Assembly: GCA_903813345.2 (NCBI GenBank)
Contig: CAIIXF020000007.1
Location: 39,511,671-39,575,670, forward strand
Length of the DNA: 64,000 bases
Direction: 5' to 3'
DNA from: Owenia fusiformis
Taxonomy: Eukaryota > Annelida > Polychaeta > Sabellida > Oweniidae
This document shows positions 1 to 64,000 of the stretch, one piece after another; positions within the stretch are counted from its first letter, which is position 1; every line of letters begins with the position of its first letter. Both the position numbers and the translations under genes were made by a program. The notes below the pieces were generated by a model. It saw only the letters and a program-made list of their open reading frames with translations. It ran no database searches and was not told the origin of the DNA.

Positions 1-85
1 CACTGTAGTGAAGCCTCTCTGTAGTGAACACCTACATATAGTGAACACATTTTTTTGGCTTCATAGGTGTTCACTGTAAACAGGT
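1..85. repeat. CAGTAAAACCTGT / GTTCAC-type interspersed repeat, fragment at window start
   Basis: Repeated GTGAACACCT and AGGTGTTCACTGTA motifs. The same family recurs around 8950-9045, 9343-9520, 25260-25405, 25735-25905, 30735-31075, 34298-34480 and 36537-36640. Better copies start TACAGTAAAACCTGTCTAAT. The terminal CAG and flanking TA suggest a Tc1/mariner/pogo-like MITE (inference). Confidence 0.55.
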
Positions 86-173
86 TTTATATTTACCATT
101 CTGCTACTTTTTTCATCTTCTTTTCCACAAAGGATATATATTGCCCCTTTCTAAAAGTTTTATTTGGCTAGTT

Positions 174-370
174 CAGTGATCTCCCCAGGATTTTTTTCTC
201 AAGTAGGTGCAAAATTCTCATTTTCGCAATTCAGACCAAAATTGGTCAAAACATGCCAATTTTTCTCACTTTCAAGTGGGTGCAAATGGATTTTCAGATG
301 GGTGCAAGCATATTTTCAAAATCTCAGGTGGGTGCTGCGCCCACTTGCTTAAATGATGGGGAGACCACTG
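174..370 (+). mobile_element. MITE family M1, copy 1
   Basis: A segment of about 200 bp has inverted ends (CAGTGATCTCCCCAGGA / GGGGAGACCACTG). Inside, GGGTGCAA-type motifs recur in both orientations. Similar copies lie at 2825-3030 (opposite orientation) and 8599-8810. No coding capacity and no clear target-site duplication. The small open frame across it is not a gene. Confidence 0.7.
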
Positions 371-927
371 TAGTATATATTAACCTCCGAAACCAGAAGT
401 TGCCAAGATAAATCATAATGTAAATATACATTTGAAAATAAGTTGAGATACTTTTGACCCGATTTTTCATTTCATATTTTCAAAGAAGGACAATGAGTTG
501 TCAATATGAAGTATAAAACAATACCATATTAGCCTTAATTTGATATAAGAAACTATATACCAGTAATGATTCAAATTAATTATCTGTTCAAGTATCATTT
601 TTACATGTACATAAATTCAGGATCTACTTTCATGAACGTCATTACAAGAAACCATTGCGTAATGTAACAAATAGTCGCCTCGTTAATTTGCTGTTAGCTC
701 ATTATTTTTTCTCACATTTGGATCAAATGAGTTTTGTCTTCGCCATTTTCGAGTTCTTTACCTGGACATTGCGGCATTAGATGTATTGAGTAGATAGCAG
801 TTAATTTAAGTGATTTAAAAACTGTTTTTTGAGGTTAAAGGAATAGATGATTTCTAACAATATTTAAATTAGGCACTGCCATTTTTATTATGTGATATTA
901 TAAATATCGTTTTACTTTTATCTTCAG

Positions 928-970
928 GTCTTCATGTATTTGTGACACAAGTTGTGATAAAGGGGGATAT
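928..970 (+). promoter_or_regulatory. Likely 5' leader with a minimal upstream ORF
   Basis: A pyrimidine-rich stretch ending in AG (TTTATCTTCAG, to 927) could be a 3' splice site that opens the exon carrying the start codon. The leader would then begin at 928. It contains an upstream ATG at 934 followed by TGA at 943, a three-codon uORF out of frame with the main ATG at 971. If transcribed, it may modestly reduce initiation at 971. No core promoter is recognisable nearby, so the transcription start may lie before the window. Confidence 0.35.
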
Positions 971-1095
971 ATGAAGAAAAAGATGGGTTACCGTGGAAAC
1001 TCAATGATGTTGTTGCTATGGATACTGCTGGTCGGTATAACAGTTGCATCAGAACTTAGCCCAAATATGCCTAATGTTTGTCGAAGATTTGAATC
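971..1095 (+). CDS. Exon 1: signal peptide and start of EMI domain
   Basis: Residues 1-41. A lysine/arginine-rich start is followed by a hydrophobic core ([15 protein letters not shown]), then [15 protein letters not shown]. The PNVC at residues 34-37 is the usual opening of an EMI domain. The exon ends in phase 2 before a consensus donor (GTAAGT at 1096). The ATG at 971 is chosen because the signal peptide begins there; the next ATG (codon 5) would also leave a workable signal. Confidence 0.88.
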
Positions 1096-4000
1096 GTAAG
1101 TACTACCTTAATTTTAAACCATTATTTTCATAAAAAGGATGATTTTCAAAATTTTAATGTGATATAAAAATCATGTCTAATGTCCAATTTGTAAAAATAT
1201 GAATCAGGGTCTATTTCGGAAAGTTTGATTCACATTAATAATACCTGTGGGGAAGTATGCCTCTGAACAACTTATTCTTGTTGCTTTTGCATTTTCTTGG
1301 GAAAGAAACTTGACTATAGGATACATTTTTCAACTAGGACTAGAACAGCTTTTCTTCATAATTCATCATCTGTCTAGTTGGTGCTTCGTTATACCTGAGT
1401 TTTAGAGGTCTGTTCTATTTATCTTCTGGAGTATTTTGAATACCTGTGGTGTTCATTCTCTGGTGTTGTAGGTATAGTACGGTTTATATGAAACATCAAT
1501 TTAGTTTGTTATAGCTTTATTATCCCTTGTGGCAACATAAAAATATGAGTCTGTCTTTCAAACTTCTTTATTTCCTTTCATATTTTACCAGCAGACTTAC
1601 CTGAACAATATATGAAGAAAATATGTGTATACTGTAGTAATCGCTTTTACTATAATTGATAGTTTCTTAAACCAGATAAACCACAACTATTCAAGTACTC
1701 TTAAACAGATCATAACATTCACTTAAGAATCATAACATAAAGCAAACCATGATTATTCAAAATGCGTAACATCCTGGGCATGTCCAGAATGTTACGCACT
1801 CAGCTGATGTGTATCTTTTATGATTCATAAACAAGAACAAAATGTTGGAAAATGTGCTCATAAATCATATAGTACCCCACACAAGTTTTTGTTGTATACA
1901 TTTTTATAATAGAAATATTCAAGGAGGATTTGAAGTTAGGTAAACTTCAGATATTTTCAAATTACTCATATATTGTCAATATTACTTCAATCTCGAAATT
2001 AACCTTCTGCATGCTAACTTAATTCAGCAAATATATCCCACGCGACTGACTTATATTTCAAAGAGTGCAAAAAATGATATGCCTGGACTAAATAATTAAT
2101 ATCTCAATAACTACTGAATGAATCTGGATAAAATTTTCACAAAGAGAAGATACATTGGCCTGGCTCATGAAAAAAATGTTCTCATGAATTTTTTACATAT
2201 ATAAACAGGACTGGGCATAAATATACCATGAATACTCCTCCGGAATCCGCCGCTTCGCCCCTGTGGAGATTCAACGTCTGGTCAGAATCCAAAACTGAAT
2301 TTGCAGCGATCGAATGTTCATTTTTCAGTTCAGAAAATATTCTAGTTTCTATTTTCGATGACCATAACTGATTATCGGCTTCCAAGAGCCAAAAGAGCTC
2401 GAAATCGCAATCCATTTCCTCCACATGTTCGTTGTGATCGTATTTGGCCGCCATTTTGTACGATTTGTTCATTAAAAACGACTTAAACACTGTTTAAATC
2501 GTTGAATTGAGAAATATTTTTCGAAACATCGCCATTTCTAGGTCAACAGGAAGTCCCCACGTAAGGACTAAATAAATCGGGCAATCTGATTGGATCATAA
2601 GACCGGCGGGAAAAAGTTAAATTTTTGAAAGTTTAAATTCGACTGGAGTGGCCGGCAGTTGCCAGGGATTGTTAAGCACGGGCGACTATGCTCGCCGGTA
2701 GCATGCTAAAGGTTAAAAGAATCAGGTTTCATAAATTGTTTAAATATTTATATTATGCAAAATTTTACGAACAAACTCCTGCTTGTTATTTTACGACTAT
2801 ACATCAAAGTATGCCTAAGAACTTGCAGTGATCCCCCCGGCAATTAAGGCAAGTTGGCGAACTCACCCACATGAGATTTCAAAAACAGGCTTACACCCAC
2901 CTGAAAAACCATTTGCACCCACTTGAAATGAGAAAAATCTTAAAGATTGGCATTTTGACCAATTTTCGTCTGAATTATGAAAAAGAGAATTTTGAACCCA
3001 CTTCAGAAAAAATCCTGTGGAGAACATTGACTTGTATGGGGTACTTAAATGTTTGAACAGTTTGTATATACCTTGGTAATGTTACTTACCTTTTGATTGC
3101 TTCAACAGTTGTCCCAAACTTGTCAGAGATTCTCATTCTGGGCTTTTAATGTCAGGTAAAATTGATGACCCTAGACTTGCAACATGCGGATTCTGTTTTC
3201 TTTTGAACTGCTTTTCGTAATTTTTATGAAATAAATAATCGTAATAATATTCATTTATTGGCATTTTTATTTACATTGTTAAGCATCATTGATATAATTT
3301 ATGTAAATATCATTTTCTTCTAAGTATTTTCAATATCACTCTATTTTGTCATTAAAGGATACCACTTGGAACTTTATTGACGGGTAAAATGGATTCAGCA
3401 AAGAAAAATAAATAGATGTGGACCAACTTATTCCGTGTTTGTAAAATGTAAAATATCTAGTCAGCATTTTGAAAGAATTCACCCTAATTGACCAAATTGT
3501 TTGAGTGATAAATTATCGTCTATCTTACACATGCGTTACATTTATGTATACTCTGACAGAATTTTACTGATCTATCTTAAAAGATAACAATCTACTATGC
3601 TTTTTACTATTGATAACTTCAATGATCGTCAAGGCAACTGTTGCTCTGTCTAAGGCAAGGTTTACTGATCTTCAAATTAAAGAGACCTATAGTATCCTAT
3701 ACTGATTTGCATTTATTGAGACACAACCCCCCCCCCCAAAAAAAAAAAACCTTAATTTGGACAGACCCTATCATTATATTTTGTTACATTTTCTTGGAGA
3801 TATGCAGTAGACTGTCATAAAATTGACAATGACAAACTTACAATTTAAAAAATTTTTGTATACAAATATTTCAAAATTAAACAACACTTGATTCAAAGGA
3901 GATATTATCAAGCAGGTCGGCTCTCCTTTAGGAGATAATGGGAGTAAAAATTAACATTCCCTGTTTTATATTTTCAGATTACCTCATATATATACTGCTC

Positions 4001-7000
4001 ATAAGTATTACTTATAATACCCTTTGTGTCTTTGTATGCATGTTTCCTCATTGTAAATATATATTATACCTTTATTTTGTGTATGCATGTTTCTTTATTG
4101 TAAATGACCAATATTCAAGAAGGAGATATGGAACAATAAAGTACTTTATTCCATAATACTACTGTTTTCCCAGGGAAATATGAAGGAATAAAAATCGTAT
4201 TGAATCGTATTACATGAAAAAATCGTATTGTCCCCGGGAAGAAAATCGTATTGGAGCGTATTACATGAAAAAATCGTATTGTCCCCGGGATAAAAATCGT
4301 ATTGGAGCATTTTAACCTATTTCCGGTTTCCCGATTATTTTTTCCCGGTTATTTGCATTATCCAAATGTAGCATTTAAGAGGGGTGTATAATGGAATAAA
4401 TAGGTTATATCTGGTCGGGATTGAATATGGGTTTCATTCCTCGGAAAATATGATATTGACCTTGGGCTATATGATATTGACACTCGGTCGCTGCGCTCCC
4501 TCGGTCAATATCATATTACCCTTCGGTCAATATCATATTGTCCCTCGGAATAAAACCCATATTCAATCCCTCCCAGTAAATAACCTATATATCTTATCTT
4601 ATGTATTTTCAGATTCCCAATAACTCAAGCTGTAGCCTATGTGCAGCCTTATGAAATACGAACAACTGAATGGTGTTGGGCTATTAACCCAAGGTGTACA
4701 AAAATCATGTAAGTACCTGTTTATGCATTAGTGCAGTCAGGCATGATGTAGGTGAGGCGAGGCATGAGGCAAGAGAGGCATTTGCCTCATCAAAGTTACA
4801 TTGAAACATATTTTCAGATTTTTTCAACTAAATCTGTACATGGAAATGAAGTCCAAATGGAGTAACATACAGTATCATTTAGCCTAAATTTGTTTCACCT
4901 TTTTAGATTCGCCTCACCTATTTACATTCGCCTCACCTATTTACATTTGCCTCACCTATTTACATTCGCCTCACCTATTTACATTCGCCTCACCTATTTA
5001 CATTTGCCTCACCTATTTTTATTTGCCTCACCTATTTACATTTGCCTCACCTATTTACATTTGCCTCACCTATTTACATTTGCCTCACCTATTTACATTT
5101 GCCTTGCCAAATTTTAGATTCTCGCTACAACATTGTGAAACTTTCTGTCTTTGTTGTTTTTGTGTTGTCACATATATTATGAGACTTTGCCGTGTCTTAT
5201 GATTTATGACTAAACTTCCTTTTATATGATAATGGTAACAAAATTTTGTTTCACTCAAAAGTGTTCAGATTAGCAATGTTCACTACCAAAAGTGGTGACA
5301 TATTGTTATGGCCTCCGTTTTTTATGTCACCACAAAAAATGGTGACTTTGTTATGGTCTCCAACTTTTTGTTGATGGTGTCGGTGGTCAGCTTTTTGTGT
5401 CCGTAACAAATTCTCACAACTTCCAATATAACCATTTGCGGGCGGTGACAGTTTGTCATGTTTATGCCTTGTTTAATATGTCAACTTACCAAAGATAAAG
5501 ATGGAACCTAAAACGGATTAATATTGTGAGGTGTTCATATTTAGAGATGTTGGGAACAGGTTTTACTGTGATTCGTAAATATGTGAATAAAAATCTGGGT
5601 TTTGGTAATGATTTCCAATTAATGGTCTTATAGGCTACCAGGAAGAGCGTATCTGTGTATCTATTGACCTAAATAGGATACTACTTGTTTGTATTAACTC
5701 CCATTAAAGAGATTGAAGATGTAACATTATACTCTATTGATAGAGCATTATATAGGCCAATTATAGTAATTGAATGCACCCGGCCAAAGGCGCCAATTGA
5801 GAAGTATATGTTTCAAGATTATTGTATGGTCATGTTGTGTTTTTTTATAAGAAGTTTGATTTACACTGATATTAGTTTGACTATGTTCTAAGATAAATTT
5901 GGTTATATTTGACTCTATTTTGCTATATGTGACTATATTTGACTATGTTTAGCAATATAGTATGCATGTATATTTGACTATTATGCACTTTGTCTGCTTT
6001 TGGCTCGTCTGACTTCATTTTACTATACATTTAGCTATATTTACTATTTGGCTATAATTGAACATACTATATATGACAATATTTGTCTACAGTTAAATGT
6101 TTATAGCTATATTTGACTATATTTATTTATATATTGCTATATTTGGCAAAGGGACAAAATAATTATCTGACACTTGGCCTTAATGTGTTATGAAGAAAAC
6201 ATCGAGAATTCGGAACAAAGTTAACTGTGGTTGCCTTAGCCTTATTGCATCTATCATTGGACTAATAAAGCGTCTAATCAATGTTGCCTTTATTGGGTGC
6301 TATGGTTGAATTCCCACGGGGCTACAAAGGTGATTTTAGATCGCTTACCCTGAACATATAATACCATAGGGCCACTGCTTATAATACCAAATATCGTCTT
6401 CCAAAATCCCCCAAAATTCACAGTTTTGCATTTATATGTATAATTTGAGGTTCGTGTCATGTCAGCTTGTTTAGTCACTTTTTCATAATTGTCTATTTTA
6501 ATATGTTGCTGAAATAATTGTGGCCATGTTGTATTTTAGGTGGTCTTAGATTGATGTTAAAGTGGCACCGTGGTGCAATAGTCATGCCAGAGATTTATGT
6601 TATTACGGTTTTGTCAGTTTCGGGGTCGTACCCTACTATCTCGAAATCTGACAGGAAACGACAGTTACTATACAGCAATGAATATAACGTGTTTAAATTG
6701 AAGTTATTTTATGTGACGATTACTAAGGTTAACTTACCCACAATCTCCAATACAGAAAACCCTGAATTTCTGAACATCTTTTTTTATCTGAACACCTCTC
6801 ATTATGAATACTTTTATTTGGTCCAAATCATATCCAAATTCTCCCCTTGATTCACATAGAGGGTGACACAAAAAATGCCACCTACTAATTTTGGAATAAC
6901 TTTCTCAATAATGGGGGAATCTTCATGATTTTTTGCGTGTATATAGAGTATTGTCACCCTGTATTCAGAGTATTGTCACCCTGTATTCAGAGTATTGTCA

Positions 7001-10000
7001 CCTTGTAACCAGAGTATTGTCACCCTGTATTCAGAGTATTGTCACCCTGTATTCAGAGTATTGTCACCCTGTATTCAGAGTATTGTCACCCTGTATTCAG
7101 AGTATTGTCACCCTGTATTCAGAAGCATTGAAATGTGAACACCTGCTAATATGATCACTTTTGGTCAGTTGGCCATGCTCAGATAAGACTGGTTTTACAG
7201 GAGTTAGGTTGTGCTTTTTTAAGAGTTAATCATCTACTAAGTTCTACCCTCAAGGTAGTTTAATATGTAAGGCAGTTTAAAAATTGAAAAGACCAGCAGT
7301 TTTTATTACAAAATTGAACATCATGATCGATTTGACTTCACCAAAAATAATTTGTAATTTAAATTTCTTGCAAAGTAAGGTATATTTATACATTCCTCCT
7401 GGGTATATAACAATGAATTTTAAATTTACTATTCTCCAGTGACCTATTAAGACTGTACTGGAATTGTTTCCTCTTCGAACAAAATTATCAAGATATCGGG
7501 GTGTTGTTATTAAGATAGTCCCTGGGGGAAGAAATGGGAATGGGCTTGCTAGCCAGGATCTAACTGAGGCAAATATTCTATAGTTGAGGCATATTAAGCT
7601 AAGTGAGGCACATTACTACTATTACTTCATTTAGTTTCATTTAGTTCATGAAATTTCTGATATATATTTATGAAATGTCTGATATATATTTATGAAATGT
7701 CTGATATATATTTATGAAATTTCTGATATGTATTTATGAAATTTCTGATATATATTTATGAAATGTCTGATTTATATTTATGAAATGTCTAATATATATT
7801 TATGAAATGTCTAATTTATATTTATTAACATTTTAGTGAGGCAGTGGCCTCACTTGCCTCAAGTCTGGCTACACTTATGGTAGATCGGGAGTAGACAGAC
7901 CAAGGTTTTCCAGTTATAGCATATTCAAGTCTCAGATGCTTCCTTTCATTAGTTAAGAATTACATGATTTTCATGTTAGACACTTATGGACTTATTTGAA
8001 ACTTATTAGTCAAGAAAGACAAATAAAATATTTTTGCAATTTGCAAACTAATATTACATATAAGCCTTGTCAGTTTAAATAATTTTCTGATATATTATAG
8101 CAATTAATAAGTATTGAGAGTCATATTAGTGTCAAGTTTGACAAAACAGTTACAATTGATGAATTATAGAAAATTGAATGCATAAATGTAAAAATCCATG
8201 GTTTTCCAAGAGTAAAGTATGAACATTAAACGTAATTTTAGAGTAGATGGGACAAAGAATGAATTAAAATTGAAATATTCTCAAATTAAAGAAAAATTGA
8301 AGGGCTATTTACTATCTCTGAATTTGATCAATTTGACATTTGTCATTCAAGGATCGAAGGGAGAATTTTGGTGACAACCAAAAAATGCATTAAAATGATA
8401 TATATATTTCTATAAATTTTTGCTAAAGCAGTTGCCATGCCTTGCCTGTTTTTATCATCTATATCTATATAGAGTCTAATCTCACAGAATTGATGTTATA
8501 GACAATTAAATTCTCTTACTTATCCAAATACAGATAAACTTGTATATTTGAATATATGTCTAGTTGTTGTTCCTTACAGAATTGATGTTCTTTACATTGC
8601 AGTGAGTGATCTCCTCGGAATTTTTCCTCAGGTGGAACCAAAATTCTCATTTTCACAATTAAGACCAAAATTGGTCAAAAGATGACAATTTTTCATGATT
8701 TTTCTCATTTTCAAGTGGGTGCAAATGGATTTTCAGGTGTGTGCAAGCCTATTTTCAAAATCTCAAGTGAGTGTTGCACCTACTTGCTTTAATGCTGGGG
8801 AGATCACTGCATAATGTCTCATGAAAATATAACAAAATGATTGTCTCGGATCCAAATACATTTAAACCTGTATCCAACTCTCCTATCTAACCATTTCTTG
8901 AAATGAACGTTTTTTTCAGTTCATTTTTAAAAAATTTTCCACAGACTTCCATGTTACAAAACCTCAAAATGTGAACACCTTGTTTTCCGAAGACTTTTGG
9001 CCAGCGTCAATGACTTTCAGATTCGACATGTTTTACTGTACCAAGTGCATATTGAAGAATTGGAAGATCAGCTGAAGCAAAGAATAGAAGGAAATAGATA
9101 AATGAAGTACTTAAAGATCCCATCAAAAGGCTAACAACTTAACAGTGAATATATCTGTCTTATGCTCAGTTCTCTGGACATATGATCTATCATGCTGCTG
9201 CGGTGAATCTTTTCACTTTCAGCTCGATAGAACAATATACATGAAGTCCTTCTTACAAGCCAAAGATAAGTGTTTTGAAAAAAAGTATTTTGTCAGGCTT
9301 TTAACTGATCTTTCATTTTATATCAGCTAATAAGATACATGTACAGTAAAATCTGTATGTAACGAACACTTAGCAGCTGCAAAAGTGTTCACTGTAGGTT
9401 AGGTGCTCACTAAAGAGCGGGTTTTTTATACAGGAGTCGATGTAAAATGTGTCTTTAAGTGGTGTTCCCTCAACTGGGGTGTTCACTAGAGAGAGGTGTT
9501 CACTACACAGGTTTTTGCCATATGTTATTATAGCCTTAATTATCCCATCGAACGAAGTTCGGAGGGATATAGGGAACGCCTCCGTCCGTACGTCCGTCCG
9601 TACGTCCGTCCGTCCGGGCAATAACTCAAATACCATTCGCCCGATTTTGTTCATATTTTGTACACATATACCCTATGGGGGTAGAAGTTCTGCTCGAAAG
9701 CCGATTTTCAAAATGGCCACTCATTTCAAAATGGTGGCCATTTTAGTGCAGATTTTACAGTAATTTAGGTGTAATATGTAAAACTGTAATAGCAATATGT
9801 TTTAAATGTAAAAAAATTATAAAGGACATTAATAATGCTACAAATGTAGATATTAAAGAAGCACATGGCAGCCATCTTGAAAAATGGCGGCCTTTACTCG
9901 TCATTTTACGATTTTTGCTATAACTCAAAAAATAGTGGAGCGATTTTGTTCATATTTGGTATGTGAATACTATAAGCATTGCACACTGTCTAAAAACACT

Positions 10001-13000
10001 TTTGGTAGAAGGCGGCCATTTTGAAAAATGGCTGCCATTTTAATGTATTTTAGTATAACTCGAAAAGTAGTGGAGCGATTTTGTTCATATTTGGTATGTG
10101 AATACAATAAGCATGGCACACTGTCCTATGACACTTTTGGTAGAAGGCGGCCATTTTGAAAAAAATTTTGAAAAATGGCCGCCATTTTAACGTATTTTAC
10201 TATAACTTGAAAAGTAGTGGAGTGATTTAGTTCATATTTGGTATGTGAATACTATAAGCATGGCACACTGTCTATTTCTAATAACACTTTTGGTAGACAG
10301 TGGCCATTTTGAAAAATGGCCGCCATTTTAACGTATTCTACTATGACTCGAAAAGTAGTGGAGCGATTTTGTTCATATTTGATATGTGAATACTTTAAGC
10401 ATGGCTCATTGTCTAATAAAACTTTGGGGAGTAGTCAGCCATTTTGAAAAATGGCCACCATTTTTATGTGTGTAATTTTACAAGTACGTGTGCGATTTTT
10501 CAAAAATTTTAGAGATGGCTACTTAAAAGCATATTGAAAATGGTGGCCTTTCTGGTGTGTTGTTTTATGATATTTGCTATTCGTTTGTAAAAATGCCAGC
10601 CATTTCTGTTCGATGGGATTCGCTACGCTTTGGCGTTGCCGTTGTTCTGGTTTTTATTGTTAGAGCCTTGCATTCTACCGGTACCCAGCTTTTGGCATTG
10701 GGGTTTATAACATATTGTTACATTTTGTAACCATTTGTAATTGGTGACAATTTTTCATATAAATCCCCTGCATTATTGTCACAAGTATAGTTTTTCCTAC
10801 CCAAATATGGTCTTGCTTGAAGTCATTCATGTTTTTTTTAAATATGGCCCTTTGTACATTCTCATTTATTATCTGATCGAATGAAAAAGAAGTCATTTAT
10901 ACAAGTGATTAGGGGTAATGTTATAATCAAAAAATTATGAAAAAATTGATTTATGTCGATCTTTCCTTCTTTACTTAAAATGACCACCGTGAAGTTGATA
11001 TTTAATTGGATAAAATATTTCAATCAAATTCCTAGAGAGATAAAATTGGTCCTTGCAGGTTCCCCAGTGGAGGAACATAAAAAATAAATTACTGGAAAAT
11101 TGATTTCAGTTTTCTTCAATGAAATACTGTACCATCAATGATATTCGGTTTATTTTAGGAAAATCGTTGTTGAAGTATCACCAGCAGTTGTCAAGGCAAC
11201 ATCCTATGATTCACAAACTCATAAACTATCATAATATGTTTTGTAATGTATCTTAAAAATCAAAATCAGGGATGTTCTATTATTTTGTTAATAGGGAGAT
11301 TTAACATACACACCTTGAAAAGCATTTTTATGTGAACATTTAATATTATGACTCCAGGGAAAAAGTGTTTTCTCTTCAGTTGTTTTTTCAGGGAACTCGT
11401 TTTATCTTTTTTCTTTTTTATACCTTTATACTCAATTGGGCAAGAAATTACTATGAAGGGGAAAACTAATCTATAGAGAACCATAATTCTGCATGTTCAT
11501 GTAAAAGTTTTCTTGTAACTTACATATATCTTTTATATATCGAAAAATAAAGTAAAAAGAAGTATTCCCAGGTAATCGAATGATTGTCACTTATTCATAG
11601 TGTTTTGGAATATTCATGACCAAAGGGATGAGTCTTGGCACTAATGAACCGTTTAAATTAAGGATGTGCTCACTTTAGGTAGTTGTTTTAACACTAAGGT
11701 CAATGGAGAGTTAAGTTTTGTTAAAACCATTGGAAAGGTAATTACAGCGAACCAACATATAACACCTGGGTATGGAGGTCTCTTCACCTCAATGTCAGAA
11801 TTAAATCACATTGACATTTTGCTTTTAAAGACAAAAATTATTGTTTTGCCAATTATGTGTTAATTTGGATGTCTTTAGCTTTTTGCACCTTTTTTTAACT
11901 CTTTGGACCCCTTCCTTATCTGCATCAAAACCATAGTCTTGTTATTGTTAGCCCAGGTGCTTTTATTTTCGGGGACGGGGGTTGTGTAGTGTGTGTGTGT
12001 GTGGGGGAGGTTACAAGGGGTTTAACACTGCTATTTTGTTAATTTCTCAATCATAACTTAATCTAGGATATTAAGGTGGGACCATTCCAGTATTTTATTT
12101 CCAGGTTTAAGGCGCACCTGGACTGCTTGTTGTATCTCTCTTGACCACCAAGAAGCGGAAATAACTTCCAGACTATCTGTTAAAACTGAAAACCAAAAAC
12201 AGATTTGTTGATTGATTTTTTAACTTTTACCATATCCTGAGCGCTATCTATGATATGACACCCCCAGGTGTTTGCATCGCGGGTCATCTTTGATGTAATC
12301 GGCAGAACTTTGACTGGTCATTTGTAAACGAGAGAAAATTGGTGTAAATTCTCAAAAATATTTCCTTTTGATGGGTATTTATTGGTTTGAATGTTTTAGA
12401 TCCGAACCCTGGATCACTTGATCCGTTTAATGTTCAGGGGAACGACTGCTTTAAGTGATCTTCAGGGGTACATAATCTCAAAATCAGTTCAGCATTGGTA
12501 ACATTCAGGGGTATAATGTTATATTGATTGTTTGTTTGTTTGTTTGTTTGATTGATTGATTGATTGCTACTCATTGCTAGAATGATCAAAGGCTTATTTG
12601 CAGAAATATCTTATGACAGTTTAATAGTTTGATAAGATAACATATTGGTATGTCCATCCTCTATTATTTTTTCAATCCTTACAGTAAGCACAAAGGGCAA
12701 CATGTGAAAGCACATATCAATTCTGACCCCTATAAACCATGAGATTGATAAAAACCAGCTACTATAAACAACTATTATCTATTGCATTACTCACCCAATT
12801 TAGAGACCATAAAAAACTTGGATATTAAACAATCTTTATGTTGTCTTAAAGATATTTGAGTGTGGCACACCTGCGTGATGCAATTTCACAGTTTTTTTAG
12901 CTAGATATTACAGTCTCAACAATCAGATGCCTAAAAAATTCTTTTAACATATATATGGTACCCCAGCCCATTGCCAGGTATACTTTCAATCTATACTGAC

Positions 13001-16000
13001 AGGTCAACTTTTAGTCTAGTTTCAGTATACTTTCAGTATATGTCCCATGTTATGATTCCATTGACAGGTATGTTTCAATTATGGTAATTAGACCTACCAG
13101 TATGGTTTCAGTATACTTTCAGTATAAACCAATGGGTATACATTCAGTATACTTTCAGTATATACATACCAGTATGGTTTCAGTATAATTTCAGTATATA
13201 CCAATGGGTATACATTCAGTATATACGTATAGGTATACTTTCAGTATGGTATCAGTATATACCTATAGGTCGACATTTAGTCCTATATAGGTTGTGGAAA
13301 CAAATGGTCATAAAATAGAACTTACATAATTGTTGACTTATAGTTTTATCATGAATTTTGCATTTTCCGTTTATTTTATAAAATGATAAAGTAAAACTGG
13401 TATACGTTCAGTCTAATTATGTCACCACCAAAAGTGGTGACATATTGTTATGGTGTCCGTTTTTTTTTGCGACGGCGTCCGGCGTCTGTAACAATTTCTT
13501 ACAACTTCCTATAACTTAACAAATACTGTTTAGACTGACTTCAATTTTTTTCTAAATCATCTACATGTTCTCAGAAGTTCAAATCTGACTTTAGATTTTA
13601 CATTTGACCTTCAATGACCTTCTCAAGGTCAAAAAGGTCTTTTTTCAACTTGCTTCACATTGACTAAATTTTTTTTCAAAATCATCTACATGTTCTCAGA
13701 AATTCAAATCAGACTTTAGATTTGACTTTAGATTTGACATTTGACCTTCAAATCTGACTTTAGATTTGACATTTGACCTTCAATGACCTTCTCTCAAGGT
13801 CAAAAAAGGTCAAAAAGGTCTGTTTTCAACTTGCTTCAAATTGACTAAGATTTTTTTTCAAAATCATATACGTGTTATCAGAAATTCAAATCTGACTTAA
13901 GATTTGACTTAAGATTTGACATTTGACCTTCAATGACCTTCTCAAGGTCAAAAAAGGTCTGTTTTCAACTTGCTTCAAATTGACTAAAAAAAATTTCCAA
14001 AATCATCTACATTTCTCAGAAATTCAAATCTGACTTTAGATTTGACTTAAGATTTGACATTTGACCTTCAATGACCTTCTCAAAGTCAAAAAAGGTCAAA
14101 AAGGTCTTTTTTCAACTTGCTTCAAATTGACTAATTTTTTTTTTCAAAATCATCTACATTTTCTCAGAAATTCAAATCTGACTTTAGATTTGACATTTGA
14201 CCTTCAATGACCTTCTCAATGTCAAAAAAGGTCAAAAAGGTATTTTTTCATCTTGCTTCAAATTGACTAAAATTTTTTTTCAAAATCATCTACATGTTCT
14301 CAGAAATTCAAATATGACTTTAGATTTGACTTTAGATTTGACATCATTTCAATGACCTCAAGGTCAAAAAAGGTCAAAAAGGTCTTTTTTCAACTTGCTT
14401 CAAATTGACTAATTTTTTTTTTCAAAATCATCACCATGTTCTCAGAAATTCAAATCTGACTTTAGATTTGACATTTGACCTTCAATGACCTTCTCAATGT
14501 CAAAAAAGGTCAAAAAGGTATTTTTTCATTTTGCTTCAAATTGACTAAATTTTTTTTCAAAATCATCTACATGTTCTCAGAAATTCAAATATGACTTTAG
14601 ATTTGACATTTGACCTTCAATGACCTTCTCAAGGTCAAAAAAGGTCAAAAAGGTCTTTTTTCAACTTGCTTCAAATTGACTAATTTTTTTTTTCAAAATC
14701 ATCTACATGTTCTTAGAAATTCAAATCTGATTTAAGATTTGACATTTGACCTTTAATGACCTTCTCAAGGTAAAAAAAGGTCAAAAAGGTCTGTTTTCAA
14801 CTTGCTTCAAATTGACCAAATTTTTTTTCAAAATCATCTACATCTTTTCAAAAGTTCAAATTTGACTTTACAAGTTCTCAGAAGTTCAAATCTGACTTTA
14901 GATTTGACCTTTGACCTTCAATGACCTTCTCAAGGTCAAAAAGGTCTTTTTTCAACTTGCTTCAAATTGACTAATTTTTTTTTCAAAATCATCTACATGT
15001 TCTCAGAAGTTCTTCTTAAGGTCAAAAGGTATTTTCCAACTTGCTTTAAATTGACCAAATTGTTTTAGGTGGTGACATTTTGTCATGTTAATGCCTTGTG
15101 AAAAAAATTGAAGTCAGTCTAAACAGTGTTTGTTAAGTTATTGGAAGTTTGTTACAGACGCCACCCATCAATCCCCAACCACCAACTACCGCCACAAAAA
15201 ACGGAGACCATAACAATATGTCACCATTTCAAATTGACTAATTTTTTTTTTCAAAATCATCTACATGTTCTCAGAAATTCAAATCTGACTTTAGATTTGA
15301 CATTTGACCTTCAATGACCTTCTCAATGTCAAAAAAGGTCAAAAAGGTATTTTTTCATCTTGCTTCAAATTGACTAAATTTTTTTTTCAAAATCATCTAC
15401 ATGTTCTCAGAAATTCAAATATGACTTTAGATTTGACTTTAGATTTGACATCATTTCAATGACCTCAAGGTCAAAAAAGGTCAAAAAGGTCTTTTTTCAA
15501 CTTGCTTCAAATTGACTAATTTTTTTTTTCAAAATCATCTACATGTTCTCAGAAATTCAAATCTGACTTTAGATTTGACATTTGACCTTTAATGACCTTC
15601 TCAAGGTCAAAAAAGGTCAAAAAGGTATGTTTTCAGAAATTCAAATCTGACTTTAGATTTGACATTTGACCTTCAAAATCATCTACGTGTTCTCAAAAAT
15701 TCAAATCTGACTTTAGATTTGACTTAAGATTTGACATTTGACCTTCAATGACCTTCTCAAAGTCAAAAAAGGTCAAAAAGGTCTTTTTTCAACTTGCTTC
15801 AAATTGACTAATTTTTTTTCAAAATCATCACCATGTTCTCAGAAATTCAAATCTGACTTTAGATTTGACATTTGACCTTCAATGACCTTCTCAATGTCAA
15901 AAAAGGTCAAAAAGGTATTTTTTCATCTTGCTTCAAATTGACTAAATTTTTTTTTCAAAATCATCTACATGTTCTCAGAAATTCAAATATGACTTTAGAT

Positions 16001-19000
16001 TTGACATTTGACCTTCAATGACCTTCTCAAGGTCAAAAAAGGTCAAAAAGGTCTTTTTTCAACTTGCTTCAAATTGACTAATTTTTTTTTTCAAAATCAT
16101 CTACATGTTCTTAGAAATTCAAATCTGATTTAAGATTTGACATTTGACCTTTAATGACCTTCTCAAGGTAAAAAAGGTCAAAAAGGTCTGTTTTCAACTT
16201 GCTTCAAATTGACCAAATTTTTTTTCAAAATCATCTACATCTTTTCAGAAGTTCAAATATGACTTTACAAGTTCTCAGAAGTTCAAATCTGACTTTAGAT
16301 TTGACCTTTGACCTTCAATGACCTTCTCAAGGTCAAAAAGGTCTTTTTTCAACTTGCTTCAAATTGACTAATTTTTTTTTCAAAATCATCTACATGTTCT
16401 CAGAAGTTCTTCTTAAGGTCAAAAGGTATTTTCCAACTTGCTTTAAATTGACCAAATTGTTTTAGGTGGTGACATTTTGTCATGTTAATGCCGTGTCATT
16501 ATTTATCAGAGTTTATTTGGTATGCTCTCAGTATACTATTGAAAATCATAAGTAAAACTGGTATGCTTTCAGTATATTCAGTCTATTCAGTCTATTCAGT
16601 ATCTTTATACCTATTTACAGAACTTTATTCAGTATATGTACCTAATAATTGGTATGGTATCAGTCTGGTATCCGTATATACCTATCAACAAGGTATACTT
16701 TTAGTATACTTTTGGTATAGACTGACTATACCTGGCAATAGGCTGGGACTCTATTGATTTACTAGTCGTGGCTTAAAGAAATAAGTACCACACTTTTACA
16801 AGAAAAGTTATAACAAATAAGGGAAATGACATTTTAATTTCATTTAATCAAAATATTTTTATTTTGAACTTTGTATTCTACCATAATATAGTACTATGTA
16901 TGCAGTTTAGAAATGTGTAAAATAAAACAGTTTCTTTAAATTATTTGTTTTTATGACAATGAAAGAATAAGAAATACCATGTACCAGCTCATCCCATACA
17001 TGAACCATTGCTTATAACTTACCTTCCACAAACCTCAAATTTACCCTTTCAGACACCAAGAGTACCAAGAGCAATAAAAGATAAGTTGAAGAACTATCTC
17101 AAGGCTTTGCAAATGTGTTTTTAGAGTCTTAGAAATTATCTCATTTAACATAAGGTCAGATCATAACCAGCCGCTGTTTCAAGAACACTTAACATTCAAT
17201 TAAGGTTATTGCCTTTATCTTCAGAAATAAACATTTTCACTTAAGAAAGGTCGATCCAACTTTGAAGAGGATATTACCATATTGAAAATGACAAGACTAA
17301 TGATCATATTGTCACTTTATATGGCTTTGTGAAAGTTCAAGCCACTTTAAAATGAATAAGTGTTTTTGAGGTTTTAAGTTATGATTGGTACTTGACTGAA
17401 ACAGGTTGACCTTGACCTTAAAGTCCCCGTCTAAAGTTTGAAAATATTTTTTTATCATTCATTTACTATTTTTCAGGACTTAAAAAGTGATTTTAGAGAT
17501 TTTTGAACAAAAAAAAAAATTTGAAAAAAAAGTTGTGAGCATTTCATTTCTCAAATATTCAAATTTCCCGCCATTTTTCAAAAAAAGTTGAAATTTCTTA
17601 ATCATCAAATATTTCTTAATGCATTTTAAAAAATATTATCTTTTTAACACCAATGCAAAGGTTGAACAAAGGACACACTATTTCAATAATAAAATGCCAT
17701 ATTTAATGGACCACTTCAATGTTTTAGCATATCAAAAATATTTTGAAACATTAGTGATGTCACTAAGGTACCAAAAACTTTTTGAAAAAAATTGAAATTT
17801 TTTTTTCGATGTCAATCTTTTCTAAATATGTTAGACTTTCATAAAAAACCAATGTTGATTGTCTAACCAGGTTAAAGGGAAAAATAAATTATGTTTTAGA
17901 TATCATTGTACCATTGGTTTCTATGAGAACTAAAATTTTGAAATGCATTTTTCTCAGAACCATTTTCATGCACTGATAAGTTCATTTCTCGCTTATTTAT
18001 GAACCGATTTTCTTAATTTTTTTGGCAAAAAACACGGGAGGATGAATGCTATGCATTGGTATAAATTGTGGCTAATTAGAAGGTATGAGTGACCTCTAAA
18101 AGTTGGTTTTAAATAAATTCACAAATTTTGGAACAAAAAGTCTATCAAAAACCACTTTTTGAAATTAAAAAAAAAGTTTCACATATCACACTTTGATAAC
18201 ATTGGGTAAGACTACAATATAACCCAAAGTGGTTTAAACTTTATATGGGGCCTTTAAGGAGTTTTGACTCAAACATGAAAAATTTAGGAAGAATTGGTTT
18301 AAAACAGCATATATTGTGGTAAAATTTAACAATAAGTGAAGAAAAATGACTTCATGAAATCACTTCCAAAACACTTTAATTATTATGCTCACGTTAATAC
18401 AAAGATGTTTTTCTTTTAGAATATTTTCCCTGAGTTTTTCTTATCATTTATGCGCTAACATTAAGAAAGTTCCCCATGATATACTAGCAGTTAAAGATGT
18501 TAGAGTAGTAGCTGTTGAGACCCATAAAGATTCTTAGAATATAAGTAAAAAATAGCAAACTAATGAGCTATTAACGATATTTGGCTTATCTTTGACCTAT
18601 TAAGAGTACATGATCAGAAAAATAAAGTGTTTTTTCCTTGTCACGTAACTGTGTAGATGCGATGATGCTAACGCATGTATAAGTGTATTGAATACCATGA
18701 GATTTGGTCATCATGGAAATAGTGAGGCTTGAGGCAGGTGAGGCAAAATCCTCACCAAAATTTCACAGGAATATATTCATTCAGATGTTATTTAAACTAA
18801 AAACTGTGGAATGGAGTCCAAAGAGAGTAATGTACCTCCTTTAGATTACATTTGCCTCACCTGTTTATATTTGCCTCACTTATTTACATTTGCCTCACCT
18901 ATTTATATTGGCCTCACCTATTTACATTTGTCTCACCTATTTATATTGGCCTCACCTATTTATATTTGCCTCACCTATTTATATTTGCCTCACTTATTTA

Positions 19001-22000
19001 CATTTGCCTCACCTATTTATATTGGCCTCACCTATTTATATTTGCCTCACCTATTTATATTTGCCTCACCTATTTATATTTGCCTCAGCATTTGTCTCAC
19101 CTGTTTACATTGGCCTCATCAAATTCTTGATCCTGGCGATGCTACTGCTTGCTCAACACCTTCAGTAATGTTAGGGAGTTTTAGATAATGTCTTGAACAG
19201 AAAACACTTAACTGTTAATGTTATTCTATAATCTGCCCCGTAACATTCATATCATTTTCTACATACTTGTTTTTCTTGATAAAACAAGACACAACATTTC
19301 GCTTAAGACAACTTATCCTAATTGATATGTTTTTGGATTAGTTTTAGGATTTGTGGCTGTTGGATAGTGAGTCAGTTAGAATCAATTATAGCGAGGGAGA
19401 TTTTGATGTTATTGATTACGGAGGGAGGATTAGAACCTGCCACGAGAGTTCAAGATAATGATCTATATCGCTCTTTTTTCTCAATCATATGCTATTTCTC
19501 ATCACAATTTTTCATCTTTTAGAATCTGATTTCTGATCTTTTAATTCCTTGCTGATTCCTCTCTAACCTGATATGCATTTTTGAGAAATATGATTCATTT
19601 TGTTCTATATATAGATCTTTCAGGGAAGATTTTTATTGAGAGTTAATATTAGTTATTGATTTATTCTTAGCTTTAATCGTCAATGCTGATTGGTTTATCC
19701 TTGGTCATGTGATCAGAAGAGGATCATGGTATGAAACTTTATGTGTTTATATCTAATGGGATTAGAAACCCCTTTCTTTGGATATTATCCTATCTGTTTT
19801 ATGAACGAGACCCGGATTTATTTTATGTCGAATTTGTGTTATGGTTTAGTATGATCTGTTAATGAAATTATAATGGATCATAATATTCCATTAATGTTAC
19901 TTTTATGGAATTATAAAAGCTTTTTAAAGTTACGTAAAACTCGCCTAGCAGATTTCCGGTGCAGATTTTTAAAGTCTGCAGATATTTTTGGAAAGTAATT
20001 TAATTTGTGAAAGTTCTTACTGATTTTAAAGATAAGTCAGGTTTGGTAATTAAACAGCTTCGATGAAGCATGTACTTTGGAAAAAACCTGTTCAAATGGT
20101 TAATAGGGCATTGAATTGATGTTTTTCTAGCCTTTCCAGAAATCTCACATTTTGCGTAGTTCAGGAGAAATGTCAAGCTTCGATTCATTCAATTATTTAT
20201 TTATTTCATTTTCGTGGTATTTTACATGTAAAAAATGTTGCTTTTTCCATGAAATTACATGAGAAAGTAACATTAGTTAGAACTTTAGAAAATAAGTATG
20301 TTTACAGTGTGTTTCACACAGTTACTCAAATATCTTTTCTGTACCAAATCAACCGAAAATAGATGCTGTTTATCGCCAATCCTTGTGGCGTATTCTCCCA
20401 AACATATAACGTTTCAAAGATAATCTGGGCTATACAGAAATATCATGCTAAGGGTAATGATTTGGTTTACAGGTATTATGAAAATACCATTGAAACATTC
20501 CGAAAAAATAAAAGCGATTGACAATTAAATGTCTGAAATGTAGATACATGTAATTATATTTCAGGTTGACTTTTTTGTCTCATTCAAAAATTATTAAACA
20601 CTGGTTATATTTTAAAGGACCAATCATTTTGTTGCTTAAATTCTCATCTCAAATTCTGAAAAAGGTTCATGTTTTAGTAGATTTTGTACAAGTTATGATA
20701 TTATTATAAAATGAAAGTATATAAGGGTTATTTCGGAAGAAATAAAAAAACACATTCATATTAGGTTAAAGAGGTATTTAGATATACAGATATCACTATA
20801 CCACTGGAATTTTAAAGGTTTATGTGATTTGTTATTGAAGTACTTTTTTGAAACAGGATTATTTGTCTACATGGACTTTATTCCCAGTCCCATGGTGAAA
20901 GATATAAAATCAGTTTTCAGAATAAACAGAGAGAAAAATACTGTATGTTTTTATACAGATTTTGAGATGTTTTTATGTGGCCCTAGGGGACGTATCACTC
21001 TTAGTGTTACAATCATAGAAGAATTTCAAGGTGAAGACAAGAAACATAGTTTCCAAATTATATCAAATCAATATCTTACACACACTCAGGTTGCCTTGAT
21101 CTGTATATATTATAAATCAAGGGCATGGCCTGGTATGAGCCAGGCGAGGCAATTGCCTCTCTATTTTTCCTGGAAAAGTACCCTGAGTGTAAAGGTTAGC
21201 CAAGTCAAAGGAATGGAAGGGTATCAATTCAGAGTTTTTTAATTGTAAAAAGACATATGATAGTATAATTTAATATTTCGATATTTGCCTTACCAATTTC
21301 AATATTTTCCTCAACAATTTTAATTTGCCTCACCTACTTTTACACCCTGACTATATGCTCCTGTATATGACAACATTGCAATGAAAATAGATAAATTAAA
21401 TGTTTGGACTGTTTAGCTGTAGAAAAAATCAAAGAAAAAGTCAAGGTATTAAAAAATTTCACAAATCCCCAGGGATTTAATTGACAATTTCGTGAAGATT
21501 AATTTTGCGATTTTACCACAATCACGAAAAGCGTGAAACTAAATCGCACACGAAAAATACAGAGAGTACAGTTTTTTTAAAAGCTAAGGTTTTAAATCAT
21601 ATTCTATTCAAATTCTATTACTGTTAGATTCATAAGACATAGATATTATTTGATGTTCAAAGCTAAATTTAAGTAAAAATTCCCAAGCCGATATTCCTTA
21701 AGAAATATCTGAAGAATACAGACTGAAGAATAAAGATGTTCTACACATATGTTTTTCTTACCAAGAAAACTGAAGAATTCTGTAACATCAATTTGACATA
21801 TTGTAAATGCTTATCTGCATTCAGGATAATCTGGAGATAATCCCAGAATTTGGATTAACAACTTGGAGTACCTGTTATAGTGTCAGGTAGCGCCTGTCAA
21901 ATTAGACTCCCAGCTGGTTCAGAATCTTTTTTCTCTGATTTTTTCTACAATTTAGCAAATGGTTCCAACTGATAGCTAACCTTGACTTTGTTCGATAACA

Positions 22001-25000
22001 AGAAAAGTGTTGTTAATGTTTGTTGGTCTATTGTTTTAAGAATCTCATTTCAAAAGTTGGAGATATTTTTGTTTCACCTTTGTGAAGGAGAAAAGCAATA
22101 CTAACATTGCCTCTATAAATCCCAATTCAAGCATTATCTTGAAATGATAATATAAAATGAATTTTTGAGGAAAAATTAATTATGAGTAAAAAATAAATTA
22201 TTAATTATTAATATATGAGTTGATGGATCCATGGAATTTGATGTTCATGCTTTGCCTATATTCATTCTTAGGACCACAATTCAAAGGATAATATCAGACT
22301 AAGGTCTGAGATTGGACATTCCCAGCCAAAAATAAATTGACTTTTCAGTGATTTTTTGCATTTCATCGTGCTGTTTTTTATTTTACAATTGACTTGCATT
22401 TTGTAGTTACAGATATGATAGTCCAGTTTTAGTTTCATTATGTCACTTCCACAAGTGGTGACATATTGTTATAGTCACACAACTTTTTAGTGGATGGTGT
22501 TTGGCAGTTTTTCAGTGTTCGGCAGTCAGTGTCTGTAGCAAATGGCAGGTGGTAACATATTGCATGTTAATGCCATGCATATTGTATACTTTAGTGACCA
22601 ATATGTAATTTTTATGACATCATAGAGTCAATCAAAGTTATGTATCGACGTATCATGTAAACATTGTTTTGCAATTAAAAGTTTTTAAAACATCTTTCCT
22701 GGAGAGAAATTCTGTGGGGGAAGTTATTTTGAGCCAGAACACTTATGTTTAGAAAACTAAGTTCAAAGGGCTGTTCAAAAATTGTTAGTACTTCTCCGAT
22801 GTGCCTTGCGTGGTTGGCTTTCTTAATTAACATGTGATATGTTTCCACAATTGTAACTGATGTTCTAAACTTACTTTCCGAGTTATATTTAAAGGGCAGA
22901 GATTCACATAATCCCTGGACTTCAAAAAGCAGATGTTAATTACAAAATGAACTGATTCCTGCAAAAAACCACTGGTGAAATCCAATCTATTTAGGGGTGG
23001 CGTCCAAAGGCTAACTTGAAAAAATGAAAAAAAGTTAATATTATGGTTCGAGACCCCCCCCCCCCCTCCCTCTATAATGTTAATTTACTTATAATTGCCA
23101 GGTTCAGAAATCAGTATTTTTCTTTAGTCTAACAAAATGTTCATTTTCCACAACCCAGCTTACAAAATTAAACGTCATTCTTTTGAAGGTTTTGACATTT
23201 TGACTCAACCCCTTTAGGCGATCATATTGTTAATTAACAGAATTATATTCTAAGCTGATAACATCTCTGTCTTTAAAACTTAGTTCATTTTTTTATTAGT
23301 TCAAATTGTTAAAATAAATAAACATTGACCAGTTCTGCATATAACACAACCTAAATGGCATTGTTCCTAACAAAACTCAAAATTCACAAGTTTATAAAAA
23401 GTTGTATTTCTGTTATTCCAGAACGAAGTACCGTATGGCGTACAGACAAGAACTGAAGAATGAATATCGGACAGTGTATGAGTGTTGTCAAGGTTACGCC
23501 AAGAGTGGGCATCAGTGTGTGCGTAAGTACAAACCCCCCCCCTCAATACTTAGGTTAGAGAGTGAATTACTAACCTCTGCCTGGGGTAGAGAGTCAAATA
23601 CAATCAACATACATGTACTATATCTAGAGTCAACCCCCCTTTACCTACTAAGGTTAGGGAGTCAAAACCATTCACTTATTAGGCTAGGGAGCCAGAAAGA
23701 ACATTATATAAAGCAGGGGTAACAAAATTTTGATTCTGAAAAGCTAACCTTTTGTGATTTTACATTTGATGAAAAAGCACAACGGGTTTTATTTGAAAAA
23801 TACAATAAAACACACACCCAAAACTGTATCTCATGATAAAAAACAACGAAACGAAAAGTCTGATGTTTGTTTTCACTCAAAACTGTTTAAAAATCTGAAA
23901 CATTTCAAATTAAGAAATCCAGAAAGTCGAATCATATTTTAAAAATAGTATTGCGAAATCGCATCTTATGAGTAAAGTGCTAACCTTCAGGTTACGAAGA
24001 TGCTGAAACTAAGAGTTTTAATCTTCCGACTAACTGAAATAATACCTTGATATGTTTTAACCTAACTAACCCCCGCTATTAAAACATGAGTGATAGGCCA
24101 CGGAAATACATTTCTCAATATAATATTTGTATTATACCTGTTCAGAATTCTTTATCGTTATGATCTGTTTGATTAGCGCCCTTAGATTAATTAAAACTAC
24201 CCAAAATATTTTACAGGGCAATTATGATGTTTGTTTTTATCGCTTATGTTGACATTGTGTCAAATTGTCTCTCGTTTTGATTTACTAGTAATTAAGAAGG
24301 TAAAAATGTGATTCTTAATCATTTTATTGTCTAAATCAATCATTATTTTGATGTAGGAGAGTATTTATTGATGGACAAATTTATTTTTTGTCCAGGAGGG
24401 CAATTAAACTTGACGCTTTAGTAAACCTGTATGATGAGAGAAGTGATCAAGTATTCTCTATTCCCGGAATATTATACCTTGTGAATTGCCCCAGGAATGA
24501 ATGATAAGAGGTTAACACTTCCTTTTGTATTTTGATTTCGGAATATTTTGAATAAATTTCCATCTGATTGACATCATTGCAGCTGTCAAAAGATTAAGTC
24601 CCTTTAAGATCAAGATTTCAAAAATAAGTCCCTTTAAATGAAAAATTGGAATGTATATTAATAATTTATTTATATAGTGGTATAAAGTTGTCAGCTGAGA
24701 TCATAAATCTTGTTTGTGAATGGGTCGTAGGGTATGTACTAATACACCCCCTCCAAAAGTTTAGCAACTGAAAGTCTCTTTTTGGGTCATATGTTAACGC
24801 TTGCTTATGTATGGTGATTTTAGAAATCATCAAAAAATACATTTCTGAACTATTAATTACTCTTATCCTTTCCTTCATTGCTTTAAAATACTTCTTCCTG
24901 ATTAGTTTAAAAATAAAACAATCTCGTGCAGCAGCAACAGTTTTTAGTATAATGTCGAGAAATGACAAAATCCCACAAAGGTTATTTTTTAAGGACTATA

Positions 25001-28000
25001 GCCCTGGGACAAGCCTGATAATTATTCACTATGGTACCTTATTATTAAACAATACTGTCTAATCACTGTCCCATGGGCTATTGTCTTACAAAAAATAGTT
25101 CACACGCTATTAAAAGTCTTTTTTCTTAAGCTTGAAATAACCTTTAAAAATACTAAACTGACAATTTTTGTCACTTTACATATTTTATGTTATTTTCTCA
25201 AATATTTCATTTCTGAAAAAATCACATTATATCACGATTTTGAGCAATATGCAATTAGGTTCACACTCTCTTTGGGACTAAAGTGTTCTTATTGGTAGGT
25301 GTTCATATTTCAAGGTTTCTTTTACATGGCAAAAATGGGACTGAAAAGTGTTCACATTAAGAGGTGTTCAGATTAAGGGTGTTCATATTTGCAAAACAGT
25401 ACAAATTAAGCCAGGACCGGTGAAATGAAGACAATCTAAGTGCCTGGTGCCACTACTTTTTGATATACACTAAGGGACAATTTGACAGCAAATACGGAAA
25501 AGTTAATTATTCAGGGCCCATAAACAATAATTAAACCATTAAGGTGTCCCTGCCAAAATATTTCTTGATTATTGTCAACATTTTCAATCCCTTTGTTAAA
25601 TATTTTTGACATTTCTGATATTTCATTGTTATTTATATTATTACACATATTTGAATTGCTCAGATTTAAAATAGATTTGTTTAATTTCCTTATTATCTTC
25701 TTTATTAAAGTAACTAAGATGATGTAAATTAGTGATACTGTACATTGTAAGACCTCTATATTTCTGAACACCTCTCTTATCTGAACACCTCTCAACACTT
25801 TTTCTCAGTACCATTTTTTGTTATCCCCAATTGATCACCCATATTACAATCATTAAACTGTGAACACCCTTGTTTATCCATATGGACTTTTGACTGGGCA
25901 TGGTACAGTCCCAGTGGTATTGGGATTAGACAGGTGTCACTACACTGTATTAATGACATAATATTGGGATCACATTATGGCAGGCCCATAGCCAGGATTT
26001 GCTAAGGGGGGGGGGGGGTTCACTTTTTGAAAAATTCCAGGGGGTTCACTTTTGACAATTTTGGTTCAAAAATGGCCAAAATCACCTAAAAAGTGCTCAT
26101 AATGATGAAAAACTGCATGATGTTGAAAGAATTTTTGGCCAGGGGGATCAAACCTCCCCCTAGATACGATCTTGTTATGGTGACATAATATTCCATTAAT
26201 TGAATTACAACCACAAGGCATCAGTGACAGCATGTCACCTCATTAGGATTTGGCACTGAATATGACATGTCTCCATGACGATTAATATAATCAAAAGTGA
26301 GAATAGGACAACAACAACATTATATTGACTCATCAGATGTAGTCCTGAGTCTGTAACTAGAATTAAGACTTATGATTCACATGCCTTTCCCAACGTACTA
26401 ATGCTTAATGCTCAATCACATATGAAAACTTCATACCTTTGAAATCCAAGATGCTTTTCTCATTGGGATATTGTGTTCTGAATACAATATTAGACATTTT
26501 TACACATTTGGTTCTTGTATTTAACTTACTGTGAATAAAAATATTGCTTTTTAAAGGGCCTTCTTGCATTGTATGTGATTGGCCAGTGTTGATAATACGA
26601 GTTTAGCATATAGAAAACATGACTTATGATACGAGGGTTGTCCAAAAAGTCTAGAAATTTGTGCCTTAGTTCAAAGAGTGGATAGGAGGGGGTAGTATGT
26701 TAAATAAGTGATATTATCTTTATCTTTATTTGCAGCTATATGTGGTAACCAATGTGTACATGGGCAATGTATAGCACCAAATACATGTCATTGTGAGACT
26801 GGATGGGAGGGGGCAACATGCTCAGCACGTAAGTTAACCAAACTTCTTACTCAGTAAAATCCTTGTAAAAAGTTTTTGTATTGCATATTATACTTTTTTC
26901 GTAAATATATCTAAATACACGTTTTCTGAAAATGTCGAATAGAATTTCTTAGAATATATTTTATTTTATCATTGATATATTCAACCTCTATAGCATAGTA
27001 CTGGTACTTTTGAAATTAGGTTTTGTTTCAAGACTTGCAACCTCTACCTCACCATACACACCTACCAACAGATAATGAGAAGGGGGGGGGGGTGTTCCAA
27101 AGATCGAGAATCAATACAAGCTTAAAATTTTAATCTAGCTAGGTTATGATAAAAGCAGGAGAAACAATTTGGGCTTTCAGAGTGTCCACAGAACAAGTGG
27201 GGGCCTAACTGTAAGAATCAGTGTTACTGTGAGAACGGAGCCAAATGTGACATATTCAAGGGGTCTTGTCAATGTTTGCCAGGTAGGTGAATCTAATTTT
27301 TATTTTGTGCCTTATATTTTATAGGGGCAGCTCTGGAAGTTTAAAAGGGAGAATGGCATGGCAATTTTTAAACCTTCACACCAATGTTTTGGATTTTTTT
27401 TTAAATTTGAGCTGTCCACATAAAAAATCATTTTAAGGGCAAAAATGCCAAAAAACTAAGACCCAATTTAAGAGAAAAGATGAAACTGTTGAATAGATTT
27501 TAATATCAATGAATTTATGTTGAAAATCATTTATGTGGCATCTCAAGAATTTCTAGGGATTAATAACCATGAAAAAATCGTGCTTGTCATATTTGTAAGG
27601 GTACTTAAAGTTAAAGTAGAAGTTTAAAGTATTAATCCCCATGACAATAAATCAGTCTCAAATGGATGATCCCATGATTCACTGTGAAAAATGTCACTGT
27701 ACATTCTAAATCTTCACTAATCTATGATAGGAGCTTTAAGTCGCTAGCTTCCGATAAAGCATGTCAAACAGAAAGTGGGATTTGTTAAAACGTCAGAAGA
27801 CTGTATATGTGATTTGTCTCATCAGTTCTTGTTTTTGTTGTGAAATTGCTGAAGAATGATTGTTAATGGCATTGACAGATAAATAAGTGTTTAAATATAA
27901 TTTTTTGTCATTGTGACATTTTTGTCATTGTGACATTTTTTCTCGTAATAACGAGAGGTTTATGAAACTAATGTCTACCAAATAGAGTTATAAAGCAGAT

Positions 28001-31000
28001 GACAAAATAGATAGATACAAATCTTGAGAAAATCCCTAATGTTCTGTATGTGTATAGCATCTAACAGAAAAATCGAAATGATCTTTTCAATTTAATGATT
28101 TGTTTGAAGAAACAAAGACTAAACTTTATCAAAACTCTGAAAGAATAAAAGTCAGGAATGATAGCGATGACGTATGAAAAAGTAACAAAACAAGCCACTT
28201 TGATAAGAAACAAACATTTTTCTAATTGGATAAATCAAAAGAATTAACGAGACCTTTGTCTGCTTTTTGTTTGGCACGCAAGAAGGAAAAGAACTGATGC
28301 AGAACATTGACTTATCAGCACGTATTTAGAGATAACTGTCTGAGGATTTCATCTTGAATGTTTTTTTCAATGTGGTGATGTGTGCCTTATCAAATACAGA
28401 GTGACCCAAAAACAGAACTGCCCAGAATTGGAATTAGAGGGTACTTTTTCTTTTTCTATTACAAATTCAAAAACCTTGCTTAAGATAAACATCTTCATTT
28501 TTGAGAATCTTATAAGCTCCCAATTAACTTTAAATGGTTTAACAGTACTGTACAGACTTTTTCAGTTATCTCCTAATAAAAGGGTAGCCTCCCTGCCCAA
28601 TGCTCCATTCTTTATCTTTATAGATAGTGTTTACCCTTATGTGCTTATCTATTTTCTTCCTATTCATCTCAACTGTGTTGACTTTTATTAAGATAAAGTA
28701 TTTCACTGTCACAGTCATGAACCAGAAAACTGTAGACTCTACTAAATAAATTCTGTGTGTGATAATAGGAATGTTTTAAGAAAGCCAGATTTTTTTGGTT
28801 TCTATAAAATTCAGTTTCAATTAAATACAAAGCCGTTCATCTTCTTTTCACTTCCTTATTTTCCACATCGAATATATATTAATTAAGAGAGCTTTAACCA
28901 ATCAAACACCTTGGTTTATTCACAATCTCTAGATCTTGATTGAGTGCAGAGATTTCACAACGATTTGATTTGAGTAATCTTGGCTGATCTATGATATGAA
29001 TATTTCATATAATACCTGATAAGAATCTCATGAAAGCTACTATGATCACATTCATACAGTCAGAAAACATAATTTGTCTTACTTGTTTGTTGATAAAATA
29101 ATTTATAAAAATGTATTTGTCAGAGAATTTCATCTTTCAATTAGGGAAAATTCTGGAAATTATGATTTGAAAATCTGATAACCAATTAAAGTATTGAAAT
29201 GCCAGAATATCGGACAGTTTCTCAAACTTAAGAGATAAATAATACGAAGTTAGCAAAATCAAGCCCAGGTAGATAGTACTATGTATTGGTATTCCAGTCA
29301 AGGCTTGCAGAATTATATGATGACATAATTATTCAATGATTGCACATTGCATGGGTTCCCACTCATCACTCACTTAGCAATTGGATTAGATCTTGTCCCA
29401 CCCTGAGCAGAAAAATTCATCAGGACCATTAAGTTATATTTTACAATTCTGCACATAGAGCAGACATGGATTAAACAGAGTCTACAAATTTTAGAGAAAA
29501 TCTCCAAATTGTAACAAACAAAAAATTTAATTGTGATATTAATTTTCGAAAAATACAGTGAGAGTTTTTGATCATGTTTTAGGTTTTGTGCACAGGTAAA
29601 ACTTTTTTCAACTTGTCGAGCTATCAAAGACGGAACTAATTACTCTTGCGATCAAATAGACGAAGCACTTGGCGCTTGTAGTAACGACAAGTTGGAGGGA
29701 AAAGCAAATGTTCACGTGTCAGATTTCCTTCAGGTCATATAACAAAACTGATGATGACTCTGCCTATTCAAGAATTTTATCATCGCATAAATATTTTGTG
29801 TTTTTCTTTAAAAGATCAACATTTTTGAATAAATTACATCAGATGTAATTTCATATTTAGGATAATCCTCTCATTTCTTTTTGTTTGTTTATTGTTTCTT
29901 TGTCATAATTCAAAATCAAATCTGTTTAACATTTCTTTGGGCAGGTGGTATTAATTACCTTATTTGCAATTACAATAAAAACGAGAGAAGACAAATAAAA
30001 CTGACAGGGAATTCCACTTCAGCATGTCAAAACCAAAGTCTACGATATTAAATTAAGTTCAGTAAAACCTGTATATCCAAACATCTCTTAAATTCTAACA
30101 TCTCTCAATGTGAAAACTTGCAGTCCCATTATTTTATTATCATGTTACCACCAGAAGTGGAGGCATATTGTTAAAGTCCGTAAAGTTTTGTGGATGGTGT
30201 TCAGTGTTCGATGGTTGGTAGTTCGTATGTCAGCAGTCTGCATCTGTAACAAATGGCAAGTAGTGACATTTTGCAAGTTAATGCCTTCTCCCATTTTGAT
30301 TCACATTTAGAAAACTTGAAGTTTTCTGTAACAAATGGCAGGTAGTGACATTTTGCAAGTTAATGCCTTCTCCCATTTTGATTCACATTTAGAAAACTTG
30401 AAGTATGAACAAGTGCAAATCCGAACACTTTTGACAATAGTCTCCAGTTTCGTGTAAGTCAGGTTATACTAAACAGTTTTTTGGTGATAAAAGTATTTTT
30501 TATGTCTGCGGAAATTATTAAGCTGACATGTCGTAAATTTTCTGTTCAAATTTGTTGTAACTAGGAGTTGCAATAAAATCTATTTAAATTGTAAAGTAAA
30601 TTTGACTGAGAATCCTACCTTGCCGTGTCATAATTAGTTATTTATAATGTGTACAGAAATCAGATTGACCCGAGTCACAGAAACCTAGAAACTGGACTGA
30701 CACACATTTTCATTTCAAATTTTTCATGATGTTATACAGTAAAACCTGTCTAATCTGTATGCTTCTAGGACTGGCCAAAAGTGTTTAAAATGGAAGGTAC
30801 TGTTCACATCTTGATTTGTTTTTAACAAAGGCTCATCAATGCTGGATGAAAATATTGACAGAAAAAAGTGTTTGTCTCGAGAGGTGTTCAGATTTAGGAG
30901 CTCGGATATACAGGTTCTTCAGTGATTGAACACTGTTCACATCTTGAGTTTTTTTTAGCGAATGCTCATCAATGCTGGATGAAAATATGGACAGAAAAAG

Positions 31001-34000
31001 GTGTTTGTCTTGAGAGGTGTTCATATTCAGGAGCTCGGATATACAGGTTCTTCAGTGATTGAATCATTTTTGATTTACACTTGCCATCATTAAGATAATT
31101 GTTATACTTCTTTTTACTCGTCTTATGCATGTCCCTGGACCCCCACCCCCATGTTCCTTACCCCGAATGTGAGCTTTGTGGGGGTGGAGTCAAAAAGGCC
31201 ACAAACATGAGTATCATATTTTACCTGGATGTTATGTATTTGATACGACCCCTTACCTAATGGTATATTTACACTAAACCCAAGTTGAAACATTTTGATT
31301 TACATTAGATATAAACCCACAGGTAGAACTGATCTTTCAAAACAACTGGGAATAAACAATAAACAAACTTACAACAAATAAACAAAATAAATCTGGAGAA
31401 AATTACCATCCTTCATCAAAGGGGTTTATTTATTTTTCAAAAGAAAAGGAAGTGAATCCTTGGACCAAGGATGAAAATTACAGGTTGAAGAAATTAGGAT
31501 AAAAATGGATAGAATCGGGTCTTAATAGCAACCTTTCAAAAAATTGTTTTGTTTATTTTATGGTATTTTGGTTCATATTCCTTGGCCTATCTATTTTCTT
31601 ATATCACCCGCATGTTTCATACGTTTAAGGCATATCAATGTGTCCATTTTTCTATAAATGTGGATTTCCTATCGTATTATTTTGAAAAAATATTATAGTA
31701 CTTTCAATCTTGAATAATTTTAGCATTTTATGTTGTAGATTTTTTAAGATGCTTGAGATAAGTTATTCTATCTTTAAATCCAGCAATTACAATCTTGAAA
31801 TAAATGAATCGGTAAAGAAAAAATGAATGAAAGGATATCGAAAAGCTGTGTAAGATAAGGATGGAGTCATTTGGTTATTTTGAGAAAATAGTGAACTTTT
31901 GTTACCTCGGTGATATATTTTGATGGGTTTCAATTCACCACTAGTTTATCTAAGAAACTTTCTGCACTTTCTTTGAAGTGAAAAAGTCTGCCTTTAATGT
32001 TTATATAAACTCAGTATGATACCAGCACTTTTCTTTCATTATATTTAGATAATAGTTGCTTTGAATTGTCGCTTTTTCAGATTCTGCGTAATTTCTCTTA
32101 AATTTTTGAATGAAGTTTGCAATTTTCTAGGATTACTATACAATTTAGAGAGTTAGCTATGTGTCTATATATTCATTTCTTGCTGCGATCTCTCTTTTTT
32201 ATGATTTTCCCATTTCAAAGTATGACCATTTGTTTGTTATTACCACGGTATTCACTCTCTTACCTTTCATTGTAGTAAGATTGAATGAAATTGAACCTGA
32301 TAAAGAAATGTTGTTTATTAGATGATGGATCAGTGTCCGCACCCACGTTTATCACAATCATGGTGGCTCAGGCTTTCCATGAAAATTCATCAGTGAAGAA
32401 GAGTATCAAAATATTCAATCCATTCACTTATAAAAAGAGTTCCCACATTTTCATAGTTTCAATATATCTTTTTCAACTACAACCGTATTGTGTAATTGTT
32501 TTTCTCTCATTGAAATGTTGATTTTTCATTTCTTTAATGTGCTCCAAAACATTTCATCTTTTTGTAAACAGAGCAGTGTTTATGAAACTGCAAAATGTAG
32601 CAGACAATCTTGTGTATTGTTTACATCTTGACTATTCATAATATTGAGTAAATTGGTAATTAAAACATTTTGGCATATGTGTTGCCCAAATTGAATGTAA
32701 ACTAGTACGGTAAAAGCCCAAGTTTTCAAGGTGCCCCGATTTTCACTATATTCGCTGAAGAGGCTTGACCGTGAAATTAAAGGCATAGTGAATATTTGAT
32801 TCAACATTGAATTCAATTGGATATTTCTTCAAACAGTGAAATTTTACGCCCATGAAACATTTCAGATTGACAAAATAGTGAATTTTTTTGTCAGTGAAAA
32901 TTTGGGCTTTTATAGTACTCCACAAATTTTCTCATAAGTTCAGAATGTTTCAAGTTGAACTTCCATAAAATGATCATGAGAGAGTTTAAGTGTTTTGGAT
33001 TTGTCAAGAAGAACTCAGATATTGAAAGCAGGGAATAATGAGACAGCCACAAGAGTTCAGATTTTTAAAAAAAAGTATTGTTTGTGCTAAGACATTACAT
33101 CTACATTTCTTAACCTGTTTAAATTCCAGACTTTTGCATGGAATCACAGCTATGAATATGTACTGCCAAAGTTGGAAGGGAGCAGTCAAAAATGAGTGTG
33201 TTTTAAATACTAAATCAATGGCTTTTATTTTTTTGTCAATATCTGAAATACTTTCAACTGGGATGATATTGTATTTGGAAGTCCTTTCATCCCTGATCTC
33301 TTTGTCATTTACATCATCTACCTGTCCCTTTATTATCAATTTTTTGTCATAAATTATAGCAGCAGATGTCTTCTTTTGTAATATCCCATGTTTTCGGTGT
33401 TGCTGCTTTGACTACCACTGTACTTCACAGTGTGTGTATGTTTTCTTATCTTGCCCTTTGTATTTTTAAATTCGAGGCTGGACAGGGGAATACTGTAATA
33501 TCTGTTATATACCATGTTCTGTACTTCACTGGACTCTGTATTCGTCTTCTAATCTAGCCATTTGTGTTTTTATATTCCAGGTTGGACGGGGGAGTACTGT
33601 AATATCCCGTGTTCTCAGGGTTACTTTGGCTACCATTGTACCTCGCTGTGTATGTGCCAGAATGGAGCAACATGTGATGCAAGCAGTGGGCAATGTTACT
33701 GTGATAGAACATGGACTGGGCCTTTGTAAGTATAGAGTGCAATCTGTATGCAGTTTAAATAGTAGAGGTGTCACGGGACAGATATCTTTTGGGTGGACCT
33801 CTTTTCTGTGTTAAGATGCCCATTTTTCATTGTTACATTTACTCTAGGCTCAAAAGGCTGATTGGTAACACAATAAAGGGCAAAAACTTGTTTTTCAAAT
33901 TGGTGATTCTTAATTGGGTCACAAGATATTTGGATCACAGAAAGTTGTGGTTTAAAATTAATGTAGGATCACACGATGTTTTTTCTTCTATTGTAACTTT

Positions 34001-37000
34001 TCATCATTTGACATCAAATTAAATATACAAAATCTGGTGTGCATGTGATCTTTCCTAAGAGATTCCTGCCAAACAGACTTTTATATTGTGTCTTAACCTG
34101 CAAATGTTTAGCACATGGATCATATGTGCTACTTCCACTGTTTATTAATAACAGTTTCCTTCTCGTAGGTGCACAGAGAGATGCCCCGATGATAACCCAG
34201 ATTGTGGGAGACAGCGATGTATCTGTCAGAATGGAGGAGAATGTAACGAAAGAGGCTTCTGCATCTGTAAACCTGGGTGGCAGGTAAGAAGAAACAAATA
34301 CAGTAAAACATGTACAAGTGGAACGCCTTTATTATTGCAAAGAAATGTTCCACTCGAAAGGTGTTTCACTTACAGAGGTTCATTTGTTTGATATCAGTTG
34401 GTTACAGGACTTAAAGTGCACCCCCATGGAGGTATTTCATTTTTTGAGGTGTTCCATTTTCAAAAGTGTTTCGGTTTTATGTTTGTGCTTAAATGGAATC
34501 ACATGCTTTATTGAACTTACTTACATGTTAAAAAGTTTTTCCAATCAGCTTTAGAGCATATTTTCTAGCTCTGAGCTCCTTTAAGATAAACAAAACTATC
34601 AGAATATTGAAAAAAATCTGTTTTAAGACCCCTTTTCCTGTGGGCTGGGCTCTTTTTACTGTGATAACTCTATTGACTTCAATGTTAATACCAGTATTTG
34701 CAGGGCTTTAATGTTGATATTTGCAGGGCTTTAATGTTGATATTTGCAGGGTTTTAGTGTTGACATTTGCAGGGTTTTAATGTTGATATTTGCAGGGTTT
34801 TAATGCTGATATTTGCAGGGTTTTAATGTTGATATTTGCAGGATTTTAATGTTGATATTTGCAGGGTTTTAATGTTGATATTTGCAGGGTTTTAGTGTTG
34901 ATATTTGCAGGGTTTTAGTGTTGATATTTGCAGGGTTTAATATTGATATTTGCAGGATTTTGCAGGATTTTAATGTTGATATTTGCAGGGTTTTAATGTT
35001 GATATTTGCAGGGTTTTAATGTTGATATTTGCAGGGTTTTAATGTTGATATTTGCAGGATTTTAATGTTTATATTTGCAGGGTTTTAATGTTGATATTTG
35101 CAGGGTTTTAATGTTGAAATTGGCAGAGTTTTAATGTTGATATTTGCAGGGTTTTAATGTTGATATTTTCAGTGTTTTAATGTTGATATTTGCAGGGTTT
35201 TAATGTTGATATTTGCAGGGTTTAATGTTGATATTTGCAGGGTTTTAATGTTGATATTTGCAGGGTATTGCATGTGCCGTTAGGTGTCCCCAGGGTCTGT
35301 ATGGTCCAGAGTGTCGAGAGACTTGCAGCTGTTACAATGGCGCCACCTGTGACCCAGAGTATGGAAAATGTTCCTGTCCCGATGGCTACATTGGAGACAG
35401 GTAACACAAACATTTTAATTTTCAATTAAAGAATAGTTTCTGATCAAGAGTACTCAGTGCTCAAGTTTTACACCATGGGGTTTGTTTTTGAACTCTTAAT
35501 TTTAAGGGATAAGTATGTTCAACTAATGCTGTGGTCACATTTACTTCGATTTTTACTACGGCGCCCGGCCGATTGAGTATTTTTTCAAAATTGTATTCAA
35601 TTTTGAACAAAATACTCACCGGCCAGGCGCTGGTGTTAAAAATCGGAGCAAATGTGACCACGGCATTTCTACAGGCAGTCATTTTCTGCCTTAACCTGCT
35701 TGATCCCCTTGCTAATTTTAAAACAATGTTATCCCAATGTTTTATCTTGGCAACACCCTTAATTGTCATCAAAGTGTTCACTCCATCATTCCTCCTCAGA
35801 TTGCCATGATCTTATTTTTAAAGATTTGTTTTGAATTTTACAAAAATTGATGTTACTTCCTTCAAAAAAAGCATTTTAAAGCTCTTTTCTTCTATATCCC
35901 CCATGGCTACGCCTATGAAATGTTAATACTCTTTGAAAATATTCCTTATTTCACTGAATGAATTATGAATTTTATACTTTGTGTTCCAGATGTGAAGAGG
36001 AGTGTACGCCTAATAGATACGGGAAAAACTGTACGGAAGTCTGCCAGTGTGTTAATGACGCCATATGTGGTCACACAGATGGCAGGTGTGCATGTGCACA
36101 GGGCTACACGGGCCACCATTGTGAAATAAGTGGTATGTTGGTACCTTGGAAACTAGAGGTTGATTAGATTGTGTTTCTGCTACCATGGTAACAATTAGCG
36201 TGATCCATTGATATTTGATTATCATGATTCTCTTTGTTTTCAGTTTGTCCACAATTTCACTTTAGTCTACCAGAGTGCAGCGAGACTTGTAATTGTCACC
36301 GAGAGTACTCAAAGGCATGTCACCCAGCCACTGGGGAGTGCATCTGCCAGCCTGGGTGGTCAGGACCCCAGTGTACCGACCCATGTCCTGCTCCTTTCTA
36401 TGGTGACCAATGTGGCTTACAGTGCCCCTGTACTAATGGGGCGTATTGCGACCCCATTGATGGAACATGTATATGTGCTCCTGGATATACAGGTCTATAG
36501 TAAGTGTATATATAACAGTATAATTTAGAGAGTTTGTACAGGTCAACCTGTGTAAGTACCTCAAAGTGTTCCGCTAATGGCACGCCTTTGAAGTGTCTTA
36601 TCTACAGAGGTGTTCCGCTTCACAGGAATTTTAAGTAATCAGTTCAAATAAACTTCAGTTCAGCCGATTATTTAATTAGATATTTGCAGACATTAAAATA
36701 TGATTAGAATAAAATCAAATCAATTTTCATGCTATCTTACTTGTGCACAATACTTGTAAATAAAAAACAAACATATGTGTCCGTCTTTAACATTTTTAGT
36801 ATTTCTTTATTTGTTTCCATTTTAGTTGCGAACGGGCCTGTAGCAATGACACATATGGATTAAATTGTGCTGAAAGATGTCAGTGTTTACATGACAGCGA
36901 CTGTAACCATGAGAACGGTGTATGCAGCTGTGCTCCAGGTAACATATTGTCTCATTCCGTGGTAACCATTATATTCATAGAATATCAAAATCAGTGTTTG

Positions 37001-37294
37001 TGTAACCACTGAAAAATATCATATTTTTGGCAATTTTTTACCTTAATCATCAAATACAGTTTTATAAACATTATCTATAGACTTTGAAATAATTTTCAAA
37101 AATACTGTAAAATAAATGTTTGCTATATTTTAGGCTGGAGAGGTATGATTTGCGATCAGCCCTGTCCACATCTTACATATGGTCTTAACTGTTCCCGGGA
37201 ATGTGCTTGTGTACATGGTAGCTGCGACAACATAGATGGCACTTGTGTTTGTTCCCCTGGTTACCAAGGCGACCATTGTGATGTAGAATGTGAT
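971..37294 (+). CDS. EMI plus multiple EGF-like domain receptor, Draper/CED-1/MEGF10-11 type; 5' part, 12 exons
   Basis: Twelve exons join in phase: 971-1095, 4613-4708, 23422-23522, 26736-26828, 27181-27282, 33581-33725, 34169-34283, 35264-35400, 35990-36132, 36244-36499, 36826-36938, 37134-37294 (1587 nt, 529 codons). The product starts with a signal peptide (residues 1 to about 27). An EMI domain follows (about 35-107, starting PNVC and ending [13 protein letters not shown]), then ten EGF-like modules (about 112-525), mostly of the eight-cysteine laminin-like kind seen in MEGF10. EMI followed by such repeats is the layout of the phagocytic receptors CED-1, Draper, MEGF10/11 and PEAR1, which act at the cell surface in engulfment and adhesion. 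Known members have about 15-17 modules, then one membrane span and a tail with NPxY/YxxL motifs; those parts are not found with certainty here. A secreted or scavenger-type relative is possible. Family assignment is strong; the exact orthologue is unknown. Confidence 0.9.
1763..1798. repeat. Short hairpin
   Basis: A 15-bp inverted repeat with one mismatch (TGCGTAACATCCTGG / CCAGAATGTTACGCA) surrounds a 6-nt loop. It is isolated within intron 1. No flanking element is recognised and its function is unknown. Confidence 0.7.
2182..2454 (-). CDS. Candidate antisense first coding exon or gene fragment, unknown protein
   Basis: On the minus strand an ATG in strong context (ACAAAATGGCGGCC, close to the TISU/YY1-type initiator) opens about 90 codons. 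The reading is acidic and well mixed (begins [15 protein letters not shown]). Upstream of it, to about 2710, the DNA is richer in CG than the rest of the intron, as expected of a promoter. A weak donor (GTATAT) follows the codons for GGVFM near 2222, and the frame stops at 2182. No family is recognised. It may be a real first exon of an overlapping minus-strand gene, a captured fragment, or chance. Confidence 0.25.
   Translation of the reverse strand: MAAKYDHNEHVEEMDCDFELFWLLEADNQLWSSKIETRIFSELKNEHSIAANSVLDSDQTLNLHRGEAADSGGVFMVYLCPVLFIYVKNS
2825..3030 (-). mobile_element. MITE family M1, copy 2 (inverted)
   Basis: This copy is related to 174-370 in reverse orientation. It starts GCAGTGATCCCCCCGG and carries the reverse complement of the internal ATTGGTCAAAA and GGGTGCAA motifs. 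The ends are more decayed than in the copy at 8599-8810. Confidence 0.65.
4190..4312 (+). repeat. Two-copy tandem repeat, about 62 bp
   Basis: Two copies read AAATCGTATTG, then CGTATTACATGAAAAAATCG, then TTGTCCCCGGGA, followed by a partial third. It sits next to the foldback at 4399-4590 and may belong to the same element. Confidence 0.65.
4399..4590. mobile_element. Foldback (hairpin) element abutting the exon 2 acceptor
   Basis: The two halves are imperfect reverse complements. AATAGGTTATAT, GGGATTGAATATGGG and AATATGATATTGACC on the left pair with GGTCAATATCATATT, CCCATATTCAATCCC and AATAACCTATAT on the right. The loop is around 4485-4500. The right end lies about 22 nt before the first base of exon 2, so the polypyrimidine/branch region of intron 1 is partly inside or directly next to the stem. 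Confidence 0.8.
4613..4708 (+). CDS. Exon 2: EMI domain, middle part
   Basis: Residues 42-73, entered in phase 2 and left in phase 2. It encodes [14 protein letters not shown], then [15 protein letters not shown]. The WC...PRC pair provides two EMI cysteines. The acceptor is TATTTTCAG (to 4612) and the donor GTAAGT (4709). Confidence 0.88.
4904..5108 (+). repeat. 19-bp minisatellite, about 10.5 copies (locus 1)
   Basis: The unit CCTCACCTATTTACATTYG repeats every 19 bp (copies at 4912, 4931, 4950 and on to 5083, with a degenerate last one at 5102). The peptide-like open frame across it comes from the repeat. Upstream (4740-4900) is a GAGGC-rich stretch that also precedes the related array at 18.85 kb, so unit and flank travel together. 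Confidence 0.92.
5276..5476 (+). mobile_element. Short element of the CACCACC/GGTGGTG family, copy 1
   Basis: It starts with a hairpin (CACTACCAAAAGTGGTGACA) and TATTGTTATGG. It ends with GGGCGGTGACAGTTTGTCATG then TTTATGCC, whose GGCGGTGACA inversely matches the start. Internally the start motif is repeated (5326-5365). Related copies are at 13420-16492, 22438-22578 and 30142-30288. Confidence 0.65.
5880..6150 (+). repeat. Degenerate low-complexity tract
   Basis: About 270 bp of irregular repeats of TTTGACTATA / TTTGGCTATA with 10-13-bp spacing. It has no coding meaning. Confidence 0.7.
6947..7122 (+). repeat. 22-bp minisatellite, 8 copies
   Basis: The unit AGTATTGTCACCCTGTATTC plus AG repeats with a strict 22-bp period from 6947; the third copy is variant (CCTTGTAACC). 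A 73-codon open frame over it is a consequence of the repeat. Confidence 0.93.
7560..7875 (+). repeat. GAGGCA-rich element with internal 22-bp minisatellite
   Basis: It starts with TGAGGCA motifs (7565-7610) and ends TGAGGCAGTGGCCTCACTTG near 7855. In between, ATGAAATGTCTGATATATAT plus TT repeats about 8 times with a 22-bp period (7648-7823). The GAGGCA/TGCCTC flanks resemble those of the 19-bp arrays at 4.9 and 18.9 kb and the degenerate copy at 21.1-21.35 kb. One family seems to carry different internal satellites. Confidence 0.7.
8599..8810 (+). mobile_element. MITE family M1, copy 3
   Basis: This is the best preserved copy. The ends are GCAGTGAGTGATCTCC and GGGGAGATCACTGC, with the same internal GGTCAAAA and GTGGGTGCAAATGG motifs as 174-370. 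Confidence 0.75.
9343..9520. repeat. CAGTAAAACCTGT-type repeat
   Basis: It begins ACAGTAAAATCTGTATGTAA and holds AAGTGTTCACTGTAG, then GGTGTTCACTACACAGGTTT. Both halves carry the GTTCAC motif in the same family arrangement as other copies in this window. Confidence 0.55.
9540..10640 (+). mobile_element. Element with CCCATCGAACG ends and GTCCGTCC tract
   Basis: The start is ATCCCATCGAACGAAGTTCG: a CGAACGAAGTTCG palindrome, then GTCCGTACGTCCGTCC repeats (9583-9618). Inside are about five units of roughly 130 bp, each with AAAATGGCCGCCATTTT, AAAAGTAGTGGAGCG and TTGGTATGTGAATAC. Near the end GTTCGATGGGAT (about 10607-10619) inversely matches the start. It is noncoding. This looks like a non-autonomous element with a terminal hairpin and a subterminal inverted end. 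Confidence 0.75.
12521..12567 (+). repeat. Microsatellite (TTTG)n(ATTG)n
   Basis: A tetranucleotide run, TTTG repeated and then ATTG repeated. Confidence 0.85.
12961..16747 (+). mobile_element. CAGTATAC-rich element with terminal inverted repeats, interrupted by a second element
   Basis: The ends CCCAGCCCATTGCCAGGTAT (from 12962) and ATACCTGGCAATAGGCTGGG (to 16747) are inverted copies with one mismatch. The outer parts (12961-13419 and 16493-16747) consist of CAGTATACTTTCAGTATAT-type units. The middle (13420-16492) is a different element. The two outer parts are thus halves of one older element split by insertion. Confidence 0.75.
13420..16492 (+). mobile_element. CACCACC/GGTGGTG-family element with ~140-bp minisatellite, nested insertion
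   Basis: It starts TGTCACCACCAAAAGTGGTG (hairpin) and ends GGTGGTGACATTTTGTCATG then TTAATGCC. The body is about 20 units of 135-160 bp that include TTTGACATTTGACCTTC, AATGACCTTCTCAAGG, AAAAAGGTC and CAACTTGCTTCAAATTGAC. An end sequence (15063-15095) is followed at 15096-15226 by an inverted copy of the start, then a second array (15227-16465) ending again with the same tail. The element therefore seems to have been internally duplicated. It is noncoding. Confidence 0.8.
18720..19120 (+). repeat. 19-bp minisatellite with GAGGC flank (locus 2), about 15 copies
   Basis: The unit TTTGCCTCACCTATTTATA repeats every 19 bp from about 18850 (18855, 18874, 18893 and on to 19064, then a shorter last unit). 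It is preceded by AGTGAGGCTTGAGGCAGGTG. Unit and flank match the array at 4.9 kb, with T/C and TT/GG unit variants. Three overlapping peptide frames arise because 19 is not a multiple of 3. Confidence 0.92.
21120..21350 (+). repeat. Degenerate third locus of the GAGGC / TTTGCCTCACC family
   Basis: GAGCCAGGCGAGGCAATTGC at about 21137 is followed near 21285-21345 by three decayed units (TTTGCCTTACC, TTTTCCTCAACA, TTTGCCTCACCTAC). A 137-codon open frame at 20829-21242 runs into this repeat and is not supported as a gene. Confidence 0.6.
22438..22578 (+). mobile_element. Short CACCACC/GGTGGTG-family element, copy 3
   Basis: It starts TATGTCACTTCCACAAGTGG then TGACATATTGTTATAG and ends CAGGTGGTAACATATTGCAT then GTTAATGCC. 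It has no internal minisatellite. Confidence 0.65.
23422..23522 (+). CDS. Exon 3: EMI domain, C-terminal part
   Basis: Residues 74-107, phase 2 in and phase 1 out. It encodes [20 protein letters not shown], then [13 protein letters not shown]. The [11 protein letters not shown] stretch is the most conserved part of EMI domains in this receptor family. The acceptor is TTATTCCAG and the donor GTAAGT. Confidence 0.92.
25260..25405. repeat. CAGTAAAACCTGT-type repeat, decayed
   Basis: AAAGTGTTCTTATTGG and AGGTGTTCATATTT recur, followed by AGTGTTCACATTAAGAGGTG and GTTCAGATTAAG, then CAAAACAGTAC. Confidence 0.5.
25735..25910. repeat. CAGTAAAACCTGT-type repeat, decayed
   Basis: Contains TCTGAACACCTCTCTTATCT, GAACACCTCTCAACAC and TGTGAACACCCTTGTTTATC. 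The order is that of the family, but the terminal motif is eroded. Confidence 0.5.
25981..26172 (+). mobile_element. CCCGTAGCCAGG-type MITE, copy 1
   Basis: It starts GGCCCATAGCCAGGATTTGC with a poly-G tract. Inside are TTCACTTTTGACAATTTTGG, AAAATGGCCAAAATCACC and AAAAACTGCATGA, and it ends near CCCCCTAGATACG. Related copies lie in both palindrome arms (43790-43990 and 62032-62230; a more diverged pair at 42610-42800 and 63220-63410) and at 52665-52865. Confidence 0.7.
26736..26828 (+). CDS. Exon 4: first EGF-like module
   Basis: Residues 108-138. It encodes [20 protein letters not shown] then [11 protein letters not shown]. This is a six-cysteine module directly after the EMI domain, as in MEGF10 (CxxxCVHGxCxxPxxCxC). 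Phase 1 in and out, so the exon could be skipped without a frameshift. The donor is GTAAGT. Confidence 0.94.
27181..27282 (+). CDS. Exon 5: EGF module 2, main part
   Basis: Residues 139-172: [30 protein letters not shown], then QCLPG, the laminin-like pattern. Phase 1 in and out (102 nt). The acceptor is GGGCTTTCAG and the donor GTAGGT. The module is completed in exon 6 (GWTGEYC). Confidence 0.93.
30142..30288 (+). mobile_element. Short CACCACC/GGTGGTG-family element, copy 4
   Basis: It starts ATGTTACCACCAGAAGTGG then AGGCATATTGTTA and ends AAGTAGTGACATTTTGCAAG then TTAATGCC. The last part with its downstream flank (about 84 bp, 30246-30329) is tandemly duplicated at 30330-30405. Confidence 0.6.
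30735..31075. repeat. CAGTAAAACCTGT-type repeat with 135-bp internal duplication
   Basis: It starts ACAGTAAAACCTGTCTAATC. A unit of about 140 bp containing TGTTCACATCTTGA, GCTCATCAATGCTGGATGAA and GAGCTCGGATATACAGG occurs twice (about 30790-30925 and 30930-31065). Confidence 0.75.
33371..33545 (+). pseudogene. Two decayed tandem copies of exon 6 and its acceptor region
   Basis: Copy A (33371-33440) aligns with the middle of exon 6 at an offset of about 221 bp. Read in the exon frame it gives [19 protein letters not shown], against [18 protein letters not shown] in exon 6. Copy B (about 33460-33545) aligns at an offset of 104 bp with the end of intron 5 plus the exon start. After an AG at 33476 it reads GWTGEYCNI, identical to exon 6, then diverges. 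Neither has an intact donor. These look like duplicated and abandoned pieces of an EGF exon. Confidence 0.8.
33581..33725 (+). CDS. Exon 6: end of EGF 2, EGF 3
   Basis: Residues 173-220. It completes module 2 (WTGEYC) and encodes module 3 ([38 protein letters not shown]). Phase 1 in, 2 out. The acceptor is TATATTCCAG and the donor GTAAGT. An arginine/threonine (DRTWTG) replaces the usual PGW, a mild deviation. Confidence 0.94.
34169..34283 (+). CDS. Exon 7: EGF module 4, short form
   Basis: Residues 221-259: [38 protein letters not shown]. The first loop (CPDDNPDC) is shorter than in the other modules and lacks the YG pair. Phase 2 in, 0 out. The acceptor is TTCTCGTAG and the donor CAG|GTAAGA. 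Confidence 0.93.
34298..34480. repeat. CAGTAAAACCTGT-type repeat (GTTCCACT subtype) in intron 7
   Basis: ACAGTAAAACATGTACAAGTGG is the start, split by ACGCC. Further on come AATGTTCCACTCG, GTGTTTCACTTACAGAGG and GTGTTCCATTTT. This is the same plan as the GTTCAC copies, and 36537-36640 has the same subtype. Confidence 0.55.
34690..35263 (+). repeat. 23-bp satellite that repeats the 3' splice site before exon 8
   Basis: The unit (TTAATGTTGATATTTGCAG plus GGTT) is repeated from 34703 to 35263. Twenty-six AG acceptor-like ends fall at 34703, 34726, 34749 and on to 35240 and 35263. Spacing is 23 bp except for 22 bp at 34955 and 35240 and a 10-bp short unit at 34965. The last AG (35263) is the true acceptor of exon 8, so the acceptor is itself the last unit. 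Most units keep TTGAT, a T-rich stretch and GCAG|GG. Confidence 0.95.
35264..35400 (+). CDS. Exon 8: end of EGF 4, EGF 5
   Basis: Residues 260-304: [45 protein letters not shown]. Phase 0 in, 2 out, donor GTAACA. Using the next upstream satellite acceptor (35240) would add 23 nt and shift the frame. Using 35218 adds 45 nt but reads TAA at 35246-35248. Only the last acceptor gives a continuous EGF reading. Confidence 0.94.
35528..35664. mobile_element. Foldback element in intron 8
   Basis: A near-perfect inverted repeat with arms of about 65 bp, centred near 35596. GCTGTGGTCACATTTACTTC, CGGCGCCCGGCCGATTGAG and CAAAATTGTATTC on the left pair with GAATAC-like, CTCACCGGCCAGGCGCTGG and GGAGCAAATGTGACCACGGC on the right. 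It is CG-richer than its surroundings. The open frames on both strands here mirror each other because of the palindrome. Confidence 0.85.
35990..36132 (+). CDS. Exon 9: EGF module 6
   Basis: Residues 305-352: [47 protein letters not shown]. It contains an N-glycosylation sequon (NCT). Phase 2 in, 1 out. The acceptor is TTGTGTTCCAG and the donor GTATGT. NDA replaces the usual NGG/NGA. Confidence 0.93.
36244..36499 (+). CDS. Exon 10: EGF modules 7 and 8
   Basis: Residues 353-437 in the longest exon (256 nt). Module 7 is unusual: [43 protein letters not shown]. It lacks the YG pair and has a longer [10 protein letters not shown] loop, like the SxxCHP modules of MEGF10. Module 8 is regular ([40 protein letters not shown], whose last residues come from exon 11). 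Phase 1 in, 2 out. The donor TA|GTAAGT lies across an in-frame TAG that splicing removes. Confidence 0.94.
36537..36640. repeat. CAGTAAAACCTGT-type repeat (GTTCC subtype) in intron 10
   Basis: It starts ACAGGTCAACCTGTGTAAGT, contains AAAGTGTTCCGCTAATGGC and GAGGTGTTCCGCTTCACAGG, and belongs with the copy in intron 7. Confidence 0.55.
36826..36938 (+). CDS. Exon 11: EGF module 9
   Basis: Residues 438-475: [41 protein letters not shown] is a possible N-glycosylation site. Phase 2 in, 1 out. The acceptor is TTCCATTTTAG and the donor GTAACA. Confidence 0.93.
37134..37294 (+). CDS. Exon 12: end of EGF 9, EGF module 10
   Basis: Residues 476-529: [54 protein letters not shown]. The donor is uncertain. 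GTACGT at 37295 gives phase 0; a weaker GTAGAA at 37283 would end after HCD, also phase 0. Module 10 is two residues shorter in its middle loop (VHGSC). If unspliced the frame stops at 37340, which would give a short secreted form. The continuing exons are not identified within the next kilobases. Confidence 0.9.
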
Positions 37295-38389
37295 GTACGT
37301 TTTGATATCTCTTTTACCTTTGAAATTCACGAATGTGTTTAGATAAACAAAATAAGGAATATTACACAAATTACCCAGTAAGAACATATAGAATATGTTA
37401 GTTGATAAGACTAGCCATTCACTTCCATATTATGTTTTTACACTGTGAAAAAAGCCAAATATAGTTTGTACTATAGCAAACTATTTTTTAGAATAACCCC
37501 CATATAGTTTGAATTTCACCTAAAATATGGGCGAGAATAGTTTCTCCCATATTCCTAAAAACGGAACACTTTAATATAAGTCCCGATATACTCTCCGGTA
37601 CGCCCATATAAACTAAAATAAGTTGCATATATCATTGCAGAGTGTATATCTTTACTGAACTATTTTCCACTTATACGCCTCAAAGTAGGAATCAAACCTA
37701 CTATATGCGGCAAAAAACAACTTATATTAAATAAAAACAGACTATATCAAACTATACTTGACTTATTCTTCTCTTATTCTACCTCAAAACAAACTATACG
37801 CGTCTTATACGCGATATTACGTAATAGCTTCAGTTCCCGAGTTTGTTGTTTTAACAGATTAAAAGCAAAGTCCAGCATTGAATGTATTTTGTTTTCAATG
37901 CTAATTAATTCGCTTGTTTAGATTAATCTGGTCATTTCTATAACTGAGGGTTCAAATTTCCATCAAAAAGTCATTTAGAAATTAAGCTTTTTACTTTTAC
38001 TAAATTGGACAATGACAGTCGAATTATAATTAACACCGTGTTAAATTTTGGATTCATTTCATTAAGTCAGTGCAAAGTTACATTTTTCAATTCACTTGGT
38101 ATTGAAGTAAAAATAATATAGAATAAAATGTTTAATATAGTTGCAATAAGAGGGAATCGTAGAGAATATTTTTTCCTGTATGGTAAGCAGTTATTTTCTG
38201 TATTATAGCGAAATAAGATATAAAAACTATTTTTAAAAATTAATTTTTATTTAATAATATTAATCGTGTATTATTTGAAGGGAACAACATATAATGCCAT
38301 ATAATATAGAATAATATTCTAGTCAGGAGCAAATTATGTGTTGGCATTTGCAATCAAAACCGGATTAAATGCGTTTATTTTTGAGCCGT

Positions 38390-39060
38390 TAATCCCTAAG
38401 TATTCAATTCCTATGAAATGAGTTTCATTCACACTAATTAATCCGTTTGTTAGGATTAATTTCTACAGCTGATGGTTCTTATTTCTCAAAAATTATTTGC
38501 AAATTAAGTTTTTACATATTTATTTGATTGAATAATGTCCCTCGAGTTATGATTAAGATTGTGTTAAATTTGGGATTCAATCGATCAATCCATTGGAAAG
38601 TTAATTTTTTATTCTTAATTAATGAGTTTTCCTCACATTTTTACTCTATTGTTTCTCTGTCACATCAAGTTTACAACAAACAACATTTAAACCCCCCTCT
38701 TATACAGGTACGTACAACCACCTGTACTATTCACTTTGCCAACCAAAAACAGTCATGACACGGAACTGCTTGATATTCAATTAATATATTACGCATTTCC
38801 CCTGGCCAACAATTCTTTAAAGAAATGCAGTTTTTCACCATTCACATACATGTACAGTACAAGTATTTTCAAAGCTCACACCATGCCATGCCGTCGAGAT
38901 GCCGGCTGCTCTACGCGTGCATCGCGACCGCTGCACGCCCGCTCTTCGTCTGTACGCCGAGCGCTCTTCGTGCTCACAGCGACAGCGATTCTACTGCTTA
39001 GCTAGCGCTTAGCATGCGCTATACGACCGATGTAGTTATCAGATTGTAATTTATACATGT
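38390..39060 (+). repeat. Repeat A plus CG-rich segment, copy 1
   Basis: 38390-38810 (TTAATCCCTAAGTATTCAAT near its start, CATTTAAACCCCCCTCTTAT near its end) matches 52228-52670 and 53380-53815. It is followed, as in the third copy, by CAAAGCTCACAC and a CG-rich block (38880-39030) with GCGATCG/GAGCGC-like motifs. The order repeat A then CG-rich block is therefore one ~650-bp interspersed unit. Confidence 0.75.
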
Positions 39061-40490
39061 ATGCACTGTACATATGCTTAGCGGTAGAATTCACAGTGAG
39101 CACGAAATGAAAGCAAGTTTGTTTAGATTGTAATTGAACTGGGCGTTTTTATATCCATTATACTGTATGCGGTCGTAATTAATCATTGGCTCACTAATTA
39201 TGCTCGATACTTTAAATGAATAAATTGGTAGTAAGTTTATCAGTTGAAAAATCCATAATACACACCAAGAACATGTAACTGAATTCAAATTGTATATAAT
39301 CCACGGTGTTTTCTTTTTTGGAAACACTCCGATAGGCATCGCCATCGGTATTGTTCTGCCGATCGGCTAAGTCATCGGGACGGCATTTCTGTCGGCGTAC
39401 AGTGTACATCAATGCATTGTGCAACTTACCTGTACATCGGAGGATCCAAGAAAACATCGATAAACTCATAATAATATTTCTTGAGAGTTAGATTATGTTT
39501 TGAGCGGGTAAAACTTGTGTCCACTATTAAGTTATATTCTTGAAACAATTCAATAAATAAGTATACTTAGAACTAGTTTTTTTTCAATAATAACTATTAT
39601 TGCCGTTTTAAAAATGTAGAAATCCTTTTATAGAGCATTCTGTACCATAATTTATAAAATAATCTTTCAGACGGGCAAATCACAATGAGGACAAATGATA
39701 AGTCTGTCATCATGTCTGTACGCACACGTAGATTGTACGTTGAAGTTGGACCGTCGATGATTTTTATTCCGACATTCAAAGACAAATATATTTGAAATAT
39801 TTTCAGGATTGTTATTCATTTGTTGTAATACAGATTGACTGATAGACCATTTAATTGTAATGGGTTGTGCTTGGGATTCACAGAATTATTCTATGATAAT
39901 CTGAGGATATATCAAAATTAATTTGAAATGCGGATGTTTACATAAAAGATCTTATTTCCATTTCGTAAAAACAAAAATATTGAAGTACGATATTAGATCG
40001 GATATCAGCGTACCTCTGTGGAAAAGAATCAAAAGATACTCGCAGTATGATGATTTGTCATTTTAGAAATTCGTCAATTTGACTAAACTATCCCCCGGAA
40101 CTAGCCTTTCAGGTTAAGCAAATGCGACAGATACATGTATCTAAAGAAAGTAACATTTTATTCTTGATTTCAGGGAATAATTGTAATGATAAACATAAAT
40201 TGCAATTATTATTGTTTTGCTCTAACATTCAATTATTATGATTCAACGCTTTCCCTCAATTTCTATCAGGTCATCGATCCCAGACTTCAGCAAATATTCC
40301 AATCATATTTTGCGTTTTATCAACTTTTCGAAAAGCTATACGCATATGATACTACAACTACTAACTGACAGTGGTTTATCGTAAATTTTTGCAAATATGG
40401 ATGTTTATACTGCTTGTATCTTATTCTAGGGAGTTTTATATAGACAGGACTTCCTCTTCACAATGTAATTAAATATTTTCTGTTTTGTAG

Positions 40491-40574
40491 GTTCCCGTGG
40501 GTAAGATACCAACAAGAACAATACGGCCCATCCTAAAGGGCACAGACCCGTCAGTGGCGTTCTTCAAGTTATAA
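40491..40574 (+). CDS. Possible short terminal exon, weak
   Basis: TATTTTCTGTTTTGTAG (to 40490) is a strong acceptor. In the frame that starts with the first base, 27 codons (VPVGKIPTRTIRPILK, then GTDPSVAFFKL) run to TAA. Exon 12 ends in phase 0, so it could be joined, giving a truncated secreted form. A similar pyrimidine tract plus GTTCCC occurs at 41630, which suggests a repeat instead. An open run of 27 codons can occur by chance. Confidence 0.15.
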   Translation, partial: VPVGKIPTRTIRPILKGTDPSVAFFKL

Positions 40575-41234
40575 CCCATGGAGATATAGTTTGTGAATCT
40601 TGCCTACACAGCTGCTCGATACAAGTGCAAAATACAAAATATAATATAGATAAATGTTTGGCATGCATTGTGTTTCTGTTTCATTGTTAAATTATTTGAT
40701 AACTTATAATATAGGTCCATGCTTATAATAAGCAGATAAGTTAGTTGCTTTTCAGGTATTAAGCGGCGATGTAGGACTGAAAACCCGGGACTGAAAACCA
40801 GCGTCACACATGTACATTTTCTCGGATATTCCTCCATAAGCAGATATACATGTTTGCATGTTTTAATTTTGATTTGATTTGTTTTTTTTGAATTACACGA
40901 TTTGGATAAAGTCTTTCAAATGTCACCAGTCTTTGGTGGTGAGATTTCATGTAGGAATTAGAATTAGAATAAGTTTCATTACGACTGTACGATCTGTTTT
41001 GTTTGCATCGTTCATTGTATAACGTTGATAAAACACAAGGGCAGCATTGGAATTAAAGAATTGTGCGATTCCCTACCTCCCATTCATAGATTTAGTCTCT
41101 GGCCATGGTATTCAAAATTATATTTGTTCTGTCATTCTGATTCCCGTGTCGGGACATTCAGATCTATCGGAGTCTCACTTTATCTAACCCTTTGGTATTC
41201 CAAAGGATAAAACTTGCTGTGGATCACACAATGG

Positions 41235-41465
41235 TGTCGGGAGATTAAACCAGTGAATGTTCCGATCGTCGCAACATTCGATACACCGAGAGATTTCACG
41301 GATTCATACATGCATACTGTACATGTATATTCAGCACAGTATGCATGTACATTCCATATATCCTTCCAATAATAAGTGCTGCATGTATAAACCTGTGAAA
41401 CCTCTCGGTCCATCGGATGTTGTGACGATCGGAACATTTTACTGGTTAAATCTCCCGATACTGGA
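41235..41465. mobile_element. Foldback element, arms about 65 bp
   Basis: GTCGGGAGATTAAACCAGTG, AATGTTCCGATCGTCGCAAC and CGAGAGATTTCAC on the left are inverted at 41397-41462 (GTGAAACCTCTCGG, GTTGTGACGATCGGAACATT, ACTGGTTAAATCTCCCG). The centre has a second hairpin (CATGCATACTGT / ACAGTATGCATG). The two strands therefore give nearly the same peptide frames, which are not genes. Confidence 0.88.
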
Positions 41466-42609
41466 AATAAGAATGACAGGGGAAATCTGGGAAATCTGAC
41501 AGAGTCCATGCGTCCTGAGCTTTATGTGACTGGCAAATAAAATCAGCACGGAAAGTGCATCCAACGAATGAGGGGAATTTTCATACTTTATCATTCCGTT
41601 CTTAATATATTGTATAATATATTTGTTTTCTGTTTTACGGGTTCCCATTGAAATTGGTTACAACACAGGCAATATATCGCAGGTTAAATGAGTGTTCAAC
41701 AATTAATTACGGCGGTCTTCATTTTATAGTTCATGAAAATTGCCTCAAGTACAATGTCAAAATCTCATGATGATTTCTTCCGACCTATGTTTACTGACGA
41801 GAGAGGGGTATGCAGTTGCTTGAAGCAAGCATAAACTATGAAAAATCCATAGTCCGATAATTAATTAATTGGCACGAATCTGTTAATTGTTTTTGTTATT
41901 GTTACTTGATTAGACGGATTTTCATATATTATCTGCATTGAGATGGCTGATTATAAGGCATGACTATTTTTTCCAGTTATGTTAATTGTTATTTTATATG
42001 TTTGAAATATTTATTAATCCATCCATTTTTCATTTTGATATACTTTTCAAAGCGACTTTTGGTTTTATCTCGGTGTTTTATTTATGATAATTTTTAACAA
42101 AGTTAGGACTAGCCTACAAGGAATTCCATATAGCCTATAATTGATTTTAATTTAATAAAGTTTGCTGATAATTGATTTAAGTGTAGAAATGGTAACGCTC
42201 CCGAAGAGTGCGTGTGTGCCTGGCAGGATCGCCAATAGAATTGCATGTTGTTGTTTTTTGATAGTTAGTTTAGAACTTTTACCACGTGAAGTATTCAATC
42301 CATATACGCAAACGTGCGTGTACTTTGAAGGGCTTTGAAGTCTCTGGTAACATTAATTTTTAGGGTTTCGAAGCCATTTCCACCCCCTCCGGTATTCTTT
42401 CTATGGGAGAGGTTTTTCAAAAATAATTATAAACTTTTGAGACCTTTGGGGATATCAAGTCACATATCCTTATATATTTAGTTTTTTTCCGGAAGGATTA
42501 GAAAATAAAAATTAAAACATAGAGAGGCAAAGACGTGAAAGTGTGGGAAGTTTTAATATTTAATTTATGCTTTTCTTTCATTCAAATGGCAACCCTCGAA
42601 TATAATTGC

Positions 42610-42800
42610 AATTGACCTCCATTGCATTTAAAGGGGGAGGGGGTTCAATCATCGCCTTTCTCCAAAGTTTATTTAAAATCGTGCAGTTTTTCATGATTCT
42701 GAGCTCTTTTAACTTAAGTGATGACCAATGTTGTTTAATGTGGACCCCCTGCCCCTATCACTGGAAAATGGCTACGGGCCTGAAAGGGCAAATATTGTCA
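42610..42800 (-). mobile_element. CCCGTAGCC-type MITE, diverged, arm 1
   Basis: Reverse orientation: it ends GGCTACGGGCCTGAAAGGGC at about 42772-42790. Inside are CGTGCAGTTTTTCATGATTC and GGGGGTTCAATCATCG. An identical mirror copy lies at 63220-63410. An 85-codon open frame covering it is not a gene. Confidence 0.65.
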
Positions 42801-43789
42801 TTGATTTCTCGAAAGCTCATAATACACCCAATCAACCAGGTGGGTCTGAAGGTGAAAACCTAGACAATCTCTGTAATCAAAGGCTGAGACGATATTTTCT
42901 ATAATCAGAGTCCTAGACGACTTCTGCTGTAATCAGAGTCCTGGGTGATCTTTAGACTTTCTCATAATTAAAGTAGCCAAACATCCGCTGAACAGGGAAA
43001 TTGATGGATTAATGAATAATCTTTTGTTTGTTATTTTAATTATACTTATTGTTTTGCCAAATATAAAACGTTTGTTTCCGATTATAATACAAGTGTATGT
43101 ATCAAATCCATCATGTGAAGCAATCCCTAAAAGCAGAACAAGACAGCCACAATAACCACCTTATTTTAAGGGTATAACTACTAGTTTAGAAGTCTTATAT
43201 TTTACTATATGACTTGAGCAATAGCCCAAAAGCACGTGTTCACTGCTCAAAATGTAGAAAAACTGACTATGGGCCTGAATCTCACCCCCCCCCCCCATTC
43301 AGTTCCATCACTAACATTCATTTATATCATAATTTAATATATTTAGTATTATTGAGAATGTAAGCTGGACAGTTATATAATAAAACAAATATTTCGTTTA
43401 TTTTATTTATCTCAGGCCCTTAGCCAGGATTTGCCAGGGGGGGATTCGTGGAATACTAGTACATGTAGTATCACTTTTGAAAGATGTACAGGTATTCACC
43501 ACAATAGAGTGAAATATTTGCTAAATAATCATAAGAAATAAACATCTGCAGCGGCAGCAGTGCAACATTTTTATATCAAAATTAATAAAAAGAGCATGCT
43601 ATAAACTGTAACTATATATAAGCTTATATTATGTAACATGCAAAAATAATAAATCTATTTCAATATTGCTAATATAGAGCTTTTTGTCTTCGAAATTGTC
43701 ACGATCGCCGCCACCTGTAATAAAACAATAGAGAGGTTAAGCTACACGTTCTTTAGGTGAACGCGTAAAACTTATTTTTCCCTGGGGCA

Positions 43790-43990
43790 CAGGCCCGTAG
43801 CGAGGGGGGTTCGATGGGTTCGGGCGACCCCCCTGGACAAAACTTTTCTCAAAATTTTGCAGTTTTCTGAGCATTTTTAAGTGATTTTGGCCATTTTTGG
43901 ACCAAAATTGTCACAAGTGACCCCCCCGTGGAATCTATCAAAAAATGAACCCCCCCCATTGGCAAATCCTGGCTACGGGTCTGGGGTATA
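43790..43990. mobile_element. CCCGTAGCC-type MITE, arm 1
   Basis: Both ends carry the family terminus: AGGCCCGTAGCGAGGGG at the left and CAAATCCTGGCTACGGGTC at the right. Between are GCAGTTTTCTGAGC, AAGTGATTTTGGCCATTTTT and poly-C tracts. A fragment with the same terminus lies at 43415-43445. The mirror copy is 62032-62230. Confidence 0.75.
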
Positions 43991-45210
43991 TCTCTCAAAG
44001 TTGTCTTTAAATTTGACTAGTTTAGTATAAAGATCTTAGGTAAGTTGTTGTTATTATTATAAACCGTTGGATGGGGGAAAATTTTGCTTAGGGTCACAAA
44101 ATTACACGTTCAGGTTTTGCTAAATGCATGTAGCTGAATCTCTCTTAATACATATCTGAAAGATAACGCAAGCCCTTAATTATTAACTTTCAAATATAAA
44201 CAATGAAACAAGTAACTGAAAATTAACATGAACGCCAAGTAACCCACTGACTCTTGGGATTCGAAAGTCAGTTGTGGTTGCAAATGGTCGAATGCATGCA
44301 TTGAATTAATTATAACTAAATATTTTTCAGAACTGCGTCGAATTCCACAATGCATTTACTCCTGTCTGTAGTGAAGGCTTGCACCAACCCCTTCGGCCTC
44401 GCCTCTCTTCCTGCTATCCCTCTCGTAGCATCCCACTCCTAAAATGAATATTATATTAAACAGACGAATTTCATGTACATTGTATTAATTGATGCATCAT
44501 AATTATTCAATTGTATGATGAATTAAATATTATTTACAATTATTTTGAATACCAAACGAAACCCTTTTATGTCATTCTGATACTCTTGGTATCTTTCTTT
44601 TTCACCTGAAATATGCTGAGCAGACATGAGATGCCATGGTTTATCATGATGCTTTTATATAGGCTATTAATTATAGTTCTCTTTGCAATATAAAACTGGA
44701 ATGTTTATGCAAAACCCAATTGGACTGATATAAAGGGGTATTGTTTCACTATGTGGACTTGAGAAAGGCCGACATACTCATTGCTTCCAGTTCCAACCTA
44801 AAACTTATAATAGGAAGTTATCAAGATCCAAAAACACGATCGCTTCTTAAACAATACGCTTGTAAAATCCCGGCGATCAAATGCAATCAAACTTTCGCAA
44901 TCAGGTGCCTAATTAGTCTTTTGATCTCCGAAGTTTTACTGGACTTTTCAATGAACTCGTGAGAAGCAAACGCAATCATCACAAACTCAAATAAACATGT
45001 TTCTAGTAAATTTGAAATAGAGTAAAACCCAGGGAAAAAGATCGCGTGGTTATTTGATTTTTTCATAGGAATTTGGCATATTTCAATTTTGAATTAGCAA
45101 AAGTCTGTCTCGGAAGAATTTACCAAGCATTCCCTACTTCGATGCGTTTTTATTGCGAGGGCCGTTTAGCGCCGATACGACCTCATTAAGTGTGCTTTAT
45201 TCGTTTTATT

Positions 45211-48200
45211 AGACTCCAGATGTCAATCTGGAGTCTATTGTTTTTGCCAGTATTCTTCTTATTCTTATTCTTATTAGACTCCAGATGTCAATCTGGAGTC
45301 TATTGTTTTTGCCAGTATTCTTCTTCTTCTTCTTATTATTATTTTTCTTTAAGAGTTTTTTCAATAACTATAAGGTATCCAGTAAAGACCATTATACAGT
45401 TCATTTAGGTTCAGTATCTAGTTGGTGGGAAATTGGGTCAAATTTTTATCTAGGTCAAAGGTCGAGAACTAGGTCAAATCCAGTACTTTGTCACTTTTTT
45501 CGATTTTCTCGGTCGTCCTTCAATATTTTTGACCCGGGTTTTTTTCATTGTGTTCCTCATAAAAAAGTAGAAAATCTAGGGTCGATTTAGTTTTTTGGTA
45601 TCTCAAACCGATTTCGAGATATCAGTGTCCGAAAACGAGGTCCAAAAAAAAATTCTCCGAATCAAATGTCCAGGATATCAGTCTTATAGGTGATTTTCTC
45701 AGGATTCCGAATCTGAAAACCAAATTTCGATCTGACTTCCGGTTCAGAAGTTATGGCGTTTTGAAAATTCAAAAATCGCTAAATTTGGTGCCCCATGTTA
45801 ATTCAATGGGAAAATTATTTGTTTTGAAGTGTAAAATACGAGATACAGACTAAGCACAGCTAAACATAATGGAAGCCCATAAAAGAAAGGGACCTCAAAA
45901 CCTTCTTTTCATAAAAATTTGGACACCAAAATGCCTAGGTCAAAATCTAGGTCAAATTCAAAGTTTTCCCTTATTTTTGCGATTCTGACACTACAGATTG
46001 ATTATATTCTTCGAAATTTTGTATACATGTAGCCAAGAGTGTGCTAATAGTGTAAGCCTTTTGCCGTCAGAAAGTATTTTGCCCCACTTTTGAGATATGG
46101 TACCCGAAAAGTAGGTCAAAATAAAAAATTCTCCAAACTTAACGTTTGAGTTATGAATTAAGTATAGAATTTTCTCAGGAATCCGAATCTGCAAATCAAA
46201 TTTCGATCCGACTTCCTGTTCGGAAGTTATGACATTTTGAAAGCTCAAAAATCGCTAAATTTGGTGCCACATGTTATGTCAATGGGAAAAAAGATTTTTT
46301 TGAAGTGAAAAATACGATATATAGACTAAGTTCAGCTAAATTTAATGAAAGCTTTTAAAAGAATGGGACCTCAAAAGCCATCTAGCTTTAAAATTTGGAC
46401 ACCAAAATGCCTAGGTCAAAATCTAGGTCAAATTCAAAGTTTTTTCTTATTTTTGCGATTCTGACACTACACTTTAATTATATTCTTCGAAATTGTGTAT
46501 ACATGTAGCCAAGAGTGTGCTAATAGCGTTAGCCTTTTGCCGTCAGAAAGTATTTTGACCCACTTTTGAGATATGGTGTCCCAAAAGTAGGTCAAAATAA
46601 AAAGTTCTCCAAATTTAACGTTTGAGTTATGAATTAAGAATAGAATTATCTCAGAAATCCGAATCTGCAAACCAAATTTCGATCCGACTTCCGGTTCCGA
46701 AGTTATGGCGTGTCCAAAAAGTAGGTCAAAATAAAAATTCACCAAATTTAATGTATGAGTTCTGAATTAGGGGTAGAATTTTGTCAGGAATCCAAATCTT
46801 TAAATCAAATTTAGATCCGACTTCCGGTTCGGAAGTTATGGCATTTTGAAATTTCGAAAAATCAATCTGATGGTATCCTGATAGAAAGTCAAGAGTAGAG
46901 AAGAAAATATTGAAAAATTCATCCATCCTTCCTATCTGATCATATCCTATCCTTCCTTCGTATCCTTTCCTTCGTATCCTTCCTATCCTCTCCTATCATA
47001 TCCTTTCTTCCTATTCTGTTCTATCCTATCCTTCTTTCTTATTCTATCCTATCGTTCCTTCCCATTCTATCCTATCCTACCTTCCTGTTTTATCCATCCA
47101 TCTTATTCTGGATGACTCAGCTTATTCTGGATGACTCGGCTTATTTTAGATGACTGGGCTTAAAAAAGTCTGGATCTGGAGTCTGAAATTGAACTTTGTT
47201 CAATTTCCCAAGTCTAGTTCTTATTATTCTTTAGGAGTTTTTTCAATAACTATGAGGTATCCAGTAAGGACCATAATACAGTTTATTTAGGTTCAGTATC
47301 TAGTTGGTGGGAAATTGGGTCAATTTTTTATCTAGGTCAAAGGTCAAGAACTAGGTCAAATCCAGTACTTTGTCACTTTTTTTGATTTTCTCGGTCGTCC
47401 TTCAATATTTTGGATCCGGTTTTTTTTCATTGTGTTCCTCATAAAAAAGTAGAAAATCTAGGGTCGATTTAGTTTTTTGGTATCTCAAACCGATTTCGAG
47501 ATATCAGTGTCTGAAAACGAGGTCCAAAAAAAAGTTCTCCGAATCCAATGTCCAGGATATCAGTTTTATAGGAAATTTTCTCAGGATTCCGAATCTGAAA
47601 ACCAAATTTCGATCTGACTACCGGTTCAGAAGTTATGGCGTTTTGAAAATTCAAAAATCGCTAAATTTGGTGCCCCATGTTAATTCAATGGGAAAATTTT
47701 TTTTTTGAAGTGTAAAATACGAGATATAGACTAAGCACAGCTAAACATAATGGAAGCCCATAGAAGAAAGGGACCTCAAAACCTTCTTTTCATAAAAATT
47801 TGTACACCAAAATGCCTAGGTCAAAATCTAGGTCAAATTCAAAGTTTTTCCTTATTTTTGCGATTCTGACACTACAGATTAATTATATTCTTCAAAATTT
47901 TGTATACATGTAGCCAAGAGTGTGCTAATAGTGTTAGCCTTTTGCCGTCAGAAAGTATTTTGACCCACTTTTGAGATATGGTGTCCGAAAAGTATGTCAA
48001 AATAAAACATTCTCCAAATTTAACATTTGAGTTATGAATTAAGTATAGAATTTTCTCAGGAATCCGAATCTGCAAACCAAATTTCGATCCGACTTGGGGT
48101 TCGGAAGTTATGACATTTTGAAAGCTCAAAAATCGCTAAATTTGGTGCCCCATGTTATGTCAATGGGATAAAAGATTTTTTTGAAGTGTAAAATACGAGA

Positions 48201-49112
48201 TATAGACTAAGTACAGCTTAAAATAATGAAAGCCTATGAAAGAAGGGGACCTCGAAGGCTACCCAACTTCAAAATTTGGACACCAAAATCCCTAGGTCAA
48301 AATCTAGGTCAAATTCATAGTTTTACCTTATTTTTGCGATTCTGACACTATATTTAAATGATTTGCTTCAAAATTTTGTATACAGGTAAGAAAGAGTGTG
48401 CTAATAGTGTTAGCATTTTGCCGTCAAAAAGTATTTCGACCCACTTTTAAGATATGGTGTCCGAAAAGTAGGTCAAAAAAAAAAGTTCTCCAAATTTAAC
48501 ATATGAGTTATGAATTAAGGGTAGAATTTTCTCGGGAATTCGAGTCTGCAAACCAAATTTCGATCCGACTTCCGGTTCCGAAGTAATGGCGTGTCCAAAA
48601 AGTAGGTCAAAATAAAAATTCGCCAAATTTAACGTATGAGTTATGAATTAGGGGTAGAATTTTGTCAGGAATCCGAAATTTTAAATCAAATTTAGATCCG
48701 ACTTCCGGTTCGGAAGTTATGGCGTTTTGAAATTTCGGAAAATCAATCTGATGGTATCCTGATAGAAAGTCAAGAGTAGAGAAGAAAATATTGAAAAATT
48801 CATCCATCCTTCCTATCTGATCCTATCCTATCCTTCCTATCTATCCTTCCTTTGTATCCTTTCCTTCCTATCCTCTCCTATCATCTCCTATCATCTCCTT
48901 TCTTCCTATTCTGTTCTATCCTATTCTTCTTTCTTATTCTATCCTATCGTTCCTTCCCATTCTATCCTATCCTACCTTCCTATTTTATCCATCCATCTTA
49001 TTCTGGATGACTCAGCTTATTCTGGATGACTCGGCTTATTTTAGATGACTGGGCTTAAAAAAGTCTAGATCTGGAGTCTGAAATTGAACTTCGTTCAATT
49101 TCCAAAGTCTAG
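45211..49112 (+). mobile_element. Tandem pair of Helentron/HINE-like non-autonomous elements, arm 1
   Basis: The 5' end AGACTCCAGAT starts a hairpin (AGACTCCAGATGTCAATC then TGGAGTCT) and is doubled at 45211 and 45276. The first copy ends near 47217 and the second near 49112. Each has subterminal ATCTGGAGTCT, the inverse of the 5' end, then a hairpin (GAAATTGAACTTCGTTCAAT then TTC) and CTAG about 10 nt later. A TATCC/TTCC microsatellite precedes each 3' end. Bodies contain ~475-bp subrepeats with CTTCCGGTTCGGAAGTTATG and CTAGGTCAAAATCTAGGTC. The asymmetric inverted ends, 3' hairpin and CTAG fit Helentron-type rolling-circle elements. No Rep/helicase is present. Confidence 0.65.
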
Positions 49113-49927
49113 TTAATATTAATGTTATGAAATGTGTAGTTCACAAGTGACACTTTAATGAATTATTTTTAGGTTTACAATTCATATTTGGCTTTTCCCT
49201 CTAAACGTTTAAAATTCATCTTTATACTTTTCTTGATTCAATAAAATTAACATTGGATCCCAGACAGTTATCAAATTCTCAGACATTTGATTAATATAGA
49301 TATTTGTACTTCCTTTGATCAGTGGCTGGTGTGACTGGAATTCGAATCTAATCTGTTTCATTTTTTATGTAAATTGAAAGGAATAAAGTTTTATTTTAAG
49401 TGTTTTAACAATATTAACGTTTGGCGTGCAGCGCAACTTCATACACAATCAAAGAACAGAATACAGGTATAAGAACATGCCTTTTATTTTCAAGCTCGAG
49501 CAATATCCCCGTTATAAACCCAAAATACGGTCCTTGGCAGCAAACCTGTATGTGCCCGCTTTTCACCATAACTAATAAATAAATTAAGTACTGAATATAA
49601 AATTCGATTCTGAATAAAAATTTAAGAACGTGGTTTGCGTTATTCAATTATTTATTTAAACGAACGCTCTCGTCTTTTGAACTTTATAAAGAGTAAATCC
49701 GATCTGAGATTTGAAATCGGGAATAAAAGATACACACATACATAATAACAAAAGATATACGTTCCAAAATAAAAAAAAATAGGAGAAGAATCTAGATTAC
49801 AATCCAATAAACAATATCAAGTTTAAAATCCGACAATACGCTCCGGCCGTAAAAGTTTCTGAATTTAATAACAACGTATATTTGACTGTGTAATTATATC
49901 CATTGATGTTGTAAACTATACTACGGT

Positions 49928-50251
49928 TTAAGCAGAATTTTCTACTTGGATAATTCCTGCCTCGATAGTGTAGGGATCGCTCACATCAGGTAGGCCATCA
50001 TAAGGGTTGGGGGGGGGGGTTCACATAAGTCAGAGAGTGTGTCAAAGGACACTCTTCTTGTCTCACTGACCTTGTAAAATTGTTCTATAGTTGCGTTCCC
50101 AATGCGGGTGTCTGAAAATATTTCATCTGATGGAGAAGTTGTTCTTGTTCTGGGAGTTTCATTTATTTCAAAATGGTTCAAGATAAGGTCGAGTTTCCTG
50201 CTGTTCTCTTCTACGGTCTTCTGGAGTTGTATTTGCATATTATAGATTTCA
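49928..50251 (-). pseudogene. Arm 1 copy of the candidate terminal exon, frameshifted
   Basis: This is the minus-strand mirror of 55770-56094. The poly-C tract (read on the minus strand) has 11 C instead of 12. After EPPPP the frame changes and ends at 49981 with TLMMAYLM then stop. The rest is identical to the other arm. It may be a real lesion, a polymorphism, or a homopolymer sequencing error. Confidence 0.6.
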
Positions 50252-50433
50252 CTGGAATAGCGTACCCAATGTTAAAGGCTGGCCATTAACCAAAACGCAA
50301 TATGAGAACATAAATAATTTTTCATTTTCATACAACTGAAGGCATAATAAATGCTTTAATATAAAGTAAACGTATATATAAATGTATTTTAAGCGTAAAA
50401 TCAAAGCACAACCATTTATTAAAAAAAGAGAAA

Positions 50434-50507
50434 CTGCCAGACTGGGACTCGAACCCGGACCATCCGCGTGGTAGGCGAGGATCTCAAAACTTCGACAACT
50501 AAACATC
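50434..50507 (-). pseudogene. tRNA-Gly-like sequence (SINE head or pseudogene), arm 1
   Basis: Mirror of 55514-55587; see that entry. Confidence 0.55.
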
Positions 50508-51769
50508 AGTTATTACCATCAACAATTTAACAGTATCATATTATAAAAAACAACATATATTAAAGGTGCAACAATGAGTTCAAAGCGGCCATTCAATGAT
50601 CATGGATCATTAAAGTTTGGATTGCCCGCCCTATTTTCCCCATTTTTTCATTTTTGTATAATCTCTCATTAGGCCTATAGCTCAAAATATCACTAGGGAC
50701 CAAGGGAAAACCCTAGAATTGCACGTGTCATGGAATAGGCTGTTCAGAATGTCAGCCGCTTGCCGTCGGGAGACCGCTTTGCTCACTGGAATAGCGTACC
50801 CAATGTTAATAATAGCCTAGTATCATTACTAGAAACCGTGTGATTTCATTGGTCGATTCAGTACCATGTGATCAAAAATACCATAACATATATTAAAGCT
50901 CTATTTGGATTTTAAAAGACGTATTGCCGGGCGTATTTTCCGTCCGGGAATTCTGACAACTGTACTGGACGAAAACATCGGGAGACCGCTCCGCCCACTG
51001 TCTGAAGCCAATGTTTTTGCTATAAATCAAGCCACGGGGATCTACAGGACCTGTGATTTAAATACATGTTAGTAAAGTGATCATCAAAATGAATGTCCTT
51101 GCTTGCTTTTAAAAATAGGTTTTCATGCGTTATAGGCCTATACAAAGTGAGTAATGTGTCTAAAGACATGATAATAATATGTTACTTCATTTTATTTCAT
51201 ATAATTACTCCAAATTTTCCCATCTCACTCTTCAGAGTTAATGAGTTCCTTTTAAAAAAATACGAATTCGTGAATGTTCCATCGTACGTATCACTCCCCC
51301 TTCCCCGTTCACGGCAACCGCATTCGTATGGTACGTGTACATGTACATTAAACTAACAAGAAAGCAATAACATTAGTTTTGTGATAATAACGTCCCTTAT
51401 AAGTATTTGTTTTCGGCTCGTGTAGATCACTGATTTATAGCAAAAACATTGCCTTTTGCACGTTGGTGACGATGAACCTTTTGATTAGATGTCATGATGT
51501 TTGCAGCGCCTACTGTATTCTTAAAGCAATTCAAGAGTAAACTTTCTCTTTATCTTGAAAAAAAAATCTTCTAGATTTGTTGAATTTTCTTGCAGAAATC
51601 GATGCCTTATTTTATCCGATCACAAAGCGTAATGTTGCATTTATACAGTTTCATATTACATTCTACGGCCGAGACCTTAACTGCTAAACGGACGCTCAAC
51701 GTTATGTTTTAGGCATCTTTACGCGATTTTTATTGAACCGTTCGTTTCATTAAAATATTTCAAATCAAA

Positions 51770-51920
51770 TTATGAATTACTATAAAAGGTAAATAAAAAT
51801 AGAAAATAATGAATAATGCGTTGAAAGTAATAACTTCTTTCAAATTATGAATTGCTATAAAAAGTAAATAAAAATAGAAAATAATGAATAATGCGTTGAA
51901 AGTAATAACTTCTTTCAAAT
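51770..51920 (+). repeat. 76-bp tandem duplication, arm 1
   Basis: AAATTATGAATTRCTATAAA then AATAATGAATAATGCGTTGA and AGTAATAACTTCTTTCAA occur twice in tandem. The mirror copy is 54105-54255. Confidence 0.85.
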
Positions 51921-52201
51921 TGCATTTCTCCCTTGGAATTCTAGTTTAAATTGATTATAGATATTAATGCTGCAATGTTGCATTGAATTCTACGGCCGGA
52001 TCTTACATGCTCATCAACTGCGCTGGTGGTGAACGACTGCGAAGCGGACGCTCAGCGCATTGAGCGCTGGCGATCTACGACCGCATCGCGCGCGAATAGC
52101 GAGCGACCAACGAACGCTCAGCGCACGAACTACGCCCGCTTCCCGAACGAGTGTACGGCGGATGGCGACGTGTGAGCTTTGTTACTGAGAGTACTGTATT
52201 G

Positions 52202-52670
52202 ACATGTCAGAGCAATGTTATTAGTAAAACTTTAATCCCTAAGTATTCAATTTCTATGAATTGAGTTTTGTTCACCCTGATAAATAATCTGTTTGTTAGA
52301 GTTAATGGATTAATTTCTACAGCCTACATGTACGTGTATGGCTCTATTTTCCACAAAAAATACAAATTAAGTTTTTCATATTTATTTGATTGTAATAGTG
52401 TACCTCGTGCTATGATTAACATTGTGTTAAAATTTGGATTCAATCAATTAACTCATTGGGAAGTAATTTCTTGATTTTTAATTATGGGGTTTCCTCACAA
52501 TTTAACTCCACTGTTTCTCTGTAACATTAAGTTTGATACAACAAACAACATTTAAACCCCTCTCTTACACAGACACAAAGAAACACCACTATTCACTTTG
52601 CAAACCACACAAAACGTTTATAACACAAAATTGTAAAAATATTCAGCTCAATACATTACGCCTTTGATAC
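52202..52670 (+). repeat. Repeat A, copy 2
   Basis: TTTAATCCCTAAGTATTCAA, then TGATTAACATTGTGTTAAA and CATTTAAACCCCTCTC match 38390-38810 and 53380-53815 in order. Confidence 0.8.
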
Positions 52671-52865
52671 AGGTCTTTGGCCATGGGGGAGGGTCGTTGG
52701 GTTCATGTGAATCCCCCACCCCCTTGCCAAGATTCTTTCAAAATCATATAGTTTTCACCAATCTGAGCACTGTCAAGTGATTTTTGGCCAACATTATCAA
52801 TTTTGACCCCCTTGGTACGTTTTGAAAATTGACCCCCTGAGCTCAAACTTATTATGAGTCTGTAA
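52665..52865 (+). mobile_element. CCCGTAGCC-type MITE, spacer copy
   Basis: ACAGGTCTTTGGCCATGGGG at the start, AAGTGATTTTTGGCCAAC inside, and CCCCCTGAGCTC before the end. The ends are decayed. Confidence 0.55.
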
Positions 52866-53351
52866 TATACCAGAAATATTGCTCAGATTTCATCTGACAA
52901 ACCACTTATAACAAATAAGAAAATAACATGCATTATGTAAATGATACAAGTAGTATTAAGCCATATTAAAATAAAGTTAAAACTTGTATTCTTTCACATT
53001 TCACAATTCATGTGTTTTCTGTTATCCATATGATATCTGAGATAAACACCCGTGATAAACAACAGAGATTAGCCCGTGCAATACAATTGTTTCTTTTAGA
53101 ATTGGACCATTTCTGTTTATAACAGCTGGTTTTATTAATCATTCTTTGTTTTCCGTTTCAATATATACATATACAAAAGGTGCAAGATTCGGTATGTTTA
53201 GTTGATAATGTAATAATGCAAATAAAGAAATGGGCGCATTTTACATTCATTGCAAATGTTTCATCTGACAAATTGATGATTATGTTTTGAGCAAATTTGT
53301 GCATGGAAGAACAAACTGATGCAAATAACATACAGTATGGACATACAGCTA

Positions 53352-53815
53352 CATGTATGTCAGAGCAATATGATAAGTAAGACTTTAATCCCTAATTATT
53401 CAATTTCTATTAAATGAGTTTCGTTAACACTGATTACTAATCTGTTTGTTAGAGTCATTGGATTAATTTCCTACAGCCAACGATTCTAAGTTAAACAAAA
53501 AATAGTTTTGCAAATTAAGTTGTTTATATTTATTTGATTGTATATTATCCCCCATGTTATGATTAACATTGTGTTAAAATTTGGATTCAATTGATCAATT
53601 CATTTGAAAAATAATTTTTTAATTCTTAATTAAGTTTTCCTCACATGTTTACTCTATTGTTTCTCTGTCACGTCAAGGTTACAATAAACAAAATTTAAAT
53701 CCCCCTCTTATATTACACAGGCACAACCACCTGTATTCACTTTGTCAGCCAAAAAATAGTCTTGACATAGAAATGCTCAATATTCAGCTAAATACATTAT
53801 GCATTTTATACAGGC
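53352..53815 (+). repeat. Repeat A, copy 3
   Basis: Same order of motifs as copy 2 (TTTAATCCCTAATTATTCAA, TGATTAACATTGTGTTAAA, TTTAAATCCCCCTC). It abuts the CG-rich start of arm 2 at 53823. Confidence 0.8.
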
Positions 53816-54104
53816 CCGTACCTACAGTACTCTCAGTAACAAAGCTCACACGTCGCCATCCGCCGTACACTCGTTCGGGAAGCGGGCGTAGTTCGTGCGC
53901 TGAGCGTTCGTTGGTCGCTCGCTATTCGCGCGCGATGCGGTCGTAGATCGCCAGCGCTCAATGCGCTGAGCGTCCGCTTCGCAGTCGTTCACCACCAGCG
54001 CAGTTGATGAGCATGTAAGATCCGGCCGTAGAATTCAATGCAACATTGCAGCATTAATATCTATAATCAATTTAAACTAGAATTCCAAGGGAGAAATGCA
54101 ATTT

Positions 54105-54255
54105 GAAAGAAGTTATTACTTTCAACGCATTATTCATTATTTTCTATTTTTATTTACTTTTTATAGCAATTCATAATTTGAAAGAAGTTATTACTTTCAA
54201 CGCATTATTCATTATTTTCTATTTTTATTTACCTTTTATAGTAATTCATAATTTG
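54105..54255 (-). repeat. 76-bp tandem duplication, arm 2
   Basis: Mirror of 51770-51920. Confidence 0.85.
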
Positions 54256-55513
54256 ATTTGAAATATTTTAATGAAACGAACGGTTCAATAAAAATCGCGT
54301 AAAGATGCCTAAAACATAACGTTGAGCGTCCGTTTAGCAGTTAAGGTCTCGGCCGTAGAATGTAATATGAAACTGTATAAATGCAACATTACGCTTTGTG
54401 ATCGGATAAAATAAGGCATCGATTTCTGCAAGAAAATTCAACAAATCTAGAAGATTTTTTTTTCAAGATAAAGAGAAAGTTTACTCTTGAATTGCTTTAA
54501 GAATACAGTAGGCGCTGCAAACATCATGACATCTAATCAAAAGGTTCATCGTCACCAACGTGCAAAAGGCAATGTTTTTGCTATAAATCAGTGATCTACA
54601 CGAGCCGAAAACAAATACTTATAAGGGACGTTATTATCACAAAACTAATGTTATTGCTTTCTTGTTAGTTTAATGTACATGTACACGTACCATACGAATG
54701 CGGTTGCCGTGAACGGGGAAGGGGGAGTGATACGTACGATGGAACATTCACGAATTCGTATTTTTTTAAAAGGAACTCATTAACTCTGAAGAGTGAGATG
54801 GGAAAATTTGGAGTAATTATATGAAATAAAATGAAGTAACATATTATTATCATGTCTTTAGACACATTACTCACTTTGTATAGGCCTATAACGCATGAAA
54901 ACCTATTTTTAAAAGCAAGCAAGGACATTCATTTTGATGATCACTTTACTAACATGTATTTAAATCACAGGTCCTGTAGATCCCCGTGGCTTGATTTATA
55001 GCAAAAACATTGGCTTCAGACAGTGGGCGGAGCGGTCTCCCGATGTTTTCGTCCAGTACAGTTGTCAGAATTCCCGGACGGAAAATACGCCCGGCAATAC
55101 GTCTTTTAAAATCCAAATAGAGCTTTAATATATGTTATGGTATTTTTGATCACATGGTACTGAATCGACCAATGAAATCACACGGTTTCTAGTAATGATA
55201 CTAGGCTATTATTAACATTGGGTACGCTATTCCAGTGAGCAAAGCGGTCTCCCGACGGCAAGCGGCTGACATTCTGAACAGCCTATTCCATGACACGTGC
55301 AATTCTAGGGTTTTCCCTTGGTCCCTAGTGATATTTTGAGCTATAGGCCTAATGAGAGATTATACAAAAATGAAAAAATGGGGAAAATAGGGCGGGCAAT
55401 CCAAACTTTAATGATCCATGATCATTGAATGGCCGCTTTGAACTCATTGTTGCACCTTTAATATATGTTGTTTTTTATAATATGATACTGTTAAATTGTT
55501 GATGGTAATAACT

Positions 55514-55587
55514 GATGTTTAGTTGTCGAAGTTTTGAGATCCTCGCCTACCACGCGGATGGTCCGGGTTCGAGTCCCAGTCTGGCAG
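55514..55587 (+). pseudogene. tRNA-Gly-like sequence (SINE head or pseudogene), arm 2
   Basis: CTCGCCTACCACGCGG resembles the anticodon arm of tRNA-Gly, with loop CTACCAC and anticodon ACC. GGTTCGAGTCCC is a good B box and TAGTTGTCGAAG a poor A box. The T stem has one mismatch, and the last seven bases TCTGGCA do not pair with the region upstream, so a functional acceptor stem is missing. A T7 run, a pol III terminator, follows 4-5 nt later. A tRNA-derived SINE head or pseudogene is more likely than a working tRNA. Confidence 0.55.
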
Positions 55588-55769
55588 TTTCTCTTTTTTT
55601 AATAAATGGTTGTGCTTTGATTTTACGCTTAAAATACATTTATATATACGTTTACTTTATATTAAAGCATTTATTATGCCTTCAGTTGTATGAAAATGAA
55701 AAATTATTTATGTTCTCATATTGCGTTTTGGTTAATGGCCAGCCTTTAACATTGGGTACGCTATTCCAG

Positions 55770-56094
55770 TGAAATCTATAATATGCAAATACAACTCCAG
55801 AAGACCGTAGAAGAGAACAGCAGGAAACTCGACCTTATCTTGAACCATTTTGAAATAAATGAAACTCCCAGAACAAGAACAACTTCTCCATCAGATGAAA
55901 TATTTTCAGACACCCGCATTGGGAACGCAACTATAGAACAATTTTACAAGGTCAGTGAGACAAGAAGAGTGTCCTTTGACACACTCTCTGACTTATGTGA
56001 ACCCCCCCCCCCCAACCCTTATGATGGCCTACCTGATGTGAGCGATCCCTACACTATCGAGGCAGGAATTATCCAAGTAGAAAATTCTGCTTAA
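55770..56094 (+). CDS. Candidate 3'-terminal coding exon, tyrosine-motif cytoplasmic tail (open copy)
   Basis: A CGCTATTCCAG acceptor (to 55769) is followed, in phase 2, by 107 codons to TAA. The start EIYNMQIQLQKTVEENSRKL is amphipathic and could form a short coiled coil. It continues with TTSPSDEIFSDTRIG, FYKVSETRRVSFDTLSD (RRVS is a basophilic kinase-type site), EPPPPNPYDGLPDVSDPYTI and EAGIIQVENSA. NPYDGL and DPYTIE resemble the short tyrosine motifs in MEGF10/CED-1-type tails. The strand is that of the EGF gene, so it may be its tail; no transmembrane exon links them. A different gene is possible. Not recognised by family. Confidence 0.4.
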
Positions 56095-56909
56095 ACCGTA
56101 GTATAGTTTACAACATCAATGGATATAATTACACAGTCAAATATACGTTGTTATTAAATTCAGAAACTTTTACGGCCGGAGCGTATTGTCGGATTTTAAA
56201 CTTGATATTGTTTATTGGATTGTAATCTAGATTCTTCTCCTATTTTTTTTTATTTTGGAACGTATATCTTTTGTTATTATGTATGTGTGTATCTTTTATT
56301 CCCGATTTCAAATCTCAGATCGGATTTACTCTTTATAAAGTTCAAAAGACGAGAGCGTTCGTTTAAATAAATAATTGAATAACGCAAACCACGTTCTTAA
56401 ATTTTTATTCAGAATCGAATTTTATATTCAGTACTTAATTTATTTATTAGTTATGGTGAAAAGCGGGCACATACAGGTTTGCTGCCAAGGACCGTATTTT
56501 GGGTTTATAACGGGGATATTGCTCGAGCTTGAAAATAAAAGGCATGTTCTTATACCTGTATTCTGTTCTTTGATTGTGTATGAAGTTGCGCTGCACGCCA
56601 AACGTTAATATTGTTAAAACACTTAAAATAAAACTTTATTCCTTTCAATTTACATAAAAAATGAAACAGATTAGATTCGAATTCCAGTCACACCAGCCAC
56701 TGATCAAAGGAAGTACAAATATCTATATTAATCAAATGTCTGAGAATTTGATAACTGTCTGGGATCCAATGTTAATTTTATTGAATCAAGAAAAGTATAA
56801 AGATGAATTTTAAACGTTTAGAGGGAAAAGCCAAATATGAATTGTAAACCTAAAAATAATTCATTAAAGTGTCACTTGTGAACTACACATTTCATAACAT
56901 TAATATTAA

Positions 56910-59900
56910 CTAGACTTTGGAAATTGAACGAAGTTCAATTTCAGACTCCAGATCTAGACTTTTTTAAGCCCAGTCATCTAAAATAAGCCGAGTCATCCAG
57001 AATAAGCTGAGTCATCCAGAATAAGATGGATGGATAAAATAGGAAGGTAGGATAGGATAGAATGGGAAGGAACGATAGGATAGAATAAGAAAGAAGAATA
57101 GGATAGAACAGAATAGGAAGAAAGGAGATGATAGGAGATGATAGGAGAGGATAGGAAGGAAAGGATACAAAGGAAGGATAGATAGGAAGGATAGGATAGG
57201 ATCAGATAGGAAGGATGGATGAATTTTTCAATATTTTCTTCTCTACTCTTGACTTTCTATCAGGATACCATCAGATTGATTTTCCGAAATTTCAAAACGC
57301 CATAACTTCCGAACCGGAAGTCGGATCTAAATTTGATTTAAAATTTCGGATTCCTGACAAAATTCTACCCCTAATTCATAACTCATACGTTAAATTTGGC
57401 GAATTTTTATTTTGACCTACTTTTTGGACACGCCATTACTTCGGAACCGGAAGTCGGATCGAAATTTGGTTTGCAGACTCGAATTCCCGAGAAAATTCTA
57501 CCCTTAATTCATAACTCATATGTTAAATTTGGAGAACTTTTTTTTTTGACCTACTTTTCGGACACCATATCTTAAAAGTGGGTCGAAATACTTTTTGACG
57601 GCAAAATGCTAACACTATTAGCACACTCTTTCTTACCTGTATACAAAATTTTGAAGCAAATCATTTAAATATAGTGTCAGAATCGCAAAAATAAGGTAAA
57701 ACTATGAATTTGACCTAGATTTTGACCTAGGGATTTTGGTGTCCAAATTTTGAAGTTGGGTAGCCTTCGAGGTCCCCTTCTTTCATAGGCTTTCATTATT
57801 TTAAGCTGTACTTAGTCTATATCTCGTATTTTACACTTCAAAAAAATCTTTTATCCCATTGACATAACATGGGGCACCAAATTTAGCGATTTTTGAGCTT
57901 TCAAAATGTCATAACTTCCGAACCCCAAGTCGGATCGAAATTTGGTTTGCAGATTCGGATTCCTGAGAAAATTCTATACTTAATTCATAACTCAAATGTT
58001 AAATTTGGAGAATGTTTTATTTTGACATACTTTTCGGACACCATATCTCAAAAGTGGGTCAAAATACTTTCTGACGGCAAAAGGCTAACACTATTAGCAC
58101 ACTCTTGGCTACATGTATACAAAATTTTGAAGAATATAATTAATCTGTAGTGTCAGAATCGCAAAAATAAGGAAAAACTTTGAATTTGACCTAGATTTTG
58201 ACCTAGGCATTTTGGTGTACAAATTTTTATGAAAAGAAGGTTTTGAGGTCCCTTTCTTCTATGGGCTTCCATTATGTTTAGCTGTGCTTAGTCTATATCT
58301 CGTATTTTACACTTCAAAAAAAAAATTTTCCCATTGAATTAACATGGGGCACCAAATTTAGCGATTTTTGAATTTTCAAAACGCCATAACTTCTGAACCG
58401 GTAGTCAGATCGAAATTTGGTTTTCAGATTCGGAATCCTGAGAAAATTTCCTATAAAACTGATATCCTGGACATTGGATTCGGAGAACTTTTTTTTGGAC
58501 CTCGTTTTCAGACACTGATATCTCGAAATCGGTTTGAGATACCAAAAAACTAAATCGACCCTAGATTTTCTACTTTTTTATGAGGAACACAATGAAAAAA
58601 AACCGGATCCAAAATATTGAAGGACGACCGAGAAAATCAAAAAAAGTGACAAAGTACTGGATTTGACCTAGTTCTTGACCTTTGACCTAGATAAAAAATT
58701 GACCCAATTTCCCACCAACTAGATACTGAACCTAAATAAACTGTATTATGGTCCTTACTGGATACCTCATAGTTATTGAAAAAACTCCTAAAGAATAATA
58801 AGAACTAGACTTGGGAAATTGAACAAAGTTCAATTTCAGACTCCAGATCCAGACTTTTTTAAGCCCAGTCATCTAAAATAAGCCGAGTCATCCAGAATAA
58901 GCTGAGTCATCCAGAATAAGATGGATGGATAAAACAGGAAGGTAGGATAGGATAGAATGGGAAGGAACGATAGGATAGAATAAGAAAGAAGGATAGGATA
59001 GAACAGAATAGGAAGAAAGGATATGATAGGAGAGGATAGGAAGGATACGAAGGAAAGGATACGAAGGAAGGATAGGATATGATCAGATAGGAAGGATGGA
59101 TGAATTTTTCAATATTTTCTTCTCTACTCTTGACTTTCTATCAGGATACCATCAGATTGATTTTTCGAAATTTCAAAATGCCATAACTTCCGAACCGGAA
59201 GTCGGATCTAAATTTGATTTAAAGATTTGGATTCCTGACAAAATTCTACCCCTAATTCAGAACTCATACATTAAATTTGGTGAATTTTTATTTTGACCTA
59301 CTTTTTGGACACGCCATAACTTCGGAACCGGAAGTCGGATCGAAATTTGGTTTGCAGATTCGGATTTCTGAGATAATTCTATTCTTAATTCATAACTCAA
59401 ACGTTAAATTTGGAGAACTTTTTATTTTGACCTACTTTTGGGACACCATATCTCAAAAGTGGGTCAAAATACTTTCTGACGGCAAAAGGCTAACGCTATT
59501 AGCACACTCTTGGCTACATGTATACACAATTTCGAAGAATATAATTAAAGTGTAGTGTCAGAATCGCAAAAATAAGAAAAAACTTTGAATTTGACCTAGA
59601 TTTTGACCTAGGCATTTTGGTGTCCAAATTTTAAAGCTAGATGGCTTTTGAGGTCCCATTCTTTTAAAAGCTTTCATTAAATTTAGCTGAACTTAGTCTA
59701 TATATCGTATTTTTCACTTCAAAAAAATCTTTTTTCCCATTGACATAACATGTGGCACCAAATTTAGCGATTTTTGAGCTTTCAAAATGTCATAACTTCC
59801 GAACAGGAAGTCGGATCGAAATTTGATTTGCAGATTCGGATTCCTGAGAAAATTCTATACTTAATTCATAACTCAAACGTTAAGTTTGGAGAATTTTTTA

Positions 59901-60811
59901 TTTTGACCTACTTTTCGGGTACCATATCTCAAAAGTGGGGCAAAATACTTTCTGACGGCAAAAGGCTTACACTATTAGCACACTCTTGGCTACATGTATA
60001 CAAAATTTCGAAGAATATAATCAATCTGTAGTGTCAGAATCGCAAAAATAAGGGAAAACTTTGAATTTGACCTAGATTTTGACCTAGGCATTTTGGTGTC
60101 CAAATTTTTATGAAAAGAAGGTTTTGAGGTCCCTTTCTTTTATGGGCTTCCATTATGTTTAGCTGTGCTTAGTCTGTATCTCGTATTTTACACTTCAAAA
60201 CAAATAATTTTCCCATTGAATTAACATGGGGCACCAAATTTAGCGATTTTTGAATTTTCAAAACGCCATAACTTCTGAACCGGAAGTCAGATCGAAATTT
60301 GGTTTTCAGATTCGGAATCCTGAGAAAATCACCTATAAGACTGATATCCTGGACATTTGATTCGGAGAATTTTTTTTTGGACCTCGTTTTCGGACACTGA
60401 TATCTCGAAATCGGTTTGAGATACCAAAAAACTAAATCGACCCTAGATTTTCTACTTTTTTATGAGGAACACAATGAAAAAAACCCGGGTCAAAAATATT
60501 GAAGGACGACCGAGAAAATCGAAAAAAGTGACAAAGTACTGGATTTGACCTAGTTCTCGACCTTTGACCTAGATAAAAATTTGACCCAATTTCCCACCAA
60601 CTAGATACTGAACCTAAATGAACTGTATAATGGTCTTTACTGGATACCTTATAGTTATTGAAAAAACTCTTAAAGAAAAATAATAATAAGAAGAAGAAGA
60701 AGAATACTGGCAAAAACAATAGACTCCAGATTGACATCTGGAGTCTAATAAGAATAAGAATAAGAAGAATACTGGCAAAAACAATAGACTCCAGATTGAC
60801 ATCTGGAGTCT
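56910..60811 (-). mobile_element. Tandem pair of Helentron/HINE-like elements, arm 2
   Basis: Mirror of 45211-49112, with the same ends in reverse (CTAG at 56910-56913, doubled AGACTCCAGAT hairpin at about 60720-60811). The mirrored small open frames come from the ~475-bp subrepeats and are not genes. Confidence 0.65.
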
Positions 60812-62031
60812 AATAAAACGAATAAAGCACACTTAATGAGGTCGTATCGGCGCTAAACGGCCCTCGCAATAAAAACGCATCGAAGTAGGGAATGCTTGGT
60901 AAATTCTTCCGAGACAGACTTTTGCTAATTCAAAATTGAAATATGCCAAATTCCTATGAAAAAATCAAATAACCACGCGATCTTTTTCCCTGGGTTTTAC
61001 TCTATTTCAAATTTACTAGAAACATGTTTATTTGAGTTTGTGATGATTGCGTTTGCTTCTCACGAGTTCATTGAAAAGTCCAGTAAAACTTCGGAGATCA
61101 AAAGACTAATTAGGCACCTGATTGCGAAAGTTTGATTGCATTTGATCGCCGGGATTTTACAAGCGTATTGTTTAAGAAGCGATCGTGTTTTTGGATCTTG
61201 ATAACTTCCTATTATAAGTTTTAGGTTGGAACTGGAAGCAATGAGTATGTCGGCCTTTCTCAAGTCCACATAGTGAAACAATACCCCTTTATATCAGTCC
61301 AATTGGGTTTTGCATAAACATTCCAGTTTTATATTGCAAAGAGAACTATAATTAATAGCCTATATAAAAGCATCATGATAAACCATGGCATCTCATGTCT
61401 GCTCAGCATATTTCAGGTGAAAAAGAAAGATACCAAGAGTATCAGAATGACATAAAAGGGTTTCGTTTGGTATTCAAAATAATTGTAAATAATATTTAAT
61501 TCATCATACAATTGAATAATTATGATGCATCAATTAATACAATGTACATGAAATTCGTCTGTTTAATATAATATTCATTTTAGGAGTGGGATGCTACGAG
61601 AGGGATAGCAGGAAGAGAGGCGAGGCCGAAGGGGTTGGTGCAAGCCTTCACTACAGACAGGAGTAAATGCATTGTGGAATTCGACGCAGTTCTGAAAAAT
61701 ATTTAGTTATAATTAATTCAATGCATGCATTCGACCATTTGCAACCACAACTGACTTTCGAATCCCAAGAGTCAGTGGGTTACTTGGCGTTCATGTTAAT
61801 TTTCAGTTACTTGTTTCATTGTTTATATTTGAAAGTTAATAATTAAGGGCTTGCGTTATCTTTCAGATATGTATTAAGAGAGATTCAGCTACATGCATTT
61901 AGCAAAACCTGAACGTGTAATTTTGTGACCCTAAGCAAAATTTTCCCCCATCCAACGGTTTATAATAATAACAACAACTTACCTAAGATCTTTATACTAA
62001 ACTAGTCAAATTTAAAGACAACTTTGAGAGA

Positions 62032-62230
62032 TATACCCCAGACCCGTAGCCAGGATTTGCCAATGGGGGGGGTTCATTTTTTGATAGATTCCACGGGGGG
62101 GTCACTTGTGACAATTTTGGTCCAAAAATGGCCAAAATCACTTAAAAATGCTCAGAAAACTGCAAAATTTTGAGAAAAGTTTTGTCCAGGGGGGTCGCCC
62201 GAACCCATCGAACCCCCCTCGCTACGGGCC
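62032..62230. mobile_element. CCCGTAGCC-type MITE, arm 2
   Basis: Mirror of 43790-43990, with both termini (GACCCGTAGCCAGGATTTG and CCCTCGCTACGGGCCT) present. Confidence 0.75.
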
Positions 62231-63219
62231 TGTGCCCCAGGGAAAAATAAGTTTTACGCGTTCACCTAAAGAACGTGTAGCTTAACCTCTCTATTGTTTT
62301 ATTACAGGTGGCGGCGATCGTGACAATTTCGAAGACAAAAAGCTCTATATTAGCAATATTGAAATAGATTTATTATTTTTGCATGTTACATAATATAAGC
62401 TTATATATAGTTACAGTTTATAGCATGCTCTTTTTATTAATTTTGATATAAAAATGTTGCACTGCTGCCGCTGCAGATGTTTATTTCTTATGATTATTTA
62501 GCAAATATTTCACTCTATTGTGGTGAATACCTGTACATCTTTCAAAAGTGATACTACATGTACTAGTATTCCACGAATCCCCCCCTGGCAAATCCTGGCT
62601 AAGGGCCTGAGATAAATAAAATAAACGAAATATTTGTTTTATTATATAACTGTCCAGCTTACATTCTCAATAATACTAAATATATTAAATTATGATATAA
62701 ATGAATGTTAGTGATGGAACTGAATGGGGGGGGGGGGGTGAGATTCAGGCCCATAGTCAGTTTTTCTACATTTTGAGCAGTGAACACGTGCTTTTGGGCT
62801 ATTGCTCAAGTCATATAGTAAAATATAAGACTTCTAAACTAGTAGTTATACCCTTAAAATAAGGTGGTTATTGTGGCTGTCTTGTTCTGCTTTTAGGGAT
62901 TGCTTCACATGATGGATTTGATACATACACTTGTATTATAATCGGAAACAAACGTTTTATATTTGGCAAAACAATAAGTATAATTAAAATAACAAACAAA
63001 AGATTATTCATTAATCCATCAATTTCCCTGTTCAGCGGATGTTTGGCTACTTTAATTATGAGAAAGTCTAAAGATCACCCAGGACTCTGATTACAGCAGA
63101 AGTCGTCTAGGACTCTGATTATAGAAAATATCGTCTCAGCCTTTGATTACAGAGATTGTCTAGGTTTTCACCTTCAGACCCACCTGGTTGATTGGGTGTA
63201 TTATGAGCTTTCGAGAAAT

Positions 63220-63410
63220 CAATGACAATATTTGCCCTTTCAGGCCCGTAGCCATTTTCCAGTGATAGGGGCAGGGGGTCCACATTAAACAACATTGGTC
63301 ATCACTTAAGTTAAAAGAGCTCAGAATCATGAAAAACTGCACGATTTTAAATAAACTTTGGAGAAAGGCGATGATTGAACCCCCTCCCCCTTTAAATGCA
63401 ATGGAGGTCA
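63220..63410 (+). mobile_element. CCCGTAGCC-type MITE, diverged, arm 2
   Basis: Mirror of 42610-42800, starting CAGGCCCGTAGCCATTTTCC. Confidence 0.65.
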
Positions 63411-64000
63411 ATTGCAATTATATTCGAGGGTTGCCATTTGAATGAAAGAAAAGCATAAATTAAATATTAAAACTTCCCACACTTTCACGTCTTTGCCTCT
63501 CTATGTTTTAATTTTTATTTTCTAATCCTTCCGGAAAAAAACTAAATATATAAGGATATGTGACTTGATATCCCCAAAGGTCTCAAAAGTTTATAATTAT
63601 TTTTGAAAAACCTCTCCCATAGAAAGAATACCGGAGGGGGTGGAAATGGCTTCGAAACCCTAAAAATTAATGTTACCAGAGACTTCAAAGCCCTTCAAAG
63701 TACACGCACGTTTGCGTATATGGATTGAATACTTCACGTGGTAAAAGTTCTAAACTAACTATCAAAAAACAACAACATGCAATTCTATTGGCGATCCTGC
63801 CAGGCACACACGCACTCTTCGGGAGCGTTACCATTTCTACACTTAAATCAATTATCAGCAAACTTTATTAAATTAAAATCAATTATAGGCTATATGGAAT
63901 TCCTTGTAGGCTAGTCCTAACTTTGTTAAAAATTATCATAAATAAAACACCGAGATAAAACCAAAAGTCGCTTTGAAAAGTATATCAAAATGAAAAATGG

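Follow-up and report, generated by a model that had tools for sequence, protein, structure and literature searches.

A tandem array of 26 copies of a 23-bp unit occupies the 3' end of one intron in the window, the 64,000-nucleotide stretch of DNA analysed here, and its last copy, judged by homology, is the acceptor of an EGF-repeat exon. Features of the sequence itself are the array with its unit, the open frame, a comparable strength in most of the copies and the occurrence of the same architecture at other exons. We consider it likely that the array is a minisatellite of the mirage type, in which the 3' end of the intron was tandemly duplicated, the last copy is spliced and the array is near-neutral.

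Structure of the acceptor array

The earlier note on this DNA had described a 23-bp satellite made of 26 splice-acceptor copies, and TRF together with a list of units cut after every CAG confirmed this description (Table 1). Matches between copies were 90-94%, with a TRF score of up to 930 in the window. Of the 26 CAG-ended blocks, 22 are full units of 23 nt and two (34934, 35219) have 22 nt; the first is truncated to 9 nt (34695-34703), and another has 10 nt (34956-34965). Nine of the 22 full units match the consensus exactly, and as a set they diverge from it by 16 substitutions in 506 positions (mean 3.2%). None of these substitutions falls in the AG, where 1.4 would be expected, too few for the absence to be telling, and substitution in the TTTGCAG core was not significantly lower than elsewhere in the full units (2/154 versus 14/352, p 0.17). 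The array crosses the intron-exon boundary and takes in just 3 exon bases, while the 5' splice site lies outside the unit, the donor at 34284 being 411 bases upstream.

Table 1 Features of the acceptor array and its host gene in the window
Feature	Position	Strand	Basis
Upstream coding exon (exon 7 of the earlier note), ending in CKPGWQ; donor GGCAG/GTAAGA	34169..34283	+	Sequence, translation, EGF families
Intron holding the array	34284..35263	+	Donor and acceptor from sequence and reading frame
Upstream edge of the array, degenerate partial unit (TTCAATGTTAATACCAG)	34660..34694	+	By eye
Acceptor satellite, 23-bp unit GGTTTTAATGTTGATATTTGCAG (consensus), 26 CAG-ended copies	34695..35266	+	TRF, unit list, unit variants
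Exon-proximal unit, the acceptor that fits the frame; branch-like TTAAT (putative branch role), whose A at 35248 lies 15 nt before the intron end	35241..35263	+	Frame, weight matrix, 5-mer enrichment
Junction at the exon-proximal copy, TTAATGTTGATATTTGCAG/GGT	35263/35264	+	Sequence
Coding exon (exon 8 of the earlier note); donor GACAG/GTAACA	35264..35400	+	Sequence, translation, EGF matches

The genome (G000; 498.3 Mb, 525 contigs) was searched for further sites of the unit. The DNA search, in which very common words were skipped, gave three matches, and the two outside the window (L002 and L003), considered as relatives of the array, were rejected as unrelated minisatellites of 24 bp and 22 bp. 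A pattern search, described below, likewise met the unit only at the window among the 100 listed of 102 places. A dispersed satellite or transposon brought into the intron was rejected, since these searches met no second site of the unit. Only one near-identical locus for the exons of the window was found in a protein search of the genome.

Host exon and reading frame

When 34283 is joined to 35264 in phase 0, the EGF pattern carries on from CKPGWQ, and the joined repeats match EGF families as well as EGF proteins of solved structure, among them Tie2 and SCARF1. Homology thus fixes the last unit as the acceptor, in agreement with the proposal of the earlier note that the last copy is the working one. 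The phagocytic-type receptor of that note is only a candidate identity, as the EGF repeats match Tie2, SCARF1 and other EGF proteins. Splicing at 35240 would add 23 nt and shift the frame, which then stays open up to the exon end, and splicing at 35218 would add 45 nt in frame and meet a stop after 9 codons. The frame shift or stop previously claimed for these two sites was found on translation for all 25 upstream CAG copies. Further EGF repeats like those of this gene were observed at G000:C7:39590248-39593633, past the window end, and in a cluster at C1:53744883-53752161; they are possible extra exons and paralogues.

Strength of the copies and branch signal

A weight matrix built from 204 acceptors, all of myosin and kinesin exons in the same genome, was used to score the copies. 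At 10.75, the last copy ranks at the 82nd percentile of that training set. Exactly this score is shared by 13 of the 26 copies, 21 score at least 10, and the five weakest reach 9.59, 9.28, 9.08, 8.56 and 4.2, consistent with the earlier picture of a 3' splice site amplified upstream of itself into a ladder of near-equal acceptors. Since half of the copies have the score of the last one, local sequence cannot decide the choice among them.

Upstream of 161 array-free acceptors, TTAAT was the most enriched 5-mer between -45 and -12 among those seen at least 12 times, with 34 occurrences there versus 46 in a larger control stretch (-200 to -80), a 2.8-2.9-fold enrichment; YTAAY at the same acceptors peaks 20-24 nt from the intron end. 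TTAAT stands in every unit of the array, within TTTTAAT, and its A precedes the unit end by 15 nt. TTGAT, which the earlier note took as the branch-like element, was rejected as branch signal because it is only 1.3-fold enriched, leaving TTAAT as the better candidate. With a high matrix score and a TTAAT, the 23 nt look like a complete acceptor by the genome's own standards. The next upstream AG lies within 23 nt at 42 of 173 sampled acceptors, so the spacing in the array is tight, not abnormal.

Acceptor arrays elsewhere in the genome

To obtain a rate from exons not chosen by repeats, exons were taken by Pfam family, giving 211 matches (91 of 92 Myosin_head and 120 of 144 Kinesin); these two gene families stand for all exons. 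One myosin match lay beyond the fetched stretches, 18 kinesin matches (C2:23266359-23269174) were set aside beforehand and later turned out to be one acceptor array, and 6 of the other 126 kinesin matches were left out with 5 of 85 regions omitted at random. Exon borders were drawn from HMM match ends and the weight matrix, visual checks being confined to loci with an array, and an array was defined by a TRF score of 50 and a period of up to 500. A confident acceptor was assigned in 173 of the 211; the other 38, including L061, where an array ends before the exon, had no candidate scoring at least 5. The sample is not fully independent, as a single gene contributes 12 of the myosin matches in the form of look-alike exons in tandem. 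These matches (L021, G000:C9:37986009-37994334) each cover positions ~18-84 of Myosin_head and look like alternative muscle myosin exons.

The acceptor AG lay inside a TRF array at 12 of 173 acceptors (6.9%, 95% interval 3.6-11.8%), each checked by eye, or at 13 of 174 when the C2 kinesin array is counted once. At two of them (L044, L050) the AG chosen by the script is not the real acceptor, which by eye lies within the same array. Arrays covered 17 of the 173 loci at -250, 15 at -50, 12 at +10 and 6 at +50, thinning out within the exon. The difference between the acceptor and -250 (12 versus 17 of 173) had a p of 0.44, so arrays cross acceptors not clearly less often than they cross introns, and the interval is compatible with moderate selection against acceptor arrays. 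In the literature searched, which mostly lacked subscription journals, no genome-wide rate of acceptor arrays was found.

Ten of the 12 sampled arrays have 2.2-4.5 copies, and only L066 (10 copies) and L030 (16 copies) reach at least 10, so the 26 copies of the window are the extreme of a commoner thing. L030 (G000:C9:5823600-5824800) is a myosin exon between two long minisatellites: one (32 bp x 16) spans the acceptor, the other (26 bp x 19) starts just past the donor. In the kinesin array on C2 (L130, G000:C2:23265900-23269700, 446-3289; minus-strand coding), the head of an exon is repeated together with its acceptor as a 159-bp unit in 17.9 copies; of these, the last alone reads on into the full exon, while those printed from further upstream run into a stop. 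Beside the spurious match L003, an array of 54 bp x 16 was found by chance; it ends in the exon GMGYLHARGIVHKDLK of a KSR-type kinase (E 8.7e-17).

Donors were covered by arrays at 6 of 209 sites, after one of seven raw matches (L030) was dropped because by eye the chosen GT is not the donor; the comparison with acceptors (12/173 versus 6/209, p 0.088) is suggestive only. In kinesin and myosin exons, arrays cover or start at the 5' splice site at L035, L097, L100, L101 and L121; the array of L100 starts at the GT, and the real donor of L121 is another GT within the same array. The six also include L045, with 2.2 copies, viewed in part.

The pattern search, for three TTTGCAGG words 18-48 bases apart, met 102 places. 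The 100 listed were grouped by eye into 15 arrays including that of the window, and the two unlisted could be part of the last array or of a different one. By eye, the last copy runs into a coding-looking exon in seven of the 15 (window, L006, L008, L011, L012, L013 and L014). L018 is a possible further case, L015 and L019 look like donor-side arrays, and no exon was seen beside L007, L009, L010, L016 and L017 in the printed stretches. The exons of L008 and L012 match myosin Ib (E 2e-7) and aryl-alcohol oxidase (7.3e-5), and weak matches were obtained for L014 (aldehyde oxidase, 0.01) and L013 (MFS_5, 0.023). Those of L006 and L011 had no Pfam match, nor L011 any in PDB; the gene of L011 is tentatively labelled CHD. 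Being picked by an acceptor word, these arrays say nothing on rate. The reversed pattern, used as a control, gave 2 and 35 places versus 74 and 28, with no clear reverse-strand excess; it was left aside because the word contains CpG and the places are not arrays.

Comparison with known boundary minisatellites

Canestro 2002 is reportedly the paper on the amphioxus Adh3 mirage, and Turri 1995 that on the splice-donor minisatellite of IFI6 (6-16). Mirages of amphioxus are minisatellite-like duplications of intron-exon boundaries, described for the globins BflGb6 and BflGb9 and for Adh3 (PMC3087553). In the passages of that report cited here, units are 10-160 bp long and many copies carry splice signals, RT-PCR suggests that regular splicing is undisturbed, and one cluster has 6 units in one haplotype and 3 in another (PMC3087553). 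The array of the window resembles them in that tandem repeats span the boundary, as on the acceptor side in BflGb6, and the authentic boundary, placed by the EGF frame, stands at one edge. The amphioxus cases, as far as those passages go, involve few genes and globin clusters of 3-6 units, whereas the window has 26 copies of 23 nt that are almost pure acceptor, in an animal genome that does not look like that of amphioxus, with a rate of 12/173 acceptors. The mirage kind is therefore already known; what is new is a complete acceptor in 23 nt, repeated 26 times, together with a rough genome rate.

The VNTR in intron 18 of human ABCA7 is similar in having a 25-bp unit, ~24 copies and a splice site within the unit at the exon border. 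Unlike the array of the window it lies on the donor side, and its length was linked by experiment to exon skipping and expression, one unit being retained in 2 +/- 1%, according to the passages cited (PMC5954066). The IFI6 minisatellite, also on the donor side, likewise has units that are splice sites at an exon border, and use of two downstream units yields three mRNAs in the part of the report cited (PMC4526556). Tandem repeats at exon-intron boundaries with a mean unit of 30 bp have been tied to novel introns in human duplicated genes (PMC2812944). They concern 27 intron modifications in segmental duplications, and the passages cited describe no acceptor ladder.

Choice among the copies

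The frame consequences of upstream splicing were followed in 20 acceptor arrays, namely the 12 of the Pfam sample, six met by the pattern search, and those of the window and the KSR gene. In 18 of the 20, splicing at the nearest upstream copy would shift the frame or run into a stop, and this holds for 119 of all 129 upstream copies, the other 10 keeping the frame open. Frame-preserving units are not favoured, as only 4 of the 20 nearest inserts have a length divisible by three. With the protein disrupted in nearly every array, this indirect test indicates that splicing probably goes mainly to the exon-proximal copy. Frequent use of upstream copies would damage kinesins, myosins and KSR, and units favouring multiples of three would be expected. 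Against exclusive use of the exon-proximal copy count, by analogy, the human donor-side minisatellites of IFI6 and ABCA7, where neighbouring copies are in some measure used.

Under the mirage-type reading, the duplicated stretch would comprise the branch-like TTAAT, a short spacer, TTTGCAG and the first 3 exon bases, and tandem duplication would spare the exon-proximal junction. Splicing would run from the upstream donor to the last copy, the remaining copies being removed with the intron. As the local sequence of the copies is often identical, the choice must lie on the exon side, and exon definition is a plausible rule: the last copy would be preferred by its pairing with the exon and the downstream donor, not by its own sequence. 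Exons have a median length of 168 nt and a 90th percentile of 262 nt (n=172), so ~5 upstream copies of the window would still give an ordinary exon, and length alone is insufficient. If an upstream copy were used now and then, the mRNA would be frame-shifted or carry a stop and would probably be degraded, and the array would then be near-neutral.

It is unlikely that a sizeable share of transcripts uses the upstream copies and is degraded, with copy number tuning expression. Such a competition would be favoured by the 21 strong copies and the 25 frame-breaking ones, with which any upstream misuse would cost output, and by analogy with ABCA7, where the length of the VNTR goes with exon 19 skipping and reduced expression, and with the neighbouring copies used in IFI6. 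Kinesin, myosin and KSR genes nevertheless tolerate like arrays with frame-breaking units, mirages are reported to leave splicing undisturbed, and nothing regulatory was seen in the sequence. The ideas that mis-splicing lowers output and that array length acts as a receptor switch found no support here, and like arrays lie in unrelated genes. The effect of ABCA7 length on splicing speaks by analogy for a length switch, and both copy-number variation and the use of other junctions are possible by analogy with ABCA7, IFI6 and the amphioxus mirage.

We regard it as improbable that the array, instead of being seeded by the acceptor, grew as an intronic minisatellite beside the exon until its TTTGCAG replaced an older acceptor. 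Minisatellites are common, with 20% of the window in TRF arrays, and with only 3 exon bases in the unit the direction of growth is not readable from it. Yet the units of the sampled arrays carry clear exon sequence, which such a capture leaves unexplained, although it could hold for the array of the window. That the array or its copy number is an assembly artefact is very improbable: the window also holds an inverted repeat of 10.18 kb (99.98% identity) and an amphioxus mirage was, in the passages cited, mis-assembled in a draft, but the copies carry distinct variants in mixed order and like structures stand at exons on many contigs.

Implications

A broader proposal, advanced tentatively, is that acceptor duplication in this animal is nearly free, with about one in 15 acceptors in arrays, and that its spliceosome picks the exon-proximal copy faithfully by a rule outside the acceptor. 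Scanning models favour the first AG past the branch point; with a complete, often identical acceptor every 23 nt, the choice must come from the exon side. If the proposal is true, the arrays would amount to thousands of natural experiments on how 3' splice sites are chosen and to a lasting supply of new introns and extended exons. As many arrays differ in unit length and copy number, the rule of choice could be read from ordinary RNA-seq. The data suggest that boundary-spanning minisatellites, reported in amphioxus, can be common in another animal genome, which bears on the gain of introns and exon ends.

Other features of the window

The inverted repeat of the window has arms at 42023-52198 and 53823-64000 (10,178 bases), separated by a 1.6-kb spacer; it reaches the window end and reflects either a fold-back of the assembly or an inverted duplication of recent date. 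At 4895-5104 and 18846-19087 of the window and at 1310-1520 of L012, arrays resembling one another in their 19-bp unit (TTTGCCTCACCTATTTA-like) were noticed by eye, suggesting a dispersed minisatellite family. G+C makes up 0.335 of the window and 0.35 of the fetched loci.
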